A program made the position numbers and the translations under genes. From the IMG/VR virus record IMGVR_UViG_3300030406_002338, positions 1-40,997 of that record: a stretch of DNA of 40,997 bases, one strand, 5' to 3'. Each line of letters begins with the position of its first letter. The stretch's first letter is position 1. The notes below the pieces were generated by a model. It made no database searches and had not been told where the DNA came from. It saw only the letters and a list, made by a program, of their open reading frames with translations. The stretch is from a virus. This document shows positions 1-40,997 of the stretch, piece after piece.

Positions 1-917
1 GTTCCACCAGTTGATACAATGTTTTCTAACTTTAATTCATTTACATAAGTTTTGGTGGCTGTCATAGAATCTAGTGGAGAAATGTGTAGTCGGTCATATA
101 GACCACCTTCTGTTTGCAATAGGTCTGACATAAAGTAACCACCACTAACTCGCAAGTTAGGTATTGTAGATGAAGCTGTCTGGTACACAGATAATCCATC
201 TGCTTGGTTATCTTTGATTGTAATCTTATTTGCGTTTATGTTTTCTAAGTTAAGAGTTTTGCAAGTATTTCTATTAAAAATTAATTTACCTATTTCAATT
301 CTAGTATTGTTTCCATCAATTAAAATTGCCTCTGTTTTACCTGTAGGTAATGTTGACCCTTGTCCATTAGTTGTAAAAGAAGTTGCTACGTTTACATTAG
401 ATATATCAATAGTTTCTACTGGAGTATCATTTAAAACTACTCTTAAAGTATTAGTTGTAACTTCATTTTTAAATTGTTCTTCTAATTCAGAGTTAGGTAT
501 CTCTGATGGCGCAAGATATACACCTGCATCACGATTACTAAATGACCTTTCTGCTAGTATAGTTTCGTTTACAACTACACCTGTACCTACAGTAGAACCA
601 ACTGCTAGAAAACTCATAGCCATTTGTGGACTAAAACCTAGTTTAAGAAGCATATTATATGGACTTGCCATAACCTGAAAAAACCTGTGCCATTTTTTAC
701 TTTCAGCATCAAGATAATCTACCTTAGCCATTACATAGTTTCTAATTATAAGACCTTTCTTGTAGGCTTGTATTGAAAGTAATATTGGAGAATATAGAAT
801 AGAAAATATCATCCTTTTAAATGCTTTTGCAATCTCAAAAAAGAATTTACCAAAGCCTTTTACAACCTTGACAGGTATTCCTAATATCCCTTTTATTATT
901 TTAATTATTTTTTTCAT
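1..917 (-). CDS. virion-associated protein, truncated by the window edge
   Basis: An open frame of 305 complete codons starts at an ATG (917-915) and runs off the left edge. The N-terminus is very basic and amphipathic (MKKIIKIIKGILGIPVKVVK). A hydrophobic stretch follows near residues 35-50, then a helical section with SPYNMLLKLGFSPQMAM near 85-100. The rest is polar and beta-rich (residues about 115-305), like a structural protein. The 93 bases at the right end of the window read as its missing C-terminus if the genome is circular. The start overlaps the stop of the upstream 33-residue gene (ATGA), which implies translational coupling. It is the last gene of the leftward operon, beside tail and tiny basic genes. 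I do not recognise the family. A virion or membrane-interacting role is inference. Confidence 0.8.
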   Translation of the reverse strand, partial: MKKIIKIIKGILGIPVKVVKGFGKFFFEIAKAFKRMIFSILYSPILLSIQAYKKGLIIRNYVMAKVDYLDAESKKWHRFFQVMASPYNMLLKLGFSPQMAMSFLAVGSTVGTGVVVNETILAERSFSNRDAGVYLAPSEIPNSELEEQFKNEVTTNTLRVVLNDTPVETIDISNVNVATSFTTNGQGSTLPTGKTEAILIDGNNTRIEIGKLIFNRNTCKTLNLENINANKITIKDNQADGLSVYQTASSTIPNLRVSGGYFMSDLLQTEGGLYDRLHISPLDSMTATKTYVNELKLENIVSTGG

Positions 918-1015
918 TTTGAGTATACTTCTCCTATTACGATTATACCCGCTAAACACAAACCAAGTAAAACGCTTGATACTGCAAGCCCTTTTTTAGC
1001 TTTGTTTCTATTCAC
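914..1015 (-). CDS. 33-residue single-span membrane protein, GTG start
   Basis: This short frame opens with GTG, carries a basic head (NRNKAKK), then one hydrophobic span (GLAVSSVLLGLCLAGIIVIG), and ends with TGA overlapping the ATG of the next gene. Its start overlaps the stop of the upstream holin-like gene by 8 bases. It therefore sits in a chain of overlapping small genes, which supports translation by coupling. The topology fits a small phage membrane protein such as a lysis accessory protein or a pinholin-like peptide. No family is recognised. The GTG start and short length keep confidence moderate. Confidence 0.5.
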   Translation of the reverse strand: MNRNKAKKGLAVSSVLLGLCLAGIIVIGEVYSK

Positions 1016-1172
1016 TTTCTAAGACTTTCATGCCTAAAGCTATGATTCCACCTACACAGCCAGTAGCTATCTCGTTGTATTCATTAACAATACCTATGCA
1101 AGATAGTATACCTAAGACAATGATTGCCAAAAATATTTGTGGTCTTAATTTACCCATAAATTTCATTACCAT
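1008..1172 (-). CDS. small two-span membrane protein, holin candidate
   Basis: The protein is 54 residues from the ATG at 1172, which has an AAGG four bases upstream. Six codons more are possible from 1190, but that start lies deeper in the neighbouring gene. Two hydrophobic segments are visible: PQIFLAIIVLGILSCIGIV and, after a short polar turn (NEYNEIAT), GCVGGIIALGM. The head is basic and the tail acidic (KVLESE). This is the topology of small holins, which permeabilise the inner membrane at lysis. The start overlaps the end of the 92-residue gene, and the stop overlaps a second small membrane gene. The holin role is inferred from topology and context only. No endolysin was recognised nearby. 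Confidence 0.6.
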   Translation of the reverse strand: MVMKFMGKLRPQIFLAIIVLGILSCIGIVNEYNEIATGCVGGIIALGMKVLESE

Positions 1173-1444
1173 TTTACCTTGTTTGCCCAATACGCCGCAG
1201 ACATTTTACCTTTTGCAATATTTTTTCCATGTCTAGCCTGAAAAGATCTACGTCTTGCGTTAGATTTTGCGTCTGTTTTTTTACCAGCAGTTGAAACACC
1301 TTGCTGACCAAACCTGATAGTTTTAACTTGACCACCAGATTTTGCCACAACAACATGTGATTTTGTTTTATGATTAGGAGTTCTTTTTGGTTTGTTATAA
1401 CCAGATACTCCTGCTCTTGCTAGTCTTGGATCTCTACTTGCCAT
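1166..1444 (-). CDS. conserved short basic phage protein (KARHxKNIAKGKMSAAYWANKVKW type)
   Basis: This 92-residue, strongly basic protein ends in RHGKNIAKGKMSAAYWANKV plus KW. I remember that C-terminal block from many short uncharacterised proteins of marine and other phages, but could not check it by search. The middle (HVVVAKSGGQVKTIRFGQQG) is a compact beta-like section. The ATG is preceded by TAGGAGTAAAAC, a good Shine-Dalgarno sequence. It is encoded between a 53-residue basic protein and the holin-like gene. Its function is unknown. The charge suggests binding to nucleic acid or to the capsid interior, which is inference. Confidence 0.8.
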   Translation of the reverse strand: MASRDPRLARAGVSGYNKPKRTPNHKTKSHVVVAKSGGQVKTIRFGQQGVSTAGKKTDAKSNARRRSFQARHGKNIAKGKMSAAYWANKVKW

Positions 1445-1453
1445 GTTTTACTC

Positions 1454-1615
1454 CTATCTTTTCTTTGCAGTTTTTGCTGACCTTCTAAAAGCTTTTGCAG
1501 TAGGTGCGCCTTTAGTTCCTGGTTTTCTCATTTTTTCACCAGAACCTGCTTTTATTCGCTTTCTTTTAGCGTGAATATTTGCGTACAAACCTTTTTTACT
1601 TTTTCTTGGTGCCAT
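1454..1615 (-). CDS. 53-residue lysine/arginine-rich phage protein (YANIHAKRKRIKAGSGEKMR type)
   Basis: The reading frame MAPRKSKKGLYANIHAKRKR continues through GSGEKMRKPGTKGAPTAKAF to a TAG. The motif order ANIHAKRKRI, GSGEKMRKPG and APTAKAF is one I recall from tiny proteins of many marine phages. An excellent ribosome site (GTAGGAGGATCGA) precedes the ATG. The gene overlaps the end of the upstream 77-residue gene by 20 bases. It is almost certainly DNA-binding or virion-packaged given its charge, but that is inference. No enzymatic motif is visible. Confidence 0.75.
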   Translation of the reverse strand: MAPRKSKKGLYANIHAKRKRIKAGSGEKMRKPGTKGAPTAKAFRRSAKTAKKR

Positions 1616-1829
1616 TCGATCCTCCTACTATTCCTAGACCATTTGGTCCACCTAGTTTATTCCATTCAGTTGCACTTATCTTACCATCAGCGACAGCGTG
1701 TATAAATATTTCTGATACATCTCTTAGCCTTTGACCAGACAAGTTAGATATTGCGCCTATAAAAAACTTAACCATATTTCTGTATGGTTGCGGCACAAAC
1801 GGCAATATTGGCTTCAATAATCTAAACAT
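1596..1829 (-). CDS. 77-residue protein of unknown function
   Basis: The N-terminal half is amphipathic and proline-containing (MFRLLKPILPFVPQPYRNMV), followed by helices ending in EIFIHAVADGKISATEWNKL. That last part resembles a single EF-hand-like turn (ADGKISATEW), although a full DxDxDG loop is not present. The C-terminus is glycine-rich and basic. The ATG overlaps the stop of the 34-residue gene (TAATG), so the two are probably translationally coupled. I do not recognise a family. Its place among tiny genes late in the virion operon suggests a virion or lysis accessory role. Confidence 0.65.
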   Translation of the reverse strand: MFRLLKPILPFVPQPYRNMVKFFIGAISNLSGQRLRDVSEIFIHAVADGKISATEWNKLGGPNGLGIVGGSNGTKKK

Positions 1830-1933
1830 TATCTTTTCCTTTTTTTCATTCCGTTTTTCATACCCATGCCCATCTTTTTTTTCTTAGCAGGTCTACCCAC
1901 TTTAGACCCATAAGTACCTTTACCTCTTGGCAT
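1829..1933 (-). CDS. 34-residue lysine/glycine-rich micro-protein
   Basis: The frame begins MPRGKGTYGSKVGRPAKKKK and ends with methionine- and lysine-rich repeats (MGMGMKNGMKKRKR). The opening is a pattern I remember from tiny unannotated phage proteins. An AAGGAG ribosome site lies seven bases before the ATG, inside the end of the upstream 61-residue gene. The stop shares its last base with the next ATG. It is too short and basic to assign. DNA or capsid binding is a guess from charge. Confidence 0.6.
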   Translation of the reverse strand: MPRGKGTYGSKVGRPAKKKKMGMGMKNGMKKRKR

Positions 1934-2105
1934 TTTTTTTCTCCTTTTTACAGCTATCATTACAATTAGCTAGTTGTTGATTTAATTGATTTATTTGTTC
2001 ATATAATGTTTCAACTATACATTTTAGTCTTAAAGTTTCATCGTTAGCTAAAACTTTTTGCATAGCTGATTCTGTTATTACAATTTCATTGTTTTGCGTG
2101 GTCAT
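1920..2105 (-). CDS. 61-residue coiled-coil protein of unknown function
   Basis: The middle of this protein (residues about 22-50, VETLYEQINQLNQQLANCND) is a heptad-like helix rich in leucine and glutamine, and the C-terminus is lysine-rich. TAGGAGAAGT lies just before the ATG. It overlaps the following micro-gene by 14 bases. The pattern suggests a small oligomerising protein, such as an assembly factor. No family is recognised. Confidence 0.6.
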   Translation of the reverse strand: MTTQNNEIVITESAMQKVLANDETLRLKCIVETLYEQINQLNQQLANCNDSCKKEKKNAKR

Positions 2106-2112
2106 ACTTCTC

Positions 2113-2736
2113 CTATAACTTGCTTTCTAAACTTTTTTTTATATGCTCTGCATCTATCATAGTCATATCTATATTTTTCTTTATTGTATCTAGTGGTCCA
2201 TGCACATTCAAGATTTCACTTGGACCATGATGTGGATTTAACACTTCTGCTCTTGCTAACAATGATTGGTACATATCTTCTAGTTTATCTGTTTCTATAT
2301 TTTTAGTATCAAAACTACCATCATCTAGTTCTTTTTTAAGTTTAGACCATGCCTCTATTTCTCTTACTCGGTCATTACCAACTCTTTCAGCGTTTTTTAG
2401 TTGCCATTCTAATTTTTCTATTTCTATTTGCAGAAATTGTTTTTCATATTTATCTGTTGTGTTTTCAAGTATTTCTTTAGTTTGTTCTAAAGTAATCTTG
2501 TCTTTTCTGTATTCAAAAGATAACCATGCTAAGTTTTCATACATACTTGCTTGTTCTTTTACGCATTGCCAATACTTTCCTGCTCTTGTAGGAAAACTGT
2601 TGTCATTTAAAACAGAGTAACGCATCTGTGCTTCTGTTCTATATACTTGTTGTTTTAAAAAAGAATCTTCAACTTCTTCACGCAATGCTTCCATTTTCTT
2701 TGCATTTTCATTATTTAGTGCTGGAAATTCATTCAT
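2113..2736 (-). CDS. 207-residue helical protein, tail-region unknown
   Basis: The sequence is almost wholly helical and charged, with coiled-coil stretches around residues 70-135 (YRKDKITLEQTKEILENTTD and the following EKLEWQLKNAER). It lies directly after the 88-residue tail-region gene, with a 4-base overlap (ATGA), and before the tiny-gene cluster. A role as tail assembly helper or as a subunit attached to the fibre would fit, but nothing catalytic or diagnostic is visible. Confidence 0.7.
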   Translation of the reverse strand: MNEFPALNNENAKKMEALREEVEDSFLKQQVYRTEAQMRYSVLNDNSFPTRAGKYWQCVKEQASMYENLAWLSFEYRKDKITLEQTKEILENTTDKYEKQFLQIEIEKLEWQLKNAERVGNDRVREIEAWSKLKKELDDGSFDTKNIETDKLEDMYQSLLARAEVLNPHHGPSEILNVHGPLDTIKKNIDMTMIDAEHIKKSLESKL

Positions 2737-2999
2737 GGTAATATCTCTCTTTCTGGTTGAATATCTATTTCGTGGTAATCATCATCCCAGTTATCTATAA
2801 GTGAAGTTCTATAATCATCTAAAATAGATTGTGCTTCTGTTTTAGTTACTTCTGTAGCACCTACTCTCGTAGACCAGTTGCCTGTTGCCCACTTGTCATT
2901 AGTAACTATAACATTACCATAACTTTTCACATCAAATCTTTTTATTTCATTGCCGACAAATGTGTTGGCATTTATATTTTCTATTTTCCAATACTTCAT
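2733..2999 (-). CDS. 88-residue protein after the tail-tip gene; possible fibre chaperone
   Basis: This short acidic protein begins MKYWKIENINANTFVGNEIK. It has a KTEAQSILDDYR helix near residues 53-64 and ends in an acidic tail (DDDYHEIDIQPER). Small proteins of this size placed straight after a tail-fibre or tip gene are often fibre chaperones or minor tail parts, and the TEAQxILDDY element resembles ones I have seen in such genes. The start overlaps the stop of the kelch-like gene by four bases. The assignment is tentative. Confidence 0.55.
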   Translation of the reverse strand: MKYWKIENINANTFVGNEIKRFDVKSYGNVIVTNDKWATGNWSTRVGATEVTKTEAQSILDDYRTSLIDNWDDDYHEIDIQPEREILP

Positions 3000-3946
3000 G
3001 TACTAACTGCCCTTGTAAAAATATAAGCTGCATTTGTATAACTAGACCCATCGTAACCACCAACTGAAAGCCCATTCCCTGTTTGTCCACCACCACTATT
3101 ACCACGAACAGTTACAGGATAATTAGCACCTGCTGTCCATGTGCCTACACTATATTCTTGTGTAAGTGCCATTGTACCACTTGCAGTTCTACCACAAAAA
3201 ACTACTAAATCATCTGCACTTGTTTTTCCAAAACAACCAGAAGATTCATTACCAACGCTTGTAGTAATGTCTGTGTTTGTAGTCCATGTTCCACTTGAGC
3301 CAGAACTAAAAGTGTATTCTTCATTTTTTGTTGAAAGACCACTTGGATTTGCACCAGTAACTGATGCACCATTGCCAGACGAACCACAAGAGCCACCAGC
3401 TATATAATATCTTTCAGTAAGAGGATCTGTTCCTTGTGTAGTCCATGAGCCACTTCTCATTATTTCATGTTTTGGAAGCGCACCATTATAATTCGTGCCA
3501 GACCCTGTAGCATTTCTGTTAAAACCACTACATGACCAAGCATTACTATTATCTTCTACTGCTGTAGCTGCTGTTGAAGATCCACCAGCTGTATTAAGTG
3601 AATTAGCACTTGCCCATTCACTACCATTATAATATTCAACTGATGCAGTAGTTGGATTTCCGACTTGACCACCTATTATTAATGCAGAACTTTGTGTGCC
3701 ACCACCACGAGCTGAACGCCTACCTGTAGTTAAACTATCTGTGCTTGAAAAAGCTGATCCATTCCAATCTTCGCAAGTATCGTTGTCGCTATGACCACCA
3801 GCAATAACACCTGCCGAACCATTGCCTAGAACTGTAACAGCACCAAGAGCAGTATGTATAGTATCACCAGCATTTGCCCATGTACCAGGACCACCTGCTG
3901 GTGTAAAGCTACCAAAACCTAATACTTGATACCCAAACTTAGCCAT
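2996..3946 (-). CDS. kelch-like beta-propeller tail-tip or appendage protein
   Basis: The 316 residues are made of repeated blades with the pattern (S/A)ALIIGGQ...TTASVEYYNGSEW. Similar blades recur near residues 45-65, 90-112, 125-160, 175-215, 235-265 and 275-310. Each has a Gly-Gly turn and an aromatic EYYNGS/EEYTF/QEYSVG strand, as in kelch or galactose-oxidase-type propellers. It starts four residues into the tail-fibre stop, with an ATG overlapping TAA. Residues are small and polar (Gly, Ser, Thr, Asn rich), as usual for receptor-binding tips. A host-recognition role is inferred from repeat type and location after the fibre gene. Confidence 0.75.
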   Translation of the reverse strand: MAKFGYQVLGFGSFTPAGGPGTWANAGDTIHTALGAVTVLGNGSAGVIAGGHSDNDTCEDWNGSAFSSTDSLTTGRRSARGGGTQSSALIIGGQVGNPTTASVEYYNGSEWASANSLNTAGGSSTAATAVEDNSNAWSCSGFNRNATGSGTNYNGALPKHEIMRSGSWTTQGTDPLTERYYIAGGSCGSSGNGASVTGANPSGLSTKNEEYTFSSGSSGTWTTNTDITTSVGNESSGCFGKTSADDLVVFCGRTASGTMALTQEYSVGTWTAGANYPVTVRGNSGGGQTGNGLSVGGYDGSSYTNAAYIFTRAVST

Positions 3947-6159
3947 TAAGCATCCGTGCTAGTGTCTGTTGTATAAAATATTTTTACACCTAATAATCTT
4001 GCATCTGCTGTATGGTCATCTGCTGATACATCCCTAAATATTTCAAAGAAAGCTAGTTCATCTGCTGCTGCGTTTGCAACAGTAAGGTTACCACTAACAG
4101 CACTTATGTTTAAATCTTCTGCTGTGCCACTATGTGCTTTTGCAGTAGCCACGACTTCTGTTCCATAATTTACATCAATAGTGTCGTTATCACCTACTGA
4201 TACACCTGACATTGCCCATGCTACTGTGCCAGTATTCGTGCTTGATGATGTCCAATATGCTTGGAAAGTAATTGTACCTTCGTTCCAAGACTTTGGCATT
4301 GCTACAGAAAAATGTGCAAATTCATCAGAGTCTTTATCAAAATCTAAAACAATTAAGTCAGGTCTACCAGATGATGTTTCAACAGATGTTATAGAACCAC
4401 AACCATTTGATTCTGATGGTGTCATAGCAGTTGCAGGTATCCACATATTTTCAAGCCCAACTGTTTTTACTGCTGTGCCATCCATTGTAATTGCATCTGC
4501 TTCTAAAGTACCATCAATATCTGCATTTCCAGATATATCTAAAGTTGCTGCATCTAATTCGCCAGTAATAGTAAAGTTTCTTAAACCTGTATAATCTTTA
4601 TTAGAATCCAATATAACAGCTTTAGAGGCTATAGCAGTTCCAACAGCAGTTGAACCAAGATCAAGAGCATTAAGTTCTCCCACAACAGCAGTTATACCAT
4701 CTAAAACATTAAGCTCTGTAGCAGTTGATGTAACAGCTACATCTTCGTTTATTTTTGGTGATGTAAGCGTTTTGTTAGTTAAGGTATCTGTTGACTCTAG
4801 TGATACTAAAGTTGAATCACCACCTGCTGGTAGCGTAAGAACATTAGTTACACCTGCTGAGTGTGGTTGTGCTTTTACTATCTGCCCATGTGAATTACTC
4901 TCACAGTTAAATTGAATAGCACCTGATGATGTATTACCAACGATAGTTATATGCCCTGATCCTTTTGCTAATAATTGCAAATCAATATTAGTGTCATCAC
5001 CTGTTGCTGATAATTGTGGTGCGTTACCTGTTGCAGCGTTTGTTACATCAAATTGGTTAACAGCAGAGCTTGTAGTTTGAAATATAATTTGCTCATTGTT
5101 ATTTTCGTCAGATATAAAATGTGCATCATCTATTATTATATTGTTTGAGTTAGTATCTAAATTACCACCAAGTTGTGGACTACTATCATCTACTACGTCT
5201 GTCATAGTTCCTGATGCAAGACCAGATACAAGTGTTGACCTTGTAATTTTTTTCAAAGCACCATCAGTATCATCTATAGCTAATAAAGTGTCTGCTGCTT
5301 CTACGCTTGATATTGCAGATAAACTTGTAATTGATGTTGGGTTAAAGTTTGTACCATCTGCTATTAACAACATACCTGCTGTGTTAGTACCCATTACTAA
5401 ATCATCACCAGAAATAGTCAAATCTCCGTCAATTGTAGCATTACCTGCTACAGCAACATTTGCACCTGTAAATGTAAGAGCAGTAGTTGTTCCTGATTTA
5501 ATAATTAAATTACCACTATTGTTAGTAGCACTACCAAATGTAGTACCACCATCTTTAAAAAATACATCACCGCCATCAGCATCTAGTGTTAAATCACCTG
5601 ACACATCTAATGTCATATCAGATACGCCTGCTGTAGTAGCGTTAATAGTAAATACGTCTGTCATAGTTCCAGCAACAGATACGCCAAACCTTAATTGACC
5701 ATCTTCGTTTCCATTAGATACATCTGTTGCATCAGCAGTAATTCTTGCAAACTCGTGTTCATTACCACCATCATCATCCATCTTAAATGATATGTATATT
5801 TCATCTCCATCGGCTCTAGTAGAGTTATCACCAACAAGTTCTAATAATAAATTAGATGCGTTATTTGTTGCGTTTTCTATTCTCATAGGTGCAACAGTAT
5901 TACCTGTGTCAGATCGCACCCACATATGTTCTACTTGTACGTGGTCATCATGTTTCAAATACCTTACTGTAGAGCCTGACTCTATCTTTACATCTACGTT
6001 TTTACCTGTCAGTCCTGATGTAAATGACCATGATCCATCACTACCTGATTCTACTGTAGATCCTATTGCTGTAGTAGTACCAGCTTCTAATGCAGTTACT
6101 GTTGCTCCTTCTACAGGAGTACCTGCGTTGTTAAATATATATCCTTTTAGTCTGCTCAT
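3946..6159 (-). CDS. tail fibre or large virion appendage protein
   Basis: This 737-residue protein opens with a carboxypeptidase-regulatory-like beta-sandwich (residues about 1-70, GYIFNNAGTPVEGATVTALE and DGSWSFTSGLTGKNV). Long Ser/Thr/Asn/Asp-rich beta repeats follow. The central part carries fibre signatures common in marine phages: DTDGALKKITRSTLVSGLA (about 297-315), SSPQLGGNLDTNSNNIIID (about 328-346) and STDTLTNKTLTSPKI (about 454-468), then STATELNVLDGI. The C-terminal 150 residues form a separate domain with alternating strands (FDKDSDEFAHFSVAMPKSWN) that may bind receptor. It lies between the nuclease-like gene and the kelch-like gene and overlaps both ends by one base. Confidence 0.85.
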   Translation of the reverse strand: MSRLKGYIFNNAGTPVEGATVTALEAGTTTAIGSTVESGSDGSWSFTSGLTGKNVDVKIESGSTVRYLKHDDHVQVEHMWVRSDTGNTVAPMRIENATNNASNLLLELVGDNSTRADGDEIYISFKMDDDGGNEHEFARITADATDVSNGNEDGQLRFGVSVAGTMTDVFTINATTAGVSDMTLDVSGDLTLDADGGDVFFKDGGTTFGSATNNSGNLIIKSGTTTALTFTGANVAVAGNATIDGDLTISGDDLVMGTNTAGMLLIADGTNFNPTSITSLSAISSVEAADTLLAIDDTDGALKKITRSTLVSGLASGTMTDVVDDSSPQLGGNLDTNSNNIIIDDAHFISDENNNEQIIFQTTSSAVNQFDVTNAATGNAPQLSATGDDTNIDLQLLAKGSGHITIVGNTSSGAIQFNCESNSHGQIVKAQPHSAGVTNVLTLPAGGDSTLVSLESTDTLTNKTLTSPKINEDVAVTSTATELNVLDGITAVVGELNALDLGSTAVGTAIASKAVILDSNKDYTGLRNFTITGELDAATLDISGNADIDGTLEADAITMDGTAVKTVGLENMWIPATAMTPSESNGCGSITSVETSSGRPDLIVLDFDKDSDEFAHFSVAMPKSWNEGTITFQAYWTSSSTNTGTVAWAMSGVSVGDNDTIDVNYGTEVVATAKAHSGTAEDLNISAVSGNLTVANAAADELAFFEIFRDVSADDHTADARLLGVKIFYTTDTSTDA

Positions 6160-6554
6160 TAATCTGTTCCTAACCTAGAATGATCTTTAAATTGTAAAGC
6201 TTCACTAGCGTAATACATTGCATCTTCTAATATATCATCTTCATCAACAAAAATTAAAGTTTTGCCTGTACTAGCTACGAGCTGGCGCAATAATACGTCA
6301 TTTTGTCTGATACCACTACCTAGTTCATAATGATAGTAAACACCCTGCACGTTTACTGCTAAATTAGGTGGATCAAAAAACTCAAAATCAAGAGTCCTGC
6401 CACCTATAATAGTTGGTCCACCGAACTTAACTGACTGATAAATAAAATCAACATTGGGTTGTCTACCTAATCTTATAAAAGCTGTGTACAGCAACCACTC
6501 TGGCTCTGAACCAGCAAACCATTCAGGTTTTGTTTGTTGACTTTGTGTTGTCAT
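6159..6554 (-). CDS. VSR/DUF559-like endonuclease-fold protein in the tail operon
   Basis: This 131-residue protein has the order expected of a VSR-like (PD-(D/E)XK-related) fold. A helix containing EPEWLLYTAFIRLGRQP is followed by a strand with D56 (GGRTLDFEF), then a second strand LAVNVQGVYYHYE (residues 65-77), a helix with DVLLRQLVASTG, and a final strand TLIFVDEDDI. In active relatives the second strand normally reads (I/V)E(V/A)(D/Q)G; here the Glu position is Asn68. The gene overlaps its neighbours at both ends by one base, so it is a stable part of the virion operon. It may be a DNA-end or packaging-related nuclease or a structural derivative. Confidence 0.5.
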   Translation of the reverse strand: MTTQSQQTKPEWFAGSEPEWLLYTAFIRLGRQPNVDFIYQSVKFGGPTIIGGRTLDFEFFDPPNLAVNVQGVYYHYELGSGIRQNDVLLRQLVASTGKTLIFVDEDDILEDAMYYASEALQFKDHSRLGTD

Positions 6555-8572
6555 TACGGCTCCACTAACTGTATTGTTACTTGTTTTCTATCGTCTCTGC
6601 CTGACATATCAAATCCTGATACTGATGTAATCTCAGTATAATAATCAGATTCTGAACTATCATCGGCAGGTTTATATCTAAAAGCTACTAATTCGTTGTT
6701 CTCTATAGCAGTTTCTAAATTATCTTTTAATTGTTGCCTAGTTTTACCTTTGTATGTTTTACCTTTAAATGTCATATCTATATTAGCTTGGAAACCATAT
6801 TTAACTTTCAATTTCTTTCTAAACCTAAACTCTGCACGCACCATATCTGGCGATGTGTTTTCACTACTAGAAAGTAATTCAAACCTAAACTTTATAGAAC
6901 TAAAAGATATTCCTACACCATTTGTACCAAAATTAACTGTATTTAATCCTGAGGATGTAAGGCTTGCAAGTGTAGTAAATGTAGACGCATCTCCCTGTGA
7001 GTCATCATGATTTAATGCATAAGATACTCTAATTCTAGAGTTACTAGATAATTTTCTACCTTCTATAATCATAGACAAAGCTAACTTGTCATTTATATTG
7101 TCGTCTGCGTCAAACCATGGCGTTTCATGTATACCTGCCGCATTACTATAATTAGTAACTTCGCTAGTAGTATTTGTTTGGTACTCGTATGTTGCTAATT
7201 GATCTGGGTTAACAATGTTTCTTTCCAGCTTTTGATAAAATAATTTACTAGAACTGTTCCAATATAACTTGTAGCTTTCATCTGTAGTAGGTTCTGCTGG
7301 TGCATTAGATATGTGCATGTTAACTACGTTGTCGCCTGATTCAGTACCTGCCCATTTAAACTCCCAACCTCTTGTGTTCCAACCTAATATGCTACTAAAA
7401 CCTGCGTCTCCTAAAACTGTAGACCCACCATGTACTTGCGAACCTACGTTACCACTACCACTAAACAACGTGCTACCTTCATCACCAGGTTTTCCGTCAA
7501 GAGCAATAAGCAAATCATTGTGGCTACCTACCATGCTAACAATTGTGCCTTGATAATTTTGTGGCAAACCATGATCTCTATCTGGTCCTACAACTGACAA
7601 TGTGCTTGGGTCTCCTACTTGGTATTTATATACACCAGTACCTACGCCGAAATATATTGCGTCTCTCCATTTAACTGACCCTTTACCTGCGTCTGGCTGG
7701 AATGGTAAACCTACTTCTGTTTCAATAATTCTTTCATTTGCTGAATCGTGAACAAATAAACCTTTAGTTGTATTTATATAAATAATTGGATTGTTTGCAA
7801 CATCTCTACCAAGAAACACAGCAGTAACATCTCCTGCTTCTGCTGGTACATATGCATCAGGTTGCCATACTGAAAAGTTTATTGTTGATTGATTGGTAGT
7901 ATCATATTTAAATAATCTAGCTTGTTGTGTACCAACACTACTACTAGATGGTTCTGCTAATACATAAACTTTATCTTGCCAATATGTAAAAAACTTAGGC
8001 ACTAAATCACCGCCATTAAAATTTAATGTACTAGATGCTACTTGTGTAAACGATGTACCATCTGCGGAATACCATAATCCTTGTGCAGAGTTAGTTGCAT
8101 ATATTAAATAAGGTTTTTGGTTTACTTGCGCAACAATAGAATCACTTGCATCTGCGTTCATGTTTTGTACAGAACTAGAAAAAGATGCAGAGTTTGCATT
8201 TAATTTATATATATTACTGCTCGCAGATACAAAAATAGTGTTGTTAAAAGTATTAATATTAGTAATCTTACCAGCAGGAGAATTAACGCTTTCTGTTTTT
8301 CTTGGCAATATTAAATGTCCTTTATAACGTGTCTGACATGTCGAATACCACGCTCTATCAAATGTAGTAGAGTCAAGACCTGTATGCCATCCAATACCGC
8401 CTCTAAAGTCGTTAAATGCTACGCTAGACGCTCTTTGCTCAGAATCTCTTGTTGTGTCTCCAATTGTTATCTTGGGTGCAAATATGCTTGTAAGTGTTTT
8501 TCTAACAGGTACAGTTATCGGGTATCTTATACCATTTAACAATATCTCTTTTTCACTTAATACAGATGCCAT
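6554..8572 (-). CDS. large beta-rich tail protein (tail tube/nozzle region)
   Basis: The protein has 672 residues and is rich in beta strands and aromatic-glycine turns. Repeated segments such as KPYLIYATNSAQGLWYSADG and DAIYFGVGTGVYKYQVGD (residues about 155-330) look like propeller blades. The C-terminal third contains GYQFxxxID-like strands and an element KTRQQLKDNLETAIENNELV (about 618-637). Position after the connector-type gene and before the fibre matches tail tubular B/nozzle or tail-stabilising proteins of podovirus-like phages. I cannot name the family. A virion role is well supported by context only. Confidence 0.7.
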   Translation of the reverse strand: MASVLSEKEILLNGIRYPITVPVRKTLTSIFAPKITIGDTTRDSEQRASSVAFNDFRGGIGWHTGLDSTTFDRAWYSTCQTRYKGHLILPRKTESVNSPAGKITNINTFNNTIFVSASSNIYKLNANSASFSSSVQNMNADASDSIVAQVNQKPYLIYATNSAQGLWYSADGTSFTQVASSTLNFNGGDLVPKFFTYWQDKVYVLAEPSSSSVGTQQARLFKYDTTNQSTINFSVWQPDAYVPAEAGDVTAVFLGRDVANNPIIYINTTKGLFVHDSANERIIETEVGLPFQPDAGKGSVKWRDAIYFGVGTGVYKYQVGDPSTLSVVGPDRDHGLPQNYQGTIVSMVGSHNDLLIALDGKPGDEGSTLFSGSGNVGSQVHGGSTVLGDAGFSSILGWNTRGWEFKWAGTESGDNVVNMHISNAPAEPTTDESYKLYWNSSSKLFYQKLERNIVNPDQLATYEYQTNTTSEVTNYSNAAGIHETPWFDADDNINDKLALSMIIEGRKLSSNSRIRVSYALNHDDSQGDASTFTTLASLTSSGLNTVNFGTNGVGISFSSIKFRFELLSSSENTSPDMVRAEFRFRKKLKVKYGFQANIDMTFKGKTYKGKTRQQLKDNLETAIENNELVAFRYKPADDSSESDYYTEITSVSGFDMSGRDDRKQVTIQLVEP

Positions 8573-9819
8573 TACCCTATAGTACCTGCCATCTTAGTGC
8601 CTGGTCTTAACAGAGGTAATGATCTTTCAGCCAATGCAGACTGAGATTCCCACCATTGCGATAGTTGTCTCCTTTCATCAAGATCTGTTGTTCTACCGCC
8701 AGCTTGAGATACTAACGCTCTTGCTGTTGCTTTAGACACAATAAGTGTAGGACTTACATCGCATGTATCTGTGTCAGAGGACATTACGCTAGGTAATTTG
8801 TAACCAAGTAGTTTAATTTTTGCGTTATTAACTACTGACTCGCAACCATTAATAAATCTTAAATTTCCATTTTCTCTGTCTATTCTCCAACAGTATGGTG
8901 CAAGTTTTTCATATTTTTCAGTTGCAGTTTCTACTACTCTAATATCATTAATCCATATTTCATTACTATCATTTTCAGTAGCATGTGCAGAACTTACAAC
9001 TAAAGATGTAACTGCTGTAAGACTTTCAGGAGAAGATAAATCTAATACTACTTTAGTCCATGTTCTTGCAGACAATGCAGGTAAATTTAATGCAGATCCT
9101 ATAGTAAGTGTAAGTGAGTTTGCCGATAAAGCGTTTTTAGATTTAACCCAAAACTCTACTTTATCCATATTGCTTATATCTACAGATCCTATTGTTTTAG
9201 TTGCTAATGCCTGTGAACCCACATCTCCTGTAACTATATTAAGTGCTGATCCATTAGCTCTGTAATCTGTTGAGTCTTTTGACAAGGTTACATTTGTACC
9301 AGCCGTCCAACTATCAGCGCTATTGGCATCGTCTAAAGTTTCTGAGTCAAAGGAGGTTCGGTAGAACACTTCGCTGACAGCAACCATGTTTGAGGGAATA
9401 GTATGTTCTGGACGGCTGATATGACCAAATAATGTTTTATCTTCGTCAGGCACTAATGCCCTAGGACTATATTGCACAATAGCATCATTTATAAAATCAT
9501 CTATAAAATCAGGATTGTACGCTTCATCCCACATCTCATACGTTGTGCTTGAAGCTACTGTATTGGCTAGAGTTTGTGAAAACGTAGCCGTGCTTGTGCT
9601 ATCAGTAAAGTCAGATACTAATACTGTTGTTCCATTATTATTACCGCTAGTAAATCTAACGTATTTTCCATTATAGTCATCATCGCCACCAAGCAATAAC
9701 TTAGTGTCTACTAATGTTGTAGTAGAACCAGAACCTGTAGTTGTTCCCTTCAACATAGCTCCTAAATTTCTACCAATTTCTTGACGCAATTCTTTGCGTG
9801 TTCTAGATTGAATCGCCAC
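8572..9819 (-). CDS. head-tail connector/adaptor-like protein with an inserted carbohydrate-binding-like domain
   Basis: The first 150 residues begin with a basic helix (RTRKELRQEIGRNLGAMLKG). They include DEAYNPDFIDDFINDAIVQY (about 97-116), an adaptor-like helical block, and continue with PEHTIPSNMVAVSEVFYR. Residues about 155-295 look like an inserted jelly-roll module: SADSWTAGTNVTLSKDST, MDKVEFWVKSKNAL, ARTWTKVVLDLSS and IWINDIRVVE. That is the order seen in CBM-like sandwiches. The helical frame resumes to the end (SKATARALVSQAGGRTTDLD). It overlaps the upstream 112-residue gene by 17 bases. Connector identity comes from gene order; the inserted domain is read from sequence. Confidence 0.6.
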   Translation of the reverse strand: MAIQSRTRKELRQEIGRNLGAMLKGTTTGSGSTTTLVDTKLLLGGDDDYNGKYVRFTSGNNNGTTVLVSDFTDSTSTATFSQTLANTVASSTTYEMWDEAYNPDFIDDFINDAIVQYSPRALVPDEDKTLFGHISRPEHTIPSNMVAVSEVFYRTSFDSETLDDANSADSWTAGTNVTLSKDSTDYRANGSALNIVTGDVGSQALATKTIGSVDISNMDKVEFWVKSKNALSANSLTLTIGSALNLPALSARTWTKVVLDLSSPESLTAVTSLVVSSAHATENDSNEIWINDIRVVETATEKYEKLAPYCWRIDRENGNLRFINGCESVVNNAKIKLLGYKLPSVMSSDTDTCDVSPTLIVSKATARALVSQAGGRTTDLDERRQLSQWWESQSALAERSLPLLRPGTKMAGTIG

Positions 9820-10141
9820 GTTCTACTCTCTTTTTTTCTTCCCATTCAGCTCTAGCTTTCAGGGCATTTTTAAAATCTTTAACTTGGTCAGCAGTAACAG
9901 CTTTAGCTTGTTCCTTTTTGACCTTTTCTTTTTTTGCTTCTTCATGTGCAAGTTCATCTTGCCATTGAATAATATCTCTGAGTTGTATTAAATCCATTTC
10001 TTTGGCACCAGGAATTAATATAGGCGATCTGTTTGGACCAACCCTATAAACCTCTGGTGCATCAGCAGGATCGTGATACTCATCAATTTGACGTTGTATA
10101 CGATTTTTTCCTGCTGAAATAGGCAACCAGATTTTAGTCAT
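9803..10141 (-). CDS. 112-residue charged helical protein, head region
   Basis: A short N-terminal part (IWLPISAGKNRIQRQIDEYH) is followed by GPNRSPILIPGAKEMDLIQL. A lysine/glutamate-rich helix comes next (residues about 66-108, EEAKKEKVKKEQAKAVTADQ). The gene starts two bases after the end of the decoration-like gene and overlaps the connector-like gene by 17 bases in another frame. Size and charge resemble small head-completion proteins. This is inference from position. Confidence 0.6.
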   Translation of the reverse strand: MTKIWLPISAGKNRIQRQIDEYHDPADAPEVYRVGPNRSPILIPGAKEMDLIQLRDIIQWQDELAHEEAKKEKVKKEQAKAVTADQVKDFKNALKARAEWEEKKRVERGDSI

Positions 10142-10142
10142 T

Positions 10143-10919
10143 TTATGCTCTGATATTAAGCATTACAAGTTGGTGGTCATTAGCCGCCGCTTGCACTTGC
10201 ATAGCAGTACCAATGTCTACTAAGTCTGTAGCACCAGATGAATCAGCAAGTGTAATCTCACCATCTTCACCGCTTACTTCAGATACTTCAACAGCGTTAC
10301 CAACTACTGCTTGTGTACCACTTTGTCTAATAGCCGCAATTCCTAATGTTTGAACCCAGCAATAGTAGTTTGCAGTAACTTTAATTGTAGTTACTCCTAA
10401 TGGACCAGTAGTTAATGTACCATCACCATCACATACAACAATTCCATTGTATGGGTTTAGAACTAAACCTGCTTCATCAGTTGTAACCAAATTCGCATAT
10501 GTTCCACCTTCATCTTCAATTGTAAATACACAACTTGCATCTTCTGACGCATCGTGTGCTGGATGTGATTTAATTCCATATATTTGACCAGAACTGTTTG
10601 TAACACCACCACCATTAAAGTAGATGTAACCATCTTTGTATTGGTTTAAAGTTAAATCAGTTGTTGGAACTTCTAGTTCAATTGTTTGTGAACCAGCAGA
10701 TGTTGCAGATGTAACAGTTAAATCCATGTCATGGTTACCGCTAACTGCCGCACCCATAACAACAAGACCTGCTGTTGCTAAATCTGAACCACCATTTTTT
10801 GCGTAATAAAATACTCTTCCGTCAGGAAGTACCATTCTAGTACCTAATTTGTGTTTTTGTGAAGCTGTTTCTGTTTTTTCAAAACCAGCTTTACCACTAA
10901 TTGTGTGTGGAAAACTCAT
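10143..10919 (-). CDS. capsid decoration or head-associated virion protein candidate
   Basis: The 258-residue protein is almost all beta and small-residue rich (SFPHTISGKAGFEKTETASQ at the start, then LGTRMVLPDGRVFYYAKNGG). This opening, with a product that needs no signal, is what I associate with abundant head proteins encoded close to the capsid gene in marine phages. A strong AGGAG lies nine bases before the ATG, matching a highly expressed gene. The 60-base gap before it holds a GGGT/ACCC-type inverted repeat around 10940-10962 that may be a processing or attenuation hairpin. Decoration function is inferred from place and composition. Confidence 0.6.
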   Translation of the reverse strand: MSFPHTISGKAGFEKTETASQKHKLGTRMVLPDGRVFYYAKNGGSDLATAGLVVMGAAVSGNHDMDLTVTSATSAGSQTIELEVPTTDLTLNQYKDGYIYFNGGGVTNSSGQIYGIKSHPAHDASEDASCVFTIEDEGGTYANLVTTDEAGLVLNPYNGIVVCDGDGTLTTGPLGVTTIKVTANYYCWVQTLGIAAIRQSGTQAVVGNAVEVSEVSGEDGEITLADSSGATDLVDIGTAMQVQAAANDHQLVMLNIRA

Positions 10920-10979
10920 GTTTTCTCCTATATTTTAGTTTACGGGTTTTATATACACCCCGCGATCAGTCGAAAATAT

Positions 10980-11387
10980 TTATTCTGAACTCGTCTGATC
11001 TTTACGTTCAGTTGTGTCATCTTGTTTTATAGCCTCGATAACTGACTCTAAATCAGATTCCTCTGTCTTAGGTTTAGGCTGTGCCTTAGGTTTTGCCTTA
11101 GGCTTTGGCTGAGCCTGCTTCGCAACAGGCTCAACCTTTTTAGTCTTTTGTATAGACGGATGATCTACTTCTATTGAAGTTGGATCTGCCAATTCAAAAC
11201 CTTTTCTTAAATATCCTTTTATTGAATCTGCATCTCCAGGCATGTTGGGATAAGGTTCCCATTTCATTTCTCCGTCAATTTTAGATTGTTTCCAAACAGT
11301 TATTTTTGGTCTACCACCCATTTCAAGTGGACGAACAGCATAACCTCTGGAGTTAAGCATATCTTGTAATTGTTTATCAACTGGCAT
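10980..11387 (-). CDS. 135-residue protein with KPKA-repeat linker, head region
   Basis: Residues 1-75 form a small fold (LQDMLNSRGYAVRPLEMGGR and KITVWKQSKIDGEMKWEPYP). A low-complexity linker of lysine-proline-alanine-glutamine repeats follows (about 92-108), then an acidic tail. A TAGGAGGATAT ribosome site sits just before the ATG, and the gap to the capsid gene is 11 bases. A flexible charged tail of this kind is common in minor head proteins. No family is recognised. Confidence 0.65.
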   Translation of the reverse strand: MPVDKQLQDMLNSRGYAVRPLEMGGRPKITVWKQSKIDGEMKWEPYPNMPGDADSIKGYLRKGFELADPTSIEVDHPSIQKTKKVEPVAKQAQPKPKAKPKAQPKPKTEESDLESVIEAIKQDDTTERKDQTSSE

Positions 11388-11398
11388 ATATCCTCCTA

Positions 11399-12277
11399 TT
11401 ATGCGCTAGTAGTTATATCACCGATTTCGTATCTTAGTGGTGCGCCTTTAGTATCATCTACTTCAAACATACCATAATCTTCGGTAATTACTAATTCTAC
11501 TGCTCTTAGAGACGCATCTCTTTGTCTCTCTACTCTTCTAGCTTGTGAGGACACATGTCCTAAAGCTGTTTTATGTGCAATTACACCAATACCAGAATCA
11601 GTACCACTTACTTTTTCAATGTTTCCATCTTCAAAGAAAGGCACTTGGTTAATTCTTACACCAGTATAAAAACTTCTTACTTGCGCTTGTGCAAAAGCGT
11701 CAGGTAATTGCGCACCAGTTGTTCCAACTTGTGCCGCGTCTTTAGACAAATTGTAAATTGCATTTGGGTGGTGTACTACGAATAGTGGATTACCAAATTT
11801 GTTTGCTTTTGCATTTGCGATTGTCGCAGAAGCATTTGCATAACTTAAATTTGCGTTATCAGCACCAAAAGCTGTTCCTTCGTTTAACGCAGAAAACAAT
11901 GCTATTGCATCTGTATCCTTTTTTCTAGCCATTGCATCACCCATTTGTCGTCCTACAACGCCAAATACGTCTTGGTTGAATTGTCTTGCTAATTTATCTG
12001 TAATGATAACTTTTAGACCTACCTCTGCTGTTGTTGCAGTTACAACAGTAGCGTCAATATCTTCGCTATCTGTCATGTCAATACCATCAACTAAATCAGA
12101 TGCTGTCATCTGTCCAGCTTTTGGAATATCGATCTGCTTTTCACCTTTTCTCAAAGTAAACTTCTCAATTAGGTTTACAACAGGCATGTTGTGTTCTTCT
12201 GTATATCTCATTTGAGATATTACAGTTCTCTGTATCGATCCTAAGTTACCAGAACTTGACGTCTGTATAGAAGCCAT
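11399..12277 (-). CDS. major capsid protein, HK97 fold
   Basis: This 292-residue protein follows the scaffold gene by 14 bases and shows the layout of HK97-type capsid proteins without a long delta domain. It has an N-arm (residues 1-35), an E-loop-like stretch (FTLRKGEKQIDIPKAGQMTA), and a spine helix region (DKLARQFNQDVFGVVGRQMG, about 94-113) followed by KKDTDAIALFSALNEGTAFG. The P/A-domain features include NPLFVVHHPNAIYNLSKDA (about 163-181), then VRINQVPFFEDGNIEK and a closing ITEDYGMFEVDD. The length is at the short end for the fold. Gene order (scaffold, then this gene) supports the call strongly. Confidence 0.9.
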   Translation of the reverse strand: MASIQTSSSGNLGSIQRTVISQMRYTEEHNMPVVNLIEKFTLRKGEKQIDIPKAGQMTASDLVDGIDMTDSEDIDATVVTATTAEVGLKVIITDKLARQFNQDVFGVVGRQMGDAMARKKDTDAIALFSALNEGTAFGADNANLSYANASATIANAKANKFGNPLFVVHHPNAIYNLSKDAAQVGTTGAQLPDAFAQAQVRSFYTGVRINQVPFFEDGNIEKVSGTDSGIGVIAHKTALGHVSSQARRVERQRDASLRAVELVITEDYGMFEVDDTKGAPLRYEIGDITTSA

Positions 12278-12289
12278 ATCTGTATCTCC

Positions 12290-13075
12290 TTAGTTAAATT
12301 TCATTCCTAATTTTTTGCTAGCTTCCACAAATTGTTCCCATGAAACATTTGGGTCGCCATCATTGTACCGATCAACAACACTTTCAGCGTCTGTTGGTGC
12401 TACGGCAGAGTCAGCATAGTTTGAGTCAAATTGCTGTGGTGGTGCAGTTGGTGCTTTTAACCTATTGTTATCCGCAATAACTTGCGCCATCTTATCTAAA
12501 GCTTCCGCATTTGTAATACCTAGAGCTTGTAATTCATTAGCAGGAATATTATATTTATTCGCTACTTCATTCACTAAAGCTTTACCAGATAATTCTTCGT
12601 TTACCCTAGATTGTTCAGCTAACTGTTGCTGTGTGCTTTTCGCCGCCATATCTTTCAGATATAAATTTTTCATCATATCTGCCTGTTGCTTGCCATACGA
12701 ATCAGCTTGATTTTCATCCATGCCGTATTGCGTCATAGCTTTTTGCTTTTCCTGTTCTTGGAAAATTGCAACTTCGTTTTCCAAACCAGACATTCTAGCT
12801 TGTTCCTCGGCTTTTTCCCTAGTTGCGCGCTCTTCTTGCAATTGTGAGGTTAGATCACTAATTTGTTTATCAGTCTTAGACTGATATTTAGAGAACTCCT
12901 CTGCACTAAAAGTTCGTTGTTCAGGCGATTGACCTTGAGTTTGGTCAGCCGCACCAGTTTCAGTTTGCTCACCCGCTCCCTGTTGAGGTTCTGTAGAAGT
13001 AATATCTTCTATATTATCCTCATCTTTAGGAAGTTGGTTTGCTGAATCTCCCGATGGGGTCTGTTCAGTTACCAT
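12290..13075 (-). CDS. capsid scaffolding protein
   Basis: The 261 residues are acidic and glutamine-rich, with a disordered N-terminal third. A long coiled coil runs from about 60 to 155 (SKTDKQISDLTSQLQEERAT, then EKAEEQARMSGLENEVAIFQ). The compact C-terminal helix is rich in lysine (WEQFVEASKKLGMKF), as in scaffolds that bind the capsid shell. Placement right before the major capsid gene is the standard head module order. An AAAGGAAATAAG sequence lies upstream of the ATG. No protease domain is seen, so this is a pure scaffold. Confidence 0.85.
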   Translation of the reverse strand: MVTEQTPSGDSANQLPKDEDNIEDITSTEPQQGAGEQTETGAADQTQGQSPEQRTFSAEEFSKYQSKTDKQISDLTSQLQEERATREKAEEQARMSGLENEVAIFQEQEKQKAMTQYGMDENQADSYGKQQADMMKNLYLKDMAAKSTQQQLAEQSRVNEELSGKALVNEVANKYNIPANELQALGITNAEALDKMAQVIADNNRLKAPTAPPQQFDSNYADSAVAPTDAESVVDRYNDGDPNVSWEQFVEASKKLGMKFN

Positions 13076-13092
13076 CTCTTATTTCCTTTCAT

Positions 13093-13108
13093 ACGCAATA
13101 TTTTGCGT
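13093..13108 (-). promoter_or_regulatory. intergenic hairpin between giant gene and scaffold gene
   Basis: The arms ACGCAA and TTGCGT are perfect around a TATT loop in one of the few gaps of the leftward operon (13076-13120). On the minus strand a TTGACT at 13132-13127, overlapping the giant gene's stop, is followed 17 bases later by CAAAAT. That would be a weak promoter for the scaffold and capsid genes. The hairpin could act as an RNA processing site or partial terminator that separates the abundant head proteins from upstream genes. This is inference. Confidence 0.35.
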
Positions 13109-13120
13109 TATAATTGTTAA

Positions 13121-16100
13121 TTAGTCAATATATTTTTCACTAGGCAATTGTTCACGCAGTTCAAGTAACTCTTTAAGTTTATCTTGCCAAAATGCTTTTA
13201 CTTCAAAATATTGCCTTGGTATCCCTAACTCGTAACCTTCTGCTATCCAGTCATTATATTCATCTAAATACGGAACATTACTTGGTGCAAAGTTATCTTC
13301 TATCCATGATCTTTGACCTTCAGTTAAACTTGGATAAAATTTATTATCTCTAAAATCTAGCCAATCTTCTATCATAAATATTCCTGATTCTTCAGACGTA
13401 AATCTTTTCATGTTTTCATAATATTCTGTCATTGCTTGCGTATTTTCATCTGCATCATCAGGCTCATAATCTTCTAGTTTTAAAAATATTTTTACTGCTT
13501 CTTTTCCAGCATAAAAATCATTATCCAAAGCTTTTAATTCATCTTTTAATATTTCAAGTTTTCTATACTCAACATCAGAACCTCTTAATAACTGTGCAGT
13601 CAAAAATGCTTCTGAACCAAACCTTCCAAGATCATTAACAAATTCATTAATAACTCCAATTTGTTTAGCTGTTCTATCGTTTTCTAATCTTGCAGTAAAT
13701 GTATTTAAAGCAACGCCTTTTTCAATTTCTGGGTTTGCTTGAAATCTGTCTAAAGCAGGTTGCTCTTCTTCTCTTAATTTTAATTCAGCTCTTATATTTG
13801 GATATGCATTTAATATGTCCTCTCTTTGTTTTCTGTTTAGAAAAGACCATTTATCAGGCATGCTACCCAAAAATGTATCTTGCGGAGTTACAAATTCTTT
13901 TTTGTATTGATCAAGAGCATACTGCTTAACTTGTTCATTGTTCATTGCTCTAAAGTTTACAAAGAATTGACCCATGACACCTTTAGTACCTAATCGTTTT
14001 TCTGACGTTGCTACATATTGTTGCATTTTAGGATATTTCTGAGCAGATAAATTTAATGCATTTTGTGCCATCCACGGCAAAGATGTATCTGCAATTAATT
14101 GCGTTAGCCACATATATTTACCCTCAAAAGGTTGACCAAAAAAAGTTTCTTTATCTACTTGCCTTTTTATTGTTTGTATTGGAACACCTGTTCTTCCCCA
14201 TAACGCATCTATAGGACTCATCCATCTAAATATTGTGTCCATTTGACCAACTTGATCCACGTATACTGGTAAACCATTTCTTCCAAAGTAACCTGCTTTT
14301 GGTGCCATAAATTTGCTGTTATATTCATACGGCAAAAAAGAATCTTCGTTTATACTTTTTTGCAATGGCAACAATTGATCATCTTTCATTAAGTAATTAT
14401 CAACATAATCATCCATATCTTTTGGTGGACCATGTTTAAATATTTCAGCACCACTATTTTGTAAATTACCTATAATCCAAAAAGATATATAAAAACCTAA
14501 AAAGTTTTTAATAAAAAACGCCGATCTTTTTTTACTCATTTTTATAGGTATTTTTTTCAAACCCTTTGCACCTGGCTCAGGTCTTAAAAAACGCATACCA
14601 AGCATTTCAATACCTTGATTTAATAATGCTGTGTTTTCAATACGACTAAAAATAGCTAAGTTAAAAGCTTTTTGAGCATTTGCGCCTTTTATCCATTCTT
14701 GAAATAAACCTAATGTTGAAAATTGTGTATTGCTATATGTTGCCGCCCATGCCGCATGTTGTTGAGGCGTAAAATCTTTATTTACTCTAGCAGAGTACGG
14801 CAAAACATAATTTTTTATTGCACTAATTTGTGCGTATCTATAAGTACCTTCAAATAAACCACCTTGAAAAAAATTGTTTAAGTTACTTAATTCTTTTGTT
14901 AACCTTTTTGGTCCAAACTTATCAAATAAAGTAGGATTTGCTTTTCTAAATTCTTCAATGTTTCTATTTACGCTTGAGATAATACCTCTATCACCTTTTA
15001 CACCAGCACCTTGTTCTTCTAACATTCTAAATGTAACTTCGCCTGCCGATCCTTTTAAAACAGGGTTAACGGGCTTGTCAGATACAAGTTGTTTTGCTAA
15101 TTTATTTCTCCAAATTTTTCCAGTAACAGGCAAATTAGATAGCAATATGTCGCTTGCAAGAGAAATAGGTGTTGTAATACCACGATATATACCTTGAGCT
15201 ACTCTTTTTGGGTTAGTTAAATTAGATGGAACAAAAGTTTCAAAAACTGCACCTGCTGTACTTGAACCAAGACCTCTATAATACATATCTATGTGTTGCA
15301 AAGGCGCAAAGGCTACTTTTATTTGTTTACCAAACATATTAATTGTGTTTGCTTCATCTAACATAGGTACAGGTGGGTCTGCGTCAAAAATATTATTTAA
15401 AAATGTTGACACATTTCTTGGTACATAAATTTCAGGTGTAAATGCAACATCAGCTTTACCGCTTGGTACTAACATACCTTCAAAAGTAGGACCAATTTTT
15501 GGAACTTCCCATTGTTTTTGAATTTCTTTAGGATCTAAACCTTGATCTAATAAATCATTTTTAGTTTTCATTAAACCAAACTTATTAAGAGTATTCATCA
15601 TTACTTGCATTTCACGCCATGATGAACCATATATTTTTCTACTTGCCATCATTGAAGCAGGATCTGGAGTGCTTGGTAATAAACCTTCATAACCTGCCTC
15701 TGGATTATCTACTAACATTTCTATAAATGTTCTGTTTACTCTACCTTTTGAAAAATCAGGTGGAGGACCTGCAACTCTTCTACCTGAAACAATTTTTTTA
15801 CCTGCTTTATCTTGCCACAACCTAGGAAAATAATTTGGTATGCCCATCATTTTTTCAAAAAATATTTCTGCATTAAAACCTAAACGTACTGTATCCCACG
15901 TTTTGTCGTCTACTGCCCTAAATGTATCTGATAAGAAATCAAGCATTTCAATTTCTTCTTCTAACCTAAGAACAGTAACTCTGTTGTACATATCTCGTTT
16001 CCACGGCTCTGTTAATGAATCTCTTGCTTCTGACGGAGATAATGGCGTTCTAATACCATACTGTCTATTGCCAACATTTATAACCTGCATGTTTGCTGTA

Positions 16101-19100
16101 ATTAATTTAGGGTCAGTTACTAATCTTTCTCCGTGCAATGCCGCATACAAATCTAATGTGTCATTAGGGTCTCCGTATGAATCAAAATTAGTAGTTAAAT
16201 TGTTAGGATTTATTTTATATTTTTTATATACAGCTTTTTGTGTATCTTTAACCCATTGTTCGTTTCTGCTAATTATAGAATTTCTTGCACCTTCTAGTTG
16301 TCTCATTAAACCAACTGTTCTGGTTTCTTCGTGGCTAGGTAAAAAATGATTGTATAAAATTTTATATGAATCATCGCCATCTTCGTATTCATCTACATAT
16401 GGTTCGTCTGGTTTTTTACCTTTTCCATCGCTTTCAGGACTTAACCTTTCTTTAAGTTTATTTTCTACTTTTTCAATTTTTGCTATTTTTCTGGCATGCG
16501 ATGCTTCTATCCTGTCAATAATTTGTTTTGACTCAGGATCAATAGGAAAACCAAGTTCTTTTTCAAACTTACTAAATCCTGCATCAGGAACTTTTTTATG
16601 AACAGCATAAACAAATCTTTTAACTTCAGGAGACAACCCTGTGTGTTCGTTAAGTGTAAAACCAAACAATCTTTTAAAGAAACTAATTAAATATTCAAAA
16701 CCTCTTCTTATTTTTGATTTACTAGCATCTTTCCAAAAACCGCTATCTGGGTTACTAAGATAATCCATAAAGTCATCTGCAAATTTTTCATGATTTTTAC
16801 GTGTCCATTTGCCATCTTTTACATTGTAATATTTTAATACGTTGTCATATTCATCTGGATCTAAAAAGCTTTTTAATTTAGGAACAGTTAAATGACCAAT
16901 TTCATGAAACATATCTGCTATGTTTGCGTTTTTATAAGAATTTACAACTGTTTTGCCGTCATTAAAAAATTGTACACTTGCTTTAACACCTGATTTAGTT
17001 TTTCTGAATACTTCAAAATCTGTAATGTTTTCTATATCTAACATTGTTAATGGCTTGCCATCTAGTTCTAATGTAATAGCATCTAATGTTTGATTACGAC
17101 TTCCTAATGAATAAATAAATTTAAAATCTGCTTCAAGTGGTTCTGGTTCTGGCGTATAAAATGGGTCATCTTCATACAAAAATGCGTCTTGGTTAGCATT
17201 ATATTGTGCTTGTGCATACATATCATCTAAATCATCAACTTTTATAGAATTATCTAAATCCTTCATAAGATCCTTTATGCTTTCATTAGTATAAACATAT
17301 TTTTTTATCCCATTAGACATGGCTTTTGTATAATATTCTTGCGATGGTGTTTTTCTTGAAATTGATGTGTTGTTTCTTTCAGGAAATTCTTTGTACAATA
17401 ATTTTAAAGAATTTTCCATTTCATTAATTATATCTCCTACTATTTCCATATGTTTGCTAGAACCTGGACCTTCTTCTAATTTTTTATTTTGATACGCTTT
17501 AAACATACTTAAAATATCTTCATCGTTATGCAATGGTTTAGCTGTAAGAGCATTATCAGCAAAAGGATCTATAAATTCTTTTTCTCCTTTGTATATGATT
17601 GGGGTACGAGACGCTACATTGTATTTTGTTGTTACTAATTCAGTTTTAACACCCTCGTATAAACCGCCTTTATAATTTAAATCATCAAATTGTTTTTTTA
17701 AAAAATAAGGCACAGAATCTTTTGTTACATCAACATAAGAATTAGCGTTTGTTGCTTCACTACTAAAATTAGTTTTATAGATTATTTTTGAATAATGTTT
17801 TTGATTTGCACCTTCTAATCTTTTTCTAACATTACTGGTTGCACTTAAATCTGTACCTTCTTTAAATTTTCCAAAATTTATTGCACCCATCAGCTTGCCT
17901 CTAATTACATTATTGCTTCTAGCCATTTCATCAGTTTTTAAAGCGTCTGCTATATCGCCACCAAATAATTCTTTAACCTGACTCCATGTTATTTTTGGTG
18001 GATCCATACGAGTATAAGCATCAGCATCTGATTGATGAATTCTTTTTAAATATTGCATATATTTTGACAACATATCATTAGGCGAATCTCCAATAAACTC
18101 CGACATATTTGATTTATATGTGTGTTTTGCTAACAACCTTTTCATTTTTTGACCTTCTTCAAGGTTATAAAAATTATTTAATGTTGGGTCTGATAGTCCA
18201 TTTCTTACATTTTGCAAATCTGCAAGCTCATCAAAATCTTTATTACTAATCGTTTTAAAACTATTAAATTTATTTAAACCTAGAGGTATAATTTCATAAA
18301 GTGGTTCATTAACAAAAGTTTCCTCCATTATTAAATCATCAAAACTTGTTTCTTCTGTACGTGGTACAGGATTGTATTTAGTATATAAAATACCATTTAT
18401 ATCTCCTCTGTGAATATAATTCATATCTATTGGACTTAAACCAATGCTTGAACCAACCGCAGAAACGCTATCATCAAATAATATTCTTGTTATATTGTTA
18501 TTTCTTGCATATTCCATAATCATTTTTGCCATCATTTGGTTAAATGTTTTTTCGTTTAATCTTGGTGCATCAGGAGCCAATTTCATATATCCATCAACCC
18601 AAGGTATTTGAATATTAGGCAATCTTCCCATTTCTATATCAGTAATTTTTTTATTTGATAATCCAAAGTCTTTTTTTAAAATTTCTCTAAATTCCCTTAA
18701 AGATGTGCCTGCCATAGGATGTTTTTTATTCATTTGCTCTGCACTATCGAATCGGTGATCATATTTTCTTTGAGCCAAATAAACTACTATATTTCTTCTT
18801 TTATCTTTTCTTCTTGCTGTGGTATTATCTAATTTTTCGTAAACCATTCCTTGAATTGAATCCTCTGGTAAAGTATTTTTCCAAAAATTATTTTTTGATG
18901 CATGATCCCACATAACTGTATTTTTATAATTATTTCGATCTGCTCTTGCGTTGTTAAGTTCTAACCTTAATTTCTGTAAATCATCAGAATTAGAAATTTC
19001 AGCTTGCCTTACTTGTGTTTCCAGTTTTATAACAGCAGAATTACGAACTAAATATTCATTTGTCATATCTTCAAACTCACGCCATTCTTTAATTTTTGCG

Positions 19101-22100
19101 GCATCAACCCTGTCAGTATCTTTTACTCTGCTACTTTTCCATGATTGTATTTCACTAACTGAAATAGCATCTGTACCATCAGCTTGTTTTACAGTTTTTA
19201 TTCTTGCCCACCCTAAACCATCAGCATCAGCTCCATGAAAATGCATTTCTAAACTATTGCTATGTCCTCTAAGAAATTTGTGTTTTTCTACTTCTGCTAC
19301 ATAATTAGCAATTTCATCTTGGCTCATATATTTCCCAGCACCTGCAAATGTGTTAGCAGGGTCTGTTATATCAAATAATTCATCTAAATTTGCATCAGGA
19401 TATTTTTGTATCAATTCAGTCATTGTTTGATATATTCCATATGACTCGTGGTTATGCACCAAATTTAATATTTTTTCATCATTTGGAGTATCAGCGGCAC
19501 CCAAAGTGTTGTACATATTGTACGTTCTAGACCTTTTTAATCGAGAGTCAGACATTACCATTTCACCAACAAGAGAATTAGGAATTACGTTTACAAAATA
19601 TTCATCTGCAAATTGCCTTGCATCTTCAGCAGTTTGTTCTACTGATATTTTTTTTATTTTTGCTGTATTTGTGATGTTGTAAACATCAAACAAGCCCTCA
19701 TCGTTTTCTTTAATCCATGCAGACTTAGAATAATAATTTGCTTTTCCGTTTATATATTTTGGTTTAGAAAATTTGTGTTTTAATAAAACTGTGCCATCAT
19801 CTTTGAAAAACGTGCTGTCGTTTATTCTAACTTCATAACTAATCATGTTTCGTCTTACTAAATCATAAATTTCAGAAAATTTTACTTCTGTATTATTTTT
19901 AGGATTTATTAGATCATAAAGACCATTTTGCCTTAATGCCGCGTCAAAAGTTACTTTTGGATCAGTTTTTGAAATAGTGCCTGCATTAATTTTTTTCCTA
20001 ATTATATTTTGATATTCCTGCAACCAAGAATTGTATAAAGCGTTTGCTTTTAAAGTTTTATTAAAATTTTTACGAACAGCAACATCGTCTACAATATCTA
20101 AATCAACATTAAGTCTTATTCTTAATGCATCAATTGCATCAAATGAATTACTAACAACAGGTCCTGCCATCATTTGATAATCTGTTTCAGGCTCTTCGTA
20201 TGAATGAAACGTCCTGTCATTTATGTCATTTACTTCTGTTTCGTATCTATCTGTCCTTATATTGTTTAACTCTAATTTATGACCTTCTCCACCCTTCATG
20301 CCTTCATCTGACGCTCTTTGATAACCTAATGCATTAATCAAATCTGCACCTAATGCTCTATATTTTACATCCGCAGTTCTACCAAAACCTGAAAGGTGTT
20401 CTTGGCTTATTTTACCCATCGGATCTTCACCAATAGCTACCCTGTGAGATAGTTCTGTTCTTGTTTCTTTTAGTGGTTTAATTAATTTGTGGCTTGTATC
20501 AATAATTTCATTTTTTGCATTTTGATGCGTGTTCCAATATATAGTGTTTTGCCAATTTGTATGCATCCTAACTATTGGATTACTTAAATATTCTTGTCGT
20601 TGTACGGGTGTCATTTCTGGCAAGTCATCAAAAACCCTATTAATATCATCTAAGATTTTTTTATTCTGTGGCATTTGAGGATCTGTTATATTTGCATAAG
20701 TAGCTTCTGGAGTATTTATAATTCTAGTATCAGATTTATGCACATTGCTTAATTGATTTGGTAAATCTTGTACACCTGCATTACCAAATGTTCGTTCAAC
20801 TTTATAAACATATTTAGGCAACTCTTCTGATAAATACCTTTGCCTTATATCTTCTGGCAACTCACTCATTCTGCCATTTGGTATAAAGTTTTTATTGTTT
20901 GCTAATTCAATTGTGTTTCTTGCGCCACCTCTTAATATACGCCGTATAGCATTTTGCCCAATTTCCAATGGTATTCCAATTATTCCTGTACCTATCAAGA
21001 AACCTAAAACCTCACCTGGCTCTACATCTATTCCCAAAAATTCCGTTCCTGTAATATTGTTTTCTAAAAATGGTTTTATAGATGAATGTGGATTTGTTGT
21101 GTTAACTAAAAATGGCATAGAAATTGTAGACATAATATTATCTGCTAAACTATCACCAAAATTAGCTCTATGCGCTATCATTGCTTCTTCAAACAATCTT
21201 TCTTCTTCAGGATTAAACAATCCTGCTTTACGATAACCTTGCTGTACAAGTCCTGTTGAATACGGAATTAAATACCTTTCTTCTGCCATTTCAAACTTAA
21301 GTGCTTTACTAACATTGCTATAAGTAAGCCAGTTTTTTGGTCTAACAGTTCCCCAAAATCCTTTGTTTTGATATGCATTTTTTATTGCTCCAATTTGTTT
21401 TACAGGATTTTTTGCCAATACACTTTTTACAATACTGCCAGTCATTTTTAAACCGCTAGTTAAGAAAATTGTTTCTGCAACTGCTCTTGGTGCGTTTCTC
21501 AAAGCTTCAACTTGTCTAAATTCATTGAAAGCTAATTCTCCACCAAAACTACCAAATTGTTCTGTTCTTTTTGCGTTGGTTGATAAAATATTTTGCCAAG
21601 TATCTTTCCATAATACATTAGCATTTTTGTCTCTAACCCTTTCAGGTTTCATTCTTCCAAGCGCTATAAACACTTCGTCCATTGCTAATGTGCCAGCTTC
21701 ATAAGGATCTATACTGTTGTAACCTGCTGTTTGACTTAAATATTTGTCTGCTATAGTTGTAAGTTCTGTAAATTTATTTTGTGGCAAATTTACTTTTTCT
21801 GTTTGTATAATATTACTTACTTGGTTAAATATTTGTTTTGCACTACGTATTTCTTGAAATGTAGATGCTTGTTGTTGTGCATCTTTATTTACTTGAAAAG
21901 TATCAAATTCAGGAGCATATTCTGCCGCTCCTTCGGGGTAATTTCTTATAATAGCTGGGTCTGTAGCAGGTCTCATATTAGGAGGACTGTAATCAGGAGC
22001 AGGTCCTAAACCAGGTGCGACTGGTGGTGGAGGTTGCGGTGGTCTTTCATATGTTTGACCTAATTGATTTGCCATATTAGCAGTTGGTTGTACTGGCATT

Positions 22101-22225
22101 ATTGGCAACGTGCTATTTGCTGTTCGTTGCCTTCTAGTAAAATTTAAAAATGGTCTATCTGCGGGATCCGTATTACCTGGATCTCCTGGTGGTGGTGTTG
22201 TGTCGAAAAATTTGTTTGTTACCAT
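13121..22225 (-). CDS. giant polyvalent virion protein with zincin motif, probably ejected with DNA
   Basis: This single frame encodes 3034 residues, 22% of the window. Residues 1-95 are proline-rich and disordered. Around 990-1035 an LGWARIKTV...EIQSW block (E1025-W1029) resembles the EIQSD(W) domain I recall from large phage polyvalent proteins. Near 1774-1778 there is a HEIGH zinc-binding motif. E1813, in NHEKFADDF, is spaced as a plausible third ligand, so a metalloprotease-like domain is likely. Weak hydrophobic segments appear near 410-430 and about 2571-2588 (FYISFWIIGNL). The rest is long helical stretches with charged coiled coils. Its place between portal-linked genes and the scaffold matches internal proteins ejected into the host. 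Ejection and anti-host activity are inference. Confidence 0.8.
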   Translation of the reverse strand: MVTNKFFDTTPPPGDPGNTDPADRPFLNFTRRQRTANSTLPIMPVQPTANMANQLGQTYERPPQPPPPVAPGLGPAPDYSPPNMRPATDPAIIRNYPEGAAEYAPEFDTFQVNKDAQQQASTFQEIRSAKQIFNQVSNIIQTEKVNLPQNKFTELTTIADKYLSQTAGYNSIDPYEAGTLAMDEVFIALGRMKPERVRDKNANVLWKDTWQNILSTNAKRTEQFGSFGGELAFNEFRQVEALRNAPRAVAETIFLTSGLKMTGSIVKSVLAKNPVKQIGAIKNAYQNKGFWGTVRPKNWLTYSNVSKALKFEMAEERYLIPYSTGLVQQGYRKAGLFNPEEERLFEEAMIAHRANFGDSLADNIMSTISMPFLVNTTNPHSSIKPFLENNITGTEFLGIDVEPGEVLGFLIGTGIIGIPLEIGQNAIRRILRGGARNTIELANNKNFIPNGRMSELPEDIRQRYLSEELPKYVYKVERTFGNAGVQDLPNQLSNVHKSDTRIINTPEATYANITDPQMPQNKKILDDINRVFDDLPEMTPVQRQEYLSNPIVRMHTNWQNTIYWNTHQNAKNEIIDTSHKLIKPLKETRTELSHRVAIGEDPMGKISQEHLSGFGRTADVKYRALGADLINALGYQRASDEGMKGGEGHKLELNNIRTDRYETEVNDINDRTFHSYEEPETDYQMMAGPVVSNSFDAIDALRIRLNVDLDIVDDVAVRKNFNKTLKANALYNSWLQEYQNIIRKKINAGTISKTDPKVTFDAALRQNGLYDLINPKNNTEVKFSEIYDLVRRNMISYEVRINDSTFFKDDGTVLLKHKFSKPKYINGKANYYSKSAWIKENDEGLFDVYNITNTAKIKKISVEQTAEDARQFADEYFVNVIPNSLVGEMVMSDSRLKRSRTYNMYNTLGAADTPNDEKILNLVHNHESYGIYQTMTELIQKYPDANLDELFDITDPANTFAGAGKYMSQDEIANYVAEVEKHKFLRGHSNSLEMHFHGADADGLGWARIKTVKQADGTDAISVSEIQSWKSSRVKDTDRVDAAKIKEWREFEDMTNEYLVRNSAVIKLETQVRQAEISNSDDLQKLRLELNNARADRNNYKNTVMWDHASKNNFWKNTLPEDSIQGMVYEKLDNTTARRKDKRRNIVVYLAQRKYDHRFDSAEQMNKKHPMAGTSLREFREILKKDFGLSNKKITDIEMGRLPNIQIPWVDGYMKLAPDAPRLNEKTFNQMMAKMIMEYARNNNITRILFDDSVSAVGSSIGLSPIDMNYIHRGDINGILYTKYNPVPRTEETSFDDLIMEETFVNEPLYEIIPLGLNKFNSFKTISNKDFDELADLQNVRNGLSDPTLNNFYNLEEGQKMKRLLAKHTYKSNMSEFIGDSPNDMLSKYMQYLKRIHQSDADAYTRMDPPKITWSQVKELFGGDIADALKTDEMARSNNVIRGKLMGAINFGKFKEGTDLSATSNVRKRLEGANQKHYSKIIYKTNFSSEATNANSYVDVTKDSVPYFLKKQFDDLNYKGGLYEGVKTELVTTKYNVASRTPIIYKGEKEFIDPFADNALTAKPLHNDEDILSMFKAYQNKKLEEGPGSSKHMEIVGDIINEMENSLKLLYKEFPERNNTSISRKTPSQEYYTKAMSNGIKKYVYTNESIKDLMKDLDNSIKVDDLDDMYAQAQYNANQDAFLYEDDPFYTPEPEPLEADFKFIYSLGSRNQTLDAITLELDGKPLTMLDIENITDFEVFRKTKSGVKASVQFFNDGKTVVNSYKNANIADMFHEIGHLTVPKLKSFLDPDEYDNVLKYYNVKDGKWTRKNHEKFADDFMDYLSNPDSGFWKDASKSKIRRGFEYLISFFKRLFGFTLNEHTGLSPEVKRFVYAVHKKVPDAGFSKFEKELGFPIDPESKQIIDRIEASHARKIAKIEKVENKLKERLSPESDGKGKKPDEPYVDEYEDGDDSYKILYNHFLPSHEETRTVGLMRQLEGARNSIISRNEQWVKDTQKAVYKKYKINPNNLTTNFDSYGDPNDTLDLYAALHGERLVTDPKLITANMQVINVGNRQYGIRTPLSPSEARDSLTEPWKRDMYNRVTVLRLEEEIEMLDFLSDTFRAVDDKTWDTVRLGFNAEIFFEKMMGIPNYFPRLWQDKAGKKIVSGRRVAGPPPDFSKGRVNRTFIEMLVDNPEAGYEGLLPSTPDPASMMASRKIYGSSWREMQVMMNTLNKFGLMKTKNDLLDQGLDPKEIQKQWEVPKIGPTFEGMLVPSGKADVAFTPEIYVPRNVSTFLNNIFDADPPVPMLDEANTINMFGKQIKVAFAPLQHIDMYYRGLGSSTAGAVFETFVPSNLTNPKRVAQGIYRGITTPISLASDILLSNLPVTGKIWRNKLAKQLVSDKPVNPVLKGSAGEVTFRMLEEQGAGVKGDRGIISSVNRNIEEFRKANPTLFDKFGPKRLTKELSNLNNFFQGGLFEGTYRYAQISAIKNYVLPYSARVNKDFTPQQHAAWAATYSNTQFSTLGLFQEWIKGANAQKAFNLAIFSRIENTALLNQGIEMLGMRFLRPEPGAKGLKKIPIKMSKKRSAFFIKNFLGFYISFWIIGNLQNSGAEIFKHGPPKDMDDYVDNYLMKDDQLLPLQKSINEDSFLPYEYNSKFMAPKAGYFGRNGLPVYVDQVGQMDTIFRWMSPIDALWGRTGVPIQTIKRQVDKETFFGQPFEGKYMWLTQLIADTSLPWMAQNALNLSAQKYPKMQQYVATSEKRLGTKGVMGQFFVNFRAMNNEQVKQYALDQYKKEFVTPQDTFLGSMPDKWSFLNRKQREDILNAYPNIRAELKLREEEQPALDRFQANPEIEKGVALNTFTARLENDRTAKQIGVINEFVNDLGRFGSEAFLTAQLLRGSDVEYRKLEILKDELKALDNDFYAGKEAVKIFLKLEDYEPDDADENTQAMTEYYENMKRFTSEESGIFMIEDWLDFRDNKFYPSLTEGQRSWIEDNFAPSNVPYLDEYNDWIAEGYELGIPRQYFEVKAFWQDKLKELLELREQLPSEKYID

Positions 22226-22584
22226 TAGCCATAAAATAATCTTCTAGTTCTCGGTGATATTCTTTGTCTAGCCATATCTCTTGATCTTTGAGTTGCTTGT
22301 GCAAATCTTTGAGTATACGGAAACTCTTGTAGATATTGTTGAAACTGCAAAGTAGGAGCTTGACCTTGTTGTATTCTTCTGCCTAGCTCGCCGTAATAAT
22401 CTTGTATAGCCTGATTATAAACATCACCAGATGCTTGTCTCTGTACAGGTGTCATATTTCTTGGCAATGTACCAAAAAAAGTTGCCTGTGGATTGGCATC
22501 TAAAAATCTGGAAAAAACGCTAGACGGATCATTCTGTGCGCTCATATTACCAAATTGACTTGTAAATTCTTCAAATGTAGCCAT
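22225..22584 (-). CDS. 119-residue protein between portal and giant genes
   Basis: The protein is glutamine- and arginine-rich and mainly helical. It contains NPQATFFGTLPRNMTPVQRQ (residues about 30-49) and repeats of the same style near the C-terminus (YTQRFAQATQRSRDMARQR). The motif LPRNMTPVQRQ is echoed in the giant protein (LPEMTPVQRQEYLSNP), hinting that the two are structurally related or contact a common partner. It overlaps genes on both sides by one base. The function is unknown; an internal virion protein is likely from context. Confidence 0.65.
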   Translation of the reverse strand: MATFEEFTSQFGNMSAQNDPSSVFSRFLDANPQATFFGTLPRNMTPVQRQASGDVYNQAIQDYYGELGRRIQQGQAPTLQFQQYLQEFPYTQRFAQATQRSRDMARQRISPRTRRLFYG

Positions 22585-23834
22585 TAACTACTCCTTCCCA
22601 TAAATGCGTTTTTTGTAAAATTGTTTAATGTATTTTGGTCAGTAGGAACACCATAAGCATTTGCTGTGTATTCAAGAAAAGAAGTTTTGCCTGCAAATTG
22701 CCTATCACCTGCCGCTTTTCTTACAGATTCATCATCTGCATTTGCGTAACTACTATCTACTTGTCTTAATTTGTTTGCCTGATCTCTTGACCATGCGTCA
22801 TATAATGCGTCTGTATCAGGACTTACATATCTCATATAGTTAGCGCCATACATACTATTAGCCATTCCTCTAATTAAATTAGATACAGTATATTTATTAT
22901 CTGACCTATCACTAAATGCACTTGCTATACCTTGCCCAGTTGATTGCAAACCTGCGTCTTGTTCGTTTCTATATTTTGTTAAAAGCTTACCAAATGATGC
23001 TGTTTGTTTTTCAAACAATGTATTGCCAACATCACCTTGTAAAAACTCAGCCGTAAAGTCATCAAATGTTTGCATGGTACCAGGTTTATCTTTACCAAAA
23101 TTTCTAGTAATATCTTCTGCCATATACGTAGCTTCTGCTTCTGGTTGCAAACTTGCAAAATACTGACCAATAGGACCGCTTTGATATAATATACTTTGAC
23201 CAAGTCCTTGATTTGGCGCTAATTTATCTACACCACGAGCAAAACCAGATATTCTTGCATTGTCTGATAAAAATCTATCAATATAATTATTAAAGTTTGC
23301 ATACTGTTGCCTTTCAGGTGGAGCATCAAACTCATCAAACATAGATAAATCTGGTGGTACTACTGGACCTGGTGCTGGTGGTGGCGGTGGTGCTGGTGGT
23401 GCTGGTGGTGCTGGTGGTTCTAAATAAGTAGAAGATAAATTACCAACATCAACTGTTTGATTAGGCACAGATCTCATTTCTGTTTCTGCACCTGGTTGAA
23501 AACCAACACCTGTTGCTTCTTGCCCAGTTGTTCTAATTGGAGTTCCTGTTTCGCCAGTACCAAGTTGTTGATTTATTCCTGACTCAGGTTGCGCTCTTTG
23601 TATTTCAAATTGTCTATACAATTCATCTAATGTAGTTGGACCATCTGCAAAAGCATTGTTCATTGCTTGAGTAGTTATTCCTACATCACTTGTATTTTCT
23701 GTAATATTTTCAACAGTTTCTCCGCCTTCTGTTACAAATTGTGCTTTTCTTCTTGCATCTGCTAAAGAGTCAGCTTCTACAGTTGTAGGGTATGTAGTGC
23801 CATCAGCTCTTCTTATTTGAATAAAATACTGCAT
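22584..23834 (-). CDS. 416-residue virion-region protein with proline-rich linker
   Basis: The N-terminal 50 residues form a small alpha-beta domain (QYFIQIRRADGTTYPTTVEA, then SLADARRKAQFVTEGGETVE). A disordered Gln/Thr/Gly stretch follows, then a proline-alanine linker (about 139-157). From about 165 to 416 it is helical (NFNNYIDRFLSDNARISGFA). The gene lies between the portal and the giant gene, with one-base overlaps at both ends. The layout (small head domain, flexible spacer, helical body) suggests a minor head or internal protein. No family is recognised. Confidence 0.65.
   Translation of the reverse strand: MQYFIQIRRADGTTYPTTVEADSLADARRKAQFVTEGGETVENITENTSDVGITTQAMNNAFADGPTTLDELYRQFEIQRAQPESGINQQLGTGETGTPIRTTGQEATGVGFQPGAETEMRSVPNQTVDVGNLSSTYLEPPAPPAPPAPPPPPAPGPVVPPDLSMFDEFDAPPERQQYANFNNYIDRFLSDNARISGFARGVDKLAPNQGLGQSILYQSGPIGQYFASLQPEAEATYMAEDITRNFGKDKPGTMQTFDDFTAEFLQGDVGNTLFEKQTASFGKLLTKYRNEQDAGLQSTGQGIASAFSDRSDNKYTVSNLIRGMANSMYGANYMRYVSPDTDALYDAWSRDQANKLRQVDSSYANADDESVRKAAGDRQFAGKTSFLEYTANAYGVPTDQNTLNNFTKNAFMGRSS
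23371..23420. repeat. tandem GGTGCTGGT repeats encoding a Pro-Ala linker
   Basis: Nine-base units GGTGCTGGT and close variants repeat in tandem on the plus strand. On the minus strand they encode alternating Pro-Pro-Ala. The repeat lies wholly inside the 416-residue gene and keeps its frame, so copy-number changes would lengthen or shorten the linker without disrupting the protein. Confidence 0.85.
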
Positions 23835-25720
23835 TATATACCTTCCTCATTTATTTCTGTTCTTGCACCAGGTCTAGGTGTATTAGGCGCAACATCTTGC
23901 GTTGGTGCTTCTGTTGGTGGTGCAGGCGGAAAGCCTTGAGCTTGACTAGATAATACAGCACCATTAACACCTGGTGGTCCTGCTGGTGGCATACCTTGTT
24001 GTGCAGGTGATGCAGGCGGTGGTGCAGGTTGTCCTGCCATGTCAGGTCCTTGACCAGTCATGCCAAACTGTTGCATCATAGCTTGGAATTGTACATCCAT
24101 TGCTGTTTCATCCTGCTGTTCTTTTTTCATTGCTTTTCTAAGCATGTCTAAATATACCATAGCTTCTTGTTGTTGACCTTTAGCCATCAATGCTTGCACA
24201 ACATTTATCATAACTGCTTTTGGATCTAATGTCTCTCCCTGTTGTGCATTTATTTCTTTTTTAAAATCTTCTACATCCTGTACGTCTAATATGTTATCCC
24301 ATATCCATACGTCAGGTGCAAGCGGATTAGGTCCTTCTCTCATCATTTGTGCCATTGTTACTTTTTGCGGATCATCTTGTGGCATCTGTGGTTTAATTGC
24401 AATTTCAATTGGTCCACCTTCTGCAATATCTTCTGGAGATATAGGACCCATAAACCATTTTTTTAGTTCATTGTACTTACCTCTCATCTCCATTGTTCCG
24501 TAATCACCAGTAGCATATTGCGCTAAAAGTAACTCAGATATTTGTTGGTAGGCACTTTGTAAAGCATAAACTCTTGGTTGCACTTGATGCTCTGACCCAG
24601 ACCTAAGTAGGTTTGCCGCGTAACCAGATAATTGAAATTGTAATTCACCATACGCAACATTTGGTAAACCACCTCTTTGCAGTTCTGCTGAAATCATGCC
24701 TAAATAATCTCCTGTGTTTGCAGGCATAGTTATTTCTGGCAACAAATCAATTGTTGTGTTTGCTGGCAAATCTACTTCTGTGCCATCACGCCATGGATCT
24801 GTTTCTAATGTTGCTGATCCGTCAGGACTTGTAACAACATACGGATGTCTCGTAGAACGAGAGATTAAAGTTTTCATAGAACTCATAGCAAAATTGTAAT
24901 CATGGAACAGTTGCCGATTAGCCGCGAACACACTTTCTCCGTACTCACGAGATGTATACTCACTAGATAAATCTCCTTGTACGTATGGTTGCGGACCCAC
25001 AACACCAACAAAGCAGGGAGCGCAGGGCATCCCTTGTATCATTACTCCGTGTGGCGTTGGTTTCTTGGCAAACTTTGGTCCACCTGCGTCTATGATTATG
25101 CAATTCATTTCTCTGTCGTAATAATCCCAAACATCAATTCCTTGTTCCTCGGCTTCTTGTTCAGGTGCAGAGACATCCATATTATATATAGCTTTTATTG
25201 ATTCTTTAGTTCTTTTTTTTCTATGTGCAATGTAACTTATGCCTTCGTCATCCATTTCATAAACAACATGCAAAGGATCCCATGCAGTTATATCTACGTA
25301 TGCACTACCATCAGGTCTTGTATTTAATACAGACCTACCAGCAAAATGACCTCGAAGTGTAATGTGAAAAGATAATTGTTCTCTTGCATTTGGTTGACCC
25401 ATTCTTAACAATCTTTCATCTGCTAAGTTTAATGCACCAATTACCCACTTCTCTTTGTTGGCTCCAATAATTCTAGCCTGTTCATCTTTGCCTTCATTAG
25501 GCACCCTAACAATCATTGATGATGTTGTAAGATATGCCATAATTTTATCTGCTAAAACTTTTGGTGTGTTTGATGTGTATGATTGAAAACCCTCACCAGC
25601 ATCGTACGGGTTCATACGATACAATGAATAGTCATCTTCCATTCTTCGTCTTACTTGCTTGAAACCTTCGGCTTCATATCTTCTTTTTATTTTGTCTAAT
25701 AAATTATCTATCTGTGCCAT
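23834..25720 (-). CDS. portal protein
   Basis: The 628-residue protein follows the large terminase with no gap (stop TAA then ATG). It starts with a helical segment typical of portals (LLDKIKRRYEAEGFKQVRRR). It then has wing/stem-like beta and helix sections (SAYVDITAWDPLHVVYEMDD, about 140-160). The central helical stretch (VFAANRQLFHDYNFAMSSMK) and the aligned ISAELQRGGLPNVAYGELQF (about 344-363) match the podovirus-type portal core. The C-terminal 100 residues are Pro/Gln/Met-rich and disordered. In the head it would form the dodecameric DNA gate. The family call rests on gene order, size and general pattern. Confidence 0.85.
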   Translation of the reverse strand: MAQIDNLLDKIKRRYEAEGFKQVRRRMEDDYSLYRMNPYDAGEGFQSYTSNTPKVLADKIMAYLTTSSMIVRVPNEGKDEQARIIGANKEKWVIGALNLADERLLRMGQPNAREQLSFHITLRGHFAGRSVLNTRPDGSAYVDITAWDPLHVVYEMDDEGISYIAHRKKRTKESIKAIYNMDVSAPEQEAEEQGIDVWDYYDREMNCIIIDAGGPKFAKKPTPHGVMIQGMPCAPCFVGVVGPQPYVQGDLSSEYTSREYGESVFAANRQLFHDYNFAMSSMKTLISRSTRHPYVVTSPDGSATLETDPWRDGTEVDLPANTTIDLLPEITMPANTGDYLGMISAELQRGGLPNVAYGELQFQLSGYAANLLRSGSEHQVQPRVYALQSAYQQISELLLAQYATGDYGTMEMRGKYNELKKWFMGPISPEDIAEGGPIEIAIKPQMPQDDPQKVTMAQMMREGPNPLAPDVWIWDNILDVQDVEDFKKEINAQQGETLDPKAVMINVVQALMAKGQQQEAMVYLDMLRKAMKKEQQDETAMDVQFQAMMQQFGMTGQGPDMAGQPAPPPASPAQQGMPPAGPPGVNGAVLSSQAQGFPPAPPTEAPTQDVAPNTPRPGARTEINEEGI

Positions 25721-27073
25721 TTACCATCTCTTTACAGTAATTTTAGTTTTTTCTTGAGCTAATCTTGCATAACCAAAATTAATTACAAGACCATAAACAA
25801 TTGCCTTAGCACCATGGTTGAAAGCATCTCTTGGCTCCCTACCAACTACATTTCCGTTTCGGTCTGTTCTCCATGAGTATACATGAACTTGACCATCAAA
25901 GGGATTTTGACAACCACCTAGTTCAGAAATAATGCCACGGCATTGCGGGTTAAAGATCATGTTGGGTTTGTTGGACACAGGATGTGGTTTCAAAAAAGTA
26001 TTGAACCTTTCTATCCCGTCCATCACTCCAACTTTCTCACTAATCATAGAGACGTTAGCCTTGTGCCACCAGACATCTACAGGTCGTCTTTCAGATTGCG
26101 CATGTGCCGCAATATCAATTACCCCTGAATCTACATCTTGCCACCATTCTCGATTTTGTGCAATCTCTATGATATCTTCTGTTGTTTTTTCTCTTTCGTA
26201 TATTTCATCAATAATGCGCACTTGGTCATCAATTTTTTGTACAACCTCAACAGCATAAGCACTTTGTGTAATACTTGAGTAACCAGGATCTATCCATAAG
26301 TATACTGGCTGTCCTGCAACATATTGCGCATCTTCTGTTACATGCAACGCAACATCAAACAATGGGTGTACTAATCCCTTAGGGGGTGATGGCTTACCAG
26401 CAAGTCGCTCCATAAACCATGTGTCGCTGTGCAGTCTTTCAAGACTTAGTATTTCTGGATCGTTCCTACCACCAGGGTAGACTACAGAGTTAGACCATGA
26501 TGGCAAACTAAAACTTATTGCATCATCAGGGTTAGGGTGCATTTGCCATGCTTCAAACCGCGAAGGGTACCAACCAAGACTAGCCTCAAACGTGCCTTCT
26601 AAAAATAACCACCCTCTCTTTTCTGCAATACGACCACGCAGTCTTAAAAAAGACTCAAAGTCTATCTGTGATGCTTCGCATGCAACAATACCATCTGGTG
26701 CTTCCATCGCTAGAGACCTGTAGTCTTGTGCTGACTTAGTCTTTATACGTATGCCGTTGACGCATTGTATTTCGCCTGGGTCTATACGCTTAGACGCACT
26801 TTTTAATAATCCTAGTCTGCCAAGCATGTCTAGTAAGTATTCAAATTCAGCTCGGCATCTTTCGTAGTCTCTGGCTACTAACCATATGATTCCATTGTCG
26901 GAGACTTCGTCAAACTTAGATAGAATGTGTACGGCACCCATAAATGATTTACCCGCACGCTCACCACCTGCTACTAACTTAATACGTGCTGGGTGGTTAA
27001 GTATCTTTACTTGCTCTTCAGTCAAGGCAAAGCCCAACTGATCAAGCAACATATCTCTATCTTCTACAAGCAT
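25721..27073 (-). CDS. large terminase subunit (packaging ATPase-nuclease)
   Basis: The 450-residue protein has a clear Walker A at residues 36-43 (GGERAGKS), preceded by EEQVKILNHPARIKLVAG. The Walker B-like strand reads DGIVACEAS, with the catalytic Glu present but the usual Asp replaced by Cys. The nuclease half begins PVYLWIDPGYSS with a first acidic residue, continues with VDSGVIDIAAHAQSERRP, and ends with PRDAFNHGAKAIVYGL, as in many terminases. It pumps DNA into the prohead with the portal and cuts it. The start shares its first base with the stop of the zinc-ribbon gene (TAATG), so the two are coupled. Confidence 0.93.
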   Translation of the reverse strand: MLVEDRDMLLDQLGFALTEEQVKILNHPARIKLVAGGERAGKSFMGAVHILSKFDEVSDNGIIWLVARDYERCRAEFEYLLDMLGRLGLLKSASKRIDPGEIQCVNGIRIKTKSAQDYRSLAMEAPDGIVACEASQIDFESFLRLRGRIAEKRGWLFLEGTFEASLGWYPSRFEAWQMHPNPDDAISFSLPSWSNSVVYPGGRNDPEILSLERLHSDTWFMERLAGKPSPPKGLVHPLFDVALHVTEDAQYVAGQPVYLWIDPGYSSITQSAYAVEVVQKIDDQVRIIDEIYEREKTTEDIIEIAQNREWWQDVDSGVIDIAAHAQSERRPVDVWWHKANVSMISEKVGVMDGIERFNTFLKPHPVSNKPNMIFNPQCRGIISELGGCQNPFDGQVHVYSWRTDRNGNVVGREPRDAFNHGAKAIVYGLVINFGYARLAQEKTKITVKRW

Positions 27074-27231
27074 TAGTTAAAATAAAATGAGTATTGATAA
27101 AAAGACTTCCTGTCCTCGCTCTTATGTTTACACTTAGGGCAAGTCTCTGGTTTCTCTTCGTAATCAGTTAGTACCTCGAAAGTGTCTGTCTCACACTCTT
27201 CGTTATTACATATGTAATCATACATTGGCAT
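27073..27231 (-). CDS. FmdB-like zinc-ribbon protein
   Basis: I place the start at the ATG at 27231, giving 52 residues that begin MPMYDYICNNEECETD. That matches the FmdB-type opening MPxYxYxC. The second half of the ribbon is CPKC (about residues 37-40), so the pair CxxxxC and CxxC can hold one zinc. Longer starts up to 27336 add an unlikely hydrophobic stretch. They also lie almost at the transcription start of the promoter at 27342-27370. The gene is squeezed between the terminase subunits and overlaps the large subunit start. Such small ribbons often bind DNA or proteins. A role in packaging or late regulation is inference. Confidence 0.65.
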   Translation of the reverse strand: MPMYDYICNNEECETDTFEVLTDYEEKPETCPKCKHKSEDRKSFYQYSFYFN

Positions 27232-27341
27232 AGAGAATAAGATAACATAAAAAATAGGGGTAACGCAATATCCTGCATTTGGTATAAAGAAAAGGGGGTT
27301 TCTCTCTCTTTCGACACTATCTCTCTCTTCCCCCAAAAGAA

Positions 27342-27370
27342 ATTGTAATCATATAGATTACTTGTGTCAA
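27342..27370 (-). promoter_or_regulatory. sigma70-type leftward promoter upstream of zinc-ribbon and large terminase genes
   Basis: On the minus strand TTGACA (27370-27365) is followed after exactly 17 bases by TACAAT (27347-27342), one mismatch from the consensus -10. Transcription would start near 27335 and read through the zinc ribbon, large terminase and the rest of the virion operon. The 130-base gap around it (27337-27466) holds no other gene that I can support. This is the best leftward promoter in the window. Confidence 0.65.
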
Positions 27371-27466
27371 TACGCAAAACTACGTTTCTAAAAATATCTA
27401 GGGGAGGTAGTCAAGGCAAAAAATAAATTTAGAACCATCCCTATTCCCTACCCCTGACGTATACTG

Positions 27467-27958
27467 CTAAGGCATACCCCCACCATCACCGCTATGTGGT
27501 TGTACGTCTGACTCAGCGTCATTCTGCTCTACGTTCTCAATGACAAGGTTTGATTCGATTCGCTCGTCCGACTCACGCAGTTCTTCGCGCTTGGACGAGG
27601 CAAGTCGGTGTCTCAGCATTTCAATAAGTCCTATAGCTTCGCTACTCTCGTTATTGTTCTTCTGACCCCATCGATCAGGATATCTCCGTTCCAAGAACCA
27701 CGCACGTGCGCGCCAATCGGCACTGTCGACAATGTCGGAAATAGCATTACTTTCAGAGATACTCTCTGCCATCCTTAACGCTCCTGCGAAAGAGTGATAC
27801 GGCTCTTCCTGTGTACTCTCCCCACGTTTGAGCCATCCAAAAAATGTCGAATGTGGAACTCCCACTTGTTCACACGCAGAACTAGGATAGTTCCCTTGTG
27901 CGACAAGCTGACATATTTTCTTACCAATTTCTTTGGTAAGTCGTGTTTTATTTCCCAT
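27467..27958 (-). CDS. small terminase subunit (DNA-recognition protein)
   Basis: The 163-residue protein begins with a helix-turn-helix: LTKEIGKKICQLVAQGNYPS then ACEQVGVPHSTFFGWLKRGE (residues about 8-47). That is the arrangement in many phage small terminases. A helical middle (FAGALRMAESISESNAISDI, about 57-76) and the motif ADWRARAWFLERRYPDRWGQ (about 79-98) are common to terminase small subunits that I remember. The acidic C-terminus may contact the large subunit. It is the first gene of the leftward arm. The ATG lacks a strong ribosome site, and a TATAGT at 27975-27970 is close enough that the message may have a very short leader. Confidence 0.85.
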   Translation of the reverse strand: MGNKTRLTKEIGKKICQLVAQGNYPSSACEQVGVPHSTFFGWLKRGESTQEEPYHSFAGALRMAESISESNAISDIVDSADWRARAWFLERRYPDRWGQKNNNESSEAIGLIEMLRHRLASSKREELRESDERIESNLVIENVEQNDAESDVQPHSGDGGGMP

Positions 27959-27981
27959 ACCAAAATTCTACTATACCAAAC

Positions 27982-27993
27982 TGCCTAAAGGCA
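27982..27993. repeat. small palindrome TGCC-TAAA-GGCA in the divergent control region
   Basis: A perfect four-base-arm palindrome with TAAA in the centre lies 24 bases upstream of the small terminase start. The same CCTAAAGG core appears at 28078-28085. The two elements flank the divergent promoter region, so they may be half of a regulator's recognition pattern. The sequence is short and the regulatory call is inference. Confidence 0.35.
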
Positions 27994-28030
27994 ACTGACC
28001 ATAGTGCAATAAGTTGCGTCCTCTTTACTA

Positions 28031-28050
28031 CTATATGTTTACACATATAG
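28031..28050. promoter_or_regulatory. operator-like inverted repeat in the divergent control region
   Basis: The arms CTATATGT and ACATATAG match perfectly around TTAC. ACTATATGT, which contains the left arm, recurs at 29576-29584 inside the second promoter element. The site lies between the leftward terminase genes and the rightward early genes, where a regulator would control the switch. No repressor gene was recognised in the window, so the binding protein is unknown. Confidence 0.5.
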
Positions 28051-28062
28051 ATAGTAATTTTT

Positions 28063-28099
28063 AACATAATGTAAATACCTAAAGGTATTGACATATGTT
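28063..28099. promoter_or_regulatory. large imperfect inverted repeat overlapping the -35 of the first rightward promoter
   Basis: The arms pair as AACATA, TGT and AATACC with GGTATT, ACA and TATGTT. There is one bulge (28069), one mismatch (28073 with 28090) and a TAAA centre (28080-28083). The promoter -35 (TTGACA, 28088-28093) lies inside the right arm. The second promoter at 29573 has the same arrangement, which argues for a real control site instead of chance. It could be a repressor operator or an RNA hairpin formed by read-through transcripts. Confidence 0.55.
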
Positions 28100-28114
28100 A
28101 TATGGTGTTATAGC
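28088..28114 (+). promoter_or_regulatory. rightward early promoter 1
   Basis: TTGACA (28088-28093) and TATAGC (28109-28114) are separated by 15 bases. The ten bases GGTGTTATAG (28104-28113) recur at the same distance from the -35 in the promoter at 29573, so the pair defines a phage-specific early promoter type. GGTGTTAT repeats again at 28117-28124. Transcription would start near 28121 and read the lysine-rich gene at 28181. Confidence 0.65.
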
Positions 28115-28180
28115 TTGGTGTTATCGGTCAATCGGATCGGTGTAAACAAGTCGGTGCTAAAGCACCAAAGGAGAAATTCC

Positions 28181-28786
28181 ATGCCTACAACTAAAGTTGT
28201 AAGAACTAGACTCAATAACAGACAAGTAAGCTACGCAGTAGCTAAGCATAACGGACACAAAGTCCCTAAGGACTTCAAGGACTGGACTTGGAAAACTGCC
28301 TTATCTTTCCTTAATGGAAAGACTAAGAAAGCCAAACTCGCTCGTGTAGACTTTGAAAAAGTCGCTGGTTATCCTGTTCCTGACGGCTCTTTCAGAGACC
28401 TGATTACAGGTAGAGTTACTAAAGTAACTAAGACCAAGACTTCCAAGAAGTCAAAGACTTCTACTACTACTACCAAAAAGCCAAAGGCTTCCAAGAGTAG
28501 TAAAAAGAACGGCAAGGTTGTAACTGTAAAGCAACCCATCAAAGATGGAATTGACTACAAGAGACTAGCACGAGAGATCGTAAAAGCCCAAGCCTCAGAG
28601 AAATCTGAGGCAGAGGCTAGAGCCTCTAAAGAGGCTATCGATCGCTACACATCTGAGATGGAGATCAAGAGGTTGGGATGGTCATCCCAATTCAAATCAG
28701 AGGATAAGGCTATAAAGCCTTCTCATGTATGGGTCAAGGGCGAGGATGACATTCTCCCTAGAGGAGAGGATCTACTTAAAAAGTAG
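28181..28786 (+). CDS. lysine-rich protein of unknown function, first early gene
   Basis: The start at 28181 is chosen because AAAGGAG lies eight bases upstream and begins a coherent protein (MPTTKVVRTRLNNRQVSYAV). The longer frame from 28088 would begin inside the promoter. The 201 residues comprise a small N-terminal domain (about 1-85, with DFKDWTWKTALSFLNGK and YPVPDGSFRDLITGR), a Lys/Thr/Ser linker (about 86-125), and a helical C-terminal part (DYKRLAREIVKAQASEKSEA). The composition suggests nucleic-acid or host-polymerase binding in early takeover, which is inference. A GGTGC-TAAA-GCACC palindrome (28153-28166) sits just before the ribosome site. Several mutually exclusive hairpins fall in the coding sequence. 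Confidence 0.75.
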   Translation: MPTTKVVRTRLNNRQVSYAVAKHNGHKVPKDFKDWTWKTALSFLNGKTKKAKLARVDFEKVAGYPVPDGSFRDLITGRVTKVTKTKTSKKSKTSTTTTKKPKASKSSKKNGKVVTVKQPIKDGIDYKRLAREIVKAQASEKSEAEARASKEAIDRYTSEMEIKRLGWSSQFKSEDKAIKPSHVWVKGEDDILPRGEDLLKK

Positions 28787-28816
28787 AACAGTATTTATCG
28801 CTCCTGAACATGAGCC

Positions 28817-28922
28817 TAAACTGTTCACAGTTTAACCAACTGCTCCACAGATGTGTGTCTGTGCTGATGATGACTCTAAAGAGTCGAAAGCAGAAAACTA
28901 AGACAAGTCTCGCATGAGCGAG
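28817..28922 (+). ncRNA. cluster of four consecutive hairpins in the gap before the next gene
   Basis: The 150-base gap 28787-28936 contains four perfect stems in a row: TAAACTGT/ACAGTTTA (28817-28834), CACAGA/TCTGTG (28846-28863), GACTC-TAAA-GAGTC (28872-28885) and CTCGC-ATGA-GCGAG (28909-28922). The last ends immediately before the ribosome site of the gene at 28937. No U-run follows any of them, so simple termination is unlikely. A structured leader or stability element is more likely. No tRNA cloverleaf could be fitted. Confidence 0.45.
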
Positions 28923-28936
28923 GAAAGGAAATTTCT

Positions 28937-29179
28937 ATGAAATTTAAAAGAACCGACTTATATCTTCCAAGTGAGGAAGATACATTTCAGACGTACGAGG
29001 AATACACCGAATGGCAAGATCTTTCTGAAGATCTTATCCAAGAGTTGCATTGTTGCATCAAAGATGCTTATGAGGTTGCTCCAGTGGATCACTCGTACAC
29101 ATGCGAGGAGATTGAAACCTTAGCAATTAAATTTTATGAACTTGGTAAAGTTCATGGCAAACAAGCCTCACACAAGTGA
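28937..29179 (+). CDS. 80-residue acidic protein of unknown function
   Basis: The ATG follows GAGGAAAGGAAATTTCT. The protein is acidic, with YLPSEEDTFQTYEEYTEWQD near the N-terminus and a cysteine pair (LHCCIKDAYEVAPVDHSYTC, about residues 38-57). The C-terminal helix ends in LGKVHGKQASHK. Two hairpins lie inside the frame (29016-29035 and 29136-29155). The gene is followed within 15 bases by the next start. No family is recognised. Confidence 0.65.
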   Translation: MKFKRTDLYLPSEEDTFQTYEEYTEWQDLSEDLIQELHCCIKDAYEVAPVDHSYTCEEIETLAIKFYELGKVHGKQASHK

Positions 29180-29193
29180 GAAAGGAACCTAAA

Positions 29194-29538
29194 ATGTTAA
29201 CTAACATTTTATACAAATCAAAATTAGCCTATCGGCTATACATAAAATTCTCAAAACACTACTCACGAGCGATTGATTTTCTTAGAAGAAAATTAAACGA
29301 CTCAATCATAGCGATCGATAGAATCGATCCTTGTGCATTGGACTCGGACATGCGTGAGTACAGATCCATGCGATCGCTTGGGATCACATGGGAGCAAGTT
29401 GATACTCTTTCAGAGTATAACAGGAATGAGATATTTGAAGTCTTTGACTTCATCATAAGCGAGAAGAAAGATTGGAATACTAAGTGTAACTCTTGTTACC
29501 AAGAGATTAAACCTTTAGCAAAGGCGGTAGTTAAATAA
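29194..29538 (+). CDS. 114-residue basic helical protein of unknown function
   Basis: The ATG at 29194 has GAAAGGAACC upstream. A GTG at 29176 in the same frame would place the ribosome site inside the protein. The sequence is helical with aromatic and basic residues (YKSKLAYRLYIKFSKHYSRA), then acidic, ending with a Cys-X2-Cys pair (TKCNSCYQE). The start codon is inside a 10-base-arm palindrome (29190-29211), so initiation may depend on opening that structure. The function is unknown. Confidence 0.65.
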   Translation: MLTNILYKSKLAYRLYIKFSKHYSRAIDFLRRKLNDSIIAIDRIDPCALDSDMREYRSMRSLGITWEQVDTLSEYNRNEIFEVFDFIISEKKDWNTKCNSCYQEIKPLAKAVVK

Positions 29539-29547
29539 ATTTAACTA
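29528..29547 (+). terminator. AT-rich hairpin at the end of the 114-residue gene
   Basis: TAGTTAAAT and ATTTAACTA form nine perfect pairs around AA, covering the stop codon (29536-29538). There is no U-tract and no GC in the upper stem, so termination would be weak. It may stabilise the 3' end before the second early promoter. Confidence 0.35.
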
Positions 29548-29550
29548 AAC

Positions 29551-29585
29551 TACATATCGTCAAATGTTAAATTTGACTATATGTA
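29551..29585. promoter_or_regulatory. 15-base-arm inverted repeat overlapping the -35 of promoter 2
   Basis: TACATAT and GTCAAAT on the left pair with ATTTGAC and ATATGTA on the right. One mismatch (29558 with 29578) separates the two halves and the centre is GTTAA. The promoter -35 (TTGACT) lies in the right arm. The layout parallels the palindrome at promoter 1, so one regulator could act on both. The long perfect halves make chance unlikely. Confidence 0.6.
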
Positions 29586-29599
29586 TAGGGTGTTATAGT
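29573..29599 (+). promoter_or_regulatory. rightward early promoter 2
   Basis: TTGACT (29573-29578) and TATAGT (29594-29599) are 15 bases apart. GGTGTTATAG (29589-29598) is identical to promoter 1 at the same offset. A TGTTAT follows at 29601-29606, as at promoter 1. It would start transcripts near 29606 for the genes from 29685 onward. Confidence 0.65.
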
Positions 29600-29684
29600 C
29601 TGTTATTGTCGAGTTTCAGCTTGACACCAAAACAAACAAGTTTCGATAAGTGCATACGATTGCACTAGCGAGAAAGAGGTAATC

Positions 29685-29873
29685 ATGGATATTTATCCAT
29701 CAGCGATTGAGATCGCAGAACTAATTGACGCTCATGAGGGAGCAGTCAAGGGTGTGTGGAAAGATGACGAACTAACTCCAGAGGAGTTAAAACAACTAGA
29801 CCGAGACACAATCTCGGACGATCACATGGACAGGCACGATCACTTGTCCGATCAGGAGGACACAGATGGGTAA
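29685..29873 (+). CDS. 62-residue acidic protein of unknown function
   Basis: AGAAAGAGGTAATC precedes the ATG. The protein is rich in Asp, Glu and His, ending in SDDHMDRHDHLSDQEDTDG, which might bind metal but matches no motif that I know. The last eight bases overlap the following gene. It is the first gene after promoter 2. A hairpin AACTCC-AGA-GGAGTT, extended to seven pairs (29773-29789), lies in the frame. Confidence 0.6.
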   Translation: MDIYPSAIEIAELIDAHEGAVKGVWKDDELTPEELKQLDRDTISDDHMDRHDHLSDQEDTDG

Positions 29874-30285
29874 CAGAGCAGTCATTCAAATTGAAAACGA
29901 TCCATTGGAGATTTATCTCCATTGGAATGGTGGTAGAGATAGCATTGAGCCAATGCTAGATTACGCAAGAGAGCAAGGTATTCGCTCAGGCGACTATGGA
30001 GTCGCAAGACTTTGCCAAATTATTGGCAATACTCTCGGTGGTACGCTTAGTTTAGGAGTTGCTCCTAAAGGTTCGTACTTAGGCGATGAGGACAATGGAA
30101 CTTATGTAATAGACAATGAGTTCAACATAGTTGGTCGTAAAGGGTTGCCTGTTGGATTTACAGAGCAATCTGTATATCCATACGAGGACATGCTCAGAGT
30201 TGTGCGAGACAAAAATGATAAACATTTTCAGTCTGCTCTCGGAGAACTGCGATCACACAGTAAGAAAGTAGGTAGCCATGAATAG
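29866..30285 (+). CDS. MGNRAVI-type conserved phage/plasmid protein
   Basis: The 139-residue protein opens MGNRAVIQIENDPLEIYLHW, then NGGRDSIEPMLDYARE, and contains DYGVARLCQIIGNTLGGTLS near residues 44-63. I recognise this as a common uncharacterised family of phages, plasmids and integrative elements. Conserved traits include the LHWNGG motif, the (I/L)GN.(F/L)GG.LS segment and a (D/N)NG.Y(V/I)I strand. The biochemical role is unknown to me. Hairpins TTGCCAA/TTGGCAA (30012-30029) and TTTAGGAG/CTCCTAAA (30051-30069) sit in conserved codons, so the structure has been kept alongside a constrained protein. Confidence 0.75.
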   Translation: MGNRAVIQIENDPLEIYLHWNGGRDSIEPMLDYAREQGIRSGDYGVARLCQIIGNTLGGTLSLGVAPKGSYLGDEDNGTYVIDNEFNIVGRKGLPVGFTEQSVYPYEDMLRVVRDKNDKHFQSALGELRSHSKKVGSHE

Positions 30286-30466
30286 GTTTGACATCAGGTG
30301 TGTGTTCTGTAACGAACTCACATGGGCAATCAGACGAGCGAGAGACGGCAGACCATATGTCTGCGGAATGGGCAACAATCCCTCTCCTGTTAAGGAGCAT
30401 GGAAGATGTTGCGACAAATGTAACGAGGACATAGTCCTAGTTGCTAGGATGGGAGCGTTAGCATGA
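30278..30466 (+). CDS. 62-residue zinc-finger-like protein
   Basis: Cysteines are placed as CVFC (about residues 8-11), a single Cys in YVCGMG, and CCDKC (about 44-48), so a small zinc-binding fold of ribbon or treble-clef type is likely. The start overlaps the previous gene by eight bases, and the stop shares bases with the next ATG. Such a protein could bind DNA or a host protein. The function is unknown. Confidence 0.6.
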   Translation: MNRFDIRCVFCNELTWAIRRARDGRPYVCGMGNNPSPVKEHGRCCDKCNEDIVLVARMGALA

Positions 30467-30657
30467 GCGATAGAGAGAAACTTACAAAGTGGCTTTTAGA
30501 CTTGTACGAACAAGAATGGGAAGATGCTGAGTCGTCTCAGACTTACATAAACGAACTCCTGTATCTGTACAGACATGGGATCAAGGGTTTAGAAAGCTAC
30601 ACCACAGAGGAACTACAAAGATTTGTAGATGAAAAACAACAAGAATTATCGGAGTAG
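30463..30657 (+). CDS. 64-residue helical acidic protein of unknown function
   Basis: The protein is one or two amphipathic helices (LTKWLLDLYEQEWEDAESSQ and YTTEELQRFVDEKQQELSE). The ribosome site GGGAG precedes an ATG that overlaps the previous stop codon. No family is recognised. A CTACAAA/TTTGTAG hairpin (30613-30628) is encoded by its last third. Confidence 0.6.
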   Translation: MSDREKLTKWLLDLYEQEWEDAESSQTYINELLYLYRHGIKGLESYTTEELQRFVDEKQQELSE

Positions 30658-30661
30658 TGCT

Positions 30662-30874
30662 ATGCGAGTTTTTGAGATCACAATAGACGAGAGCGATTGG
30701 GATGACATCCGATCGCTCATGCGATCTAAGAAAGCTTTTAATCTAAAGATTAATGGCGAGTTGTTCGAGATTAGATATGATCGGGCAACTGCTAATTATT
30801 ACGGATGGATCAGCGATGCAAATTTCGTAGAAATTAGCGACTTATTACCAAAACGATTACTCACAGGAGTGTGA
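30662..30874 (+). CDS. 70-residue protein of unknown function
   Basis: I chose the ATG at 30662 because CGGAG lies seven bases upstream. The frame is open from 30629, but that start overlaps the previous gene. The sequence reads as a compact beta-alpha-beta fold (MRVFEITIDESDWDDIRSLM, then NLKINGELFEIRYDRATANY). It is followed after three bases by another small gene. A perfect TTAATC-TAAA-GATTAA stem (30738-30753) is encoded in it. Confidence 0.6.
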   Translation: MRVFEITIDESDWDDIRSLMRSKKAFNLKINGELFEIRYDRATANYYGWISDANFVEISDLLPKRLLTGV

Positions 30875-30877
30875 ACA

Positions 30878-31030
30878 ATGAATGAATTATTCTACGAATG
30901 GCTTGAGAACAACGCACAAGCGTGGTACAAGCGAGGATTACAATCAATGGACATTGATGTTTTTACAGAAAATGGGGAACACGAAGTTATAGTTAAATAT
31001 AACTTTGGCGAAATTAAGGAGCAAAGCTAA
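30878..31030 (+). CDS. 50-residue protein of unknown function
   Basis: The open frame reads MNELFYEWLENNAQAWYKRG and ends in IVKYNFGEIKEQS. CACAGGAGTG precedes the ATG. The stop TAA shares its final A with the ATG of the pyrimidine-dimer-glycosylase-like gene, so translation is probably coupled. It resembles the fold pattern of the 70-residue neighbour (a helix then two strands). An AAGTTATA/TATAACTT hairpin (30984-31005) falls in its second half. Confidence 0.6.
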   Translation: MNELFYEWLENNAQAWYKRGLQSMDIDVFTENGEHEVIVKYNFGEIKEQS

Positions 31031-31446
31031 TGCAAACATTTTTACCATATGAAAATATGAGCGAGTCGGTTGCGTGCTTAGATACCAAGCGACTTGGCAA
31101 ACAACGAGTTGAGGCTCTGCAAGTGTATAACATAATCACAGGTGCGTTGACCAAGAAAGGTAAACCTTACAAAGGTTTCGTCAATCATCCTGTTGTAAAC
31201 ATTTGGAGAGACCATGTTGACGCTCTAGCGTTGTACACCAACCTGTGCATATTAGAGTGGATGGCAAGAGGTTATGAAAATACTATGGAGTATTTACCGA
31301 TTGGAAATGGAATCACGCTACCAAATTTATTTGGTAACAAAAAATTTCATGACTCGCACAAGAGTAACCTATTACGCAAGGACGAGGAACACTATGGTCA
31401 GTTCGGATGGAATGTACCTACTGACATGCCATATGTGTGGACATAG
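31030..31446 (+). CDS. pyrimidine-dimer DNA glycosylase-like protein (MSMEG_6728 type)
   Basis: The 138 residues match the pattern that I associate with the pyrimidine-dimer glycosylase family. The N-terminus is MQTFLPYENMSESVACLDTK, followed by RLGKQRVEALQVYN, then FVNHPVVNIWRDHVDALALY (about residues 50-69). The C-terminal block reads FHDSHKSNLLRKDEEHYGQF plus GW, and closes with DMPYVW. Family members remove UV dimers by base excision. That role would suit a surface-water phage, but I cannot confirm the catalytic residues here. A bacterial-type (not T4 denV-type) version is likely. It ends the gene block served by promoter 2. Confidence 0.7.
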   Translation: MQTFLPYENMSESVACLDTKRLGKQRVEALQVYNIITGALTKKGKPYKGFVNHPVVNIWRDHVDALALYTNLCILEWMARGYENTMEYLPIGNGITLPNLFGNKKFHDSHKSNLLRKDEEHYGQFGWNVPTDMPYVWT

Positions 31447-31456
31447 GGAGTTGGAT

Positions 31457-31486
31457 TTGACATCCTGTTGCAGATGGTTATATAAT
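31457..31486 (+). promoter_or_regulatory. near-consensus sigma70 promoter
   Basis: TTGACA (31457-31462) and TATAAT (31481-31486) are both perfect, with an 18-base spacer. This is the strongest promoter in the window. It starts near 31493 and would read the SAP/AAA/VWA gene block beginning at 31537. It has no palindrome of the kind seen at promoters 1 and 2, so it may be constitutive. Confidence 0.75.
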
Positions 31487-31536
31487 AAGTATGTGGTTGT
31501 CGATTTGGCAATCACAAACAAGTCAAAGGAGTTACA

Positions 31537-31818
31537 ATGGCGATTTCTAAATCTGAAAGACGACATTTGTATGCACAATTGCTTGGCGTAGATGTATCAG
31601 GCAAGAGTGGTAAAGAGTTGCACCAAATGGTCAAAGACCATAAAGATGGTTCGCAACTTGAGAAGATTGCTGACAAAGTAATCGAAAAACTAAGCACAGA
31701 CTCAAACGCTGAGGAGCGTGTAAAGAATGTGTTGGGCGAGGTGTTAGAGGAATTATCATCAGATGATGATGATGAAAGTAAAACAAGTTCAGACGCTAAA
31801 GAGCATGCAGTAGCATAG
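31537..31818 (+). CDS. 93-residue acidic protein with a SAP-like N-terminus
   Basis: AAAGGAG lies five bases upstream of the ATG. Residues 1-35 read ISKSERRHLYAQLLGVDVSG, then KSGKELHQMVKDHKDG, which is a helix-turn-helix-like pair similar to SAP/HeH motifs that bind nucleic acid. The C-terminus is a long acidic, serine-rich tail (ELSSDDDDESKTSSDAKEHA). It is the first gene after the strong promoter and precedes the AAA+ ATPase block. Function as an adaptor is inference. Confidence 0.6.
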   Translation: MAISKSERRHLYAQLLGVDVSGKSGKELHQMVKDHKDGSQLEKIADKVIEKLSTDSNAEERVKNVLGEVLEELSSDDDDESKTSSDAKEHAVA

Positions 31819-31842
31819 CTTGAGCGAGAGAGAGGACACGAC

Positions 31843-32553
31843 ATGGCAGACATGAAAGTAAATAAAATTACTATATCTAACGATATAGTACAGAGTCTAT
31901 TAGACGCACATCAGCGAGAGGGTCAGATGACTCAAACGCTTATGGATAACATGCACAGAGCATTTTCACATCTTACAGATGTTGACAACGCAGTTGTGCT
32001 ATGGGAAATGACAACAACTTGTCCATGCAAATTGGAGACTAAACTTGTTCTCAAAGAGAATGAGGGTGGTATGAATTGGAACATACAAGTGTGTGATCTC
32101 TGTGATTATGATCGCAGTGCCTTGAGAGCCGACAACATCTCAGATGCGATAGGTAGAACCTTATCAGCTTGGACGAACTCAGTTGGTAAGAAACATCTTA
32201 TCAAGGCTATCGCACGAGAGACAGGTAGTGATGTCAATGACATAGGTGTTTCAAGCGATCCTGACTCAATGGAATTGATAAGATTCCAAGATAAGAAAGT
32301 TAAGCTATACGAAAACTCTTTAAGAGTTTGTGTAGACATGCTAGACGATCTCATAAGCATGATCGATAGAAAACGACTAAGCAAAGATAACTTTGCTAAG
32401 TTGCAAGACATACTTATGACTAAGGGAGCAATTATTGCTCACATCTTCAACGAGGGGATCATAGATCCAAACAAACAAGCAAGTGCGAAAGATGTCGCAC
32501 GTAAACTAATCGATTCTATCGATGGCGAAAGTGAGGGAAAAAATGCCAATTAA
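31843..32553 (+). CDS. 236-residue protein with a Cys4 zinc site
   Basis: The first 50 residues are helical (VQSLLDAHQREGQMTQTLMD). A zinc site follows with CPC near residues 60-62 and CDLC near 86-89, in TTTCPCKLETKLVLKENEGG and NIQVCDLCDYDRSALRAD. The rest (about 95-236) is helical, ending in an acidic tail. It overlaps the AAA+ gene by 11 bases. No family is recognised. Its place just before the ATPase suggests a substrate adaptor, which is inference. Confidence 0.65.
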   Translation: MADMKVNKITISNDIVQSLLDAHQREGQMTQTLMDNMHRAFSHLTDVDNAVVLWEMTTTCPCKLETKLVLKENEGGMNWNIQVCDLCDYDRSALRADNISDAIGRTLSAWTNSVGKKHLIKAIARETGSDVNDIGVSSDPDSMELIRFQDKKVKLYENSLRVCVDMLDDLISMIDRKRLSKDNFAKLQDILMTKGAIIAHIFNEGIIDPNKQASAKDVARKLIDSIDGESEGKNAN

Positions 32554-33508
32554 TGAATCAGAAATAGATAAGTTGATAAAACAACTTAAACAACAGGATA
32601 AGACTCCTGTTGCAACTAAAACACCTAAGCCTAAGGCTCAAAAGCCTAGTAGGTCGGGCAAGTGGAAAGACGCACCATCGTGGTTCTTTCCAAGTAAGTA
32701 TGGCGAACAGGTCGCTGACGAACTTGAGGTGTTCATCAAAAACAGGACACCTGTGATGTGTATCGGTGGCACAGGTCTTGGTAAGACTGTGATCACAGAC
32801 ATGATCGCAAGAAAGCTAGGTCGCGGTAGCGTTGGATTCAACTGCTATTCAGGTATGGACATAGCATCGCTTGTGGGATTGTGGTTGCCTCACAAGGGCG
32901 ATGTCATTTGGAATCATGGTATTGTTACCGATGCCATTATTAAAGGTTTCATTCTCAGAATTGAGGAATGGACGAGGTGTACACCTGAACTAAAATCTAA
33001 GATGTTTGGAGTCATGGACTCCAAAGATAGATATTGGGCGTTGCCTGAGGCTAAGATCGACAAAGTCGATGTTCATGAGAACTTCACTATTGTCGCTAGT
33101 GCGAATCCTGCGGGCAAGGGTTACGTAGGTACCATGAGAGAGGACAAGGCTACTATGTCTCGGTTCGGTGCGGTCATTGAAATCAATGAGCCACTAGCAA
33201 ACGAGGGCAAAGCTATGCTTAACGCAACTGATAACAATCATGATCTATCCCAAAGGATAGTCAGATTCGCAGAGTTGTGCAGAAAGGATGCTCTCACGTA
33301 CGTATCTACAAGAGACATCTACTACCTCGCTACTGCGATCAAATCAGGATTAGATCCTAAAAGAGCAGTCGAGGTTACAATCGCACCTAAGTTCGAGGGT
33401 ATGGAGTCTGCGATAATCACGCATGGTCGATCTGTATTCGAGGACATGGGTAAGGAAACAAAAACTGACACAGTCAGTTCAGTAGCGAAAGGAAAGACTG
33501 ATGCCTAG
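32543..33508 (+). CDS. MoxR/CobS-like AAA+ ATPase
   Basis: I chose the ATG at 32543 because GTGAGGG lies just upstream. An alternative ATG at 32522 would add seven residues. Walker A is GGTGLGKT (residues 75-82). The Walker B strand is FILRIEEWTR, where an Asp-Glu pair is usually expected. Sensor 1 reads TIVASANPAGKGYVGT, and an arginine-finger candidate sits in ATMSRFGAVIEIN. This follows the MoxR/CobS class, whose members pair with VWA-domain proteins as chaperone-like or chelatase-like assemblies. The next gene, overlapping by eight bases, encodes exactly such a VWA partner. A cobaltochelatase large subunit is not present. Confidence 0.8.
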   Translation: MPINESEIDKLIKQLKQQDKTPVATKTPKPKAQKPSRSGKWKDAPSWFFPSKYGEQVADELEVFIKNRTPVMCIGGTGLGKTVITDMIARKLGRGSVGFNCYSGMDIASLVGLWLPHKGDVIWNHGIVTDAIIKGFILRIEEWTRCTPELKSKMFGVMDSKDRYWALPEAKIDKVDVHENFTIVASANPAGKGYVGTMREDKATMSRFGAVIEINEPLANEGKAMLNATDNNHDLSQRIVRFAELCRKDALTYVSTRDIYYLATAIKSGLDPKRAVEVTIAPKFEGMESAIITHGRSVFEDMGKETKTDTVSSVAKGKTDA

Positions 33509-35315
33509 ACGAAATACATGGAAATCAGACAAGCGTGCTAACGATCATTCATCTGTTTTATCCAACGCAGTTGGTAAAAAGATTGAGGTTGTTAACACAA
33601 GATCTAAAGATAGAGGTGTTGATGGTGTCATCGCACCTGAGCGAGGTAAATACGTTAGAAGATCTAACGAGTCATTTGAGACTACGCTTACGACTGCTAT
33701 GCGTGGCAAGAGCGAGATTGACTTTACTTTCGCAAGAGAGGTTCTGCATAACGCTATGGACATATACAGACGCAAGTGGAAAGACTACAACGATGACAGA
33801 GAGGCAAGGTTTGGTTTGCCGAGATACGAGCCTGTCGTGATACTGCGTGCGACTCAGGATGCAAAACATGCATCAACTGATTTGCATCAATACCTAGATA
33901 CGCTAAGGTGTGCTACCAAAGCTAACGAGTTCTTTTACAGAACTGATTGTGTTGACAACGCAGTTGATAGCATTATCAAGTCTATCAGGATCGCATGTGC
34001 GAGGATGGATACTGACCCTTTAACGGAGAAAGTATACCACTTTATGTCGATGTTGTTTGGAACAGTAGTTCCAACACCTAAATGGCACAAGGACGTAGTA
34101 GATGTGGCTATCAAATGGACAAGAGCGACTTACGATATGATAGATAATGGTAACGCAAAAGATTGCGTTAATGTTAGTATAGGTATCGCAATCGATCTTA
34201 TGCATCTGCTAACACCTAAGGACGCACCACCGCCACCACCACCATCGGACGATCCACCTGAGGATCCAAGCGATGAGGAAAGTGATGAGCAAAGCGATGG
34301 TGATGGTAATCCATCAGATGATGTTGATGTCAACAATCCTGACACACCATCAGACAAGCCTGAGGACGAACCTGATGATGAAAGTGAACCTACAGAACCT
34401 GACACAGGTAGCACAGATGTGAATCAGTCAGGCGATATACAGGATTCAGGGTCTGAGCCATTTGACATAGATACTGAGTTAGAGACTATGCTTAATAAAG
34501 CAGAGGAAGATACTCAAACAAAACTAGAGGCAAGTGAGAGTTTCGCTAGCGATGATGTTCAAACATTTGACAGATCAGACGATGGCGTAAAGCACGAGAC
34601 TACGATCAGAACCTACAAGATGGAGCCAATGACCGCAGACGCGAATGTTGTCAACTTGTTGCAAGATACAACAAGAATGGGTATGGCTCACAGGCACAGA
34701 ACAGGTATGCCAACAACTGATACATGGAAAATATCTGCTCTTGGAGATACCAAAGTATTTGGTAGATCAGATCATCGTAGTGGCAAGCTTGTCATACTGT
34801 TTGATTTATCAGGATCTATGGATTTCTATTCCTCGAAAGAGGTAGGGAGTAAATCCTACTTAGCAGTTCAGTCGGGTCTTGCATTGCAAGAGGCGTTCCC
34901 ACAAGCAGAGACTTATGGTTTCGTATCTGACGATAAGACTAACTACATTGTTCCAATGGAGACAGGGATGTTCCCAACTTCCAAGTCATACTTTGATGGC
35001 ATGGGTCATGGCAATCCTGACTGTGTTGCGCTCTTGTACTTAGAGGAACTGCTACAGGGTCAGTTGCAAGATAGCATGGCTATCGTGATCTCAGATGGCT
35101 CTCCATGTGGACCCGCACCAATGCGAGATTCGCACATGATTAGCCATACAAGACAACTTGCTAACAAGTTGTACAACGATGGTCTAAGGTTTGCATCGGT
35201 TTTGATCAATACAGGATCAACTATTTATCCTAGCGATGTAGTCGCTCACGTGAGAGAGATAAATGACATCTACAATATCGGAGAGGTTATACATCGTGTT
35301 GGACAACAATTCTAG
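33501..35315 (+). CDS. CobT-like protein with acidic linker and VWA domain
   Basis: This 604-residue protein has three parts. Residues 1-245 are a helical N-terminal region. Residues about 246-320 are a proline- then Asp/Glu-rich linker (PPPPPPSDDPPEDPSDEESD). Residues about 425-604 form a von Willebrand A domain. The MIDAS motif is DLSGSM at 435-440, preceded by GKLVILF, and further strands include SMAIVISDGSP and YNDGLRFASVLINTG. The same order is known for CobT of aerobic cobaltochelatase, which works with CobS. With the AAA+ gene at 32543 this forms a two-component machine. Its substrate in the phage is unknown. Confidence 0.75.
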   Translation: MPRRNTWKSDKRANDHSSVLSNAVGKKIEVVNTRSKDRGVDGVIAPERGKYVRRSNESFETTLTTAMRGKSEIDFTFAREVLHNAMDIYRRKWKDYNDDREARFGLPRYEPVVILRATQDAKHASTDLHQYLDTLRCATKANEFFYRTDCVDNAVDSIIKSIRIACARMDTDPLTEKVYHFMSMLFGTVVPTPKWHKDVVDVAIKWTRATYDMIDNGNAKDCVNVSIGIAIDLMHLLTPKDAPPPPPPSDDPPEDPSDEESDEQSDGDGNPSDDVDVNNPDTPSDKPEDEPDDESEPTEPDTGSTDVNQSGDIQDSGSEPFDIDTELETMLNKAEEDTQTKLEASESFASDDVQTFDRSDDGVKHETTIRTYKMEPMTADANVVNLLQDTTRMGMAHRHRTGMPTTDTWKISALGDTKVFGRSDHRSGKLVILFDLSGSMDFYSSKEVGSKSYLAVQSGLALQEAFPQAETYGFVSDDKTNYIVPMETGMFPTSKSYFDGMGHGNPDCVALLYLEELLQGQLQDSMAIVISDGSPCGPAPMRDSHMISHTRQLANKLYNDGLRFASVLINTGSTIYPSDVVAHVREINDIYNIGEVIHRVGQQF

Positions 35316-35345
35316 TCGTAAGACTATACAAGTCAAGGAGCATAC

Positions 35346-35993
35346 ATGGCTACAGAGACAACGGCACTACAAGTGCCAAAGCAAAACTTGCACGAAGTTG
35401 TCGTGCGAATTATAGGTACTAGCGAACTAATTGTTCACAAGTTTAGTGCCAAGTCAATCAAACAGATTGAAGATATACAGGCTAAGAAAGCTAAGACAAA
35501 GTCTAAGCGTAAGCCTGAGGACGAATACAATGACTGTTTTTACAGATGGGCAGATGGCAATCAAGACGCAGACAAGGGCGATCACAAGTGGGATGGTAAA
35601 TCTACAGGTGTTCCCTCTATAGCGATCAAGAAAGCAATGGTCGGTGCATGTAGACAAGTCGACATGCCAATGACACTTGCGAGACAAGCATTTCATGTAC
35701 AGGGTTCGGTACTCAAGATCGAGAACGCAGAACCATACATGCGAACAGACCATGTCAGGATTGGTGTAAAGCAGACTGACGTGCGATACAGACCATCTTA
35801 TCCTATCGGTTGGTCAGTTGATGTACCAATTGTTTACGATGCTGATGTAATCAGCATAGAACAGTTACTCAACCTGATCGAGAGAGCGGGGTTTAGTGTT
35901 GGCTTGTGCGAACACAGACCTGAGAAAGATGGCGACAAAGGAATGTTTAAGTTAGACTTATCTAAAGACTTAGAGGACAAACCTCTAAGTTGA
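35346..35993 (+). CDS. conserved phage protein (LIVHKFS...IRYRxxYPIGWSV type), role unknown
   Basis: The 215 residues show HEVVVRIIGTSELIVHKFSA (about 16-35), a charged helix KQIEDIQAKKAKTKSKRKPE, a centre with GVPSIAIKKAMVGACRQVDM (about 88-107), and FHVQGSVLKI. They also show VRIGVKQTDVRYRPSYPIGW (about 137-156) and a C-terminal EQLLNLIERAGFSVGLCEHR (about 174-193). I recall this arrangement from uncharacterised proteins in many siphovirus genomes near replication genes. A DNA-associated role is inferred from the neighbours only. Its last codons form a nine-base-arm hairpin (35968-35990) just before the stop. Confidence 0.7.
   Translation: MATETTALQVPKQNLHEVVVRIIGTSELIVHKFSAKSIKQIEDIQAKKAKTKSKRKPEDEYNDCFYRWADGNQDADKGDHKWDGKSTGVPSIAIKKAMVGACRQVDMPMTLARQAFHVQGSVLKIENAEPYMRTDHVRIGVKQTDVRYRPSYPIGWSVDVPIVYDADVISIEQLLNLIERAGFSVGLCEHRPEKDGDKGMFKLDLSKDLEDKPLS
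35968..35990 (+). terminator. terminator-like hairpin covering the end of the 215-residue gene
   Basis: ACTTAGAGG and CCTCTAAGT are perfect complements with an ACAAA loop, ending one base before the stop codon. The nine-pair stem is the strongest in this part of the operon and divides the AAA/VWA block from the gene-free stretch that follows. There is no U-run, so attenuation or RNA processing is as likely as termination. Confidence 0.4.
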
Positions 35994-36003
35994 TCCTTAT
36001 TCG

Positions 36004-36059
36004 GAGAGGTGCGGGTGCGTTTTTCCCTCCAAGAAAAAGTTACACCGCTCGCACTTCTC
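36004..36059 (+). ncRNA. nested three-stem RNA hairpin with a CCUCCAA loop
   Basis: Stem 1 is ten pairs: GAGAGGTGCG (36004-36013) with CGCACTTCTC (36050-36059), one G-T pair. Stem 2 is GGTG (36014-36017) with CACC (36043-36046), with GCT bulged. Stem 3 is TTTTTC (36020-36025) with GAAAAA (36033-36038), closed by the loop CCTCCAA. CCTCC is the anti-Shine-Dalgarno sequence of 16S rRNA, so the loop could pair with ribosome sites of phage messages. It follows the 215-residue gene by 10 bases and would be transcribed with it. No ORF explains it. Confidence 0.5.
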
Positions 36060-36074
36060 TTACATGTAACGTGC

Positions 36075-36176
36075 ATGCAAGTAGTCGGAGCAGTCAAGAT
36101 TGACGCTCATTTAATTCCAGACAACGCAGAAACAACAACCATAGGTTGCGATGTGATCAGTAAAACAAACTATTGA
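36075..36176 (+). CDS. possible 33-residue protein (weak)
   Basis: The frame reads MQVVGAVKIDAHLIPDNAET and ends in DVISKTNY. It looks protein-like (alternating hydrophobic and polar residues, then a strand), but there is no ribosome site upstream. It may be the remnant of a longer gene. It lies between the three-stem hairpin and the G array. I give it only as a possibility. Confidence 0.25.
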   Translation: MQVVGAVKIDAHLIPDNAETTTIGCDVISKTNY

Positions 36177-36286
36177 CTGTTTAATTAAAATGCTGATCTT
36201 TCCGCAATCATGGGTAGGAACGCTGAACATAAAACAATGTTAAGAACTACCAAAAACTGGAAAGGTAGTCGCTTGCATGACTACAT

Positions 36287-36770
36287 GGCAGACAGGGCGA
36301 GTAAGGTTATGATTTGATATGGAGTGTCGGGCGATGGCAGATGGGGTAAGATCCGTAGAGGCGGGGAATGGTTGGTTAGTTTTAGGAGAGTTATGGCAGA
36401 TGCGGTCAGGTAAGTTACGTTAGTTTGTGTACAGGTGTGTTCAGGATATGGCAGACGTGGTTCGTACGGGCGTAGTCGGAAATGTTACGTTTCGGTAAGG
36501 CAGACGAGGCTTGTAGAGTTAAGGTCAGGTGCGTTACTGAGAGTTAAGTTGCGGTAAGGCAGATGGGTCAAGGTATGGTGCATCGGGGTTGGAATGGTAG
36601 CGGTAAGGCAGACGAGGTTAGGTCAGTAAGGGCGCAGTATGATGCGTTATGGAGAGTTTTGGCAGACAAGGTCGGGCTTGAATGGGAGCGTTGAGTATGG
36701 TTTCGGTAAGTTATGGTAAGCGCAGACGGGGTTTGAATGGTCGGGTTACGATATGTTTCGATATGGCTTG
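36287..36770 (+). repeat. 5-base-periodic G array with GGCAG phase markers
   Basis: Starting at 36291, G occupies every fifth base on the plus strand for about 480 bases: 92 of 98 phase positions. At seven of nine GGCAG/CGCAG markers the phase steps by four instead of five (first G to last G of GGCAG). The markers start at 36287, 36336, 36395, 36450, 36499, 36558, 36607, 36661 and 36721 (the last is CGCAG, no shift). Spacings are 49, 59, 55, 49, 59, 49, 54 and 60, that is mostly 5n-1 with n of 10 to 12. GGCAGAC/TGNGG is the broader repeat. C makes up about 10% of bases. The six misses fall one per module from 36340 to 36660. No coding potential is visible. Confidence 0.9.
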
Positions 36771-36777
36771 ATTTTAC

Positions 36778-36798
36778 AGGTATCATGTGATACCTTTT
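36778..36798 (+). terminator. perfect palindrome plus T-run at the 3' edge of the G array
   Basis: AGGTATCA-TG-TGATACCT is an 18-base perfect palindrome, followed by TTT. It ends the gene-free stretch 27 bases before the next gene. As RNA it would be a moderate stem with a short U-tract, so a weak terminator that defines the 3' end of a transcript of the array is possible. As DNA it may be a dimer binding site. Confidence 0.45.
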
Positions 36799-36824
36799 AA
36801 CAATAAACAAGTAAAGGACAAATT

Positions 36825-37334
36825 ATGAAATTTGTATGGGGAGACAATCCCTTTCTCAGTACAGAGGGTATACGCGATTTAGATCCGCAGATAATAGGCG
36901 AGCGAATCGAGTTCTTGCTCTCTACTCATGGAAACAAGCTTACTCCTGAGGTTCTTGTGCGAGATGCACAAAATGTAGAGAGTCCGCTTAATCCTATATT
37001 TGCAGAGCATGTAAGTAGTAAGGCACACAAGTGGGATCTCAACATAGCTAGGAACGTCATGAGTGGGTTGCGTGTTATCTTCGTCAACGAAAGCGGAGAC
37101 GAGGACACGAAATACGCTCTTATGAGCGTCAGGAATGAGGATGATGGCAGAAAGAGAGAGTACAGGCACATCAACATAGTTGAGTCAGATGACGATGTGA
37201 GAGCGAGTGTAACTCGTGATGTCATATCTCAGCTAAAATCAATCAACAATAGGTATTCATACCTAAAATCTATTGGACCTCTCACACGTGCGATAGATGA
37301 AATGGAAGAAATGGATGAAGATGGAAACGAATAA
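36825..37334 (+). CDS. 169-residue conserved phage protein (LTPExLVxxAxxxxSPL type)
   Basis: AAAGGA precedes the ATG, which lies in the loop of an ACAAATT/AATTTGT hairpin (36818-36835). Residues 38-62 read GNKLTPEVLVRDAQNVESPL, then NPIFAEHVSSKAHKWDLNIA and RNVMSGLRVIF. I recall this pattern (a helix, SPLH.xFxW-like block and AR.L...V strand) from small unnamed phage proteins near replication modules. It starts the replication block. Its function is unknown, and its place suggests a role in DNA replication or recombination. Confidence 0.65.
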   Translation: MKFVWGDNPFLSTEGIRDLDPQIIGERIEFLLSTHGNKLTPEVLVRDAQNVESPLNPIFAEHVSSKAHKWDLNIARNVMSGLRVIFVNESGDEDTKYALMSVRNEDDGRKREYRHINIVESDDDVRASVTRDVISQLKSINNRYSYLKSIGPLTRAIDEMEEMDEDGNE

Positions 37335-37749
37335 GATTGACGCAATCTTGTCTGAGTACGAGGTTCTAGGCGTACAAATACAGGCGCTACAGAAGAAGAA
37401 AGATGAATTAGAGGCTATGATCTACATGGAACTAGACTCTCGCTCGTCTGACACAAACTGGGCAACTGTGTTGAAAGGCAAGGATTACGAGGCTAAGCGT
37501 TCGTCTAAGTCGTCTATAGACGTTGATGACTTGCGCTATATCGCAGAGGAGTGGATGGATGACGAGGAACTAGACCGATGCATCAGGAAAGCACGAACAA
37601 GGATAGTCGAAGAACCTGAGCGTGTGATGATGACTGAGGTAAAAAAATTAAAGAAACAAGGTGGCGAACTTGCTGACTACATCGAAAAGATGACTAAGAG
37701 AGTAAGTAGTGGCATCAAAATAAAAAGGATAAACAATGGACAAGATTAA
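37315..37749 (+). CDS. coiled-coil protein in the replication block
   Basis: The start at 37315 is preceded by GGAAG at six bases. ATG codons at 37297 and 37321 in the same frame are alternatives. The 144 residues start with a coiled coil (EYEVLGVQIQALQKKKDELE) and continue with a helical domain containing DVDDLRYIAEEWMDDEELDR, then a basic C-terminus (KRVSSGIKIKRINNG). It lies between the 169-residue gene and the annealing-type gene, overlapping by 20 and 14 bases. It resembles small partner proteins of annealing proteins or nucleases in arrangement only. Its function is unknown. Confidence 0.6.
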   Translation: MKMETNKIDAILSEYEVLGVQIQALQKKKDELEAMIYMELDSRSSDTNWATVLKGKDYEAKRSSKSSIDVDDLRYIAEEWMDDEELDRCIRKARTRIVEEPERVMMTEVKKLKKQGGELADYIEKMTKRVSSGIKIKRINNGQD

Positions 37750-38557
37750 AGGATTAGAACTTGCAGAGAGTATCAGGCAAGAAATGGTCAAAGATATTGA
37801 CTACACAACGATAGCACACATGCAAAAGCCATTCTTAACGCAATCAGGTGCGTCTAAATTGGCAGAAGGTTTTGGCTACAAAGCTGAGCTAGCGGACGTG
37901 CGAGAGTACAACACAGATAGTGGAGAGTGTAGGATTACAGTCATACTAAACATAATAGACATTGTGTCTAACGATTGTATCTCAGGTGCAATTGGCACAT
38001 GGGATTCGTCAGAGCGTGGGTCATCTGAGAGGCAAAGAGGCATGCAGATGGCGTACAAGAGGGCATACGTTATGGGTATGAGATACGCTACTTTCTCACA
38101 CGAGTTGTTCACACAAGACGAGGACATTGTCAGAGCAGACATGGAATCGCAGTCAGCACCTACAAGAGTGGTTGTTAACGAGGACACAGGCGAGAAGAAA
38201 GAGGTTAAGAACATTTTTGAAATGGAATGGGATAAATCTAAGGACGATTATGTGTTCACAAGATATGGTGCAAAAGTTAAAGGCAAGACTGTAAAAGAGG
38301 CTTACTTTGATTCAAACGTAGGCAAGGGTTACCTTGAATGGATATTGAACTTAGGTTCAGATCCTAGCAAGACTGACAATCAGGGCAATCCTGAGAAACC
38401 ATGTAGCATGGGATTGAGAGAGTTGATTGTAAAAACAATCAATGACATCAACTCAGGCGTGGCAGATGAACCTGAACAAAAGGTCGCTCCTGAGAAACCT
38501 GATACACCTGACATAGACACAATCGCACAAGTGAACTATGAGAACAGGAGTACATAA
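37736..38557 (+). CDS. single-strand-annealing-like recombination protein
   Basis: AAAGGATAAACA precedes the ATG. The 273-residue protein has DIDYTTIAHMQKPFLTQSGA (about 20-39) followed by SKLAEGFGYKAEL. Then GMQMAYKRAYVMGMRYATFS (about 102-121) ends with HELFTQDED. The order "lysine-Pro, SGA-KL, K-RAY(V), LFTQDED" is what I associate with Rad52/Sak-like phage annealing proteins. The C-terminal third is proline-rich and disordered. It would coat and anneal single-stranded DNA during phage replication. The call is by pattern and by neighbours (initiator, loader, nuclease), so it needs a profile search. Confidence 0.5.
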   Translation: MDKIKGLELAESIRQEMVKDIDYTTIAHMQKPFLTQSGASKLAEGFGYKAELADVREYNTDSGECRITVILNIIDIVSNDCISGAIGTWDSSERGSSERQRGMQMAYKRAYVMGMRYATFSHELFTQDEDIVRADMESQSAPTRVVVNEDTGEKKEVKNIFEMEWDKSKDDYVFTRYGAKVKGKTVKEAYFDSNVGKGYLEWILNLGSDPSKTDNQGNPEKPCSMGLRELIVKTINDINSGVADEPEQKVAPEKPDTPDIDTIAQVNYENRST

Positions 38558-38558
38558 T

Positions 38559-38819
38559 ATGAGCGAGGTAAGAAGATTAAGTACAAAAGAGTTTACCTCT
38601 GAGTACGCTAAGAGGGTTGGCGCTCAAGACTACCTTACTAGCGTGCGAGAAATGTCTGTGGGGATGACACTTGCTATCCCCGCAGATGGCAAAGCAGAGG
38701 CACGCAGAAAGCAACATGGCATAATCAATGACGCGAGTAGGCGTAGAAAAGCAGGACAGATGGTTAGGTTTCAGACTATTCTCAAAGAGAAAGAGGTTTG
38801 GGTTAGGCGGATAGAGTGA
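38559..38819 (+). CDS. 86-residue basic protein, replication block
   Basis: The ATG at 38559 is preceded by AGGAG at nine bases. A longer frame from 38538 overlaps the previous gene. The protein is basic at the C-terminus (KQHGIINDASRRRKAGQMVR, then LKEKEVWVRRIE) with an N-terminal REMSVGMTLAIPADGKAEAR. The stop TGA overlaps the GTG start of the initiator gene. Its function is unknown; DNA binding is likely from charge. Confidence 0.6.
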   Translation: MSEVRRLSTKEFTSEYAKRVGAQDYLTSVREMSVGMTLAIPADGKAEARRKQHGIINDASRRRKAGQMVRFQTILKEKEVWVRRIE

Positions 38820-39523
38820 GTCTGAAAGCAATCACATGGGCGTGGGAGCAGAGAGAGATCGCGTCTAGTCAGAAAATTGTACTGCTCGCACTTGCGGATC
38901 ACGCAAGAGAGTGCGGTTGTTGTTTTCCTAGCACTAAATTCATAGCTGAAAAGTGTGGCATGAAACAGAGAATGGCTCAGTATCATGTCAAGAATCTTGA
39001 AAAGCTTGGCTATCTCACACGAGTGAAGTCAAAAGCTAAGAGATTGAAAACAGATGGGTTCAAGTTATTACTTGACAATCCGAAAGAATGTAGTGCAACT
39101 GGTTGCGTTATTGGGGTGCATCCCATTGCGCCGACCATATCTATATCTAAAGATATAGATATTAAGAAACGTAAAATAGAAACTACAGCGACAGCACCAG
39201 AGTGGTTGTCATTAGTTGACAACGATGGAACATTAGTCAATAATGTTTCACATCCCAAAATACAAGAGTATGTCTCCGACATCGAAAGTGATTACGTTGG
39301 AGTTGACTTAGTCGCAGAGGCTAAGAAATACAAGTTGTGGTGGGAAGGCAAGAAAGCAAAGAAACCGAAACTAGCCTTCAGAAATTGGCTAGAGAAAGCG
39401 AAAGAGAACTATGGAGAATCTAAAAGACGAGTTTCAAAAGGTATCGCGACAGAGGTCAGCACAACGATCGATAAGCGAACTAGAGAACTCTCCGAAAGAC
39501 AAAGAAAATCAAAATCCCGATAG
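38816..39523 (+). CDS. winged-helix replication initiator / replisome organiser-like protein
   Basis: The gene starts with GTG overlapping the previous stop (GTGA), which couples translation. Residues 1-65 form a winged helix (SSQKIVLLALADHARECGCC, then STKFIAEKCGMKQRMAQYHV). The C-terminal half contains AEAKKYKLWWEGKKAKKPKL then AFRNWLEKA (about 176-205), the sort of "W...K...F..WL.KA" tail seen in phage replisome organisers such as the gpO and DnaD-like group. The next gene is a DnaC-like loader. Together these would melt the origin and load host DnaB. The final 113 bases overlap that gene. An 11-base-arm hairpin (39137-39162) lies between the two domains. Confidence 0.7.
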   Translation: MSLKAITWAWEQREIASSQKIVLLALADHARECGCCFPSTKFIAEKCGMKQRMAQYHVKNLEKLGYLTRVKSKAKRLKTDGFKLLLDNPKECSATGCVIGVHPIAPTISISKDIDIKKRKIETTATAPEWLSLVDNDGTLVNNVSHPKIQEYVSDIESDYVGVDLVAEAKKYKLWWEGKKAKKPKLAFRNWLEKAKENYGESKRRVSKGIATEVSTTIDKRTRELSERQRKSKSR

Positions 39524-40262
39524 CGGAAAAGTTACTAAACGACTAGCAGACCTTGCGAGAGAGTATATCGCTCGCGGGGTTTGCAACTGTGAGGGTCTAG
39601 GATGGGTAGCATTTAACTTCCATGTCGATCACCCTGACTTTGGCAAGTATGCACAATGCGTTTGCATGAAGAAGAACTCACGCGAACTGCTTGTAAAAGC
39701 GTCAAACTTGCAGAACTACGAGGAAAAGAGGTTTAGTGATTACAACACTAAGCTTATCGAGAATGGCGAATACGTGCTAGACACATGCTTTAAGTGGGCA
39801 GATCAGCAGAACGAACCATTCATAACTCTTTATGGAACAACAGGAGTTGGTAAGACACATTTAGCGCTGGCATCTGCCTGGATGGTGTTGAACAGGATGA
39901 ATCAAGCAGTATTGTTCGCACAAGCGAGTGATTTGATCAGGGAACTGCAAACAAGCATGAGTTCAGGCAACCTAAACAAAGAGGTTCATAAATACAAGAG
40001 CGCAAAAAATCTCGTCTTAGACGACTTGGGTAGGGAGTACACGACTGATTGGACAACATCGATTTTTCACGAGATAATAGACTACAGATACAGAAACCAT
40101 GAACTGCGTACATTCGTTACGACTAACCATTCCATTGATGAACTCAACAAGATCGTTGGCGTACCCGTTGTAAGCAGACTTACAGACGCTTTCAAAGGCA
40201 ATTTCATAGCCATAGAGGGCGAAGATGTAAGACCGAGATTAATGGAGATAAAAGATGGATAA
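39411..40262 (+). CDS. DnaC-like helicase-loader ATPase
   Basis: The 283-residue protein has CNC near residue 58 and CVC near 83, typical of loaders of this type. Walker A is GTTGVGKT (residues 142-149), preceded by PFITLY. Walker B is LVLDDLGRE (about 201-209). Sensor-type TFVTTNHS and a VSRLTDAFK arginine-finger region follow. It is AAA+ and would place the host DnaB helicase at the phage origin together with the initiator. GAAAGAG precedes the ATG. No ATG, GTG or TTG lies in frame between the overlap end (39523) and the zinc site, so the 113-base overlap seems genuine. Confidence 0.8.
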   Translation: MENLKDEFQKVSRQRSAQRSISELENSPKDKENQNPDSGKVTKRLADLAREYIARGVCNCEGLGWVAFNFHVDHPDFGKYAQCVCMKKNSRELLVKASNLQNYEEKRFSDYNTKLIENGEYVLDTCFKWADQQNEPFITLYGTTGVGKTHLALASAWMVLNRMNQAVLFAQASDLIRELQTSMSSGNLNKEVHKYKSAKNLVLDDLGREYTTDWTTSIFHEIIDYRYRNHELRTFVTTNHSIDELNKIVGVPVVSRLTDAFKGNFIAIEGEDVRPRLMEIKDG

Positions 40263-40638
40263 ATCGACTTGGAAAAAATGGGAGCGATGGTGGGCGGACG
40301 TTTTAGGTGGAGACAAGGTTAACGCGCAACGCATACCTGTTACTGGCAGACAGTCAGGAGACGTGCCTGATGTAGAGACAATCAAGTTCGCATGCGAGGT
40401 TAAAGCGGGCAAGGTCGTTAGTTCACGCACACTAAAAGCAGTAGACCAAGCACATAAAGCGGGCGTGGCTACCAACAAGATACCGATAGTGTGTCAGACA
40501 CACAAAATAAACGATAAGGTTGCAAAGCATTTAGTTACTATGGATTTAACTACATTTCTTAAAATTACAGAACCAATACGCAAAGAGGAAATGCGAATCA
40601 AAGCAAGCCTTGATTCTAGCTTAGATATATCTATATAA
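40255..40638 (+). CDS. PD-(D/E)XK nuclease, Holliday-junction-resolvase-like
   Basis: The 127-residue protein contains the motif chain WERWWADVLGGDKVNAQRIP, then TGRQSGDVPD with D39, followed by E48-V-K50 in FACEVKAGKVVSS. A LKAVDQAHKAG helix comes next. Length and motif spacing match small phage resolvase-like nucleases of this fold. It starts eight bases before the helicase-loader stop. It would resolve branched DNA made by replication and annealing, preparing concatemers for packaging. A general endonuclease role cannot be excluded. Confidence 0.7.
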   Translation: MDKSTWKKWERWWADVLGGDKVNAQRIPVTGRQSGDVPDVETIKFACEVKAGKVVSSRTLKAVDQAHKAGVATNKIPIVCQTHKINDKVAKHLVTMDLTTFLKITEPIRKEEMRIKASLDSSLDISI

Positions 40639-40662
40639 TGTAGTTAAGGAAATCCCTTTCTT

Positions 40663-40676
40663 TACGCGCGAGCGTA
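40663..40676. promoter_or_regulatory. GNRA-loop hairpin downstream of the last rightward gene
   Basis: TACGC and GCGTA pair perfectly with a GCGA loop (GNRA type), 25 bases after the last stop codon. It stands at the start of the 266-base convergent gap 40639-40904. GNRA loops protect RNA ends or dock in larger folds. It likely marks the 3' end region of the rightward transcript. Confidence 0.4.
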
Positions 40677-40702
40677 GTTTCGTGATTCCTTGACTTGTTT
40701 GT

Positions 40703-40739
40703 GATCCGCCTGATAAATCTAGTTCTCGTCAGGCGGGTC
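40703..40739. terminator. convergent-gap hairpin, possible bidirectional terminator
   Basis: GATCCGCCTGA pairs with TCAGGCGGGTC over 11 bases (one G-T pair) with a 15-base loop. It is the most GC-rich stem in the window. It sits between the rightward gene end (40638) and the leftward gene end (40905), where both transcripts must stop. No T-run follows on either strand, so it may need a protein factor. Confidence 0.5.
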
Positions 40740-40756
40740 ATTACACATACTATGTT

Positions 40757-40823
40757 GGGAAATTTTTAGAATCATTCCAAACCTAGAATGGACAGTTTTG
40801 TAATCTACTTTTTAGAATTTCCC
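40757..40823. repeat. spaced inverted repeat and direct repeat in the convergent gap
   Basis: GGGAAATT (40757-40764) and AATTTCCC (40816-40823) are inverted, enclosing a CATTC...GAATG stem. TTTTTAGAAT occurs twice in direct orientation, near 40763 and near 40809. An alternating purine-pyrimidine AT stretch follows (about 40840-40865). An origin, packaging site or recombination site are all possible. Nothing decides among them. Confidence 0.35.
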
Positions 40824-40904
40824 AGAATTTTAGAACGCACGTATATACACATACATATATATATAAAAAAACAATAGTGATTAAGGTAGCGTCAGCGCTT
40901 TTGT

Positions 40905-40997
40905 TTAGTCTGCAACAGGTTTAGGTGTTACTTCATTCATACGAACTTCAATATTTCCGTCAACAATCCAATTAGCACTTGTAACTGTGCTTGATAT
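40905..40997 (-). CDS. C-terminal end of the gene truncated at position 1 (if circular)
   Basis: Thirty complete codons precede a TAA at 40907-40905, reading ISSTVTSANWIVDGNIEVRM and ending NEVTPKPVAD. The left-edge gene stops two bases into a codon after NIVSTGG. Adding any one base gives NIVSTGGT-ISSTVTS, a smooth join. The fragment has no start in the window and lies on the same strand as the virion operon. I call it the same gene, cut by the arbitrary opening of a circular map. Confidence 0.7.
   Translation of the reverse strand: MSSTVTSANWIVDGNIEVRMNEVTPKPVAD

Follow-up and report, generated by a model that had tools for sequence, protein, structure and literature searches.

In the early, rightward genes of this uncultured bacterial virus, short perfect repeats able to form hairpins are about nine times as frequent as expected from the encoded proteins and their codon usage. 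An exhaustive scan of the window, that is, the whole stretch of 40,997 nucleotides, for perfect inverted repeats with arms of at least 7 and loops of 0–10 gives 63 of them within 28181–40262. The earlier note had described these genes as saturated with such repeats, most of them in coding sequence; both observations hold, the first in a stronger form, as its by-eye tally of 35 was too low. We propose, with a probability of about 0.45, that the repeats are a selected array of short hairpins in the early operon, probably read as DNA, or as RNA under a strict rule, whose arms drift and co-vary. This explanation is favored by the excess and its limits, by the synonymous constraint on the arms, by the compensatory changes, by a distribution limited to a single clade and a single transcription unit, and by the gradient from the promoter.

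Genome and Host

The genome is that of a tailed phage which, judging by its metagenome identifiers, is probably of marine source; megablast against isolated phages gives no match. The left arm codes for the small and large terminases, the major head protein, and a 3034-aa protein, and the right arm for a pyrimidine-dimer glycosylase, a CobS/CbbQ-like ATPase, an O-like replication initiator, and a DnaC-like loader. Terminase relatives at 40–44% occur in three Chloroflexota/Dehalococcoidia genome bins, a weak hint of a host in this group, weak because among isolated phages it is actinophages that have the most similar terminases (about 27%). The first rightward gene matches no known family and is found in the hairpin-rich relatives. 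The main features of the right arm are as follows.

28181..40262, + strand: hairpin-rich rightward arm with 63 perfect inverted repeats (scan and shuffles)
28088..28112, + strand: putative early promoter TTGACATATGTTATATGGTGTTATA, conserved in the alignment of relatives
28181..28786, + strand: first rightward gene, 201 aa, with 8 repeats having arms of at least 7
29573..29597, + strand: second putative early promoter TTGACTATATGTATAGGGTGTTATA, similar to that at 28088
31457..31486, + strand: sigma-70-type promoter match (12/12), TTGACA-18-TATAAT
32522..33508, + strand: AAA ATPase (CobS/CbbQ-like)

Size of the Excess

With the arms and loops given above, region 28001–40262 contains 65 perfect inverted repeats (5.3/kb) and region 1–28000 contains 36 (1.3/kb). 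In synonymous-codon shuffles, which preserve the protein and its codon usage, the rightward genes have 58 repeats with arms of at least 7 for 9.7 expected (maximum of 60 shuffles, 22), and 21 with arms of at least 8 for 2.6 expected. When right-arm coding sequence is restricted to loops of 1–6, 56 repeats are found against 6.5 ± 2.4, with a maximum of 17 in 1000 shuffles. A shuffle preserving the next base gives, for the same arm and loops, a mean of 14.4 and a maximum of 25. Shuffling the order of codons, instead of synonymous codons, leaves 3.7 repeats, and the protein sequence itself may therefore contribute slightly. The earlier note had named two observations that would speak against its claim, similar counts after codon shuffling and the same density in the leftward arm; both were looked for and neither was found: the shuffles give far fewer repeats, and the leftward genes stay near expectation (36 vs 25.7 for arms of at least 7, 6 vs 7.3 for arms of at least 8).

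Anatomy of the Hairpins

Compared with shuffles, the right arm has no excess at loop 0 nor at loops of 7 or more; the excess is confined to loops of 1–6 and, for arms of at least 6, peaks at loop 3 (27 vs 3.5) and loop 4 (23 vs 4.0). Most stems have 6–8 perfect Watson-Crick pairs, and most loops 2–5 bases; loops are A-rich, with TAAA favored. The probability of extending a stem by one more pair is about 0.55 up to 6–7 pairs and then 0.36, nearer the background, and the longest arm is 12 (39137–39162). Enrichment grows with predicted stability, being limited to stems below about −3 kcal/mol (none for weak stems) and giving 21 stems for 1.8 expected in the predicted-energy bin of −9 to −7 kcal/mol; at the same predicted energy it is still higher for longer stems. 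The recurrence of TAAA loops, already noticed in the first reading, is an over-use on the sense strand: among the unique hairpins of six relatives, TAAA makes up 23 of the 109 four-base loops (2-nt loops being included together with their closing pair), where shuffles expect 6.5%, and TTTA only 2.

Density also follows a gradient that had gone unremarked. From 28 kb on, the counts per kb are 14, 13, 5, 6, 5, 4, 4, 3, 2, 2, 1, 4, and 1, from 27 repeats in the first 2 kb down to 1–2/kb past 36 kb. The dense end (28.0–30.0 kb) adjoins the putative early promoter at 28088. Spacing is no more regular than random. The arms are unrelated across the full repeat list, with CTAAAG alone recurring, and no REP/MITE-like element was found. 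Nor do the hairpins behave as intrinsic terminators, which would place a T run after a G+C-rich stem on the sense strand: of the nine terminator-like sites in 27900–32000, only one is on the + strand. Rfam covariance models gave no match at the gathering score. Representative hairpins, written arm-loop-arm, are listed here with their state in relatives.

28031..28050, unstranded: 8-bp ctatatgt-TTAC-acatatag, upstream of the early promoter (scan, alignment); aligned relatives L019 and L021 have GATATGGT..ACCATATC and GGGATATGTT..AACATACCC, respectively
28074..28089, unstranded: 7-bp aatacct-AA-aggtatt, touching the −35 box; L017 has the compensatory aatatct/agatatt
28153..28166, + strand: leader hairpin GGTGCTAAAGCACC, just 5′ of the first gene's ribosome-binding site (sequence, predicted fold)
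28186..28201, + strand: tacaact-AA-agttgta, TAAA loop (scan)
28349..28363, + strand: gacttt-GAA-aaagtc; L019 has gagttc-AAG-gaactc, two compensatory pairs that alter amino acids
28414..28429, + strand: agttact-AA-agtaact; L019 has agttgct-AA-agcaact, with T to A and V to A
28592..28611, + strand: 8-bp gcctcaga-GAAA-tctgaggc (scan)
28621..28636, + strand: agcctct-AA-agaggct; L017 and L018 have agcttct-AA-agaagct, both changes synonymous
28673..28690, + strand: 8-bp ttgggatg-GT-catcccaa (scan, alignment); in L019 another hairpin takes its place, the Ser codons TCA TCC being replaced by AGT AGC
28846..28863, + strand: cacaga-TGTGTG-tctgtg; L019 has ttcgga-TGCGTG-tccgaa, three compensatory pairs
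28909..28922, + strand: CTCGC-ATGA-GCGAG, immediately 5′ of a ribosome-binding site; longer in L018, CTCGCAC-AA-GTGCGAG
28929..28945, + strand: aaatttc-TAT-gaaattt, enclosing the start codon of gene 28937–29179
29190..29211, + strand: 10-bp taaaatgtta-AC-taacatttta, including the ATG at 29194
29276..29293, + strand: 8-bp attttctt-AG-aagaaaat; L018 has atttcctt-AG-aaggaaat
29559..29577, unstranded: gtcaaat-GTTAA-atttgac, with the −35 TTGAC of the second promoter within its 3′ arm
31869..31890, + strand: 9-bp tactatatc-TAAC-gatatagta (scan)
33005..33025, + strand: 9-bp tttggagtc-ATG-gactccaaa in the ATPase gene; G002 has tttggaatc-ATG-gattccaaa
35968..35990, + strand: 9-bp acttagagg-ACAAA-cctctaagt (scan)
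39137..39162, + strand: 12-bp atatctatatct-AA-agatatagatat, the longest, TAAA loop (scan)

Distribution among Viruses

Hairpin-rich right arms are present in relatives with 91–100% terminase identity. In the clade with 65–68% identity, densities upstream of the terminase gene range from 0.5 to 3.6/kb, and the trait is shared by close relatives only. L055 (52% TerL identity) was rejected as an independent case, its hairpins being a different, repeated, and largely non-coding set. In a survey of 224 further viral contigs, 2.06 Mb in total, retrieved by unrelated polymerase motifs, the pooled observed/expected count is 959/757, the top density is 2.2/kb, and the densest 2 kb has at most 7 repeats, against 27 here. 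Densities are 0.1–1.1/kb in T7, T4, lambda, HTVC010P, HMO-2011, and P-SSP7; the early 12 kb of N4 has 1.8/kb and, in the same test, a 3-fold hairpin excess. A comparable hairpin density is absent from the 224 contigs and the seven reference phages, and our literature searches found no dsDNA phage described as carrying one.

Constraint and Compensation in the Arms

Six related right arms were compared. Synonymous change was scored as third-position change at codons whose first two bases are unchanged, and it is less frequent in the arms than outside in G002 (0.018 vs 0.043), L017 (0.043 vs 0.112), and L018 (0.081 vs 0.162). Stratified by codon and pooled, the odds ratio (OR) is 0.35 (24 changes vs 47.9, p 2e-5, the pairs not being fully independent, as with L017/L018; G002 alone gives p 0.033). 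The 25-base flanks change at a rate of 0.082, against 0.037 for the arms. Inverted repeats lying 30–59 bases apart are without constraint (OR 1.16). Part of the signal may be generic, because repeats 12–29 bases apart give an OR of 0.47 (p 0.07) and because in the leftward arm, where hairpins are mostly due to chance, synonymous change affects 4/96 sites in arms vs 310/2985.

Arms also change in a compensatory way. Clear double changes in the alignment of relatives include AGCCTCTAAAGAGGCT/AGCTTCTAAAGAAGCT, and further ones are GACTTTGAAAAAGTC/GAGTTCAAGGAACTC and CACAGATGTGTGTCTGTG/TTCGGATGCGTGTCCGAA; some alter amino acids, as does AGTTACTAAAGTAACT/AGTTGCTAAAGCAACT, with two replacements. The earlier note would have read compensatory changes in relatives as selection and one-sided conversion as mutation bias; the former are found and the latter shows no excess (see following), which places the result on the side of selection. 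Of the causes considered, selection for complementary arms has the best support.

RNA or DNA as the Possible Level of Selection

If the fold of the sense RNA were the target, stems should tolerate the transitions that leave a G-U pair (C to T, A to G) better than the mirror-image changes. Over all close pairs, the frequency of stem breaks relative to the outside rate is 0.37 for G-U, 0.29 for A-C, and 0.37 for transversions, with 25 distinct G-U breaks vs 24 A-C; in distant pairs the values are 0.45 (G-U) and 0.62 (A-C). The sense-RNA wobble signature was not found in four tests (near-perfect stems, next pair, distinct breaks, and rate-normalised breaks). An early pooled G-U:A-C ratio of 50:28 dropped to 20:14 among distinct events and was discarded as evidence. 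G-U is tolerated no better than A-C, and hence the constraint appears to read Watson-Crick complementarity, which is unexpected for plain mRNA folding and points to hairpins in DNA or to some other reader that is equally strict.

Selection on the local structure of early mRNA, for nuclease shielding, R-loop limiting, or ribosome pacing, and acting most strongly close to the promoter, the site of highest transcript abundance, is in our judgment rather unlikely as the cause. It agrees with the hairpins being limited to a single transcription unit and thinning out away from its promoter, with A-rich loops and the sense orientation of TAAA, with hairpins directly 5′ of several ribosome-binding sites, and with an enrichment that climbs with predicted RNA stability; in the window's own hairpins, G-T breaks are also slightly above A-C (0.51 vs 0.30). 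The sense strand of the right arm is more structured than synonymous shuffles (z −12.4), but no more so than the antisense strand (−13.3); the AAA ATPase gene has the strongest folding excess of this arm (−7.3 sense, −8.1 antisense), and the leftward arm has a milder, sense-biased one (−7.4 vs −4.9). Tolerance of G-U over all close pairs argues against mRNA structure, as does the rarity of stems with one G-T (8, vs 28 perfect, at 8 bp). Some hairpins overlap start codons, where dsDNA viruses generally have reduced structure (PMC3072339). Two more (28031–28050 and 28074–28089) are upstream of the early promoter and so perhaps off the rightward transcript, though a leftward transcript could include them. 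Of the earlier note's proposal that selection keeps RNA structure, selection on stems is supported (OR 0.35, compensatory pairs) but the RNA part is not (G-U 0.37 vs A-C 0.29).

A probably DNA-level, Watson-Crick-strict reading is thus slightly preferred over mRNA structure. Selection would retain a dense array of short hairpins in the early operon while arm sequences drift and co-vary, and the property read would be the Watson-Crick complementarity of both arms, as the G-U vs A-C tolerance suggests. The working form would most likely be a DNA hairpin, in a single-stranded region or as a cruciform, or alternatively an RNA hairpin held to uncommonly strict pairing; candidate tasks are to protect or organise this part of the genome while it enters the cell, is transcribed, or is replicated. 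That the early region is specifically a selected field of Watson-Crick-only DNA fold-back segments, its coding sequence doubling as a hairpin array, we hold as a tentative and somewhat doubtful possibility. Phage DNA would then carry an information layer that depends on neither codons, nor motifs, nor the folding of RNA, and the array could serve a single-stranded stage (entry, replication, or damage bypass templated by the sister arm) or a structure-specific factor. Against a DNA hairpin, the hairpins directly before ribosome-binding sites look RNA-like and the strand specificity of TAAA fits RNA; no molecule able to read DNA hairpins was found, and the predicted structure of the first-gene product is of low confidence (pLDDT 59, pTM 0.33) and left unused.

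Template Switching and Composition

Mutation bias alone, in which imperfect repeats are perfected, without any function, by template switches from one arm to the other, perhaps in association with transcription or R-loops in this region, seems to us quite unlikely. Template switching has a precedent in making and maintaining hairpins (PMC8794818), and conversion is one proposed cause of the perfect coding inverted repeats of Nematomorpha mitochondria (PMC6649704). Such a process would leave strictly Watson-Crick stems with few imperfect ones, as observed; it could also yield the greater enrichment of longer stems at equal predicted energy, and some double changes are transversions, including the TCA TCC vs AGT AGC serine swap at 28673–28690. 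Under conversion, however, total arm divergence should stay unchanged, on the argument that a fresh mutation is lost in one outcome and copied to the other arm in the alternative one. In close relatives, substitutions in arms number 210 vs 481 expected, about 0.44 of the outside rate, and synonymous change is lowered as well (OR 0.35); in distant comparisons arm divergence approaches the outside rate, saturation and alignment making these less informative. Conversion should also produce multi-base differences concentrated on one arm. One-arm-only changes are not in excess, with 22 vs 18.7 expected (z 1.05) in control windows matched for the number of changes and 5 vs 6.4 in close relatives alone; an excess of one-sided conversion apparent by eye in the raw data vanished against these controls. 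Loop orientation is preserved (TAAA 23, TTTA 2). Possible cases of loop inversion are the near-palindromic pairs GTCAAATAGTATATTTGAC/GTCAAATACTATATTTGAC and CCTAAAGG/CCTTTAGG, and the single flagged case resembles an alignment artefact. Mutation bias also fits poorly with the lack of excess in the leftward arm of the same genome and with stems that stop near 7–8 bp instead of growing. The template-switch cause put forward in the earlier note is thus insufficient by itself in these tests (22 vs 18.7; 210 vs 481), but it may act during replication as a source of fresh perfect stems that selection then keeps.

That the repeats are a by-product of composition or codon usage in a purine-rich, moderate-GC coding strand has a negligible chance of being right: GC and AT skews are both positive in the right arm, but shuffles keeping codon usage and protein give 6.5 repeats vs 56, rejecting uniform-random and compositional explanations alike, and GC-matched contigs have at most 1.8/kb vs 5.1 here.

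Should selection for strictly complementary arms be confirmed, phage coding sequence would be under a constraint at the level of nucleotides, not protein, that is measurable in relatives. The clade lends itself to testing whether compensatory hairpin evolution is due to selection or to template switching.

Comparison with Known Systems

The early region of N4-type phages has hairpin promoters with short stems and small loops for the virion RNA polymerase. The hairpins described here are similar in shape and position, and the first 12 kb of N4 has its own 3-fold excess; unlike N4 promoters, they number dozens and their arms share no sequence, and the region has a consensus sigma-70-type promoter. 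The idea of a virion RNA polymerase is unsupported by the giant 3034-aa protein, in which no HD, R...K......YG, or T..GR motif and no Pfam or PDB match was found. In RNA viruses, ordered RNA structure is genome-scale, pervasive through coding regions, and a property of RNA genomes, whereas here hairpins are short and local, belong to a dsDNA phage, and are equal on both strands.

RNA hairpins made by template switching share with these the perfect short stems and the compensatory double changes (PMC8794818), but here there is no excess of one-sided changes and most hairpins are in coding sequence, not in RNA genes. The mitochondrial genes of Nematomorpha also contain many perfect inverted repeats and few imperfect ones, gained and lost between relatives; theirs reach 284 bp (PMC6649704), whereas here arms of 6–12 bp with loops of 2–5 bases occupy one operon of a dsDNA phage and show a measured synonymous constraint. 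The transcripts of T4 and other phages likewise contain numerous short hairpins that favor one loop, the CUUCGG hairpins, one of which stabilises a T4 transcript (PMC8948821). Those are mainly intergenic, share CUUCGG, and permit G-U (PMC8948821), whereas the hairpins of this phage are mostly intragenic, prefer CTAAAG, and have Watson-Crick stems.

Putative Early Promoters, Leaders, and Start Codons

At the putative early promoters, an inverted repeat overlaps the −35 element TTGAC (28074-28089 and 29559-29577), as it also does in the homologues from two related genomes, L019 and L021. In the alignment, the arms of this repeat differ yet remain complementary (GTCAACTA..TAGTTGAC, GTCAAGT..ACTTGAC, GTCAAAT..ATTTGAC), and the repeat could be an operator. 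The motif ACAAGT recurs in leaders, a short distance 5′ of ribosome-binding sites and often with a hairpin after it, and is present 18 times in the right arm (about 5 expected). Some start codons are themselves enclosed in hairpins, which differs from the usual pattern of low structure around start codons.

Leader motifs and start-codon hairpins (window coordinates)
28146, ACAAGT leader motif
28903, ACAAGT leader motif
28929-28945, hairpin enclosing a start codon
29190-29211, hairpin enclosing a start codon
29636, ACAAGT leader motif
29685-29700, hairpin enclosing a start codon
31518, ACAAGT leader motif
35328, ACAAGT leader motif
36807, ACAAGT leader motif
36818-36835, hairpin enclosing a start codon

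Between 27900 and 32000 there are nine terminator-like sites where 3.1 are expected, eight of them on the minus strand, i.e., antisense to the early genes. Further along, the non-coding stretch 36200-36800 is G-rich and contains imperfect repeats of GGTAAGGCAGAYGNGG, with a 27-base unit present five times along with partial copies; this is possibly a replication origin or a structured RNA.

Hairpin Regions in Other Phages

The early region of phage N4 (1-12000) has 14 short perfect hairpins versus 4.7 in synonymous shuffles, a 3-fold excess. A distant relative, L055 (52% identity in the large terminase), has a dense hairpin region of its own at 3075-6274 (reverse-complement coordinates), which is largely non-coding and has repeated arms, e.g., GATTTGCC-CCAA-GGCAAATC.

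Leftward Arm and Possible Host

In the head-protein region (10143-13075, minus strand), the folding excess is sense-biased (sense z −3.1 to −4.6), whereas that of the right arm is strand-symmetric. The protein of 3034 aa (13121-22225, minus strand) contains no cysteine, has no match in Pfam or PDB, and is only 44-50% alike between relatives that are close in other respects. Terminase relatives at 40-44% in three Chloroflexota/Dehalococcoidia genome bins (L197, L198, and L199) hint at a host in this group.

Follow-up and report, generated by a model that had tools for sequence, protein, structure and literature searches.

The window, that is, the whole stretch of 40,997 nucleotides analyzed here, carries on its plus strand a compact locus composed of a gene for a protein of 215 amino acids (35346 to 35993), a leader (36000 to 36286), an array with a five-base period (36287 to 36770), and a second, downstream gene (36825 to 37334). 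A consensus scan places a terminator-like hairpin at the 3' end of the first gene (35967 to 35991), which says nothing on function, and no clear promoter was detected by a promoter scan. The leader is mostly conserved in a near-identical phage (locus L009) and has a hairpin, ACTACC...GGTAGT, directly before the array, its overall fold being no better than that of shuffles (z = −1.4). Past the array, sequence and fold define the hairpin AGGTATC-ATGT-GATACCT followed by TTT (36778 to 36798). It is a possible end of the array transcript, with a stability not above shuffles (z = −1.1), and the terminator consensus scan missed it. Two other features of the window deserve mention: a minus-strand open reading frame (36568 to 36810) that overlaps the array and looks like an annotation artefact, and a single minus-strand frame of 3034 amino acids (13121 to 22225), located between the head and tail genes, that takes up more than one fifth of the phage sequence.

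The array was described with a dynamic-programming chain that expects a G each 5 nt and penalizes slips of 4 or 6. From 36291 to 36770 this chain holds 98 phase positions, 91 of them being G, with a score of 52; no score exceeded 13 when the same bases were dinucleotide-shuffled 300 times, and chains of the other bases of the window, on either strand, reach 9 at best. The G at every fifth base reported for 36287 to 36770 by the first-pass annotation is thus real and exactly placed, its count of 92 G becoming 91. The same periodicity emerges at lag 5, where 98 G-G pairs are observed versus 72.6 ± 5.3 expected (1000 shuffles, maximum 88). The six phase slips are all of −1 and all GGCAG, as previously noticed, and the marker spacings of 49, 59, 55, 49, 59, 49, 54, and 60, together with a CGCAG marker that keeps the phase, were recovered without change. 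These markers had been explained as an NGCAG pentad that lost its first base; a four-base GGCA unit, equivalent to a GGYNN pentad lacking one N, is the better reading. Moreover, the bases between the phase Gs are free at offsets 3 and 4 only, C representing 2% at offset 1 and G 3% at offset 2. The pentad of the window is then G-D-H-N-N, being G strict at the phase position only and the second G and the Y relaxed to D and H.

Chain and offset composition divide the array, on the plus strand, into nine modules, each with a four-base unit (GGCA in eight, CGCA in one) and 9 to 11 pentads: M1 (36287 to 36335), M2 (36336 to 36394, 11 pentads), M3 (36395 to 36449), M4 (36450 to 36498), M5 (36499 to 36557), M6 (36558 to 36606), M7 (36607 to 36660, 10 pentads), M8 (36661 to 36720, 11 pentads), and M9 (36721 to 36770), which has the CGCA marker.

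The product of the upstream gene has no Pfam match and belongs to phrog_4652, a family without assigned function. A profile of 51 relatives searched against the PDB with hmmsearch retrieved one credible chain, the Vipr protein of phage SUSP1 (36pp_D), with an E-value of 2.5e-11 over nearly the full length. Also, the AlphaFold2 model (pLDDT 90.6, pTM 0.83) finds its best Foldseek matches in RAMP proteins of the Csm3/Cas7 type, with a top E-value of 1.7e-6 (8do6_E). On the basis of profile, model, and structural comparison, the gene encodes a Vipr/RAMP protein and is called vipr hereafter. Homologues are present in Gordonia phages, Mycobacterium phages, and a cyanophage, and a scan of IMG/VR gave 342 relatives, of which 85 loci were studied for an array.

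VIPR has been reported so far in one preprint from 2026, where an ancestral RAMP protein (Vipr) is associated with vrRNAs of 9 to 16 YNNGG repeats whose NN letters recognize DNA with one skipped base, the examples being Escherichia phage SUSP1 and a Pseudomonas fulva prophage (PMC13142463). Because VIPR was already described this year, the window array is a member of a known system, and the locus a further VIPR. Over 7523 pentads from the loci collected here, the consensus is G94 / G69 T17 / Y83 / N / N and equals the published GGY/NN. In addition to the homologous RAMP protein, the window shares with VIPR, as presented in the main text of the preprint, guides in the published size range (9 to 11 pentads versus 9 to 16) with a GGY/NN-type consensus, coding-DNA targets with the skipped base at the wobble position, and a minimal phage locus that includes a single accessory gene. 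Here the accessory gene is the downstream one, a candidate vap of the phrog_15946 family, which neighbors vipr in 83 of 89 loci, 82 of these within 3 kb. The AlphaFold2 model of its product (pLDDT 91) weakly resembles winged-helix/MarR-like proteins (best E-value 0.5), a likeness compatible with the vap proteins of the preprint, which bind DNA (PMC13142463). The MoxR and VWA genes upstream were considered as system parts and rejected, because they neighbor vipr in the window's own clade only; a literature search for phage systems joining MoxR, VWA, and a Cas7-like protein found nothing relevant.

However, the window differs from the published systems in its scaffold, relaxed to G-D-H in an AT-rich phage, and in having its guides in a single continuous tail-less array with 4 nt of GGCA between modules. 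In the SUSP1 clade, each vrRNA ends in a conserved structured 3' tail (PMC13142463); between the window modules only GGCA is found. Since array architectures vary between types, with staggered arrays and a related consensus mentioned in the preprint (PMC13142463), such a tail would not define all VIPRs. Compared with the Cas7/Csm3 filaments of class 1 CRISPR-Cas, the fold is alike, as is the principle that each short RNA segment takes one subunit, whereas the period is 5 instead of 6 and the code gapped rather than contiguous. Neither CRISPR repeats nor any cas gene, cas1/cas2 included, were found, and PADLOC was negative. An Rfam search gave no match, so hammerhead interspersion is absent.

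A strict phase G next to a RAMP-like gene would be enough for protein binding, and the array could then be a scaffold or decoy RNA, coated by the Vipr-like protein along its pentads, with NN letters devoid of target information. The evolution of the array argues otherwise. Between unrelated arrays the NN letters are the least constrained, but in orthologous modules they are the best preserved while the scaffold drifts. In the near-identical phage sampled as L007/L009, Vipr and the flanks are as in the window and modules are transposed or replaced whole: the order of M2 and M3 is transposed in L009, and M5 and M6 are replaced. Across the seven orthologous modules, 8 of 136 scaffold letters (offsets 1 and 2) changed versus 1 of 136 NN letters, M4 having four scaffold changes and no NN change; the L011 copy of M2 also carries scaffold changes. 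A similar pattern is observed at greater distance in L010, whose Vipr is 63% identical to that of the window. In its copy of M9, the last module, the first eight pentads keep 16/16 NN letters despite six scaffold changes, and its copy of M1 keeps 15/16 despite nine. Stretches of eight pentads with identical NN and four to seven scaffold changes occur in four pairs of loci (window/L010, window/L009, L047/L057, and L012/L022), and 117 eight-pentad NN strings are identical in different loci, whereas a control with the order reversed gave 0. Comparing unrelated arrays by blast was dropped as a test of NN constraint, as it mixes non-orthologous modules, and a codon-structure likelihood test over all NN letters was weak. 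Conservation of NN under a drifting scaffold indicates selection on NN, the scaffold needing only to fit the protein, and this pattern supports the NN dinucleotides as the carriers of target information.

The content of that information is best seen in M1, with NN letters AG GA AG AT TT AT GT GG AT. Under the published 1-nt-skip rule it becomes AGx GAx AGx ATx TTx ATx GTx GGx ATx and decodes to R-E-R-I-F-I-V-G-I, motif VIII (QxRxR) of C5 DNA methyltransferases. The core of M1, in the window and L010 variants, has at least 82 matches in IMG/VR within QxRERI motifs of C5 methyltransferases. Among the matches listed, the 16 that agree with the window M1 in 18/18 letters all lie in QxRERIFIVG(I/F), in sense frame and with the skip at the wobble position, as do the five full matches of the L010 variant, so that 21/21 full matches listed are in a C5 methyltransferase gene and in wobble frame; two of the matched genes were assigned to PF00145 (E-values 3e-71 and 1e-75). 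Two differences separate the variants: AG/CG, arginine in either case, and Ile/Phe, at a site where the motif itself varies. From these matches, C5 DNA-methyltransferase genes, found in many phages, are the predicted target of M1, although the motif is very common, which leaves a small probability of a chance match. The contig of L247, sampled in the metagenome that also yielded L010, matches the L010 variant exactly, a suggestive co-occurrence that is not counted as proof because such samples are virus-rich.

Six of the nine modules were scanned, and a target was found for M1 only, which gives the scaffold or decoy reading some support. Pattern scans for M2, M5, M7, M8, and M9 returned chance-level matches, including 19/20 matches on three contigs for M7, near the chance expectation, and 0 exact 18-base matches for M8. 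Against the phage's own genome, the window modules match no better than shuffles. In an underpowered test on the decoded guides of the pooled loci, the 1-nt skip was in modest excess. In a Streptomyces VIPR (L089), the 12-pentad guide at 5376 has a single site with 22/24 letters in 296 genomes (control, 0), located in a prophage, antisense in a phage exonuclease gene and with the skip at the wobble position; the other guides of this locus do not match that prophage. The same array holds near-duplicate guides at 5715 and 5906 (NN of GC CT AA CC CC AA CT GA GT and AC CT AA CC CC AA CT AA AT), as if directed against two alleles of one target, and the duplicated pattern has three weak matches, equal to the control level. 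Considering that M1 decodes to an exact in-frame gene motif, that NN is what orthologous modules preserve, and that modules turn over whole, an RNA that serves only as scaffold or decoy is very unlikely.

The association of array and gene bears on a second group of explanations, in which the repeat acts as DNA. The window array is G-rich on one strand, and a replication initiator-like gene follows some 2 kb downstream of it, as could be the case for an origin, an R-loop region, a pac site, or a protein site read every half helical turn. However, the arrays of the relatives neighbor vipr and are placed either within the lysogeny region or between tail genes. Arrays flank vipr homologues in Gordonia, Mycobacterium, and cyanophages. 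The array directly adjoins the vipr homologue in the first four relatives (4/4) with differing surroundings, and the identical phase rule holds at the homologous locus. A score of at least 18 was reached in 79 of the 85 vipr loci, with the array at most 700 nt from the gene in 77, whereas 571 kb distant from vipr in the same loci contain no array (best score 13). Because the array tracks vipr in 77/85 loci, across unrelated phages and differing gene neighborhoods, the half-turn, R-loop-primed replication, and small-terminase pac proposals of the first-pass annotation are unsupported. Moreover, the base code present in the array would be needless for replication or packaging, and a DNA element is therefore extremely improbable. 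A regulatory RNA read by TRAP or another host ring protein, which would share the five-base spacing of G and the regular G-containing units, can be practically dismissed, since TRAP-regulated RNA holds multiple (G/U)AG triplets spaced by 2 to 3 nt, which are not required here (NN precedes the phase G), and the array is long, modular, hypervariable in two of five letters, and linked to a phage RAMP gene.

Several loci show features of their own. The largest array seen, by far, has about 822 pentads over 4 kb and at least 39 GGCAG junctions (L056, 10665 to 14675) and adjoins vipr on a viral contig of 114 kb. In Mycobacterium phage Donkeykong (L002), the hypothetical protein annotated as gp48 (5450 to 5836) spans the vrRNA array, and the start given for gp49 (vipr), at 5803, falls inside this array; both look like annotation artefacts. 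A second strong chain (score 81) is located near 4392 on the minus strand of L062, some 2 kb away from the array linked to vipr and on the strand opposite to it. Four loci (L052, L058, L060, and L065) have a vipr homologue and no G-phased array in the flanking DNA examined, so the scaffold base or the array position may differ there. At the DNA level, a search of cultured phages gave no match.

Altogether, it is highly probable that 36287 to 36770 is the vrRNA array of a VIPR system, with nine guide RNAs separated by GGCA, Vipr encoded upstream, NN letters that read the target, and a presumed repression of competing elements. The earlier idea of an RNA read each five nucleotides by a ring or filament protein was correct in kind, the reader being a Vipr/RAMP protein related to Cas7/Csm3 instead of a TRAP ring; it had missed that the adjoining 215-aa gene encodes this reader and that guide information occupies two letters in five. 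The present analysis provides the array, the homology and fold of Vipr, their linkage, the NN constraint, the module turnover, and the coding-frame target of one module, whereas RNP formation, the 1-nt skip, and repression come from other VIPRs (PMC13142463). For the window phage, we infer function from the homologues, the conservation pattern, and the decoded target. Vipr, made from the gene directly upstream, would bind the array transcript with one copy on each five-base repeat and hold the G-D-H bases as the scaffold. The two NN bases would pair with target DNA, one target base being skipped between pairs, such that 9 to 11 repeats would cover a site of 27 to 33 bp with the skipped bases on codon wobble positions. 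The GGCA unit would break the phase and mark the end of one guide and the start of the next, and the RNP, by analogy with the described systems, presumably represses genes of competing elements.

Regarding the junctions, 92 arrays contain 717 slips of −1, of which 398 are GGCAG, and this slip is present in 69 of 81 loci. The uninterrupted modules between GGCAG slips have lengths that peak at 9 to 11 pentads (109/189), which suggests that the short GGCA unit would be a guide boundary or a processing point. In L036 and L040, many GGCCG and GGCGG slips occur besides GGCAG. The main text of the preprint mentions staggered arrays and, as far as it goes, does not describe GGCA junctions (PMC13142463). 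A broader proposal, which we consider somewhat less than evenly probable, is that the clade with Vipr, the phrog_15946 accessory, and tail-less continuous arrays uses an undescribed punctuation, in which each guide is defined by the GGCA-shortened pentad, which interrupts the phase of the filament, and that some guides also aim at conserved protein motifs, here motif VIII of the C5 methyltransferases. Within this proposal, skipping the wobble positions would allow a guide to aim at a conserved motif, and a single guide would then recognize all of a gene family across many competitor phages.

Finally, these results are an independent confirmation, by evolution alone, of the gapped RNA guide code previously reported in one preprint, and they extend the range of VIPR to many uncultivated and actinobacterial phages. 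The GGCA junction rule would allow arrays to be divided into guides, and a target that can be read, the DNA-methyltransferase motif predicted for M1, makes the claimed phage-versus-phage role directly testable.
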